From a virus: 35,997 nucleotides of DNA. Shown one piece after another: positions 1 to 35,997 of this stretch. The notes beneath the pieces were generated by a model that saw only the letters and a list, made by a program, of their open reading frames with translations, did no database searches and had not been told where the DNA came from. How positions within the stretch are numbered: position 1 is the stretch's first letter; every line of letters begins with the position of its first letter. The translations under genes were made by a program, and so were the position numbers. The stretch spans positions 1 through 35,997 of the IMG/VR virus record IMGVR_UViG_3300015371_000105. The stretch is one strand, 5' to 3'.

Positions 1-2
1 AC

Positions 3-515
3 CTTCGATCCAATGTTATCCTCTACGGCCCGCGCAGTTGTGGGCAAGATCTCCTCTGCCAGTCCCTATCCAGTCTCAACAACCTCGACCCGTTCTGGCT
101 GGCCGACGTGGTACAAGATGGCCTCCACAGCATCTTGTTTCCCTGGGATCCTCCCGACCAGATAGATTGGGATCAGGAGATATCCGGCGGCCACACCTTC
201 GGCGATCTTCACCTCGGGGTCGAGCGTCTTCTGCAGGAGAAGCTTGGTCAAGACATTATCGCCAAGCTTCTGATAGCTCGGATGAAGGCCGATCCATTCT
301 CCCCCACCCACATCATCATCCCCGATGTGAGGACGCCGGCCGAAGCTAAGTACCTCCTCGCCAGTCTTGGCGCCAACAACACCTCCTTTCTTTCCGTCGG
401 CCCCCTAAACTACCAGATGCCGGAGGATCTCTCCAACACTCAGTTCCTCCAAATCCCTCACGCTGACCCCATCGAACAGATGGCCTACCTCCGTCGAGAA
501 CTAGGAGTCCTCTGA
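3..515 (+). CDS. Deoxynucleoside monophosphate kinase-like protein (5' truncated by window edge)
   Basis: The frame is open from the first complete codon at 3, so the true start lies outside the window; an internal GTG at 108 is probably not the start. The visible part begins with a P-loop-like strand and loop, NVILYGPRSCGQD. Near residues 80-110 there is a GQDIIAKLL...THIIIPDVRTPAEAKYL segment, which resembles the conserved '(L)LA.....-ISDVR-NEAE' region of phage dNMP kinases (T4 gp1 type). Such enzymes phosphorylate dNMPs to dNDPs for phage DNA synthesis. The Walker A lysine is replaced by glutamine (CGQD instead of SGKD), so catalysis is doubtful. The stop TGA overlaps the next ATG by one base (TGATG), implying coupled translation with the gene cluster behind it. 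Family assignment is by motif resemblance only. Confidence 0.5.
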   Translation, partial: LRSNVILYGPRSCGQDLLCQSLSSLNNLDPFWLADVVQDGLHSILFPWDPPDQIDWDQEISGGHTFGDLHLGVERLLQEKLGQDIIAKLLIARMKADPFSPTHIIIPDVRTPAEAKYLLASLGANNTSFLSVGPLNYQMPEDLSNTQFLQIPHADPIEQMAYLRRELGVL

Positions 516-751
516 TGAAGATGGAGTTTGAGTGGGCCGTGTCCGATCCCGACGAGAAGGGCCTCGTAACCGTTCGCGTCCACGTTGTCGGTACCGACAT
601 TACCTCCTTCTTCGGCCCTATGCCTCAACACATCGTCAACGCCTTCGTTAGAGCGAAGCGCGCCGCCCTCGACCGAACCGTACGCTCCAACCTCGACGCT
701 ATCAAGATTCTCTCGCCCAACTACCCCCCGATAGGAAAGAAGCCCCAATGA
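515..751 (+). CDS. Hypothetical protein, 78 aa
   Basis: This is a small soluble protein I do not recognise. The N-terminal half alternates charged and hydrophobic residues (EFEWAVSDPDEKGLVTVRVHV), suggesting beta strands, and the middle (HIVNAFVRAKRAALDRTV) looks helical and basic. It has no signal peptide, membrane segment or cysteine motif. It starts in a TGATG overlap with the kinase-like gene and ends in an ATGA overlap with the next gene, so it is a real member of the early operon rather than a chance frame. No function can be assigned. Confidence 0.6.
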   Translation: MKMEFEWAVSDPDEKGLVTVRVHVVGTDITSFFGPMPQHIVNAFVRAKRAALDRTVRSNLDAIKILSPNYPPIGKKPQ

Positions 752-945
752 GAGCACTACAAGCCTTAGAGTTAGCTATCCGCCGTCAGGTCAACGACCC
801 TCGCACGTCACACGAGTTTGCGGAAGGGTTGAGAGACCTGGCCTTTAAGCTCCAGATTGCCGCCGACGAGGCTGATGAAGCCGACGGCGACAAACAAGCT
901 TCATATCTCGCAGAGTTAGACGACTTCAGGAGGATGCAGTCATGA
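748..945 (+). CDS. Hypothetical small helical protein, 65 aa
   Basis: The predicted protein is almost entirely helical and acidic, with an alanine/aspartate/glutamate-rich run (AADEADEADGDKQASYL) and no hydrophobic segment. The start lies in an ATGA overlap with the preceding gene. The stop overlaps the nuclease gene start in a second ATGA (942-945). These tight overlaps on both sides support it as coding. I do not recognise the family. Its position directly before a RecB/Cas4-like nuclease could mean a partner role, but nothing in the sequence shows that. Confidence 0.55.
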   Translation: MRALQALELAIRRQVNDPRTSHEFAEGLRDLAFKLQIAADEADEADGDKQASYLAELDDFRRMQS

Positions 946-1925
946 AGCCCGAAGCCATCCTCCCCACCTACATCGACTCCACGATGCTGACCTGCTTTAG
1001 GAGTTGTCCAGAGAAGTTCCGTCTCGAGTTCGTCTATGGTCTGCGGCCGCCGGGCCTCTCAATCGACCTACATGCCGGCGCTTGCTTCGCGCTCGCCATC
1101 GAGACCGTCTATCGAGCCTTCTGGGAAGAAGGCAAGTCTCTCCAAGACGCCCTCGTGAAAGCCCACGGCGTCTACGCTGTCGCGTGGGGAGACTTCGAGA
1201 TCCCCACCTGGAAGGCTACCGGCAAGACCTTCGATCGAGTGTGGGAAGCGGTCGAAGAGTACTTCAAGACCTGGACCCCCCGCACCGACCACATCCAGCC
1301 CTACTTCACCGATGGGAAGGCGACCTTCGAGTACACCTTCTCGATACCACTAGAGCCCGTCGTCTCATTCGACCCTATCCGCACGAACATGGAAGATCGA
1401 GACGAGATCTACCGTACCCACTTCCCCACTCACCCCTGCGGCGAACCGTTCATGTACTCCGGCCGCTTCGACATGCTAGGCAGCTACCTCGGCAAGCCCG
1501 TCGTTCGAGACGAGAAGACTAGCGGCCGTACTGCCGGAGATGGGTGGGCCGACCAGTGGAACCTACGGAACCAGTTCATCGGCTACACCTGGGCCTGTCA
1601 GCAGAGCGGCATCGACGTAGACTCGGTCTGCGTGCGTGGTGTGTCTATCCTCAAGACCAAGATCGGAATGGTCGAGGCGATTAAGCCCTACTCCGACTTC
1701 CTCCGCGCGAAGTGGTTGGAGCAAGTGCGGCGCGACCTGTGGCGCCTGCGCCGCGCTTGGGACGAGGGGTACTTCGACCTGAACCTCGCCGACACCTGCA
1801 CCGCCTACGGCAACTGCATCTTCATGGATATCTGCGCCTCGAGAGAACCCGAAGCCTGGATGAACCAGTTCACCGTTAATCGTTGGAATCCTCTCCTCAA
1901 GAACCCAATTCAGGAGGCAGCATAA
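942..1925 (+). CDS. PD-(D/E)XK nuclease, RecB/Cas4-like
   Basis: The 327-residue protein has the layout of RecB-like nucleases. A helix with a cysteine pair (LTCFRSCPEKF, residues 16-26) is followed by a conserved histidine (H44 in LHAGACFA). Next come the metal-binding core D177 (GRFDML) and E191-K192 (VVRDEKTS), and a downstream glutamine/tyrosine motif (QFIGYTWA, residues 211-218). C286, C292 and C298 near the C-terminus, with C18/C22 near the N-terminus, could ligate an Fe-S cluster as in Cas4/AddB proteins; that part is inference. The likely role is exonucleolytic DNA processing in phage recombination or host DNA degradation. It lies just upstream of a Sak4-like ATPase, a common phage recombination pairing. 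It overlaps neighbours by ATGA upstream and TAATG downstream. Confidence 0.82.
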   Translation: MKPEAILPTYIDSTMLTCFRSCPEKFRLEFVYGLRPPGLSIDLHAGACFALAIETVYRAFWEEGKSLQDALVKAHGVYAVAWGDFEIPTWKATGKTFDRVWEAVEEYFKTWTPRTDHIQPYFTDGKATFEYTFSIPLEPVVSFDPIRTNMEDRDEIYRTHFPTHPCGEPFMYSGRFDMLGSYLGKPVVRDEKTSGRTAGDGWADQWNLRNQFIGYTWACQQSGIDVDSVCVRGVSILKTKIGMVEAIKPYSDFLRAKWLEQVRRDLWRLRRAWDEGYFDLNLADTCTAYGNCIFMDICASREPEAWMNQFTVNRWNPLLKNPIQEAA

Positions 1926-2149
1926 TGTCCCGTCCCCGCAACGGCACCAAGTACGGCTCCGCCGAGAGCACCGAAGTATGGTCATGTCCCGATGGCCATG
2001 TTCATCTGATCGGGAAGAACGAAGCCGGTGAGCTAGAGTATGAGATCGTTCTTGGCAAGGCGCTCATCGAGATTGTGCAGGACGAGATCGACCATGTTCG
2101 CTCTCGCGAACTCCGACCCCGTGAACCGAACCCTCCCTCCCACCACTAG
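1925..2149 (+). CDS. Hypothetical protein, 74 aa
   Basis: The chosen start is the ATG at 1925, overlapping the nuclease stop (TAATG). It is preceded by a good Shine-Dalgarno (AGGAGGCA, about 8 nt upstream), rather than the in-frame ATG at 1883 that lies inside the nuclease. The N-terminus is basic (MSRPRNGTKYG), followed by a short beta-like segment with a Cys/His grouping (WSCPDGHVHLIG). An acidic amphipathic helix (ALIEIVQDEIDHVRSREL) follows, then a Pro/His tail. The single Cys plus histidines is too little to call a zinc finger. The function is unknown. Confidence 0.6.
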   Translation: MSRPRNGTKYGSAESTEVWSCPDGHVHLIGKNEAGELEYEIVLGKALIEIVQDEIDHVRSRELRPREPNPPSHH

Positions 2150-2159
2150 GAGTACTCTC

Positions 2160-2405
2160 ATGCCTCCGTCCCGCAAGATCATCCATTGCCACGCCCTAGT
2201 CGGCGGCCCCTGCGTCGTCTGTGGTACACTAGACGATGGAGAGACGTTCACCCTCGATCCACTGTATTGGAATACATTGAATACCACGTGCCGTCCCACG
2301 GTGCGTCTCTCCTCCGACTACATCATCACCGACCGCGCCGACCCTCGCACCTCTGCTCTGAAAGGAGAACGACTCCCGTCTCGCCGCAAGGTAATCGACC
2401 CATGA
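2160..2405 (+). CDS. Hypothetical protein with CxxC, 81 aa
   Basis: The ATG at 2160 follows an AGGAG element at 2147-2151. The N-terminal part carries HCHALVGGPCVVCG, a Cys/His arrangement with one CxxC that might bind zinc, although a second clear ligand pair is missing (only a lone cysteine in TTCRP). The remainder is a basic, apparently soluble stretch. It ends in an ATGA overlap with the tiny membrane-protein gene at 2402. I do not recognise a family. Phage early operons commonly carry such small Cys-containing proteins. Confidence 0.5.
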   Translation: MPPSRKIIHCHALVGGPCVVCGTLDDGETFTLDPLYWNTLNTTCRPTVRLSSDYIITDRADPRTSALKGERLPSRRKVIDP

Positions 2406-2485
2406 TGCACCCAGAATGGTGGTGGTTAGTTATTCCCCTAGTCCTCGCTCTCGTGGTGTTTGTCGTATCCATCACTCAAGATTGA
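2402..2485 (+). CDS. Putative 27-aa single-pass membrane peptide
   Basis: The frame begins at the ATG of an ATGA overlap. It encodes a short polar start (MMHPEWWW) followed by one strongly hydrophobic segment (LVIPLVLALVVFVVSI) and a TQD tail. The gene fills the gap between two well-supported genes exactly and starts in the same overlap style as its neighbours, which argues that it is translated. It could be a small inner-membrane regulator or superinfection factor; no family is recognisable at this length. A chance hydrophobic frame cannot be excluded. Confidence 0.4.
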   Translation: MMHPEWWWLVIPLVLALVVFVVSITQD

Positions 2486-2500
2486 AAGGTCCTCCCTGTC

Positions 2501-3364
2501 ATGCCTACCATGCAACCACCCGCCTCGCTCCTCATGGGGCCATCCGGCTCCGGCAAGACCACCTCTCTCGCGACCTACGCTAAGGCCGGAATCGAGGTAT
2601 TCGTTATTCTTACCGAACCGGGTGGCGTCGATAGCCTCGTCGACGGCGCCAAACTCTACGGGGTCCCGATGGAGAAACTCCACTGGTCCACCGTCATGCC
2701 GAGTACAGAGGGATGGAAGGCCCTCGACCAGATGGTCGCCGACATCGGCAGTAAGGACTACGAGGGCATCTCGAAGATTAAGGGTATCGGGAAGGAGGAG
2801 ACCCGTAAGGCCGCTATGAAGCTCCTCGAGACGCTCAAGAACTTCAAGTGCGAGCGCACCGGAAAGGAGTATGGCGAGTTCTCGAAGCTGACGAACCAGC
2901 AAGCTCTCGCTCTAGATTCCCTCTCCGGTGTCTCCACCATCGCGTGGTATCTAACCGTCGGATATAAGCCGACTGGGGCACCCGGCGAGTGGAACATCGC
3001 GCAGAACTTCCTCGATGCCCTAATCTTGAAGATCAACTCCGATCGGCAGTGCTACTTTACCCTCACCGCTCACGTCGAGAAAGAGACCGACGAGCTGACT
3101 GGCGTGAACAAGATCATGGTTAGCACTCTCGGCCGCAAGTTGGCGCCGAAGATCCCTCGCTACTTCGGCGAGGTAATCTACGCCACCCGAACCGTGAACA
3201 AAGAGCAAAAGTATGAGTTCAACTGGTCCACGGTAGACAACACCATCGACCTGAAGAATCGCGCGTTGCCGGTGTCCTCCCGGCTGCGCCCCGATTTCGG
3301 TCAAGTCGTCGACGCCTACAAGCGGCGCCTTACCGAAGCTGGCTCTGGAACTGGCCAGAAGTAA
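2501..3364 (+). CDS. Sak4-like RecA-fold ATPase (phage recombinase)
   Basis: The 287-residue protein is a single RecA-like ATPase domain. It has a perfect Walker A at residues 13-21 (GPSGSGKTT). A Walker B-like strand ends in D139 (ALALDSLSG), and a conserved TAHVEKE sits at 189-195, the usual sensor region of the AAA_24/Sak4 group. Sak4 proteins are phage ssDNA-annealing/strand-exchange factors that work with a phage SSB. Here the next gene is the probable SSB and a RecB-like nuclease lies upstream, so the three form a plausible recombination module. An insert around residues 85-125 rich in Lys/Glu (KIKGIGKEETRKAAMK) is more variable. A second ATG at 2510 is an alternative start; the AAAGG upstream does not decide between them. 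Confidence 0.8.
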   Translation: MPTMQPPASLLMGPSGSGKTTSLATYAKAGIEVFVILTEPGGVDSLVDGAKLYGVPMEKLHWSTVMPSTEGWKALDQMVADIGSKDYEGISKIKGIGKEETRKAAMKLLETLKNFKCERTGKEYGEFSKLTNQQALALDSLSGVSTIAWYLTVGYKPTGAPGEWNIAQNFLDALILKINSDRQCYFTLTAHVEKETDELTGVNKIMVSTLGRKLAPKIPRYFGEVIYATRTVNKEQKYEFNWSTVDNTIDLKNRALPVSSRLRPDFGQVVDAYKRRLTEAGSGTGQK

Positions 3365-3415
3365 TCAGTTCCGTAACCGTTCAGCTGTATAGCCGAACAA
3401 CTGGAGTACGAGACT

Positions 3416-3907
3416 ATGAACGACAAACCTACGTTTGACCCGTCGACCTTCCTGAGCCAGACGGTGGACGCCGAGATGGACACCACGATCAAGCAATGTC
3501 CGGAAGGCGAATTCCGTGCGATGATCGACGACTTTGACAACAACGCCTTCGACTCCTTCGAGGGTAAGAAGGAGAAGACGGCCGGCCGCACCTTCGTCAC
3601 GTTCAAGCCCCCGTTCGTCATCCAAGACGCGGCGGTGGCAGCGGAACTCGAGCGCGACAAGGTCGTCGTCTACCACAAAGGCATCTTCCTCGACTTTAAC
3701 GAGCAGGGACAGCTCGATACTGGGAAAGGGAAGAATGTCGATCTCGGTCGTCTCCGCGAGTCGGTCAACCAGAACCAAGCCGGCCCGTGGTCCTTCGACA
3801 TGTTGAAGGGCGCCGGTCCTGTCATGGTGAAGGTGGTCCATGAAGCGGCGAAGGACGATCCCGAACGCAAGTACGCCCGCGTCACCAAGGTCACGCGTAT
3901 CGACTAA
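3416..3907 (+). CDS. Probable ssDNA-binding protein paired with Sak4
   Basis: The 163-residue protein has a good ribosome site (GGAGTACGAGACT before ATG). It has an acidic N-terminal third (VDAEMDTTIKQCPEGEFRAM) and then alternating beta-strand-like segments (FVTFKPPFVIQDAA, DKVVVYHKGIFLDF). A basic end follows (KYARVTKVTRI). Phage SSB-like proteins of this size, with an OB-type beta pattern, are frequently encoded directly after a Sak4 gene. The call therefore rests on context and strand pattern, not on a diagnostic motif. It would coat single strands during replication and load the recombinase. The long acidic tail typical of bacterial SSB is absent. Confidence 0.55.
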   Translation: MNDKPTFDPSTFLSQTVDAEMDTTIKQCPEGEFRAMIDDFDNNAFDSFEGKKEKTAGRTFVTFKPPFVIQDAAVAAELERDKVVVYHKGIFLDFNEQGQLDTGKGKNVDLGRLRESVNQNQAGPWSFDMLKGAGPVMVKVVHEAAKDDPERKYARVTKVTRID

Positions 3908-3919
3908 CGGGCGAACAGG

Positions 3920-3945
3920 GAGGGGGAGGGCTACTCCTCCCCCTC
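3920..3945 (+). terminator. GC-rich hairpin after the SSB-like gene
   Basis: GAGGGGGAG (3920-3928) and CTCCCCCTC (3937-3945) form a perfect 9-bp stem with an 8-nt loop, 12 nt after the stop at 3907. Only TT follows before the sequence becomes mixed, so it is a weak intrinsic terminator at best. It may instead attenuate or stabilise the transcript end. Confidence 0.4.
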
Positions 3946-3975
3946 TTACCTCTAACACAAGGAGCGACCAGTTCT

Positions 3976-4293
3976 ATGAAGAAGAGCAAACTCCCCCGAG
4001 ACCAAGTGCTGGTAGAGGCCTCCTCTGCCATCAACGGCTCTCGCCAGACCAACTACGGTAACCCGGAGGACAACTTCCTCCGCATCGCTAGAGTGTGGAA
4101 TGCCTATCTCAAGAACATCGGCATCGTCAAGCCCGGCGACCGTATCCTCTCCAACGCCGACACCGCCGCGATGATGATTCTGATGAAGACTGGCCGACTT
4201 GCCAACTCCATCGACCACAAGGAGTCGTGGGTGGACATCGCCGGCTATGCCGCTTGTGGGTTTGAGTCGTCCCAGAAGCTCGACTCTGAGTAA
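3976..4293 (+). CDS. DUF6378-family phage protein
   Basis: This compact helical protein of 105 residues matches the pattern I associate with DUF6378: a helix leading to the R-x-x-x-YG-x-P-x-x-NF motif (GSRQTNYGNPEDNF, residues 21-34), then an RVWNAYL helix, a NADTAAMMILMKTGRL helix, and a final DIAGYAACG. This conserved acidic/helical layout recalls all-alpha nucleotide pyrophosphohydrolases, but no catalytic assignment is established and I do not claim one. A GGAG lies about 11 nt before the ATG. The gene sits between recombination and modification genes, consistent with a nucleotide-metabolism accessory. Confidence 0.7.
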   Translation: MKKSKLPRDQVLVEASSAINGSRQTNYGNPEDNFLRIARVWNAYLKNIGIVKPGDRILSNADTAAMMILMKTGRLANSIDHKESWVDIAGYAACGFESSQKLDSE

Positions 4294-4308
4294 GAAAGGA
4301 AGAGCCCT

Positions 4309-5637
4309 ATGGTTAGCACGATACCTCGCTCAAAGCTCGTTGTTCGAGAGCGCCAGCGTACCGCAATCCAGAAACCGCCCCTCAACGAGTTGAAAGAGTC
4401 TATCCTAGCCAGAGGGCTCCTCCACCCTCCCGTCGTCTGGAAGCTAGAGAACGACGAGTGGTTGCTAGTGGTCGGAGAGCGCCGCACCCGCGCCATCGAG
4501 CTGATTGGGAAGGAAGGAAAGTTCTATTCCTGCGACGGTCAGACGTTCGATCCCAAGCAGGGGGATCTCCCTGTTACCTTCTGTACGCTCGAAACCCTCC
4601 TCCAAGTCAAGCAGGCGGAACTGGAGGAGAACATAATGCGCGAACCGATCTCTTGGCAGGATCAAGCTCGAGCGTTCGCCCAGATCCACGCACTGAATCA
4701 AGAAGCTAACCCGAAGCAGACCGTGGTAGACACCGCACGGGAACTCGTCGCCAAGGGTGCCCCATCGGTCAGCGCCAACTCCCTCCGCAACAAGGTCCGT
4801 GAGAGCCAGATTATCACCGAACACCTCTCCGACCCGGCAATCGCCTCTGCTCGCAATGCCTCCGAAGCCTACGCCTTGGTCTTGAAGAAGGAGGAGGAGA
4901 AGGCGCTGGCGGCCCTCGCGAAGAAACGGCAAGCGAAGGAGGAGAATGCAGCGAGAGACTTCATCATCCGTCATGGGGACTGCCTCGAGATCCTTCCTAA
5001 GATGGAGCCGGGGGTAGTGGACCTCATCCTCATCGACCCACCTTACGGCATCGGCGCCTCGGAAGGTGGTTTCCGAGCCCGCACGGTCCACCACCACAAT
5101 TACGAAGACGAGCCCGATGTGGCGAAGGCTATCATGATGGCGGTTCTCACCGAAGGCTTCCGCATCACCAAGCCGCGCGCTAACATCTTCATGTTCACCG
5201 ACATCAAGTGGTTCGACTGGTTGCAGCGAGTTAGTGCGCAGATTGGGTGGGTGCCGTTTAGGCGTCCAGGTATCTGGGGAAAGAGTGACTCCGAAGGTCT
5301 AGCGCCGTGGGGAAGCGCCGGCTTCCGCATTACCACGGAGTTCTTCTTCTACGCTACGAAGGGCCAGAAAGGCCTCCTCTCCTCCCCCACCGACTATCAA
5401 CGCGTCAACCGCGTCTCGCGAACAGAGAGGGTTCATGCGGCCGAGAAGCCAGTCGAGCTCTTGAGGACCCTGATCGAATGCTCGACTCTCCCGGGCGACC
5501 TCGTCCTCGACCCGTGCTGCGGCAGCGGCTCCACCATCATCGCCGCTCGCGAGCTCCAGCGGCGAGCGATCGGAATAGAGAAAGACGAGAACTTCTTCAA
5601 CACCGCAATGGCTAACGTATTTGGAGAACGGCAATGA
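4309..5637 (+). CDS. ParB-like domain fused to N6/N4 DNA methyltransferase
   Basis: The 442-residue protein has two modules. Residues 1-115 are a ParB/Srx-like domain with GLLHPPVV (36-43), GERRTRA (56-62) and ELEENIMRE (104-112). Residues 115-205 form a helical linker resembling the ParB DNA-binding part. Residues 215-442 are an amino-methyltransferase with catalytic DPPYG (243-247) followed much later by the SAM-binding DPCCGSGST (401-409); this order is the beta class. AEKPVELL (378-385) fits the motif X region. It should transfer a methyl group from S-adenosylmethionine to adenine or cytosine in DNA, perhaps protecting phage DNA or marking origins. The start has AAGGAAGAG upstream. It ends in an ATGA overlap with the next gene. 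The recognition site cannot be read from the sequence. Confidence 0.87.
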   Translation: MVSTIPRSKLVVRERQRTAIQKPPLNELKESILARGLLHPPVVWKLENDEWLLVVGERRTRAIELIGKEGKFYSCDGQTFDPKQGDLPVTFCTLETLLQVKQAELEENIMREPISWQDQARAFAQIHALNQEANPKQTVVDTARELVAKGAPSVSANSLRNKVRESQIITEHLSDPAIASARNASEAYALVLKKEEEKALAALAKKRQAKEENAARDFIIRHGDCLEILPKMEPGVVDLILIDPPYGIGASEGGFRARTVHHHNYEDEPDVAKAIMMAVLTEGFRITKPRANIFMFTDIKWFDWLQRVSAQIGWVPFRRPGIWGKSDSEGLAPWGSAGFRITTEFFFYATKGQKGLLSSPTDYQRVNRVSRTERVHAAEKPVELLRTLIECSTLPGDLVLDPCCGSGSTIIAARELQRRAIGIEKDENFFNTAMANVFGERQ

Positions 5638-5882
5638 AAGACCGAAAGCCTGAACCAGTCGCCGTCGCCTATCAAGACGGTGGAGATTGGCACCGATTCT
5701 ACCCGGAGAGGGAGTTCCGTCCAATCTACTCTGTCCTGTTCGAGGATGGCTCGATCTTCGACGCCCACAACGGATGGCGACCGAGGCAATTCTGGAAGAC
5801 TAGAGAAGCTGTTCGCCTCACCCTGAAAGAGATCGACCGGAGAGCTAGAGAGTATGGACACCCCCTTCGTTCCTCCCACTGA
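5634..5882 (+). CDS. Hypothetical protein, 82 aa
   Basis: This small, strongly charged protein begins in an ATGA overlap with the methyltransferase gene. Its last 29 nt overlap the start of the polymerase gene in another frame. The N-terminal half (PVAVAYQDGGDWHRFYPERE) looks beta-rich with several aromatic residues. The C-terminal half (KTREAVRLTLKEIDRRAREY) is a basic amphipathic helix, which might contact nucleic acid. No family is recognised. Overlap with both neighbours suggests coupled translation with the polymerase. Confidence 0.55.
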   Translation: MKDRKPEPVAVAYQDGGDWHRFYPEREFRPIYSVLFEDGSIFDAHNGWRPRQFWKTREAVRLTLKEIDRRAREYGHPLRSSH

Positions 5883-7611
5883 GACGCCGCTTGATCTCTG
5901 GTATGGCACCGATGGTCCCCACGACGCCGAGATAGTGATTGTCGGTGAGGCGTGGGGCGCTGAAGAGTTTAGTGCTAAGAAGCCCTTCGTAGGACGGAGC
6001 GGCATCGAACTAACTCGGATGCTAGCCGAGGCTGGGATTGAGCGATCGAAGTGCCTACTAACCAACGTCGTAGCCACCCGCCCTTATCGTAATGAATTCT
6101 GGAGAATGTTCTATGCCCCAAAAGAAGCCCCCGCCGGAACTATCCTTCGAGGTCTCCACCCAACACCCGAGGTTGTCAATGGGATACTTCGGCTGGGAGA
6201 TCAAATTCGAGCTTTCCCAAGACGGCTCGTCATCTGCGTTGGTAACTACGCCCTCTGGGCGCTCACTGACCATACGGGATATTCCACCAGCGCCGAGACT
6301 GAAAAGCGTCGGGTTCCAAACGGAATAATGGACTGGCGGGGGTCGATGGCCTACACTCTCGCAGGAGATCAATGCCTCCCCATTGTCCACCCCGCCGCGA
6401 TCCTCCGTCAGTGGGCGCTGCGAGCTATAACCGTCCACGACCTTAAGGCAAGAGTTCCTCTCGCTCTCCGCGGCGATTGGCGGCCGAACCCAATGCCTCT
6501 CTTCTGGGCACCACCGACCTTCGACCAAGCTAAGATGAAGCTAGAGCAATGGCTTCGAAGAGCAGACCTAGCGCCGTTCCGTCTCCAATGCGATATAGAG
6601 ACGTATCAGCGCCGGTTCATCTCTTGCATCGGGTTGACGGATAGCATCAACTTCGCCATGTGCATCCCGTTCGTGCGGAAGGAGGGCCTCGACGGCCTCG
6701 AGTCCTACTGGACGCTAGACCAAGAAGTGACTCTCCTCGATCTTCTTCGCCGTCTCCTGATGCACCCGAATGTTCAGGTTGAAGGCCAGAACTTCCTCTA
6801 CGATACGCAGTATCTCCAGCACTGGTTAGCGATCTCTCCCCGACTCTCCTTCGATTCGATGTATGCCCACCACACCCTCTGGCCGGGCACACCGAAGGCT
6901 CTAGATTATCTCTCGTCGTTGTATTGTAAGTATCACTGGTATTGGAAGCACGAGAGCCAAGACTGGGATGGTAAGGGCACCCTCGAACAACTCCTAGTAT
7001 ACAACTGCTGGGACCTAGTGCGCCAGTTCGAGTGCGCTACGACCCTTCAAGAACTGATCGTTGCTCTCAGAATGGAGCCCCAATGGCAGATGACGATGGA
7101 CCGGGTTCGTCTGGCACTTCGGATGATGAACCGCGGCGTGAGGATAGATACTCGTCGGAAGGGTCAACTCTCTATCGAACTGGCTGGTGCCCTCTTCCAG
7201 ATCGACCAGCGACTGGAGACGATCATCCCACAGTCGTGGGTACCGACGAGTAAGGCGGTCAAGTCAAGATGGTATACATCACCCAAACAGACGATGTATG
7301 TGTTCTCCGAATTACTTGGTTTGAAGATTCCCCGCCATCGAAAAACCGGCAATCCTACGCTTGGCGCGGCGGAGTTTCCAGCCCTCAAGCGGCGGCACCC
7401 AGAGTGGGGACCTATCTTCGATCTGCTCGAACAACGGCGTTCCATCGCCGTCTTTAAGAGCCACTTTCTAGACATGGAGTTAGACCCCGACCTGCGCGCC
7501 CGGTGCTCCTTCAACCCCTCCGGAACCGAGACGTTCCGCTTCTCATCCTCGACCAATGCGTTCGGTCGCGGCACCAACCTTCAGAATCTCCCGAAAGGAG
7601 ACGAAGAATGA
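5854..7611 (+). CDS. UDG-superfamily domain + 3'-5' exonuclease + N-terminal part of family A DNA polymerase
   Basis: This 585-residue protein carries three modules. Residues 26-200 resemble uracil-DNA glycosylases: VIVGEAWGAEEF (28-39), PFVGRSG (44-50), LTNVVATRP (69-77) and HPAAILR (179-185) sit where family 4/5-like UDGs have their two active-site motifs. The Fe-S cysteines of family 4 are not obvious. Residues 240-395 are a DnaQ-type proofreading exonuclease with CDIET (D247, E249), NFLYD (D317) and YNCWD (Y383, D387). Residues 410-585 are the thumb and early palm of a Pol I-like polymerase, stopping right after FNPSGTETFRFSS...NLQNLPKGDEE. The chain ends just before motif A, which is encoded after the dUTPase gene. 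The TGA overlaps the dUTPase ATG (ATGA). The active polymerase must be a two-chain enzyme, or the reading is otherwise rejoined. Confidence 0.88.
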   Translation: MDTPFVPPTETPLDLWYGTDGPHDAEIVIVGEAWGAEEFSAKKPFVGRSGIELTRMLAEAGIERSKCLLTNVVATRPYRNEFWRMFYAPKEAPAGTILRGLHPTPEVVNGILRLGDQIRAFPRRLVICVGNYALWALTDHTGYSTSAETEKRRVPNGIMDWRGSMAYTLAGDQCLPIVHPAAILRQWALRAITVHDLKARVPLALRGDWRPNPMPLFWAPPTFDQAKMKLEQWLRRADLAPFRLQCDIETYQRRFISCIGLTDSINFAMCIPFVRKEGLDGLESYWTLDQEVTLLDLLRRLLMHPNVQVEGQNFLYDTQYLQHWLAISPRLSFDSMYAHHTLWPGTPKALDYLSSLYCKYHWYWKHESQDWDGKGTLEQLLVYNCWDLVRQFECATTLQELIVALRMEPQWQMTMDRVRLALRMMNRGVRIDTRRKGQLSIELAGALFQIDQRLETIIPQSWVPTSKAVKSRWYTSPKQTMYVFSELLGLKIPRHRKTGNPTLGAAEFPALKRRHPEWGPIFDLLEQRRSIAVFKSHFLDMELDPDLRARCSFNPSGTETFRFSSSTNAFGRGTNLQNLPKGDEE

Positions 7612-8060
7612 TAGAATTCCTCAAGATGTACCCCGACGTGATCCTTCCCCGTCGTGCTACCGAGAACAGCGTGGGGCTCGACCTTCACGCCTACCTCAAG
7701 ACCGAGACGGGCAGACCGAACAATATGCTTGTTTCGCCTCGAAACACCCGTGCTATCCCGACCGGCCTCATTGCGAAGCCGCCAGAGGGCCATGCGCTGT
7801 TTCTGTGCTCGAGGAGCGGGATGGCAAGGGAGATGTCGCTCTTTGTAACCAACTCGCCGGGAGTTATCGACCCCGACTATCGAGGGGAGCTCATGGTGCT
7901 TCTGTATAATGGTGGGTTCGAGAGTTACTATGTCAGGGATGGAGATAGGGTGGGGCAACTGCTCTGTCTGCCATGCCCGATTATTCCTTTCGTTGAGGTT
8001 CAGAGCCTCGACTTTAACACTAGCCGTGGAGACGCCGGATGGGGCAGCTCGGGAAGATAG
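7608..8060 (+). CDS. dut: dUTPase (dUTP diphosphatase)
   Basis: This is a complete 150-residue trimeric-type dUTPase that hydrolyses dUTP to dUMP and pyrophosphate, limiting uracil in DNA. All five motifs are visible: I (SVGLDL), II (SRSGMA), III (NSPGVIDPDYRGEL), IV (DRVGQLL) and V (RGDAGWGSSGR) at the very C-terminus. The ATG at 7608 overlaps the stop of the upstream polymerase fragment (ATGA), with AAAGGAGA about 5 nt upstream. Its last 22 nt, coding motif V, also encode the first residues of the second polymerase fragment in the -1 frame. Its position between two halves of one polymerase is highly unusual. It fits functionally with the UDG domain next door. Confidence 0.94.
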   Translation: MIEFLKMYPDVILPRRATENSVGLDLHAYLKTETGRPNNMLVSPRNTRAIPTGLIAKPPEGHALFLCSRSGMAREMSLFVTNSPGVIDPDYRGELMVLLYNGGFESYYVRDGDRVGQLLCLPCPIIPFVEVQSLDFNTSRGDAGWGSSGR

Positions 8061-8803
8061 TTCTACCCAACGTCAGAAAAATCTTCATTCCAGACCCGGG
8101 CTACACCTTCTTCGAATGCGATCTAGCGGGTGCTGATGCGCAGGTTGTGGCCTGGAGGGCTGAGGACGAGGACCTTAAGGCGGCGTTCAGAGCCGGGCTC
8201 GACGTGCATTCCAAGAACGCCGAGGACATGTGGGGCGGCGCCTTCACCTCCCTTCAAGGTGTTGCGAGGTACAAGAAGCGGCAGCAATTGAAGCAAGGCG
8301 TTCATGCGACCAATTACGGTACCACCTCGCGCACCATCGCCGGCATCCTAGGTTGGACGGTACACGAGGCCGAGACCTTCATGACGCGTTGGTTCTCTAT
8401 CCACCCGAAAATCGGCCCTATAACTCGCAAGGACTCGTGGCACTACCGGGTTCAGAAGCAGTTAGATGCAACCAAGACCATCACGAACGGGTTCGGTTAT
8501 CGGCGCGTCTACTTTGATCGTCCAGATGAGTGCTTTACGGAGGCCTTAGCATGGGATCCCCAATCCACCGTGGCACTCGTATCGTTCCACGGAGCCGTTC
8601 AGCTAGAGAGCCGTCAGCCGGATGTAGAAGCCCTTCTCCAGAACCATGACTCCATCGCCTTTCAGCTGTTAACGAAGTCCGTCACCCCCGAACGGATCGA
8701 ACGGATTAAGAAGGATCTCGAGTTTCCGGTTCCCTACTCCGATCCTCTCACCATCCGAGTGGATTTGAAGAAGAGTAGTGTGAGTTGGGGAGATTGCAAA
8801 TAG
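8039..8803 (+). CDS. C-terminal palm/fingers part of split family A DNA polymerase
   Basis: These 254 residues contain the catalytic core missing from the upstream fragment. Motif A is CDLAGADAQ (D28), motif B is RQQLKQGVHATNYG (R81, K85, Y93), the following Gln-containing helix reads AWDPQSTVAL, and motif C is NHDSI (H203, D204). Motif C has Ser where bacterial Pol I has Glu, a variation I believe occurs in other phage polymerases. The chain begins MGQLGKIVLPNVRKIF, and from LPNVRKIF onward it continues exactly where the upstream fragment stops. The ATG at 8039 lies inside the last codons of dUTPase, 22 nt before its stop, so expression probably relies on reinitiation. The two fragments should assemble into one enzyme. 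Neither contains all catalytic residues for both proofreading and synthesis. Confidence 0.9.
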   Translation: MGQLGKIVLPNVRKIFIPDPGYTFFECDLAGADAQVVAWRAEDEDLKAAFRAGLDVHSKNAEDMWGGAFTSLQGVARYKKRQQLKQGVHATNYGTTSRTIAGILGWTVHEAETFMTRWFSIHPKIGPITRKDSWHYRVQKQLDATKTITNGFGYRRVYFDRPDECFTEALAWDPQSTVALVSFHGAVQLESRQPDVEALLQNHDSIAFQLLTKSVTPERIERIKKDLEFPVPYSDPLTIRVDLKKSSVSWGDCK

Positions 8804-8830
8804 GGCGCTGCAAGGATCTTGCACTGCCCC
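8803..8830 (+). terminator. Imperfect hairpin after the split polymerase
   Basis: TGCAAG/CTTGCA form a 6-bp inner stem around a GAT loop. An outer GGGC/GCCC stem sits beyond a short G·T and C·C interruption. The hairpin starts at the last base of the polymerase stop codon and is followed by a C/T-rich stretch with no T-run. It might be a partial terminator, an RNA-processing site or a stabiliser. Confidence 0.35.
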
Positions 8831-8861
8831 CTCTCTCGAATAATCATCTAAGAGCCCGTCT

Positions 8862-10073
8862 ATGGCCCGTAGAAACGAAAACTGGCTGAAAAGCTACATG
8901 GTTTATACTCGGGACTCCGAGGCGCCCGATCCTTTCCATTTCTGGACCGGAGTATCTACCATTGCGGGAGCACTCCGCCGCCGCGTCTGGATCGACATGC
9001 GGAAGTTCCAGTGGACCCCAAACTTCTACATCATCTTAGTCGGTCCGCCCGGTCTCGTCACCAAGTCCACCACGACCCGGATCGGGATGAAGCTTCTCTC
9101 CCAAGTCGATGGCATTAGGTTCGGCCCTCAATCTCTCACATGGCAAGCTCTAACCGTCGCGTTAGAAGAAAGTGTCGAGTATGTCGAATGGGCAGAAGGC
9201 CTCAATCTCAAGAATGTCGCTCACTCATCTCTCACGATCTCAGTTCCTGAGCTCGGTACCCTTCTCAAAATGGACGACACGGCATTGGTCGATGTTCTTG
9301 TCTCTATGTGGGATGGACAGCTCGAAGACTGGGGTCATAAGACGAAATCTTCGGGTAATTCGTTGGTTAAGAACCCATGGCTCAACCTCATCGGCGCCAC
9401 CACGCCGTCGTGGCTCCAGAACAACTTCCCCGAGCAGATGATTGGGGGCGGCCTAGCCTCCCGTGTGGTGTTCGTGTTCGGCGACCAGAAGCGGCACCTG
9501 ATCGCATATCCAGACGAGGTGTCTCCGGGTCCTGAGTACTATAAGCACGAAGCCAGCTTGGTGGAGGATCTGAAGGAGATCGCTCAGATCAAGGGACCCT
9601 ACGAACTAGACCCCGAGGCGCGCAAGTACGGCCATGTCTGGTATGAGAAGTTATGGAATGAGCGCCCCGTCCATATGGCGAGTGAACGGTATTCCGGTTA
9701 TCTCGCCCGGAAGCAAACCCACCTTCACAAGATGGCCATAATCATCGCCGCAGCCCAGAGAAACGAGCGTATCATCATCCGCGATGACCTCGTCGTGGCC
9801 GACGCCGCCCTCACGCAGGTAGAAGAACACATGGGCCGCGTGTTCCAGTCCATCGGAGTGGTCGACGAGGCGAAGCACATCGCTGAGTTGACGGCGTACA
9901 TCCGCCACTACAAAGCTATGACTGGAGAGGAGCTCTTCTCCTTCGTGCGCAACTACATGTCGGAGAAGGACTTCCAGAACGCCGTCCGAATTGCCGTGAA
10001 GGGTGGCATCTGGGCCATCGACGTGAAGGACAACCGCAAAGTTCTGGTTCTCCCGCAGAGAACGGTAAACTAG
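8862..10073 (+). CDS. DUF3987-like replicative helicase/ATPase
   Basis: This 403-residue protein resembles the DUF3987/YfjI-type ATPases found as phage helicases or primase-helicase parts. Residues 20-60 (DPFHFWTGVSTIAGAL and RRRVWID) match the family's usual start. Next comes a P-loop at 61-70 (GPPGLVTKST), a Walker B-like strand ISVPELGTLL (126-135, E130) and a sensor-like IGATTP (177-182). A conserved arginine follows (GGGLASRVVFVF, R201). The P-loop has one extra residue compared with GxxxxGK[ST] and threonine instead of the last glycine. The likely role is DNA unwinding at the fork for the adjacent polymerase. It is the last plus-strand gene, and its TAG shares the palindrome CTAG with the stop of the opposing gene. 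Confidence 0.68.
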   Translation: MARRNENWLKSYMVYTRDSEAPDPFHFWTGVSTIAGALRRRVWIDMRKFQWTPNFYIILVGPPGLVTKSTTTRIGMKLLSQVDGIRFGPQSLTWQALTVALEESVEYVEWAEGLNLKNVAHSSLTISVPELGTLLKMDDTALVDVLVSMWDGQLEDWGHKTKSSGNSLVKNPWLNLIGATTPSWLQNNFPEQMIGGGLASRVVFVFGDQKRHLIAYPDEVSPGPEYYKHEASLVEDLKEIAQIKGPYELDPEARKYGHVWYEKLWNERPVHMASERYSGYLARKQTHLHKMAIIIAAAQRNERIIIRDDLVVADAALTQVEEHMGRVFQSIGVVDEAKHIAELTAYIRHYKAMTGEELFSFVRNYMSEKDFQNAVRIAVKGGIWAIDVKDNRKVLVLPQRTVN

Positions 10074-13000
10074 CGAGGCACTCGCCGCACGTCTACCGCT
10101 TCGGGGAACAGCTCCTGTATGTGCTTCGCTACACCGAACCCCGATTTCTGCGCCGGGAGTCCCTGCTCACGAAGCGCCTTGCTCCTCAACCTCGTCTGCA
10201 TCGACTGCTTGAGCGTATCGGAGGAGATTGAGTGGCCCTTCGCCCATTGCGGCAGGTTCTGGTTGAACTCGATGATCGACTTTCGCACTCGTTCGCGTTC
10301 GTCCTTCTTCTGTCCCTGTATCGCCTCAGAGAACTGATCGAGCAGACTATCCCGCTCGACCTTGAATTTCGTCTCCGCCTCGACCTGCGCCATAATACGG
10401 TCCCACTTCGCCGACAGACGCATGGGAGTGTATCCGGCGGCGATACCTAGGATCTCTGCCATCTGCTCGGGGTCTCGGGTGTCGTAGTTCACCACGGTCG
10501 ACCCCGCAGCTACTCCCGCTCCTGACCGCTCTCTCCCCTCCGTGTATGCACGATACGCCTTAGACAGCGAGGCAAGTTCTCGAGGTATCGCTTTCTCCCA
10601 CCTCTTCGGATCGGTCAGCGCGTGGTCTTTGTCTTGGAGGAACTTGTACAGGTTGAAGCCTAGGCCGAACACGGCACCCGAGGCACGCTGTGTCTGCTCC
10701 GCAATGGTCTTGTCGGTGTCGGTAGAGTTGACCAACTTGCCAATTTGAATTGGGAGAATGTTCCCCATCCCCACCGAAGTAGACATATCTACGACGGGGG
10801 CCGGCACATTCTGTCCGGGACCAGCTTGAAGCCCTCGTCCGGGCTTTCCTGTCACGATACTTCCCGCCGCATCTAGCAGCGCCGGGATACCGAACCCCCT
10901 CCTCGCTAGACCATGCAAGATGATGTCTGGGGGTATCGTACCGTCGGTGTGTTGGACTATAAACTCCCGGACCGCCAGCGAGAGTTTGAAGTCCTTCCCA
11001 AAGATCATCTTGCTCAAGATGTTGAGAAGATCTTCGAAGTCCTGCTCTCCCGGCAGTCCCTGTACACCACCAAGTGCTAGCATGATGAGGATGAACCTGG
11101 GAAGCACATCGCTCTTATTCGCACCGAGAAGGTAGAGAGTAGAGAGCAAGTAGTGCTTGAAGACAAAGATCGTACCTGGGAGTTTACCCCGCATAAACCT
11201 CGGCCTCGCATACCGAGCATAAACGTACTGAGTCTGCTCGGTGGCGTGGACCGCTGTCACGATCGCACTCGCTTGCGCCGGCGAGTAGGTGTTGAGAAGT
11301 GTCTGGTATTCGTCTTGATACTTGTTCAGAGCATCCTTCACCGCGGTCGAATTGGGGTACTTCTGGGCGAGATCGAGCGCCGCTCTGTAGGTCACGCGGC
11401 GGTTGAACTGTTCCGCCATCTCAAACATCCACGCACTCTTCTCCAGAAGATGGTTCATTCCGCGGGTGAAGCGGTTGTTCCCGAGACCCAGAAGTGTGTT
11501 ACCTTGGGCGAGGCCCGCCAGTTCCGGCGCTTGCGTCTCGCTGATCCTTCCGGTCTTGATGCCGTAGGCGAGCGCCTCCATCTCGAACCCCGACAGATTA
11601 TCGTAGGTTCCTCTCCGATAGAAGTTAGTCACGTTCGCCATGGCCTTGACGAGGGCCTTAGAGGCTCTTGCGTCGCCGAGAATTGCACCCCCGAACTTCG
11701 CCGCCAAGAACGGGAAGGAGATCATCGGAACTTGCGTCAGGTTCAGACTCGCGCCGGCGATAGAGTATCCAAAATTCCAGAGGAATATACCTCCTTTGAA
11801 GATACCGTAGTCACCTCGAGAGTCGAGGACGGTGTTATTGAGATGATCATCCATGTAGTTCCTAATCGCATCTCCTTTGTTCCCGTAACCACTCGCTCGC
11901 GCCACATCGTCTCGCAGAGCCGCAGCATATTTTGTTCGGGTGTAGTATTTGGCTCCGTGGAAGAAATACCTCGAGAACGACCGCATGAAGTCATGGGAGT
12001 ACCCCGGTGTGTAGTCTTTGTGTTGGAAGTGGTGGGCGAAGCTAGCTTCCGGCGACATGTTGTAACGTAGTTGTTCGAGTGCTTCCTGCTGCCCCTTGGT
12101 GAGGGTTAGCTCCTTCCCAATCGACTCGATGAGAGTCGTCGGCAGACCCACGAACGGCGCCGCCGTCTCTGGCAGAATACCACCTGTCATCACCTCTCCC
12201 GGCTTGAGTTGGCGCTCGAGCTTCTTCATCGCACGCTTCTGCACCGCTTCCGCAGACAGCACACCCTTCCTCTCGAACGTCCTGAAGAACACCGTCTTGT
12301 TATCCTCGTTCTTGATCGTGATGTAGTGAGAGCCGAAGCGCATGAACGGGAAGTAAGGCATCTTCCGAAGGTTCTCGGTTCTGGTCTTAATCGCGTCGAT
12401 GGTATCAGCTAGTTTGACGGGGTTGGTGATGTTCCGCTTCGCACTCTCGACCGCATTCTGATCGAGGAGAGTGAGAAAGTTGTTGAACATCTTCCGCACG
12501 TCGGCGTAGACGAGCAAAGCTTCACGGCCCACCTGATGCTTCGCTACGAGAGCATTGAATTCTTCCGCCGTCGGCTGGCGAGTGATGCCTCGGAGTTCTT
12601 CATCCACCGTTCGATAGTTCATGTTCGTCACATCGTCGAGGAGTGCCGTTAGGTTCTCCGACTGCGCCCCGAGCCTTCGCCATGCCTTCGCCACCCTCAT
12701 AGCGGAGTCTTGGATCTTCGACTCTTCTCGATGCATAGCCTGCACCTTCTCCACATACCGGAGAAGGGGAGTGAAGAACGGATTCCGATCAACCAGTCGG
12801 TCTATCCCGAGCATGTATTTGTAGAGGCGGTTCATCCGATCCGCGTGTATGCCCATCTCCTTCGCGCCCGCAGGCGGATTCCCTCCGAATGCTTTCTTTA
12901 TGGCCTCTTTGGCCGCATGGAACTCAGGGGCCGGTGGCGAGGCTTCTTGGCCCCGGTCAATCCCATCGAGGAGTCGTTGGTTTGACTCTCGCTCGGCAAC

Positions 13001-16000
13001 GGGGTCGCCGGCTGCTCTCTCAACAATCTCGAAAGCAGGGTCTCCACGTCCGGGCTGTTTGAAAGTATCTGCCGCGCTTCGTCCAGTTGACGGAGGTACT
13101 CCGGGTCCGCCCCCTGTTGGGCTCCGAGGTCCGCCCACGTCGAAAGTAGTTGCTCCATTTCGGGCTTCGTAGGAGCCAGTGTCCTCGAGGCGGAGTCCAC
13201 GATTCCGTACATCGTGCGCCGTAAGGGTGTAGTTGAGGTATTGGAAGATATCTTCATTTTTGTTCACCGTGTCTACGACGTTCTGCTTGAACTCATGAAA
13301 GTCGAACGAGGGATCTGTGTCTAGATGTATCAGCAACCGTTGCATCTCGGCGGGGAAGTTAGCGTCATGGGTACGAACCTTGTGATGGGCGAGTTCGTGC
13401 ACCATCGTTCCCACCATTCCGATGGCGGCCCTCAAGGTGTCGGCATACTCCGGAAGCGCAACATTCAAGAAGCTCGCCGAAAACGGCACTCGGATGGAGA
13501 CACCTCGATACTCATTATCGAAGGAGACGCCGACACCCTCGTCTAGGAGTTCTGGGTACTCCATCATCCTCGAAACCTGATCCCGAAGATGAATGAAGTG
13601 CGCTCCCATGTCGTGAATGAATTCGTCGAAGCGACGTCCGAACCTCTCCCTCGCAAGTTCGACGATGCTCTTCTCTTCTAACTCGGAGATCTTCACGAGG
13701 ATGTTATCGTGGAGGATCGGCGTTCCCGGATCAATCTCCTTCTGCGGAATTATCATTTCATCATAGTCGATCTTGAAGGCTTTCAGTTCTTCGGGAGTGA
13801 GTTCCGGAATTTCTCTCCCATTCACCATCATCTTGCCATTAACGATGTCAATCGTGTCGCCAAACTTGATCCGATCGAGAGGAGTAGCGGTCTTTTTCTT
13901 CTTCGGCTCGATCTTGATCGCCTTGCTGGGAGTAACCTCTCCCGTAACCGGATCGGCGTGGAGGTACTCCATATCCCCAAAGTTCTGCGCATCACCCTCA
14001 AACGTTTGCTTCTGATACACCGCCGAGATGTACTTGAAGATATTCTCGAAGTCCTTCTTTGCCTGCTTGGCGAATTGCTGTCGGTTCAGGTCGAACGGAT
14101 AGCCCGGTTCGTCCGCCGAGACCTTCGGATTCACGTCGACATAGAACTTGCGAGGTATATTGTCGCCGTAGAGCTCATTCGGGTTCTTCTTGATCCCGAA
14201 GCTGAACTGCCACAGACCGTTGGAGAGAACGTGAGCATTCTTGCCCCAATGGTTCGGGTCTTCTTCCTTCGCAACGTATATCCTCGCATTTCCCCAATCG
14301 AACTTAACACTCGCGAATGTGGTGTATTTGTCCTTCGGGAACGTCCTCCCCATGTTCTCGACGGGCCGTCCGTTAAGTTTGACGTTGATGTCGGTGAAGA
14401 GCGGCGAGTCGTTCAGAACTGGATGATGGTAAGTGTGCGGGCTGAACTCAATCCTCTTCTGCTCTCCCGTCGAAGTGTCGTGATACGTCTCGGGGATCTG
14501 AACTGTCACGCTAGTGCCATGGCCCTTCGGAAAGAGCATCATATCCGCCGCCGTCGGGTTACGAATACTGATCCGCGGAGCCCTACTCTTGTCGTCGAGA
14601 GCGGAGAAGAGCTCATCGCCGCTCGTCCTCATCTCGGCGACCTTTCCACCACGCATGGTCGTCACGGTCATTGCTTTGTTGCCGTAGAGGAACATCATCT
14701 TCGCAATGCCGAGGCCGCCAGAAGCCCGCTCAGTCTCCTTCTTAGTTCCGGCGATTTGGAGGAATGGACCTCCGAGAGTCTCCGGCGTCATCCCGGTGCC
14801 ATTGTCGATCATCTGAATAACGCGCTTTCGGTCGTCCATTCGAATGTCGATGTCACCTGTAGAAACCTCTCCCTTATCAATCGCACCTTTCAGGGCGTCG
14901 AAGGAGTTCTGGATCAACTCCTTCACCGTAACCGGCACCATGTCGGAGGGTTCACCGTAGAGCTTCGGACCGAGCAGCTTCGCCAATCGCGCGGTGTTGG
15001 CACCGGGAGTAGACGCTACAGTATCCTCTTTCATCGGGGAGAGGAGATCAGTCAGGCTGCTGGTCGATGCCGGCGTCGCTTCGGCGTTCAGACCAGTCTC
15101 GGTCCCACCGACGATGCGCAGCTTGGGTTTCTTCTTCTCGAGAAAATCCACCACCGCCGGATTCATGGTAGTCTGAGGATCAACCGGAGGAGCTACCGCG
15201 CTCGCTCCCGTCGGAACCGTAGCAGTCGCAGTCTGAGGCGGTACTGGTACTTCCGTCGGAGCCGCAGGTGCTGCTGGAGCCGCTGGAGGTGGTGCCATGC
15301 CTACCCCTCCTGGGGCACCCAGAGGACCTGCGGCCGCCGCAATCTCCTCAGGAGTAGCTTGTGTCGGTGCGACTCGTGGCCTTGCTAGACCGCCAGGCGC
15401 GGCCATAGGTCCACCACCGATAGCACCTCCCACCCCAGACTCCAGGATACGAATACCTTGCTCTGGAACCACCTTACCAGTCAAGAGAGAGGTAACTCCT
15501 TCCTCGATCCCTTGTTGAGCGGCTTCGGTGATGGCCTCTTTCCCAGCGCCCTCGATTCCGGTCTTAATAACTCTCGCCACGATGTTAGAGGTAATGGCTT
15601 TCCGCACCTCGGAGAGTCCTCCCAGCTTCTCGATGGTAGAGGCCGGCACGATCGTATCCAGCGCCGCCATAGGAGCGGCGGCCACTGCGGAAGCCTGAGC
15701 CGCCAACTCTGGGTCGATCCCATTCTCCTTCAACTGCTTGAATACATCGCCATAGTTCTGCACGTAGGACGAGCCACCTGCTCCCGCTCTCGCCCCAATG
15801 GCACCACCGCTGACGGCCCCAATCTTTCCTAGTCTCGATCCGACTGCGGCACCAGCCCCGCCTGCGACGAAAGACGGAAGACTAGAGCCCAACGCGCTTC
15901 CGAGCGTCTCCCCCAAGTACGGCCCGATCTCCTTAAACTCTCGAATCTCGCTGAGCCGAGGAGCGGTCATCTTGTACTCCTCGGGCGACATCTTCGCGAT

Positions 16001-16804
16001 CTCTTTCATCTTCCGACTGCCGTCGAGGGCCGACTGCCTCAGGCCCTCCGGCACCAGATAACTCATCCCCTCGAGAAATTCTCCCGTCAGATCGGCGTTC
16101 GTGCCGATAGAGCTACTCACAAACCCTCTCATGAAGGCGCTGTGCTCGGGAGCGTCAGGTGGCGGCGCAGGGGTTCCCGTCTGTCCAGAAGGAGGCTGGG
16201 GAGCACTGAACTCGGGAGGCAGCACCAATCCGTCCGGGGAAGGAAACGGACTAGAAGGAGCTGCGCCGCCTGCGCCGCCGAATACTTCATCATCAGAAAG
16301 GAGTTTCTCGTTCGGATTCTCAAACGCGGGAGCCATCTCTTGCCGCCGCTTGACCAAGCCGGAGAGAGGCTTACCACCCGCCTTGTTGTACTGTAAGAAG
16401 CGCTGCTGCGCCGTCTGCCAATCGCCACTCTGAACCGCAGAGCCGAGCCCCGAACTCATCCACTTAGTGCCAGAGTTATACGTTAGATCCGTCAGAGCAT
16501 TCTTGATGTTCGGCGGCGCGTGAGGTGCGAACCGGTCGACCTGGTCTTGCGCACGGACTAGCTCAGTATCGAGATCGTTCTCTAGAGTCTGCTTGTCGAG
16601 AGATTGCCCCGGACGATACCTCGTGCCGTAGCCAACACTCGTCTGTTTGTAGTCGAACTGAGGACGTTGGGTAAACCCCTCTTGCCGTTTTACAAAGCTC
16701 TTCAGGTTCGGATCAATCGGCGCCCCGAATACATCCTGATCCGACATCAAAGGCTGATCTGGCGCCCCGAATACTTCCTCGTCGGAGAAGAGTTTTCCAG
16801 CCAT
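10070..16804 (-). CDS. Giant internal virion/ejection protein: lysozyme + GHKL ATPase + HExxH zincin (2244 aa)
   Basis: One uninterrupted frame encodes a multi-domain protein. Residues 5-29 carry two LxSDxxVFG motifs, with a third at 168-176. Residues 33-160 are a T4/P22-type lysozyme: E42 (RQEGF), D51, S56 in SVGYGT, and the C-terminal GLVKRRQEM signature. Residues 175-225 are Pro/Ser-rich. Residues 295-345 and 455-475 are glycine-zipper segments suited to membrane insertion. A Pro/Ala linker runs to about 545. Residues 610-920 are a GHKL ATPase with N box KELIQNSFDA (N633), G1 IDNGTGM (D667), G2 SGGLGIA (695-701) and G3 GHGTS (761-765). Residues 1131-1155 contain HELAHH (H1136, E1137, H1140). 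Residues 1300-2244 are helical with a hydrophobic hairpin near 1877-1915, resembling C-termini of phage large polyvalent proteins. It ends the internal-protein cluster, as T7 gp16 does. The likely roles are wall penetration, a membrane channel and injected effector activities. Confidence 0.85.
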   Translation of the reverse strand: MAGKLFSDEEVFGAPDQPLMSDQDVFGAPIDPNLKSFVKRQEGFTQRPQFDYKQTSVGYGTRYRPGQSLDKQTLENDLDTELVRAQDQVDRFAPHAPPNIKNALTDLTYNSGTKWMSSGLGSAVQSGDWQTAQQRFLQYNKAGGKPLSGLVKRRQEMAPAFENPNEKLLSDDEVFGGAGGAAPSSPFPSPDGLVLPPEFSAPQPPSGQTGTPAPPPDAPEHSAFMRGFVSSSIGTNADLTGEFLEGMSYLVPEGLRQSALDGSRKMKEIAKMSPEEYKMTAPRLSEIREFKEIGPYLGETLGSALGSSLPSFVAGGAGAAVGSRLGKIGAVSGGAIGARAGAGGSSYVQNYGDVFKQLKENGIDPELAAQASAVAAAPMAALDTIVPASTIEKLGGLSEVRKAITSNIVARVIKTGIEGAGKEAITEAAQQGIEEGVTSLLTGKVVPEQGIRILESGVGGAIGGGPMAAPGGLARPRVAPTQATPEEIAAAAGPLGAPGGVGMAPPPAAPAAPAAPTEVPVPPQTATATVPTGASAVAPPVDPQTTMNPAVVDFLEKKKPKLRIVGGTETGLNAEATPASTSSLTDLLSPMKEDTVASTPGANTARLAKLLGPKLYGEPSDMVPVTVKELIQNSFDALKGAIDKGEVSTGDIDIRMDDRKRVIQMIDNGTGMTPETLGGPFLQIAGTKKETERASGGLGIAKMMFLYGNKAMTVTTMRGGKVAEMRTSGDELFSALDDKSRAPRISIRNPTAADMMLFPKGHGTSVTVQIPETYHDTSTGEQKRIEFSPHTYHHPVLNDSPLFTDINVKLNGRPVENMGRTFPKDKYTTFASVKFDWGNARIYVAKEEDPNHWGKNAHVLSNGLWQFSFGIKKNPNELYGDNIPRKFYVDVNPKVSADEPGYPFDLNRQQFAKQAKKDFENIFKYISAVYQKQTFEGDAQNFGDMEYLHADPVTGEVTPSKAIKIEPKKKKTATPLDRIKFGDTIDIVNGKMMVNGREIPELTPEELKAFKIDYDEMIIPQKEIDPGTPILHDNILVKISELEEKSIVELARERFGRRFDEFIHDMGAHFIHLRDQVSRMMEYPELLDEGVGVSFDNEYRGVSIRVPFSASFLNVALPEYADTLRAAIGMVGTMVHELAHHKVRTHDANFPAEMQRLLIHLDTDPSFDFHEFKQNVVDTVNKNEDIFQYLNYTLTAHDVRNRGLRLEDTGSYEARNGATTFDVGGPRSPTGGGPGVPPSTGRSAADTFKQPGRGDPAFEIVERAAGDPVAERESNQRLLDGIDRGQEASPPAPEFHAAKEAIKKAFGGNPPAGAKEMGIHADRMNRLYKYMLGIDRLVDRNPFFTPLLRYVEKVQAMHREESKIQDSAMRVAKAWRRLGAQSENLTALLDDVTNMNYRTVDEELRGITRQPTAEEFNALVAKHQVGREALLVYADVRKMFNNFLTLLDQNAVESAKRNITNPVKLADTIDAIKTRTENLRKMPYFPFMRFGSHYITIKNEDNKTVFFRTFERKGVLSAEAVQKRAMKKLERQLKPGEVMTGGILPETAAPFVGLPTTLIESIGKELTLTKGQQEALEQLRYNMSPEASFAHHFQHKDYTPGYSHDFMRSFSRYFFHGAKYYTRTKYAAALRDDVARASGYGNKGDAIRNYMDDHLNNTVLDSRGDYGIFKGGIFLWNFGYSIAGASLNLTQVPMISFPFLAAKFGGAILGDARASKALVKAMANVTNFYRRGTYDNLSGFEMEALAYGIKTGRISETQAPELAGLAQGNTLLGLGNNRFTRGMNHLLEKSAWMFEMAEQFNRRVTYRAALDLAQKYPNSTAVKDALNKYQDEYQTLLNTYSPAQASAIVTAVHATEQTQYVYARYARPRFMRGKLPGTIFVFKHYLLSTLYLLGANKSDVLPRFILIMLALGGVQGLPGEQDFEDLLNILSKMIFGKDFKLSLAVREFIVQHTDGTIPPDIILHGLARRGFGIPALLDAAGSIVTGKPGRGLQAGPGQNVPAPVVDMSTSVGMGNILPIQIGKLVNSTDTDKTIAEQTQRASGAVFGLGFNLYKFLQDKDHALTDPKRWEKAIPRELASLSKAYRAYTEGRERSGAGVAAGSTVVNYDTRDPEQMAEILGIAAGYTPMRLSAKWDRIMAQVEAETKFKVERDSLLDQFSEAIQGQKKDERERVRKSIIEFNQNLPQWAKGHSISSDTLKQSMQTRLRSKALREQGLPAQKSGFGVAKHIQELFPEAVDVRRVPR
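16719..16774 (-). repeat. 42-nt tandem repeat encoding the VFGAP motif
   Basis: GGCGCCCCGAATAC occurs at 16719-16732 and 16761-16774, a 42-nt (14-residue) period. It encodes the two N-terminal SDxxVFGAP copies of the giant protein. A diverged third copy of the peptide motif lies at 16277-16303, after the lysozyme domain. The perfect DNA identity of the first two copies points to a recent duplication or to strong constraint. Confidence 0.7.
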
Positions 16805-17565
16805 CAGATTTCATCCTGCGAGTTGTCGATCGGCGGCGCCGCGGTCGCCGGAGCCCATCCAGTACCCCTCCAGACCATCGGCCCCTTCGGTGTCTGATAC
16901 ACCTGTCCTACTTGGCGCTGTCCGGCAGGAGGAATCGCCGCCGTAGCACTGGTCGCGGTAGAGAGACGGGTCCGCCTCTGCCACTCTGGGTCCGCAATCA
17001 GAGATCGGTAAATGTCTCCCGCTCCCATTCCATCATACTTCTTAAGGCCTTCCGGAAGTTCTCCAGCTAGAAGCTTCGCATCTGCAACCTGCTTGGCAAT
17101 CTGGGTTGCTTCCCATTGAGCCTTACTCTCGAGAGTTTTAACTCCCTGCTGCTGGCTACGGAACAAATCCTTCGCCGTAAGGCCACCACCAGTCGTACGA
17201 AGACCAAGCGCCTTCTCCCTCGTCGTCGCATTCCGGTTCCCTATCGCCAACCGCTCTTCCCCTTGCTGAAGCAAGGCGTTCTGGCGGTCCATGGTGTTCT
17301 GAGCAATCTGGTCTTTCAGTTCCTGCGTCTCGACGCGATCCCCCGCCTCGCCTCCCGCACCCACCGCCTGAGCGAAATGGCCCATCGGGCTCTGACCGAA
17401 CCCCATCGGTTGCATGAGTTGGAGGCCCATCTGCATCAGAGATGCCCGGGTCGCGGGGTTCTGCAGAGCCGCACTCCATTGATCGAGTATCCCCGGCTGA
17501 CCCGCACCTTGCTGGGAGTCTTGCTGCTGCGAGAAGTCGAACGCATTCGGGTTCATGGTAGCCAT
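16804..17565 (-). CDS. Internal virion (ejection) protein, 253 aa
   Basis: This Gln/Ala-rich structural protein begins with a low-complexity segment (FDFSQQQDSQQGAGQPG). Two short helices rich in Met/Gln follow (SLMQMGLQLMQPMGFGQ). A predicted long coiled-coil region spans about 75-185 (ELKDQIAQNTMDRQNALLQQ), ahead of a C-terminal motif (GQVYQTPKGPMVWRGTGWAP). Proteins of this type precede the large ejection protein in podoviruses and are packed inside the capsid, leaving with the DNA. Its stop overlaps the start of the giant protein (TGATG), implying coupled synthesis. No sequence-specific family can be named. Confidence 0.6.
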   Translation of the reverse strand: MATMNPNAFDFSQQQDSQQGAGQPGILDQWSAALQNPATRASLMQMGLQLMQPMGFGQSPMGHFAQAVGAGGEAGDRVETQELKDQIAQNTMDRQNALLQQGEERLAIGNRNATTREKALGLRTTGGGLTAKDLFRSQQQGVKTLESKAQWEATQIAKQVADAKLLAGELPEGLKKYDGMGAGDIYRSLIADPEWQRRTRLSTATSATAAIPPAGQRQVGQVYQTPKGPMVWRGTGWAPATAAPPIDNSQDEI

Positions 17566-17566
17566 G

Positions 17567-18142
17567 TTACTTCACCGCGTTAGCGAGACTCAACGGTTGA
17601 TACTGATTCCCAACACCTTGCAGAAGCTGCATCAAAGCCAGAAGCTCTCCCCCCTTGACCGCTCCGCGAGTGGTAGGACCTGCTGGCGTGCTGACTCTCT
17701 GCGCCGCCGGCGCTGTCGGCATGGTGAGGCCGGCGAATGGGTTCTTCCCCGCGGCCGCAGCCGTCGGGGCCATACCAGAGGTAGGAGCGGCGGTCGGGGG
17801 TAGCGCCGTTTGCTCCGCATCCCGAGCAACCTCACCCCCGACTCCAGACGCTGGCATCGGGTTGAATGAGGCCCCAACACCTGGGAAGCTTGACGGTTGT
17901 GGATTCAAGAGCGGACCGAGTTGAGCCGGGGTGACACCGAGCCGCGCCATGTTCGCCGCGAACGCCTCCGGGATATTCCCCCCAATCGGTGCCGCAGGAG
18001 GTGCTGCCGGCGACGGCGCTTGCTGCGGCATCGGAGGAAGTTGAGGAGTTGCGGGTGGCTGCGCTCCGAACAACGGCTGTTCGATCAGCCTCGGGTCCAT
18101 TCCCTCGAACGGATTACTACCTGGAAACAGAAACGGGTCCAT
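17567..18142 (-). CDS. Pro/Ala-rich internal virion protein, 191 aa
   Basis: The start has an AGGAGA element about 8 nt upstream. The protein is mostly low complexity: Pro/Gln/Ala tracts (PPMPQQAPSPAAPPAAPIGG), a short helix (NMARLGVTPAQLGPLL), further Pro/Ala/Thr linkers, and a C-terminal helix (GGELLALMQLLQGVGNQY). This profile suggests a flexible internal or tail-associated component rather than an enzyme. It is sandwiched between two predicted ejection proteins in the same operon. The function is inferred from context only. Confidence 0.5.
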   Translation of the reverse strand: MDPFLFPGSNPFEGMDPRLIEQPLFGAQPPATPQLPPMPQQAPSPAAPPAAPIGGNIPEAFAANMARLGVTPAQLGPLLNPQPSSFPGVGASFNPMPASGVGGEVARDAEQTALPPTAAPTSGMAPTAAAAGKNPFAGLTMPTAPAAQRVSTPAGPTTRGAVKGGELLALMQLLQGVGNQYQPLSLANAVK

Positions 18143-18151
18143 ATTTCTCTC

Positions 18152-19027
18152 CTAGAGTGCGAGGAACGGGAGCAGAGAAGCTAGCGAGCTCATACCGCCA
18201 GACATTGCAGCCGGTCCTCCCAAATTACTGAATATGCTCGATCCCATCATTCCCATACCGAGGGCCTGTTGCCACCACGGCGCTTGCGGGGGGTTATTCG
18301 CCGTCGAGGTAGTGGTCCCGCCGGGGATGCCGGAGATCAAGGAGAGTAGATCTTTCGACTGGAGATACGGTGCGTATTGGTCGTAGTTGAAGTTCTGTCC
18401 CTTCTCTCCGAGGAGAGCTTGTGCAAGCCTCTGCCGAATATCTCCGATCCCCGAGACCGTCTGCGCCGGTATCAGCAACGATTGCGCGGTCGTAGGGGCT
18501 AGAGCTGTCCCCCTCACGAACGCATTGAGGTTATTTCCATACTGATCCTGGACTAACTTGCTCGCGGTGTCTCCGACCGTATCGAGGTACTTGCCCGAGG
18601 CTATTCCTTCTGCGACTCCTCGTCGGCTCCCTCCGAACTGTTGTCCCGCTTGCTGGAAGGTATCTCCGATGGAGGGGAGGACTTGCTCTCTGTACTGCTC
18701 GGTAACTGGTCGAATGGCAGCATTAATTGCTCCCTGTAAGGCTGGGTTGCTCTTAGGATCCCAGATGGCACCCGTGAGGAATTTGTTGGCATCGAATGCT
18801 CCTTTCAGAAGGTCTTGCTGCGTACCGGCGGCGCCAAGCGCCATATTCTGCCCCGACCACTGGAGGGGATCGAAGCCCGCGATCAGGCTTCCAGGATATC
18901 GTTGAGGAACGCTCGCGGCAAAGTCGCGAATTCCGGGCCTCGCTAGGTCAAACAGCCACCTCTGCTGAGGCGACATTTCAACCTTTGTCTGTTGGGTTGG
19001 TTGAGGAGTCGAGCCGCCGCCGGGCAT
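18152..19027 (-). CDS. Internal virion/ejection protein with hydrophobic C-terminus, 291 aa
   Basis: After a Pro/Gln-rich start the protein is helical, with a conserved-looking centre around residues 120-165 (FQQAGQQFGGSRRGVAEGIA). This recalls membrane-active ejection proteins in short-tailed phages. The C-terminal 50 residues are Gly/Met/Ser/Leu-rich and hydrophobic (GMGMMGSSIFSNLGG, SLASLLPFLAL), compatible with membrane insertion during DNA delivery. It starts in a TAATG overlap with the preceding gene, with GGAG 11 nt upstream. It probably forms part of a trans-periplasmic conduit together with the two genes downstream. The family is not certain. Confidence 0.58.
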   Translation of the reverse strand: MPGGGSTPQPTQQTKVEMSPQQRWLFDLARPGIRDFAASVPQRYPGSLIAGFDPLQWSGQNMALGAAGTQQDLLKGAFDANKFLTGAIWDPKSNPALQGAINAAIRPVTEQYREQVLPSIGDTFQQAGQQFGGSRRGVAEGIASGKYLDTVGDTASKLVQDQYGNNLNAFVRGTALAPTTAQSLLIPAQTVSGIGDIRQRLAQALLGEKGQNFNYDQYAPYLQSKDLLSLISGIPGGTTTSTANNPPQAPWWQQALGMGMMGSSIFSNLGGPAAMSGGMSSLASLLPFLAL

Positions 19028-19491
19028 TAGTTGATACTCCTATCCAGAACCGGCCTCGACAGGACGACCGATAGTTTGCGGAAGCCGTAGGGTGCGAGTA
19101 TCTTCTCCCACCCCGGCCGACCAAACACTTCAATATCCTTACAGCTCTGGGAGAGGGCGAACTGATCCATAGCCTCACTCACTACCGGACCAACCTTCTC
19201 CAATACTCCCTCCCCAAAGCACATCACAATCTCAAGACAGTTCCTCGCAGGGTGAATAGCGACTTGCGTGAATATGAACATTTTCCACTGTTCGCCAACA
19301 CCTACTCCCCACACCTGAACTCGGGTCTGGAGCGCTTTCTCGAGTAGAGAGTCCGGCGTCTCATTCAAGAACATATGGGGGATCTTCTCCAATTGTTCGA
19401 GAATCAGCGGCCAGTAGAACTGGATCGCTGGAGCCGTGAACAACTGACAACTGATGCCAGCGCCGAACTCTTCCGTGATCTGTTCTTTCAT
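19027..19491 (-). CDS. Small virion-cluster protein with GNAT-like C-terminus, 154 aa
   Basis: The chosen start is the ATG at 19491, three bases after the previous stop. A longer GTG-initiated version from 19560 would overlap the upstream gene by 67 nt and lacks a ribosome site. The C-terminal half has the pattern 'AxxxFALSxSCKDIEVFGRPGWEKILAPYGF' (residues about 105-145, abridged). I associate this with small proteins in podovirus tail clusters that have an acetyltransferase-like fold. A full acetyl-CoA loop (RxxGxG/A) is not visible, so enzymatic activity is not claimed. It may be structural or an assembly factor for the tail or internal core. Confidence 0.5.
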   Translation of the reverse strand: MKEQITEEFGAGISCQLFTAPAIQFYWPLILEQLEKIPHMFLNETPDSLLEKALQTRVQVWGVGVGEQWKMFIFTQVAIHPARNCLEIVMCFGEGVLEKVGPVVSEAMDQFALSQSCKDIEVFGRPGWEKILAPYGFRKLSVVLSRPVLDRSIN

Positions 19492-19493
19492 AC

Positions 19494-19736
19494 TCAGGAT
19501 ATCTTTGTCCACGTTCCACCATCCCGAAGATACATCCCACGCCCCGCGCCGGGGTTCCACTTCGTCCCGTCCGCGAAGGCTGTCTGACCATCCTTTGCGT
19601 TCTTGGGTTCCTCATACTCTACAAACTTCTCCAACTGTGCAAACTCTCTCGCGATCGCCGAGAGCTCTTGCTCGATGTAATCCCGCAAGTCCTTCCCTTC
19701 ATCCGTCTGAGGCTGTCGACCGGGAGTGTATGCCAT
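19494..19736 (-). CDS. Small tail-cluster protein, 80 aa
   Basis: The start at 19736 overlaps the stop of the upstream nozzle gene (TGATG), and a GGAG lies 8 nt before it. The protein has an acidic amphipathic helix (LRDYIEQELSAIAREFAQLE) followed by a Gly/Trp-rich tail (NPGAGRGMYLRDGGTWTKIS). Such 'helix plus GGxWxxI' proteins are frequent next to podovirus tail tube genes, and they may cap or decorate the nozzle. No family name can be given with confidence. Confidence 0.55.
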   Translation of the reverse strand: MAYTPGRQPQTDEGKDLRDYIEQELSAIAREFAQLEKFVEYEEPKNAKDGQTAFADGTKWNPGAGRGMYLRDGGTWTKIS

Positions 19737-21322
19737 CACCACGCTCCGACTTGTTTAATGTCAAGACCGTAACCGTCGATCCGCCACTGAACGGGAGTGT
19801 CGGTCGAAAACTCAATCGCGAGAGCCTTACCCGTACAGGTATCATCGAACGCTAGCTGACTCGCTGGATCGAATGTCTTAACTTCCTTCCAGGTGATGGG
19901 GCCGTTCACCAAATCCTGGAACCCGATCCTCATTCTGACGGGGCCACCTTGGATCTTCGGCCACACCCGACGGAGAAGCTTCGCCACGTTGTGGTCCACG
20001 TTCCAGTCTCCAGTACGGCTTCTACCCGTCACCGAGATCCCAATACGCTGGAGCGTAGTGTTGAATGGTACACCGTCCCGAAGTACTCCTTGGTTCGCTT
20101 GGTAGAACTTAGAGCGTACAGGATCGACCAGAACCAGTTCTCTCCTCTTCGCCGTCGACCAGTTGCCATCTGCGGTGTCCCAAGTGGCGGTTCCGAAGTC
20201 CCAAACCTCATCACTCGACTCCTCGATCACCCCAACCGCCGCATTACGGAAGGACACATCTGCCTCCGTGATGGCCCCCGTCTTGTAGTTGAAGATGACG
20301 GCGCGGTTCGGATCAGTCTGACCTTGCTGAGGATAACAGAACCAGACCTCATTAAACTCCGGGTCACAAAACAAGAACGAGTTAACATAGTTATCGGTGT
20401 CTAGATCGTTGAAGATCGCGCTCCGCATCCTCTTCTCAAGAATACTGGTTGCCTTCTGGCCGTCGAACGACACGAGGTCATCCTGCGTCGCAATGACCAT
20501 CTTAGACCCGTCGCCGGTCAGACAAGCGCAGCGGGTTGCGAGAATTCCCATCGTATCAGACACACTGTCGAAGGAGAAGATAGCGCTTCCTCCCACCCAC
20601 CGCATAGACCAGAGCGAAGACTCCTTCAATAGGTAGAGTCGCCCTGCCATCGGAAGCGCTTCGAGCAGCTTCCCAGAGTTCACATCGGGGAGATTGTAGA
20701 GGCCAGATTGATTACTCGGATCGGTGTAGTCCCAAGACGCTGGGAGTGTACCGGGATCCTTAACCTCATCGCTCCATCGAACAAGCGAGGGGTACGCATT
20801 CGATCCATCGAGGATGTTGATCGCCACGAGGTAGGCACCGAACGCCCGAACCACCCGCGCGCGGAGCGTACTCGGCCAATTCGTGAGATTAGCTAGCTTC
20901 GTACCGACGGACAGTCCTCCCCAGAACTGCGGCACATCGACCCCGTTGTTTAGGATGGGAATACCCGCAATGAACGTCCCATTCCACTGGCGAGTCTGGG
21001 TGGCGGTGTAGTTCACATCCACTCCTGCACTCTGCCGGGTAATATTGGTGTGCGAAACGCCGTCGTAGGCGTAGCCCTTCTGGAGTCCGACATACAACCA
21101 GAACGTCTGACTCGGTGCCACGACCGGCATTGCCAGATGCGGGGCAATCGGCGGCGTCCCAAACACCTGCTCGTAACCTGGGAGGCTTTCTAGTCCACCA
21201 TTCACGGCCCTCATATTCTCGGCGAAGGTGAACGCTTCGGGCGGAATTTGATACGCCGGTTGGTCTCGCAAGACCCCGAGCTGATCTAGATTATTGATCT
21301 CTATGAGAGGAGCTCTTGCCAT
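19736..21322 (-). CDS. Tail nozzle/hub-like protein (beta-propeller type), 528 aa
   Basis: This protein is rich in predicted beta strands, with many Trp and Asp-Gly turns and repeated blade-like units (WSMRWVGGSAIFSFDSVS, KMVIATQDDLVSFDGQKA). The N-terminus (MARAPLIEINNLDQLGVLRD) and a clear 'LPGYEQVFGTPP' near residue 47 match proteins that sit at the distal tube of short tails. P22 gp10-type and T7 gp12-type nozzle proteins share this architecture, but precise homology cannot be decided by eye. It would extend the tail tube below the adaptor and help retain packaged DNA. It is followed by small tail proteins in overlapping frames. Confidence 0.62.
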   Translation of the reverse strand: MARAPLIEINNLDQLGVLRDQPAYQIPPEAFTFAENMRAVNGGLESLPGYEQVFGTPPIAPHLAMPVVAPSQTFWLYVGLQKGYAYDGVSHTNITRQSAGVDVNYTATQTRQWNGTFIAGIPILNNGVDVPQFWGGLSVGTKLANLTNWPSTLRARVVRAFGAYLVAINILDGSNAYPSLVRWSDEVKDPGTLPASWDYTDPSNQSGLYNLPDVNSGKLLEALPMAGRLYLLKESSLWSMRWVGGSAIFSFDSVSDTMGILATRCACLTGDGSKMVIATQDDLVSFDGQKATSILEKRMRSAIFNDLDTDNYVNSFLFCDPEFNEVWFCYPQQGQTDPNRAVIFNYKTGAITEADVSFRNAAVGVIEESSDEVWDFGTATWDTADGNWSTAKRRELVLVDPVRSKFYQANQGVLRDGVPFNTTLQRIGISVTGRSRTGDWNVDHNVAKLLRRVWPKIQGGPVRMRIGFQDLVNGPITWKEVKTFDPASQLAFDDTCTGKALAIEFSTDTPVQWRIDGYGLDIKQVGAW

Positions 21323-21323
21323 C

Positions 21324-21701
21324 TTATCGCTTTAGGATCACATTCTCAAAGAACCAGATGCCGACACCGCCGAGCGCGAGCCACGCCAATCTCGCCACCA
21401 ACGACCCACCCATGAACTTGAGGCGGAATTCGGTGTTCAACTCTGCTTGCCTCTCCAGCGCCTCTAACCGAATAACCGCTTGATCATGCTCTTGTCGAAT
21501 GAGGCGCATCTCCGTCGTACAATCTAGCACTTTGTCGAGCTTACCCTCGATACTAACTCTCTGCTGGTCGGCAGTCTGCATCTTAAGCTCGAGAATATTG
21601 AAGCTATTCTTGAGATCAAGAATTAGACTGGGAGTAATGTCGTCGGAGTTAGCCAGCTTCTTAGCTAGCTTTCCCCGACGAGCAGCCTCCTCGTCCGACA
21701 T
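21324..21701 (-). CDS. Coiled-coil protein with C-terminal membrane anchor (XhlA-like)
   Basis: The start is taken as the ATG at 21701; a GTG at 21707, overlapping the upstream stop as GTGA, adds two residues and is possible. About 90 residues of charged heptad-like helix (LDLKNSFNILELKMQTADQQ, EMRLIRQEHDQAVIRLEALE) are followed by one membrane segment near the C-terminus (LVARLAWLALGGVGIWFF) and a KR tail. This layout resembles XhlA/haemolysin-type phage lysis accessory proteins. It lies in the lysis cassette, where it might modulate holin or connect lysis to the membrane. No catalytic motif is seen. Confidence 0.5.
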   Translation of the reverse strand: MSDEEAARRGKLAKKLANSDDITPSLILDLKNSFNILELKMQTADQQRVSIEGKLDKVLDCTTEMRLIRQEHDQAVIRLEALERQAELNTEFRLKFMGGSLVARLAWLALGGVGIWFFENVILKR

Positions 21702-21703
21702 AC

Positions 21704-21928
21704 TCACGCTTCGTCGTCCTCAATCGGCTCCTGAACCTGTCGATGAATGTCGTCGGACGCAGCAGCCAACGCGTCAAGGTCCGCGTCGGAAATGTCATTG
21801 GGAGACTTTCCAATAGTTTGGTAAATCTGCTGCGCGAGATCGACGACTTCCCGACCTTGCTCGATGGCGACCGGGACATTCTTCAGAAGATTGGCAAGAG
21901 TAGCGATGATCTTTGACATGTCGGCCAT
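21704..21928 (-). CDS. Hypothetical small acidic helical protein, 74 aa
   Basis: The start follows GGGAG about 7 nt upstream. The N-terminal half is a hydrophobic amphipathic helix (IIATLANLLKNVPVAIEQ). The remainder is helical and acidic, ending in EPIEDDEA. There is no signal peptide or long membrane span. It lies between the lipoprotein and the coiled-coil membrane protein of the lysis cassette. A lysis-related or virion role is possible but not shown. Confidence 0.5.
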   Translation of the reverse strand: MADMSKIIATLANLLKNVPVAIEQGREVVDLAQQIYQTIGKSPNDISDADLDALAAASDDIHRQVQEPIEDDEA

Positions 21929-21930
21929 GG

Positions 21931-22314
21931 TTAGCTCCCTTTCACGGCTTTCTGATAATCTGCGACGGCCTGCTGGAAGGCCCTAACCGCAGAGAGGCCC
22001 GAGACATTCGGATTATCCCTTACCGCGCGCCTCGCCGCAACCAACGCCGGATACACGACCTCTCGGTCATACCTCTGTATCTGTCGCAGATTGGCGGTGC
22101 TCGTGCACCTCGTCCTCCGACAGACGAGGAACGCCTTGCCTGCCGCTTGATACGATTGCTCGGCTACCGCGAGCTCACGCTTCCCGACGGGATTCGGCAC
22201 CGTCGCGGTAATGCTGCTTCCACCTTCGAAGATGGACTTGTCGGCCGTCGCACAACCGACGAGTACGAACGCCCCGACTGACAGGGCGAGTGCGAGTGCT
22301 GGACGTCTCATCAT
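21931..22314 (-). CDS. Lipoprotein of the lysis cassette (candidate outer-membrane spanin)
   Basis: The 127-residue product begins with a lipoprotein signal: basic MMRRP, a hydrophobic core (ALALALSVGAFVL) and lipobox LVGC with C21 as the acylation site. The mature part is helical with two further cysteines (VCRRTRCTS), which could form a disulphide. Placement directly after the holin gene, in an ATGA overlap, suggests an o-spanin that helps disrupt the outer membrane, but it is longer than typical o-spanins. No neighbouring gene looks like the N-terminally anchored i-spanin partner. It might also be a superinfection-exclusion lipoprotein. Its presence supports a Gram-negative host. Confidence 0.6.
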   Translation of the reverse strand: MMRRPALALALSVGAFVLVGCATADKSIFEGGSSITATVPNPVGKRELAVAEQSYQAAGKAFLVCRRTRCTSTANLRQIQRYDREVVYPALVAARRAVRDNPNVSGLSAVRAFQQAVADYQKAVKGS

Positions 22315-22607
22315 TTCCTCTCCGTGCTGGTAGTTGTGGTAGTGGTACTAGTTCCATTCTGCGGCTGCGTCAGACGAGCGATAGTGTCGTCTTTCGTGCC
22401 AGAGGTTTTCGATGATCCAAAGTAATATTGCAGGACCATCGAGAACCCCGCCGCCGCTGCACCAACGAGGGTGTTAAGGACCGCATTCGTAGCTTCATTA
22501 CCTTTCGGCGGGAAGAACATCCAGAGCAGGACGATACCCAAAAAACCGAAGCACATACCGATTGCCAGTATGCGTTGGATATCTCCCCACCCCGGATGTT
22601 CTTCCAT
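22311..22607 (-). CDS. Putative holin, two transmembrane segments
   Basis: The 98-residue protein has two hydrophobic segments, about 11-32 (RILAIGMCFGFLGIVLLWMF) and 41-64 (AVLNTLVGAAAAGFSMVLQY). A short loop joins them, and a hydrophilic Ser/Thr-rich C-terminal tail follows. This is a standard class II holin topology. It would form inner-membrane lesions that release the endolysin encoded two genes upstream. AGGGAG lies 8 nt before the ATG. It is followed by the lipoprotein gene in an ATGA overlap. The call rests on topology and position. Confidence 0.68.
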   Translation of the reverse strand: MEEHPGWGDIQRILAIGMCFGFLGIVLLWMFFPPKGNEATNAVLNTLVGAAAAGFSMVLQYYFGSSKTSGTKDDTIARLTQPQNGTSTTTTTTSTERK

Positions 22608-22619
22608 CGTAGATCTCCC

Positions 22620-23207
22620 TTACTTCTTCGAGGTGTCGAGTGGCTTGGTCGTAACCGGCTGATCGGTCTGCGGCGCCGGCGGAGGCTGCTTAGCCCTCTG
22701 CTCCTCCGCTTGTTGCGAGAGGGACTTCTGTCCCGTGTTCGAGGCGATAGTTCCGCCTTCCTGGAGGTGCGACCCGCTCTTCGGTTGAGCGGCTTGAGGG
22801 CTCGCCTCGGGAGTTCTAAACTGACCCCTCGCTTCGGCCTCAGTCATCCCCGACGCTTTCGCCTCAGCTTTCCGACGCTGATCGGCCTGATCGAGGCGCG
22901 TCCGTTCATCCTGCGTCGGCTGTGCGTTCGGGCGGTCGGCCCTATTCGGATCCTGGACCTGATTCGACCTACGAACCGAAGCGCCTTGGTCTCGATCGTA
23001 GACGAGGTCCTCATCCTGCAGCGCCGCCTCAACTACGAGGCGTTGACCTGGCCTCAGCTGGAACGACTGCACGCCGCTGTTGACGGCGACAGTGCGCGCC
23101 TCATCCCGTCGGAGAGCGCCTGCCGGTCCCTTCGACTCCAGAATCACCGCCACACCCGACGTATCATTACGATCGGGGGAGGAGATAGCAACCTCAACTT
23201 TCCTCAT
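22620..23207 (-). CDS. Hypothetical protein with disordered C-terminus, 195 aa
   Basis: The start at 23207 overlaps the endolysin stop (ATGA) and has a strong AGGAGA at 23215-23220 within the endolysin's last codons; an upstream ATG at 23237 is therefore unlikely. The first 80 residues look beta-rich (VEVAISSPDRNDTSGVAVIL, LRPGQRLVVEAALQ). The remaining 115 are very hydrophilic, rich in Gln, Arg, Ala, Asp and Pro, and probably unstructured. I do not recognise a family. Its place between endolysin and holin hints at lysis control or a minor virion part. It has no membrane segment. Confidence 0.5.
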   Translation of the reverse strand: MRKVEVAISSPDRNDTSGVAVILESKGPAGALRRDEARTVAVNSGVQSFQLRPGQRLVVEAALQDEDLVYDRDQGASVRRSNQVQDPNRADRPNAQPTQDERTRLDQADQRRKAEAKASGMTEAEARGQFRTPEASPQAAQPKSGSHLQEGGTIASNTGQKSLSQQAEEQRAKQPPPAPQTDQPVTTKPLDTSKK

Positions 23208-23845
23208 GACTTTCTCTCCTTTAAGAGTTCGCCCCATGTGTAGGAGCCTACTTTGCCGTCACTCTCGAGACCATGCTTCTTCTGATAGGCTTTGACGGCG
23301 GCCTCGAGAATTGGCCCAAAGCCTTGCTCGTCAGCCCGAATGAGCTGCCAAATTGCCTCTACCCGTGGGAGATCGGTCGAACCAATCTTCAAGAGGGGGT
23401 GTACCTCCGGTGCTGTCTCGTCCGCGAGAACCTGACCCACCACGGCGCCGACGGCTCCCCACTCCCTCGTGTTGTCGTAGAGGTCGGGGTTGCTCTTCAC
23501 CGAGATGTGGACGTGATGGTTGTGCGGGTTGGAGCCAGTGTAAGTTCGCCACTCGTCGGAGATGGATGGGTTCCAAATCTTCCGGTTGGAGATGACATAC
23601 TTGATCCGAGGGTCCTTGGAGGAGCGAAGCGCCTGTGCCAACCGCTCGCTGTCTACCCCATTCTTCGGATCGTGAGTAATGTCCATCGCGCAGACCACCC
23701 CCACCTCGTTCGGATTATGGTCGGACTCCCGCGAAGAGTGGGCCTCGTCGCCGATCGTTCCGTCGTCCGTCTTGCTCCTGTTCGGAGCAGCAACGTTGAC
23801 TTGCGTACGGAGTTTGTCGAGCGACTTGGCTACTCTCCAACTCAT
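23204..23845 (-). CDS. Endolysin: M15-like peptidase + peptidoglycan-binding domain
   Basis: Residues 20-120 form a zinc peptidase of the M15/VanY-like type: H43 in SDHNP, D55 in CAMDITHD, and HNHHVHIS around residues 108-115 provide the metal-binding set. Residues 145-211 match a PG_binding_1 helical domain (LLKIGSTDLPRVEAIWQL, DGKVGSYTWGEL). The enzyme should cut peptide crosslinks or stem peptides of peptidoglycan at the end of infection. It has no signal peptide, so release needs the holin encoded nearby. An excellent ribosome site, AAGGAGAG at 23850-23857, precedes the ATG. Its chemistry differs from the glycosidase in the giant virion protein. Confidence 0.88.
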   Translation of the reverse strand: MSWRVAKSLDKLRTQVNVAAPNRSKTDDGTIGDEAHSSRESDHNPNEVGVVCAMDITHDPKNGVDSERLAQALRSSKDPRIKYVISNRKIWNPSISDEWRTYTGSNPHNHHVHISVKSNPDLYDNTREWGAVGAVVGQVLADETAPEVHPLLKIGSTDLPRVEAIWQLIRADEQGFGPILEAAVKAYQKKHGLESDGKVGSYTWGELLKERKS

Positions 23846-23922
23846 GACTCTCTCCTTTTCAACATACTAACGCATAGCGAGGGGCGAACGCGGCGTTACC
23901 GTATCAGGGGGCGGTATATCCC

Positions 23923-25860
23923 CTACATCACCGGATAACAGAAGATAAAATAATAATTCCTCGCCGAGGTCGTGTTGCATTGCCAACTGAATACCGCAGC
24001 ATCGTTGGTCGAGTCGGCAGAAATAGAACCTACCATTCCACCGTTATCCTGAACCATAATACCAGCAAGTTGCGGGGCCGAAGCAAGATTAGAAGCAATT
24101 GGAAGTGTAATTCTGAATGTTGTTGTAACGGGAGTCCCCGTTGTTCCGCTCGTGGCAGTTGCTCCAATACGCCCAAACACTATAACCGCATTGCTAACTC
24201 GGATGAAGAAGTTAGCGATAGTACTCACATTGCCAGTGGTAATATTCGCCACTCCCGTCGGCGTCGGGGTGTAGCTAACGGTGCCTCCGCCGGCGACCAG
24301 TGCCGCTACTCCCGTCACCGAGTCCGCGAGGAACCCCTTAACCACTCCCGCTGTCGCCCAATCCCACCCGATCCCGCCTGCCGCATCTGTCAGAACCCGC
24401 TCCGCTGAGAGTCCAGCGTTCGCCGACTTAACAACGTAGTCTCCGTCTGGCGGCGCACCAGCTGCACCGAGCGCGACTAGCGCAGTAGCCAGCACATCGA
24501 TCGTGCACTTAGAGTGCGTCGAGGCACTGATGTCCCAGAACGCAAAGATGTCTCCAGTTACCGGAGTCTGAGCCGCGAGCCCATTAAAGTTCAGAGCGAT
24601 GTCGTCCGCATTAACCGTGATACCTACTCCCGCCCCAACCTCGAAGGTCCGAGTGGCGGCGATGGTACCACCACCAGTTAGGCCCGCCCCTGCGGTCATT
24701 GTGACGGCGGTGTGGTCGATATGTTGGTTGGCGGAGTAGTTTAGGAGTGCGTTGTGGTCGAGGAGGGAGTTAAAAACCGAGAAGTTGATCTTATAATGGA
24801 TTCCGTCGGCCGCTTTCCTCAAAACTAGCTGATCGCCGCTTGCGAGAGAGGAAGTTATGGTAAATTCCGAGAAATCTACGTCGAGAGTGCGAGTGGAAGT
24901 CAGATCTCCTCCCCCAGAGAGACCATTTCCCGCCGTAATCGACACAAGGGAGTGATTTATGTGTTCATTCGCCACATATCCCGAGAGATTGTTGTGTACG
25001 AGGAGGGAATTTATCGCACTCCAGAGCGCGGCGCCCGGTCCTCCGGCAGAAGTATCATGAAAGACGGCGAAATCCGCCAAACTCGGCGTTACGACTGGAA
25101 ATTCCGAAAAATCGACGTTGAGAGTTCTCGAAGCAGTGATATCTCCACCTCCAGAGAGGCCCATTCCCGCGATAATCTGCACTCCCGCATGATTAACGTG
25201 CTCATTCGAGACGTAATTCTGCAGAAGATTGTGATTAACATGGGTTGGATCGACCTGGAAGTTGGCATTATCGCCGTGAGTGGCGTCGTTGTTCTGCACC
25301 GCGATAGAGACGGAGGAGTCCGACGACCGAAGTTTGAAGGTATCGGGACCAGTTCCGATGGCGGTCGTAACTCCATCGGTGATAAACTTAAAAGCGTCTA
25401 CGACACCCGATACAAACACGCTTCCCCATTGAAGATCCTCTCTCAGAAAGCGTACTGCGGCGGCAACTGGTCCCGGATCGGGAACCTGACCCGCTCGATG
25501 GGTGGGTCCTGCGGCCCTCGCAACTCCCGCTGAGGTGATCCACTCCGCCTCATCGGAGGTAAACATCATCATCTGGCGAGGAAGGATCGTCTCCACATCA
25601 TCCCCATTCGCCGTCCTCACAAAGAGAGAGTTGCCGGCGCTCGGATTCGCGATGATGAAGAACATACCACCGCCTTCCACCATCGGCGGCAGACGAACTA
25701 CCCTATCCACTCCATTCGGATCGAGGAATAGGTTAACCGAGCTATCCTGCTGGATCTGATAGGTGTCGTCGACTAGTTTCGTCTTCGCCGTTCCGAGCCG
25801 ACCGGAGATAATATTGAGGGAGTATGCCCTCGAATGGTCGGTATCGTTATGGCTAGGCAT
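23923..25860 (-). CDS. Tail fibre protein with 80-residue repeats, 645 aa
   Basis: The start is the ATG at 25860, overlapping the stop of the upstream fibre gene (TAATG). Residues 33-108 carry a beta module (FLDPNGVDRVVRLPP ... SDEAEWIT) shared with two other proteins here. Residues 209-409 hold three copies of a repeat with the core ANEHINHSLVSITAGNGLSG, at an exact 80-residue spacing. Residues 540-645 look like a beta-sandwich tip (NFFIRVSNAVIVFGRIGA), which in such fibres contacts the receptor. It probably trimerises and determines host range together with the 503-residue protein upstream. The endolysin gene follows after a 77-nt gap. Confidence 0.78.
   Translation of the reverse strand: MPSHNDTDHSRAYSLNIISGRLGTAKTKLVDDTYQIQQDSSVNLFLDPNGVDRVVRLPPMVEGGGMFFIIANPSAGNSLFVRTANGDDVETILPRQMMMFTSDEAEWITSAGVARAAGPTHRAGQVPDPGPVAAAVRFLREDLQWGSVFVSGVVDAFKFITDGVTTAIGTGPDTFKLRSSDSSVSIAVQNNDATHGDNANFQVDPTHVNHNLLQNYVSNEHVNHAGVQIIAGMGLSGGGDITASRTLNVDFSEFPVVTPSLADFAVFHDTSAGGPGAALWSAINSLLVHNNLSGYVANEHINHSLVSITAGNGLSGGGDLTSTRTLDVDFSEFTITSSLASGDQLVLRKAADGIHYKINFSVFNSLLDHNALLNYSANQHIDHTAVTMTAGAGLTGGGTIAATRTFEVGAGVGITVNADDIALNFNGLAAQTPVTGDIFAFWDISASTHSKCTIDVLATALVALGAAGAPPDGDYVVKSANAGLSAERVLTDAAGGIGWDWATAGVVKGFLADSVTGVAALVAGGGTVSYTPTPTGVANITTGNVSTIANFFIRVSNAVIVFGRIGATATSGTTGTPVTTTFRITLPIASNLASAPQLAGIMVQDNGGMVGSISADSTNDAAVFSWQCNTTSARNYYFIFCYPVM
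24634..25236 (-). repeat. Three coding repeats in the tail fibre gene
   Basis: Repeat copies lie at about 25099-25236, 24862-24996 and 24634-24756. Each encodes HN-LxxYxxNxHxxH followed by ITAGxGLSGGGDxTxxRTLxVDFSEF-like residues, with copies starting 240 nt apart. The third copy is the most diverged (FEVGAG in place of the final FSEF). The DNA is diverged between copies, so this is an old protein-level repeat. Confidence 0.75.
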
Positions 25861-27371
25861 TAGAGCGGGAACTTCCAGCCCAACATGCAGACGCCGGCGC
25901 CCGTACCCGCTCCAGTCCAAGCGATGTTGGTGCTCTCAGGAACAATGTCTACCGTTATATTCATGTTGTTTTGGTCTCCGAGGTAGCCCGGATACGCGTT
26001 GCCGTTAATTCCTGTAGGACCATCACTCCCTCCACCCCACGACGCATTAGGCGCAACCATCGCCCCTGCCGCCGCAGAATTCTTAAAACAATTCGAAAGG
26101 CTCAAACGGATCAGCTTGGCGTTCGACGGCGCGAATCCGTTCCACGCGGCGAGTGCCAAGGTCGGGCTCGCGGCGTTGAAGGTGCCAGCGGGCCCTCGAT
26201 CAATCTGCGGACTAACATCCGGCAGCACTCCCACGATCCACGAAGCATCGTCTTGGATCTGATTGAGACGATAGAGGTGGCCAGAGCCATCCGTTCTGGT
26301 CCACCCGATCAGCTTCTTGTAGGTGTAACCTCCGGGCATGGTAGGAGCGTTCGTGGTGGTTCTATGTCCGATGGCGGAGATGGTTGTTCCGTTAGAGATC
26401 AACCAGATAAATATCCCTGTGTTGACGACCGAGCCAGCGGTGTCCATCGCGTTGGCACCCGCGGCCGCGAGGATGTCCCAAACGATATTACCCGTCATGT
26501 GCTTGACGGAATTACCGCTCGTATCAACTAACACCGCTTCGTCGAACTGGATGACCATCTTCGAGTCGGGCGCAGCTCCCTGATTGGTCATGGTAAGATT
26601 AACAACAGAGCTAGATGGATGTGCCGGAATAACGGGGAAGTTCGTAAAGTCGAGCACAAACCAATTCGTTCCGTCGGTAACGAACAACGCCGCTTCATAC
26701 TGGTGGGCGAGTGCGAAGCTAGCCGAGCCATCCACCGTAACCGCACCTGGAGGATCGAACACAACAGCCTTCGTAGCCGAAAGATTCTTGATATAGACCC
26801 AATCGCCGCGAACGGCGGCGGGAGGAGTAATAGTAATGTCGGCGGCGGGCGTCGAGAACACAACGCTTTTCATCTCGGCGGCGGTGAGAGTAGCGGTAGC
26901 GTTCTTCGTCACGACTCGATATGGAAGGTCGATGTTCTCCGCTGTCGCGATCCAGGTGGTGCCACTCCAGGTCAACTTGACATACTGGAACTGCCTCTCG
27001 AGAGAGTAGTTCGTGACGTTGTTGATAGTTCCCGCAATCGTGACCGAGTTGGCGATGATGTTGTCAGCGCGATAGACGTAGACCGACCACCCATCGTCTC
27101 CCGCGGCGAGCGTCGGAAGGGTGAGAGTGATGTTGGTGAGCGCTCCACTCGCGGAGATTAGAGAATTCTGATCCGCGGCGAGGATGGTGTAGTTGGCATT
27201 CCTGAAGAGGAAGCCTGGAAAACGAAACGCCTTCCCGGCGTTGGGGAAGGTGTTCTGCAACACACTCTTCAAGAGCCGCAGATGGTCGTCACCTTGGGAC
27301 TTCGGATCACTCGGACCGACAGGGTTGGATGGAACAAGATCATCAATAAAAGTGCCAGTTTCGAGGCCCAT
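25860..27371 (-). CDS. Tail fibre/spike protein, 503 aa
   Basis: The N-terminus (TGTFIDDLVPSNPVGPSDPK, then SQGDDHLRLLKSVLQNTFPN) is the typical virion-attachment segment of many phage tail fibres. Residues 60-143 and 154-241 each resemble the beta module found in the other fibre and in the head accessory protein (TLPTLAAGDDGW...; TPPAAVRGDWVYIKN...GTNWFVL). The C-terminal half is beta-rich with Gly/Asn turns (GYTYKKLIGWTRTDGSGHLY) and ends in CMLGWKFPL. It starts in a TGATG overlap with the adaptor gene, preceded by GGGGAG, and ends in TAATG with the second fibre. It likely attaches to the tail and binds the host surface. Confidence 0.75.
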   Translation of the reverse strand: MGLETGTFIDDLVPSNPVGPSDPKSQGDDHLRLLKSVLQNTFPNAGKAFRFPGFLFRNANYTILAADQNSLISASGALTNITLTLPTLAAGDDGWSVYVYRADNIIANSVTIAGTINNVTNYSLERQFQYVKLTWSGTTWIATAENIDLPYRVVTKNATATLTAAEMKSVVFSTPAADITITPPAAVRGDWVYIKNLSATKAVVFDPPGAVTVDGSASFALAHQYEAALFVTDGTNWFVLDFTNFPVIPAHPSSSVVNLTMTNQGAAPDSKMVIQFDEAVLVDTSGNSVKHMTGNIVWDILAAAGANAMDTAGSVVNTGIFIWLISNGTTISAIGHRTTTNAPTMPGGYTYKKLIGWTRTDGSGHLYRLNQIQDDASWIVGVLPDVSPQIDRGPAGTFNAASPTLALAAWNGFAPSNAKLIRLSLSNCFKNSAAAGAMVAPNASWGGGSDGPTGINGNAYPGYLGDQNNMNITVDIVPESTNIAWTGAGTGAGVCMLGWKFPL

Positions 27372-28009
27372 CAGTTATTACTCCCCATTTGGTAGGGTCC
27401 GCCAGCCTGATCTCTCTCGACCTCTTCGAACAGGTACTGTGCTTTACCTCTAGCAGAGATCTTCTGGAACTTCGCGACCGCGATCTCATCTTCGAGATCA
27501 TCCGCGATCCTCTCTCCCGCGAGCCCAATGAGAGCATCAGGACAATTCGCCAACCACGCATTGTCATCGGCATCCTCTCCGTCGAGAGCGGTGGAGTGCG
27601 CGTAGTAGGACCAGAGGAGAGAGTAGTCCAGGTCAGCTACCGGGAATATCTTGATACTGTTTGCTCTCAGCACCGCAACCTTCGGACCAGACGGATCGCG
27701 GCCGGAGTACGCGAGGGAGGCCTCATCGAGGGTCTTCCACGGAATGAACAACGGCGCATCGGAGTCGGAGGAGGTATAACGGAGGCGCTCGAACCGAGCC
27801 TGACGGATGAAGCCAGTCGGGAGCGCGATAACGTCGGTGCCTGCGAGAAGTGGGAGCGGGGCATCCTCGACTAAGAGGAACCACGGGAGCGTCTTCCCCA
27901 TCTCGAGATCTATACGAGCCTCTTCTAGGCTCTGGACTATCTCATCCCGCTTGTCGGTACGGAAGGATAATCCTCGCTGAATACGGGCAACTGCCTCATC
28001 CAGGGTCAT
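27371..28009 (-). CDS. Head-tail adaptor protein, 212 aa
   Basis: The first 50 residues are helical (LDEAVARIQRGLSFR, IVQSLEEARIDLEMGKTLPW). A beta segment around ALPTGFIRQARFERLRY follows, then DAPLFIPWKTLDEA and a C-terminal helical region (CPDALIGLAGERIADDLED). This pattern fits adaptors that form a ring under the portal (T7 gp11-like, P22 gp4-like). A TTAGGAGTCGCC element precedes the ATG. Location between the capsid genes and the fibres agrees. The ring would connect the portal to the nozzle protein encoded near 21 kb. Exact family membership is not certain. Confidence 0.62.
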   Translation of the reverse strand: MTLDEAVARIQRGLSFRTDKRDEIVQSLEEARIDLEMGKTLPWFLLVEDAPLPLLAGTDVIALPTGFIRQARFERLRYTSSDSDAPLFIPWKTLDEASLAYSGRDPSGPKVAVLRANSIKIFPVADLDYSLLWSYYAHSTALDGEDADDNAWLANCPDALIGLAGERIADDLEDEIAVAKFQKISARGKAQYLFEEVERDQAGGPYQMGSNN

Positions 28010-28039
28010 GGCGACTCCTAAGAGTTAGAGGTGGAGGAA

Positions 28040-28068
28040 GGGGCGATGCAATTCCGATGCACCGCCCC
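28040..28068 (-). terminator. GC-rich hairpin behind the capsid genes
   Basis: GGGGCG-A-TGCA (28040-28050) pairs with TGCA-C-CGCCCC (28058-28068) around a 7-nt loop, giving 6 bp, one mismatch and 4 bp. On the minus strand it lies 13 nt past the stop of the head accessory gene and is followed by TTCCTCC rather than a T-run. Placement after the major capsid cluster suggests a partial terminator or a messenger-stabilising end. Confidence 0.45.
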
Positions 28069-28080
28069 CTACCCTTACTC

Positions 28081-28422
28081 TTAGGTCGTAGTACCAACCA
28101 GTCGGAGATACCACACCCCGCCTGCACAGAAGGCGACGCCGGCTTCACCCTGACTGATCGTCCCGATGGTCGTCGTCGCCGGGTTCTTGATCGTGAGATC
28201 TTCCGCCGCATCAGCGATGTTGTTGATGAGGAAGGTCAAACCCTCCTCCTCCGTCGGGAGTGTGACGTTCCTACCGGCGCCACCGGGATCGAGGTTCAGC
28301 CCCGGCGCTCCGTCGGCGTCAATCACAATATTCCCGCCGAGTGTAAGGGTGATGAAGCGGAGCTTCAACTTGCTCTCGAACATCGCACCCCAGATACGTG
28401 CATCATCGAGTCTTTGACGCAT
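28081..28422 (-). CDS. Head accessory/decoration-like protein, 113 aa
   Basis: The start at 28422 has an AAGGAGG element at 28429-28435 that overlaps the capsid gene stop; a longer frame upstream lies inside the capsid gene and is rejected. After a helical start (MRQRLDDARIWGAMFES) the protein is a run of beta strands: LTLGGNIVIDADGAPG, NVTLPTEEEGLTFLINN, GVAFCAGGVWYLRLVG. The same strand order occurs in both tail fibres, so it is likely a compact beta module. Its location right after the major capsid gene and its small size suggest a capsid decoration or head fibre protein. Confidence 0.62.
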   Translation of the reverse strand: MRQRLDDARIWGAMFESKLKLRFITLTLGGNIVIDADGAPGLNLDPGGAGRNVTLPTEEEGLTFLINNIADAAEDLTIKNPATTTIGTISQGEAGVAFCAGGVWYLRLVGTTT

Positions 28423-28432
28423 GGTTTCCTCC

Positions 28433-29668
28433 TTACGTCGAAGAGATGTTGCCGAGGTAAGCCATGGTGAGACCACCATAGTCCACTTCGAGCGAACACT
28501 CTGTCTGGACGAACCCACGCCGAACGTCTTCATCGTCCGTCTGAACGTCGTCCTTTGCTTTGGTGTCGCGATTCTTCATCGCGACATAGTGGAGCGCGTC
28601 AAAGTCGATCACGAACATCGACTTCTTGTACAGCCCATGTCGGGACAGGAGAGGATGGATCTTGAAGAGCACCGTGCCCATCGGCATGATGAACTTCTGG
28701 AAGTCGATCCCATACACCTTCACTGTCTCCTCCGTGTTGATGCGGATATTACTCACCGCATTGAACACGAGGCCCAGCTGCACCGCCGCCTCGGAACCTC
28801 CGAACGCGATGCGAGTGTCACCGGCGCCGGTGTCGAAGTCGAAGATCGGGCTGAGCGCCGCGACCAACGACGCCGTCGTAACCGCCGATGAGAACACGGT
28901 AGTGTTCGAGGCCGGGATGAACTCCCTGAGCCCACCCATAAACCGCTTCGGCTTCCCATTATCCCCGACAGTCTCCGCCTTACGACCAAAGAGCATCGAG
29001 AACTCGATCTTCTGCGCGTGGTCCCACATCTTCCGCTTCTTGTCCTCGGACCAGGAGTTACCCGTTCTGGTCGTAGTCTCGTTCGCGGTGCCAGTGAGTT
29101 CGTAGGTGTCCTTGAAGATCTGCGTGTAGTTGTTGAACTTCAAGGGATTGCGGGACGTCGGCCTCGGAGCCGCAGTACCTTCCGCGTATGCCGAACCGAT
29201 CAGCGTCAGCCAGATGTCGTTGGCGATAGTCGCAGGGGTGGTTCCGCCAGCACCACGTCGAACCTGGAACTGCGTATCGGACAGAACGTTGTCCACTTCG
29301 AGCAGTTCGGGGGTGAACGCTGCGGCGTCGGTCGCGGGCTCCACCAGCAGAATGTCACCATTCTTCAGATGGGTTGCCGTGCCGTAGTTCGCGCCGAGGG
29401 TTGTAGTCGTGGGATCGGCGGTGTCGACGGTCACGAGAGTGTCGGCGGCGGCGAGCGCCCCGTTCACCTGCAGGCGGACCATCGCATTACCTTCGGCCCA
29501 CCAACTAAACTCGGGATCGTCAGTCGTGCGCTTCTTAGCCTTCGAACTCAGAGCCAAGATCGGCGCCGTACCGGCGGGGTTGTAGCGAAGAACACTCTCG
29601 CGGAAGTTTTTGGGGCGCTCGTCCGTGCCCCAGTCTCCAGTTCCGCGGAGACCAGCAATACCAGACAT
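28433..29668 (-). CDS. Major capsid protein, SU10/DUF5309 type
   Basis: The 411-residue protein begins with the characteristic FRESVLRYNPAGTAPILALS (residues 22-41) and DPEFSWWAEGNAM (51-63) of the SU10-type capsid family (DUF5309), an HK97-fold major capsid protein. Central NNYTQIFKDTYELTGTA (about 179-195) and the C-terminal part (MPMGTVLFKIHPLLSRHGLY) fit as well. A long acidic insert-like loop (RDTKAKDDVQTDDEDVRRG) lies near the end. It assembles into the icosahedral shell on the scaffold encoded just upstream, whose stop overlaps this start (TGATG). No separate protease gene is evident. Confidence 0.88.
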   Translation of the reverse strand: MSGIAGLRGTGDWGTDERPKNFRESVLRYNPAGTAPILALSSKAKKRTTDDPEFSWWAEGNAMVRLQVNGALAAADTLVTVDTADPTTTTLGANYGTATHLKNGDILLVEPATDAAAFTPELLEVDNVLSDTQFQVRRGAGGTTPATIANDIWLTLIGSAYAEGTAAPRPTSRNPLKFNNYTQIFKDTYELTGTANETTTRTGNSWSEDKKRKMWDHAQKIEFSMLFGRKAETVGDNGKPKRFMGGLREFIPASNTTVFSSAVTTASLVAALSPIFDFDTGAGDTRIAFGGSEAAVQLGLVFNAVSNIRINTEETVKVYGIDFQKFIMPMGTVLFKIHPLLSRHGLYKKSMFVIDFDALHYVAMKNRDTKAKDDVQTDDEDVRRGFVQTECSLEVDYGGLTMAYLGNISST

Positions 29669-30684
29669 CAGTCGTCTCCAGTATCATTCTGGGGGTTGAG
29701 GCCCGCCCATGGGTCCTCAGCCTCCTGTTGAGGGACCGCCGCCGGCCCACCTTGTGCGGGCTTGAACGGCGAGGCTGGGACGCGGGAACCTGCTCCATTC
29801 GGCGCTCGAGCTGCCGTCCCCGGTTTCACTCCACTCGCGGCGATGATGATGGGACCGAGGTCCTCCACCATCTGGTCGAGCGTTGCTTTCGGGTTGGCCT
29901 GACGATAGAGAGGTGCATACTTCTGCAGAAGAGGAGCGTGCTGATCCTGTTTGAGGCCGGCTGGCGCCCACCTCCCCCAGAACTTCTGCTCATTCCGCTG
30001 GCTCTGACGGAAATTATTGATCTCCGCCTGGACCATTTTCGGTACAAACGTCGCCATCTGCCGCATAGCGTTAGCGGTAGATCGGACGTACACCCTCGCC
30101 AGAAGGCTCGGGATATGCTTCGGAGCATCCGCGTCTAATGCCTCAAGGTCCTCCTGGGACAGCTGGAAATCACTTTCAGCCAACTGTTTGACGATCGCGG
30201 CCTCGTTCTGGAGGAGTGCCGCGGCAACCTGATGCGGTTCAGTCGGAGCGGAGGGAGGACTTTGCTCCTGCTGACCCGAGGGCGCTGGGGCCGTCTGCTG
30301 CTGCTGAGCGGGAGGCTGCGCTGCGGGCTCTGCACCCGTAGGAGGCTGCTGCTGAGCAGGAGGTTGGGCCTGCGCTGGAGGTTGCGGTATCGCCTCTTCA
30401 TCCCCACCATCGAGTAGATCGAGTGCGGGGTCGGGAAGTACGAAAGGGTCGTCGGAGGAAGGCTCTGCACCTCCCTCCGACGGAGTTGCTGACGGCGTGG
30501 TAGTGGGGGTCGGGCTTCCGCCGCCAGATGGTGTAGCCGGTGAGGGGCTCGACGAGGGAGATGACCCGCCCGAGTCACCGCCGCTCGGAGCGGAAGAAGG
30601 TGTAGAGCCACTCCCACCACTTCCCGCACCCTCACCGGCTAGAGCAACAGAGTTCATAAGATCGAACTTGAACTGCCTAAACAT
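29668..30684 (-). CDS. Scaffold protein, 338 aa
   Basis: It lies directly upstream of the major capsid gene with a TGATG overlap. The N-terminal 160 residues are low complexity: Ser/Gly/Pro/Thr, then Gln/Pro/Ala-rich (PPAQAQPPAQQQPP). The middle (about 160-290) is helical and charged (VAAALLQNEAAIVKQLAESD, FVPKMVQAEINNFRQS), as in capsid scaffolds. The C-terminal end is Pro/Ala-rich with a PWAGLNPQNDTGDD tail. Scaffolds guide capsid assembly and leave before or during packaging. CGGAG lies 9 nt before the ATG. Identity rests on position and composition. Confidence 0.72.
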   Translation of the reverse strand: MFRQFKFDLMNSVALAGEGAGSGGSGSTPSSAPSGGDSGGSSPSSSPSPATPSGGGSPTPTTTPSATPSEGGAEPSSDDPFVLPDPALDLLDGGDEEAIPQPPAQAQPPAQQQPPTGAEPAAQPPAQQQQTAPAPSGQQEQSPPSAPTEPHQVAAALLQNEAAIVKQLAESDFQLSQEDLEALDADAPKHIPSLLARVYVRSTANAMRQMATFVPKMVQAEINNFRQSQRNEQKFWGRWAPAGLKQDQHAPLLQKYAPLYRQANPKATLDQMVEDLGPIIIAASGVKPGTAARAPNGAGSRVPASPFKPAQGGPAAVPQQEAEDPWAGLNPQNDTGDD

Positions 30685-30711
30685 TCTAATCTCCGACAGG
30701 GTTAAAAGGGG

Positions 30712-31029
30712 TTACTCGTCATCCTCAGAGCTAGAAGCTGCTCGCATCTCGTCTGCTGCCGCTATACTAACGCCTACAACGTCCCGAGCGAAAATTAACC
30801 CAAAGACTGCCCCCTGATTATGGGAGAAGTCGTTCAACTTCCCCTCCTCAATCGGCTCGAAGATCTTCGCCGTCCTCTGGTTAATGTGGGCGTTTAGGAG
30901 TTGGCGGAACATTTCCCACCCCTCCGTCTTAACCATATCCCGGAACGCACGATCCCGTTTCGCGTCGAAGTTCGTCGGCTTCTCGACCTGGAGCTTAGGG
31001 CCTAACTCTTCTTTCTTTATCTCAGCCAT
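30712..31029 (-). CDS. Hypothetical protein of the head operon, 105 aa
   Basis: This helical, charged protein (MAEIKKEELGPKLQVEKPTN ... AFRDMVKTEGWEMFRQLLNA) has an acidic Ser/Glu/Asp end. It lies between portal and scaffold genes, so a role in head assembly is plausible; small proteins at this place are common in SU10-like and related podoviruses. No domain is recognised. The gene ends 28 nt before the scaffold start and begins 16 nt after the portal stop. Confidence 0.58.
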   Translation of the reverse strand: MAEIKKEELGPKLQVEKPTNFDAKRDRAFRDMVKTEGWEMFRQLLNAHINQRTAKIFEPIEEGKLNDFSHNQGAVFGLIFARDVVGVSIAAADEMRAASSSEDDE

Positions 31030-31044
31030 GACAGGGGGAAGTCC

Positions 31045-33018
31045 TTAATAGCCTCCTCCCCCCAAACCACCATCTGCTGGGGGAGTAAGGGCAGGGAGTC
31101 CAGCCGCTGTAGAGGCCGCGTTCCCCGGCTGGACGGGAGAGGGACCGCGGGGTCCGTTGATCGGCACGACGTTACCAGCCGCGGCCGCCGCGCCGACTTG
31201 CTGGTCTGGCATAACCTGGACCTTCATCTGATGGATGTTCTTCAATCCGGCCAAGGTCGCCATCCACCCGAACATCTTCGCCCAATCATAGCTCTGGAGG
31301 ATCTGCGGCGGCATCATTCGGAGTCCACCGAAGATCTCCTTCCAAAGATTCGCCAGCGCCATTCTGTCGATCGGGAGGGTACCATCGACCGGCACAAAGT
31401 TGTAGAAGCCGGCGATCATATCCGGAGATACGTCGAGGAAGCCCTGCCCAGCGTCGATCATTAGGTCTCCCACAATCCGCATCTTGGCCGTCGAGTCATA
31501 CATCTGTTGGGAAGTCTGGACGAGTTTCTGAGAGTGGGGGGAGAATGCAGACGCCGAGATATACTCACACACAGTCTTCTGCCGGTTAACCCCGAATCCA
31601 GTCGCCGTGCGGACTTCTGTCGCGGTCTTGCGGTTGGTGCCGCCGAGCATTCCCATCATCTGGTCGTTGACACCGAGGCCGCGCTCCCCAAACTGCATCA
31701 TAGTCGCCATGTCGCCAATGTGGGTTCTGGTGACATCCTGAACCGGCACTTGGTAGAACATCTGCTTAATGTCGGAGCCGTAGGCTTCCGGCCGCAGACG
31801 CCAGACAAAGCCAGGTCCAGAGTTCTCTGCGTCTTTCGCCACGATCTTCGACGGGTCGAGGATGAACTGGTTATTCACCGCGGCGCGCACGTTGTAGAAG
31901 TGGGAGTTGATCAACCAGTCGAGGGTATTCTGGATCGGCTCGATGATCTGCGGAATACCACGATTGTATTGTCCGTAGGCTTCTACCTCTGGTTCCAGCA
32001 CATCGAAGGGGAATTTCCCGTGCATGTAGCCGAGAGGGGAGCATCCAACCACGAGGCCGAAGTCGCCCGTAACCGTGATACACCACTTCTGGGTGCCCTT
32101 GTAGTCGCCGAGCCCCCACTCACTCGGGATCAGATCGACGTAGGCTTCGTAGAAGATCCCACCGCTCGGATGCTTGGTCTTTTTGTCCGTCAGAATGTCG
32201 TAGTCCTCGAACTCGAGTTGGGAGAAGTCCGGACGTGCCAGTGCCGCGGACCCCTCACTCTTACCTTCGTCCTTCGTACAATGCTTCTTGATCTCGTCGA
32301 GGTTGATGAAGTAGCCTTCGTTCGCGCGCTCGAGGATCTTCGCCCACGACAACCTCTTACGGACAATCACAAACTCGCCTAGCTGGAAGTTCGTGATCGA
32401 AACTCGCGGATCGGGGAAGAAATCATACGGCGACACGTTGTAGACACGATTCCCCTTATATGCTTCGATCTCCTGAGTTGTCTGATAGAGTTGGACCCCC
32501 TTACCGTCTTGGAGATCTGCTTCCACGATCTGTCCGAACGCGATCTTCTCCTCACACCAATAGTGGCCGAGAACCCCGATACCGTACTTGCCGCCGTCAT
32601 ACATCCAGAGGTAGTATGGCGCCATCATGTCTCCGACCTCGACTTGGTAGGCGATCAGGGCTTCGAGCGCTTGGACCTGCATCTCAGTCTCACCATGGCG
32701 GCCGGAGTACTGGTGCACTGGGTTCCTCGCAAAGAACACACTGGTCCAATAGGTGTGAGCGGACATGACCATAGCGAAGGAGTACGGCAGAATGATCGTT
32801 GAGTACTTCGGCTCGCCTGACACTTCGCGCTTGTTGCGGCGCACGGCGTCAGCTTCGCTTTCCGGAACGTAACCCACCATCAACTCTTCCGCTCTCCTCC
32901 ACATCGGATGGCGCTCTTGCTGCGCTTGCTGGGAGATGGTGAACCGAGATCGAACGCGGGAGAGAAGCCGCTTCTCCAGCTTGTCCCCCGGCTTAATCTT
33001 CAACGAATACGAAGGCAT
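31045..33018 (-). CDS. Portal protein, 657 aa
   Basis: The start at 33018 overlaps the large terminase stop (TGATG) and has GGAG nine bases upstream; an ATG three codons earlier has no such spacing. The protein has the expected features of a podovirus portal. These are a helical N-terminus (LLSRVRSRFTISQQAQQERH), a wing region with PYSFAMVMSAHTYWTSVFFA (about residues 80-100), and many aromatic strands in the crown and stem (YNVSPYDFFPDPRVSI). There is a helical tunnel region near FGERGLGVNDQMMGMLGG (about 440-460). The C-terminus is Gly/Pro/Ala-rich. It forms the dodecameric DNA gate at the packaging vertex, where terminase docks. The assignment is supported by its place between terminase and scaffold. 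Confidence 0.85.
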   Translation of the reverse strand: MPSYSLKIKPGDKLEKRLLSRVRSRFTISQQAQQERHPMWRRAEELMVGYVPESEADAVRRNKREVSGEPKYSTIILPYSFAMVMSAHTYWTSVFFARNPVHQYSGRHGETEMQVQALEALIAYQVEVGDMMAPYYLWMYDGGKYGIGVLGHYWCEEKIAFGQIVEADLQDGKGVQLYQTTQEIEAYKGNRVYNVSPYDFFPDPRVSITNFQLGEFVIVRKRLSWAKILERANEGYFINLDEIKKHCTKDEGKSEGSAALARPDFSQLEFEDYDILTDKKTKHPSGGIFYEAYVDLIPSEWGLGDYKGTQKWCITVTGDFGLVVGCSPLGYMHGKFPFDVLEPEVEAYGQYNRGIPQIIEPIQNTLDWLINSHFYNVRAAVNNQFILDPSKIVAKDAENSGPGFVWRLRPEAYGSDIKQMFYQVPVQDVTRTHIGDMATMMQFGERGLGVNDQMMGMLGGTNRKTATEVRTATGFGVNRQKTVCEYISASAFSPHSQKLVQTSQQMYDSTAKMRIVGDLMIDAGQGFLDVSPDMIAGFYNFVPVDGTLPIDRMALANLWKEIFGGLRMMPPQILQSYDWAKMFGWMATLAGLKNIHQMKVQVMPDQQVGAAAAAGNVVPINGPRGPSPVQPGNAASTAAGLPALTPPADGGLGGGGY

Positions 33019-34553
33019 CAGGGGCATCTCCGACTAAGAGGAGACTTCTCTATCTCATCATCATACTGCCGTCCTCCACCGACCTCAAGAACGGGCGATA
33101 TGAGGTCAGACAGTGCGATAGCACTTGCATCGAGATCGTCGTCATGATCGGTGTAAGTGCTAGAATAGTCATTGAACTGTTGGATGAACACAGACTCCTC
33201 TACCGGAACATTCAGAAGCCCCTGCGAGGCTACACCGGAGAGCGTAGAGGTGATGCGGGTGTACTTCGCCCGCATATCCACATAAGGGATCACGACGTAG
33301 TAGAGGCCGCGGCGCTTCATCTCTTGTTCGAGCATCCACTTAATCGTGCGCTGGTACGCGATACTCTCAATCAGCGCCCGCGCAATCCGCCACCGATGCG
33401 CGAGGTAGAAGAAAGTGTTGATCGTCCAGTTCGGTTCGTGGCCGCGATTACGCGCCGACTCGAGGAGGAAGTACTCCCCACCCTCTCTCCCCCACACATA
33501 ATGCGCCTCGAAGTCTTTGTCGGCGAGTCCCTTTGCGATCTGCCTCTCGCTCGGCGGTGGAACCGGATCAATCCCGAGGACGGAGAACGGGAGCGCTCTC
33601 TGTGTGATGACGTGGTGGATTTTGAGCCACTCAGGGCGGAAAGCCTTTGCTTCGGGCGTCGTAAGGCGTACCTCCATCTCCTTTGTGAAGATGGAGAGAC
33701 GATTGACGCGGATCGCTTCGAGCTTCTCCGCTCTGAGGGTCTCGGTAGGGTAGCGTTCTTCCCACGAACTGACCTGTTGGAGGACAGGAAGATCGAGGGT
33801 CTCTTTTGTCCAGCACGGAACCTCGATCGTCTTCCACATCGGAGAATTACGGGCTTCGGCCGAGAAGTCCTGAGAGTGTTGGGGAGTATTGAAGGCCGCC
33901 AGCTTGGCGTTGGGCTCTTCGGTGGCCGGGGCGAGAGAGTTCTTGATTGCGCCGAGAACTAGATCGGAGATCTTCTCTCTCTGCTCTGAGGTAGCAGAGT
34001 TCTCGTCCTGCAAGATGTCATCGAGAATGATGCAATCGGGGCGATAGTCGTCGAAGTTGATACCTCTAATACCACTCGACGTTATGCCCACCCCAATGAT
34101 CCAGATGGGGTGGTCGAGCTTATCGTGGACTATTTCAATCTGCTCGTCGGTCCACTTGCCGCCCTTTTTAAGTCCGAAGGTTTGGGCCCAGAACGTGTTC
34201 TTTTCAACTTGGTTCTTAAGCCAGCGAATGCTCCGGAGAGCAGCCGGTTCGTTTGCGCCGACGTACAAGATTGTTCGAGACACTCCATAACCAACTCGCT
34301 TAGAGAGGAACGCTCGTGCTCTAGTCGTTTTCGCGGAGCCTCGAAAGCCGAGAACGTTGACGAACCGGTCCGCGGGATTGTCGAGGGCATCCCAAATCTC
34401 CTTGTCGAAGGGAGGGGCTTTCTGGCGGAAGGTCTTGGGGAAGAACGTACGACAATAGAGGTCGTTGTCTACCGCCGCGAGGAGAACGAGTTCCCGCAGG
34501 TCGATGTTGACTGGCGCCGCCGGCGTCTCAATCAGAACTTCTTCTTTTTCCAT
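33018..34553 (-). CDS. terL: Terminase large subunit, 511 aa
   Basis: This is the packaging motor. The ATPase half shows Walker A GFRGSAKTT (residues 69-77), Walker B CIILDDILQDE (174-184) and the coupling motif FNTPQH (221-226). The nuclease half shows D329 in VLGIDP, an acidic residue in ALIES (about 396), and DHDDDLDASA (469-478). These motifs are typical of TerL, which drives DNA into the procapsid with ATP and cuts concatemers. The gene overlaps its upstream neighbour by 22 nt and the portal gene by one base. The ribosome site (AGG at a short distance) is weak, so translation is probably coupled. Confidence 0.93.
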   Translation of the reverse strand: MEKEEVLIETPAAPVNIDLRELVLLAAVDNDLYCRTFFPKTFRQKAPPFDKEIWDALDNPADRFVNVLGFRGSAKTTRARAFLSKRVGYGVSRTILYVGANEPAALRSIRWLKNQVEKNTFWAQTFGLKKGGKWTDEQIEIVHDKLDHPIWIIGVGITSSGIRGINFDDYRPDCIILDDILQDENSATSEQREKISDLVLGAIKNSLAPATEEPNAKLAAFNTPQHSQDFSAEARNSPMWKTIEVPCWTKETLDLPVLQQVSSWEERYPTETLRAEKLEAIRVNRLSIFTKEMEVRLTTPEAKAFRPEWLKIHHVITQRALPFSVLGIDPVPPPSERQIAKGLADKDFEAHYVWGREGGEYFLLESARNRGHEPNWTINTFFYLAHRWRIARALIESIAYQRTIKWMLEQEMKRRGLYYVVIPYVDMRAKYTRITSTLSGVASQGLLNVPVEESVFIQQFNDYSSTYTDHDDDLDASAIALSDLISPVLEVGGGRQYDDEIEKSPLSRRCP

Positions 34554-35086
34554 CTGAGGACCTGGAAACTGGAGGACAGGAACGAGCTATCTTCATCGAC
34601 GAGGACGGTCGGCTCGGGGAACGGAGTATGCGGGTCGAAGCTGCGGCAGACCTCGAGGACGCAGATTGAGGACCTCGGATACATCGTCTGGAGGACCGGC
34701 TGATACAGTCGTCGGAGTTGCCACCACGCCTCTGGCATATGTTGATACTTGATCTCCACGATGACCACGAAGTTCGGCGTCGGGAAGATGATCCCATCTG
34801 GGATGATCGAACGGTGATGCATCCCGTCGTGGAAACGGATAACGGGGGTGCGGCGGAACTGCCCATCATACCTCTCGGAGAAGATAGAGAGGACTTGACG
34901 CTCATACCTCGCGCCGGCAACCTGCGCGGCGGAGAACCCGGTCGCAGCCGCCTCTCGTCCTTCGAAGTGTGGACTATGCACCTCCACGGCGGGTCGGAAG
35001 CCGGGTGGAGGCGGAACAGCAACGGGGTCGGCCCCTGTCAGACCTTGCCCATCATCCCGAACGATCATAGGGAGATGCGGAAGCAC
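34532..35086 (-). CDS. PD-(D/E)XK nuclease-like protein between terminase genes, 184 aa
   Basis: The core has IIPDGIIFPTPNFVVIVEIK (residues 94-113): P96-D97, then a hydrophobic strand ending E111-I-K113, the canonical PD-(D/E)XK spacing. An upstream helix with E62 (ARYERQVLSIFSERY) and the following QLRRLYQPVL fit the fold. The family includes restriction and repair nucleases. Beside the small terminase gene and overlapping terL by 22 nt, it may process packaged DNA or attack foreign DNA. The frame starts at GTG 35086, immediately after the small terminase stop, with GAAGG four bases upstream; an ATG at 35068 is the alternative. Confidence 0.62.
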   Translation of the reverse strand: MLPHLPMIVRDDGQGLTGADPVAVPPPPGFRPAVEVHSPHFEGREAAATGFSAAQVAGARYERQVLSIFSERYDGQFRRTPVIRFHDGMHHRSIIPDGIIFPTPNFVVIVEIKYQHMPEAWWQLRRLYQPVLQTMYPRSSICVLEVCRSFDPHTPFPEPTVLVDEDSSFLSSSFQVLRWKKKKF

Positions 35087-35677
35087 CTAGCCTTCGTCCT
35101 TCTGCTGTCCCGCCCCCTGAGGCTGATGCTCGATCTGAGGAGGAGAGGGAGATACAGTCTTTGCGAGCTCCGCCTGATGCTGCCGAAGCGCCATACGAGC
35201 CTGTTGGATATCTTCCGCCGTCACGGTGTGAGGAAGCTGGACGTTCGTCTGAACGTTGACCACCGGCGCAGTCGCTGCCTCCGGCTTTGGCGCCGTGTAA
35301 CCGAGGCGCTCGAGGGAACTGGCAGCTAGCTCCTGCAACTGGCCGAGGGGAACCCGATCGCGCTTGTTCTCGAGTGTGGTAAGGATGGCGTCGAGGGAGG
35401 CGTGCGCGATCTTCGTCGTCTTGTCGATGATGCCCAGATCGTGGTGGAGGGTGAACTCCTGCCGCCGCTTGGCGAAGTGGGTCTTGAACAAATCGGAGTT
35501 AATCATCGCGCTGACGGTCTGCGCGCTGCGACGGATCTGGTCACCGAGTTCTTGGTTCGTCGCGTTCGGCTTGACGAGCATGTAGTCGATCAGGGCGTCG
35601 AAGTACCAGAGCGTCCTGCTCCGGGTCTTTCGGCTCTGCTCGATCGCCGGACGGATGTGGTCTTGGAGGTAACTCAT
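35087..35677 (-). CDS. terS: Terminase small subunit, 196 aa
   Basis: Residues 20-70 look like a helix-turn-helix (FDALIDYMLVKPNATNQELG, IRRSAQTVSAMI), as in DNA-recognition parts of TerS. Residues 85-135 form a helical oligomerisation segment (GIIDKTTKIAHASLDAILTT). The C-terminus is Pro/Gln/Ala-rich, with a helix (AEDIQQARMALRQHQAELAK) that may bind the large subunit. A GGAGACAGAGAA element precedes the ATG. It lies upstream of terL with the nuclease gene between them. It would select phage DNA at the packaging site. No pac or cos site can be identified by eye. Confidence 0.72.
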   Translation of the reverse strand: MSYLQDHIRPAIEQSRKTRSRTLWYFDALIDYMLVKPNATNQELGDQIRRSAQTVSAMINSDLFKTHFAKRRQEFTLHHDLGIIDKTTKIAHASLDAILTTLENKRDRVPLGQLQELAASSLERLGYTAPKPEAATAPVVNVQTNVQLPHTVTAEDIQQARMALRQHQAELAKTVSPSPPQIEHQPQGAGQQKDEG

Positions 35678-35722
35678 TTCTCTGTCTCCTATCTCCTACC
35701 ATAACGCAGGGAATACGGTAGG

Positions 35723-35749
35723 AGCGCCCCGAGTCGTTAAAGGGGCGCT
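35723..35749 (-). terminator. Strong hairpin between the edge gene and terS
   Basis: AGCGCCCC (35723-35730) and GGGGCGCT (35742-35749) form a perfect 8-bp stem with an 11-nt loop. On the minus strand it begins within the stop codon of the edge gene and is followed by CCTACCGTATT, without a T-run. It probably separates the edge gene from the packaging operon, as a partial terminator or a processing site. Confidence 0.45.
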
Positions 35750-35994
35750 TACGGTGGCGAAGCCCCTCCATAAGCACTCCACATCTCCGGCGTCGTCATG
35801 TTATCCACTAGGTTCGCGTCGATGTCGGCCTTCAACGCCGTCATCTTGGAGGAGAACAGCGCCGCGCCGCTGTCGGCGATGTCGGAGTGGAAGTGGAACA
35901 TCTGAACGGAACCGCGAGCTTTTATCTCCGCCATTCGAGCATCGTAGAGGGCACCGAAGCCCGCAGTGGTATATCCCGCAGAAGGGAAGGCCAT
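35749..35994 (-). CDS. Hypothetical protein at the right edge, 81 aa
   Basis: The frame runs to three bases from the window edge. The ATG at 35994 may be the start, but upstream sequence is missing and a longer protein is possible. The visible part starts MAFPSAGYTTAGFGALYDAR, continues with a helix that contains HFHSD, and ends NMTTPEMWSAYGGASPP. No motif is recognised. It precedes terS, separated by about 70 nt that hold a strong hairpin. It could be a small head or packaging accessory protein. Confidence 0.5.
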   Translation of the reverse strand: MAFPSAGYTTAGFGALYDARMAEIKARGSVQMFHFHSDIADSGAALFSSKMTALKADIDANLVDNMTTPEMWSAYGGASPP

Positions 35995-35997
35995 CGC

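Follow-up and report, generated by a model that had tools for sequence, protein, structure and literature searches.

A PD-(D/E)XK nuclease gene lies between the genes for the small and large terminase subunits in the window (the whole stretch of 35,997 nt analysed here, which makes up an entire virus record), and among relatives this gene stays beside terS. We consider it highly probable that the nuclease belongs to packaging or DNA maturation, and tentatively propose that it is an accessory endonuclease of the packaging machine that works with TerS and cuts or nicks at genome ends.

The terminase block

The genes concerned occupy a minus-strand block in the order terS, nuclease, terL, portal and, further on, an SU10-type capsid protein. 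The nuclease gene (34532..35086, 184 aa), identified by conservation, model and neighbourhood, has a GTG start that immediately abuts the terS stop in the ORF map, and its 3′ end overlaps the 5′ end of terL by 22 nt (34532..34553), an overlap that the preliminary description had given and with which the ORF coordinates agree. terL (33018..34553; phrog_38, E = 1.3e-58) is followed by the genes for an SU10-type portal protein (31045..33027; PF23899, E = 3.3e-14) and, downstream in the same block, the SU10-type major capsid protein (28433..29668; PF17236, E = 9.5e-34), all on the minus strand.

The gene at 35087..35677 (minus strand, 196 aa) is a probable small terminase gene, judged from weak matches, position and model. 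Its direct match to phrog_2538 was weak in the window (E = 0.001), with 7 of 35 TerS-like members matching, and the model (pLDDT 79.9) combines a helix-turn-helix with long helices. Structural matches were weak and mostly to helix-turn-helix regulators; others were to 2ao9, a protein from a phage (Foldseek E = 0.1; Z 7.4, rmsd 6.2), and to 7joq, the small terminase of NV1 (Z 5.9). The profiles for TerS and TerL applied below were built from loci of the present set, so they find family members and give no independent proof of the names. In Vibrio phage VS-ABTNL-3, the product annotated as ‘putative RNA polymerase’ (PVS_06, L004 3170-4193) groups with the TerS family, and the next product, PVS_07, annotated as ‘endonuclease I’, is the terS-side nuclease.

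The window TerL is distantly N4-like, and its RNase H-like triad was retained among 15 aligned sequences (D329 in 15, E396 as 12 E and 3 D, D472 in 15). With these nuclease residues intact, TerL can probably cut already, in agreement with the earlier statement that it has a nuclease of its own, and the PD-(D/E)XK enzyme would thus be additional rather than a replacement for a dead TerL nuclease.

Elsewhere in the window, a second PD-(D/E)XK protein, matching PDDEXK_1 above the Pfam cut-off, is encoded near a Sak4-like annealing protein (942-1925 and 2501-3364, plus strand). The two are probably a recombination pair of exonuclease and annealing protein, so that recombination need not use the terS-side nuclease. 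A split DNA polymerase with a uracil-DNA-glycosylase head is encoded at 5854-7611 and 8039-8803 (plus strand), where the glycosylase domain is fused to a polymerase-type 3′-5′ exonuclease domain and the family A polymerase domain forms a separate ORF. An N6/N4 DNA methyltransferase is joined to a ParB N-terminal domain at 4309-5637 (plus strand), and an ORF of 2244 aa spans 10070-16804 (minus strand). VS-ABTNL-3 and Microcystis phage Mel-JY34 each have one giant ORF, which ends the block that terS begins.

Conservation and selection

ORF length and a PD...ExK motif alone are weak evidence for a gene, because the pattern PD-x8..22-[DE]xK occurred in 5 of 117 stop-to-stop ORFs of at least 100 aa in the window and long antisense ORFs occur there as well. 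The ORF at 34532..35086 was rated above chance because it is conserved across relatives, is under purifying selection in them and gives a confident model nearest to PD-(D/E)XK nucleases, and we regard it as a confirmed gene.

Among viral contigs, the window protein matched two relatives, at 41 and 46% identity, and it led directly to two named phages, VS-ABTNL-3 and Caulobacter phage Kuura; the nuclease of Mel-JY34 was reached via VS-ABTNL-3. Profile searches yielded 95 distinct records with the nuclease besides the window, including the three phages just named and a contig deposited under a bacterial MAG (L194). Duplicate loci of the same contig were removed from this count and near-identical contigs were retained, hence we also give cluster numbers (80 at 90% and 32 at 50% amino acid identity). 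ORF lists that demanded a start codon missed the nuclease of one record (L032), which a later search recovered. When 84,980 genomes of bacteria and archaea were scanned with patterns taken from a handful of peptides conserved in alignment A5, which divergent relatives may escape, a single contig was returned, assigned to a Gammaproteobacteria MAG, with the nuclease beside terS and terL.

Four residues (G58, D97, E111 and K113) were invariant in 42 aligned nuclease proteins, window included, and five more (E62, P81, Q123, Y128 and P130) were conserved in at least 90% of them. The glutamate E62 (codon 34901..34903, minus strand, as are those that follow) lies in the helix before the core and was E in 89 and Q in 3 of 92 aligned sequences of a larger set. 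D97 of the PD motif (codon 34796..34798), presumed catalytic, was retained in 90 of 92, the exceptions being E in Kuura and A in L063, which has D in alignment A4. The ExK residues E111 (34754..34756) and K113 (34748..34750), likewise presumed catalytic, were present in 94 of 94. Among relatives, three pairs had dN/dS estimates of 0.09, 0.10 and 0.23, and synonymous sites were saturated in three further pairs, with the window in none of the six. The sequence comparison thus indicates purifying selection on related nuclease pairs.

Fold and family

The structural check foreseen in the preliminary description was run with AlphaFold on the family alignment and gave a model with the restriction-nuclease fold (pLDDT 90.4, pTM 0.85). 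The closest solved fold was NucS (2vld; Z 9.2, rmsd 2.9, 100 aligned residues; VIA-align), a modest score that barely exceeds the 7 to 8 usually reached by models lacking a match. EndoMS (5gke, Z 9.0) and VC1899, Can2 and Card1 (Z 8.0-8.7) came next, and McrC, Cas4, BspD6I, FokI and others ranked lower; nine chains reached Z of at least 8. Foldseek alone gave no PDB match to the model at E = 0.001, and the top match in a viral structure library was a 157-residue entry (1e-12). Most of the structural matches have one fold, PD-(D/E)XK, whose active site is made up of the residues that are invariant in the nuclease. The solved nucleases among them have many different specificities, and NucS/EndoMS and Can2/Card1 have the core fold alone in common with the present protein, at 9 to 17% sequence identity.

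With both features of the superfamily in hand, the restriction-endonuclease core fold in the model and the conserved PD...(D/E)xK active site, membership in the PD-(D/E)XK superfamily is sound and metal-dependent DNA cleavage is predicted. The invariant active site and the confident model bear out the original reading of an extra nuclease gene of this kind between terS and terL. The subfamily is absent from the family libraries used and is claimed by no curated family. The only Pfam family to touch the window protein was PF24608 (PDDEXK_15, a phage putative PDDEXK endonuclease; E = 0.0018, residues 57-115), which matched 1 of 42 members at 18.6 bits, below the curated cut-off of 27. PF08378 (NERD) matched a single member other than the window protein (1 of 42, E = 0.0037), PHROGs matches were weak, to RecE-like and resolvase families that each matched a single nuclease member, and no member of the 42 matched an HNH family in Pfam at E = 0.01.

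The nuclease profile also weakly touched lambda exonuclease and Cas4 (E = 0.05 to 0.1), which would fit a non-specific nuclease that trims DNA ends or completes heads during or after packaging, in the manner of the TnsA-like protein gp4 of T4. That protein is described as a virion-associated nuclease of restriction fold and is reported to be required for packaging (PMC7824862), so the present enzyme resembles it in fold and in its tie to packaging. Association with the virion contrasts with a gene that travels with terS, and none of the 42 members matched a TnsA-like or gp4-type family in Pfam or PHROGs scans at E = 0.01. We regard end trimming or head completion as an improbable role.

Linkage to terS

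We then compared gene neighbourhoods across the 95 records, which are related, so that counts do not represent independent events. terS lay upstream on the same strand within 243 nt of the nuclease, often overlapping it, in 87 records, and in the remaining 8 the contig begins no more than 171 nt before the nuclease domain. terS therefore adjoined the nuclease in 87 of 87 testable records (86 without Kuura), and insertions between the two never exceeded 243 nt. The distance to terL was more variable: terL was found within 100 nt of the nuclease in 62 of 94 records and within 500 nt in 81, and was 1.0-3.9 kb away in 8 (for instance 2634 nt in L037, 3266 nt in L063 and 3878 nt in L190); in L182 it was not found in the 4 kb available downstream of the nuclease. 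In four records (L002, L037, L063 and L190) nuclease and terL are separated by an additional 1.8 to 3.9 kb, with a tight terS-nuclease junction. Because terL drifts while terS stays adjacent, we consider the nuclease linked to terS rather than to terL. This neighbourhood evidence shows co-location, not protein contact. When 20 long records were searched whole, 18 had one nuclease copy each and two had none. The parts of the open-licence PMC literature covered contained no paper that describes a gene of this type in the terS-terL interval.

The preliminary description had also offered a packaging-linked weapon against foreign DNA. A nuclease that degrades the host genome or excludes competing phages, and sits in the packaging operon by chance, could have the present fold, which is common to Can2/Card1, McrC and restriction enzymes. 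Exchangeable weapons would not usually be expected to keep one neighbour as this gene keeps terS in every testable record; the claim found no support, and we hold such a role to be very improbable.

Presence and loss

The TerL scan took in the best 80 of 385 loci. In a TerL tree of 62 rows, rooted with an outgroup of 6 of the 38 distant loci (L064-L101), the close clade comprised 55 rows, of which 48 have the nuclease. The seven rows without it differ in what their records cover. One contig is cut off at terL (L022); in L040 and L052, about 500 and 350 nt upstream are available, and the nuclease was found neither there nor elsewhere in the records. In L030 the nuclease is absent and terS is not nearby. 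Three rows (L042, L043 and L048) have both terS and terL with the nuclease nowhere in their records, which may be fragments, and suggest that packaging can probably proceed without it. No HNH substitute (PF01844) was matched in these three or in L030. The nuclease was also not found in the available stretch of the 38 distant TerL loci; named phages with distant TerLs include N4-like ones.

Nesting of the absences among carriers suggests that the nuclease was lost in some lineages; the gene probably dates from early in the history of the group, and certain lineages can probably do without it. Absence from some lineages, together with the entry of extra sequence into the nuclease-terL interval (L002, L037 and L063), might instead point to a selfish nuclease of homing type, or a cargo nuclease, that entered the terS-terL interval. 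Carriage by most of the close clade with absences nested among carriers, purifying selection, and the finding that the 18 carriers searched whole each have a single copy, beside terS, all argue against an element of this type, and we give it hardly any credence.

Genome ends

Measured genome ends came from one relative, Kuura, which is described as a podophage with 606-bp direct terminal repeats determined by PhageTerm (PMC9959647). The 606-bp repeat is exact in the Kuura record, in which the annotated terS begins at nt 750, adjacent to the left repeat. The Kuura TerL is distant and sits on a long branch of the TerL tree, so the end type of the window is extrapolated from that of Kuura. An exact end repeat was absent from the window record in an end comparison, and the deposited records of VS-ABTNL-3 and Mel-JY34 have no terminal repeat. 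Among 16 long relatives, 7 contigs repeated 60 to 144 nt exactly at their two ends, 6 shared 16-mers near both ends (at most 268 nt from the end) and 3 had neither. End repeats of about 127 nt are what we take to be probable assembly overlaps, which makes these contig-end repeats uninformative on cos versus terminal repeats.

The 10-mer GGGGTCGAGG begins the Kuura terminal repeat (L019 43208, the repeat of position 1), occurs a second time 25 nt upstream of the repeat (43183), which makes a 10-bp direct repeat next to the Kuura left end, and a third time at 35492, and is a possible recognition element.

We also considered whether terS and the nuclease are naturally fused in Kuura, where a single ORF of 431 aa annotated as small terminase (Kuura_002, L005 750-2045) contains TerS-like and nuclease-like parts. 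With Kuura left out of the profile, the TerS match scored 17.7 bits and the nuclease match reached E = 2.4e-19; far lower E-values for this locus came from profiles that contained it. The nuclease is in the same frame as the TerS head. Across the joining stretch (about nt 1410-1650), codon usage is poor in frame and better in the +2 frame, which holds a TerS-tail-like peptide that falls below significance when scored alone. The reading frames make it likely that this ORF reflects a frame error or mutation, and the fusion was therefore not counted as support.

Proposed role in packaging

Genes for HNH packaging proteins adjoin terminase genes, and such proteins, HK97 gp74 included, were reportedly placed in phage packaging machines by Kala et al. 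in 2014. The nuclease described here is like HK97 gp74 in being encoded by a small separate gene beside the terminase genes and in being extra to an intact TerL nuclease. It differs in having a PD-(D/E)XK rather than an HNH fold, in directly following terS and mostly preceding terL, and in genome ends, which in Kuura, the relative for which measurements were available, are direct terminal repeats instead of cos ends. The preliminary description had suggested an analogue of the HNH nucleases that cut at cos sites: a functional analogue is plausible, whereas the cos framing is less likely given the terminal repeats of Kuura, and cos may be the wrong end type for the window phage. HK97 gp74 is described as stimulating cleavage at cos, where TerL and gp74 may each cut a different strand (PMC11331095, PMC9410871), and by analogy the present nuclease may make a single-strand cut at a site marked by TerS. 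That it stays with terS although TerL probably can cut is our reason for placing its most likely action at the packaging site.

We infer catalytic activity, co-translation, TerS contact and site-specific cutting in the following scheme. TerS would bind the packaging site on the replicated concatemer, and the nuclease, translated from the mRNA that also encodes TerS and kept in the vicinity of TerS, would cut the DNA there or close by, or nick it in a single strand. TerL, using its own nuclease, would then perform the other cut or cuts and drive the DNA into the head. In a phage with direct terminal repeats, the cut by the nuclease may provide one of the staggered nicks at which copying of the repeat starts; the authors of PhageTerm describe such repeats as arising by extension from staggered nicks (PMC5557969). 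The most specific version, in which TerS-bound nuclease nicks once in short-tailed phages with direct terminal repeats, TerL makes the other nick and strand-displacement copying creates the repeat, seems to us rather unlikely as it stands.

The main rival of TerS-guided cutting is packaging-coupled debranching, in which the nuclease resolves Holliday junctions and concatemer branches that would otherwise stall the motor; we judge it possible, though doubtful. T4 endonuclease VII and T7 endonuclease I clear junctions and branches from the concatemer in this way, and T7 endonuclease I (PF05367) is itself a PD-(D/E)XK resolvase, with a domain-swapped fold. Like it, the present protein is a phage PD-(D/E)XK nuclease, and it is annotated as ‘putative endonuclease I’ in the records of two relatives. 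The two differ in position, with the present gene beside terS, and in family, as none of the 42 members matched PF05367 at E = 0.01. T7 endonuclease I did not appear in the list of solved structures matched to the model, which is compatible with a common fold.

RusA and RuvC gave no match, and endonuclease VII none above cut-off, in 19 records, including the window, Kuura, VS-ABTNL-3 and Mel-JY34, which leaves a resolvase role open to the nuclease. A Kuura match to endonuclease VII was rejected as sub-threshold, antisense inside terL and containing a stop. Phage_endo_I (PF05367) was also unmatched in the 19 records, with the control silent as well. Two records without the nuclease (G003 and G005) likewise lacked matches to RusA, RuvC and endonuclease VII, so that such a resolvase is not visibly needed. 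The nuclease matches to the resolvase families phrog_244 and phrog_6591 would favour debranching, but are weak and come from 1 of 42 members each, and a general resolvase would not be expected to be tightly linked to terS.

These findings point to a third enzyme in the terminase module of a broad environmental phage group, one that none of the family libraries searched claims. Should it act with TerS in making genome ends, VS-ABTNL-3, Mel-JY34 or Kuura would allow a direct test of which enzyme introduces the staggered nicks behind direct terminal repeats, and nucleases of restriction fold would stand next to HNH proteins as terminase partners. Should the nick-and-copy version for short-tailed phages be true, the nuclease would fill the place of the nickase still missing from the model of terminal-repeat packaging.
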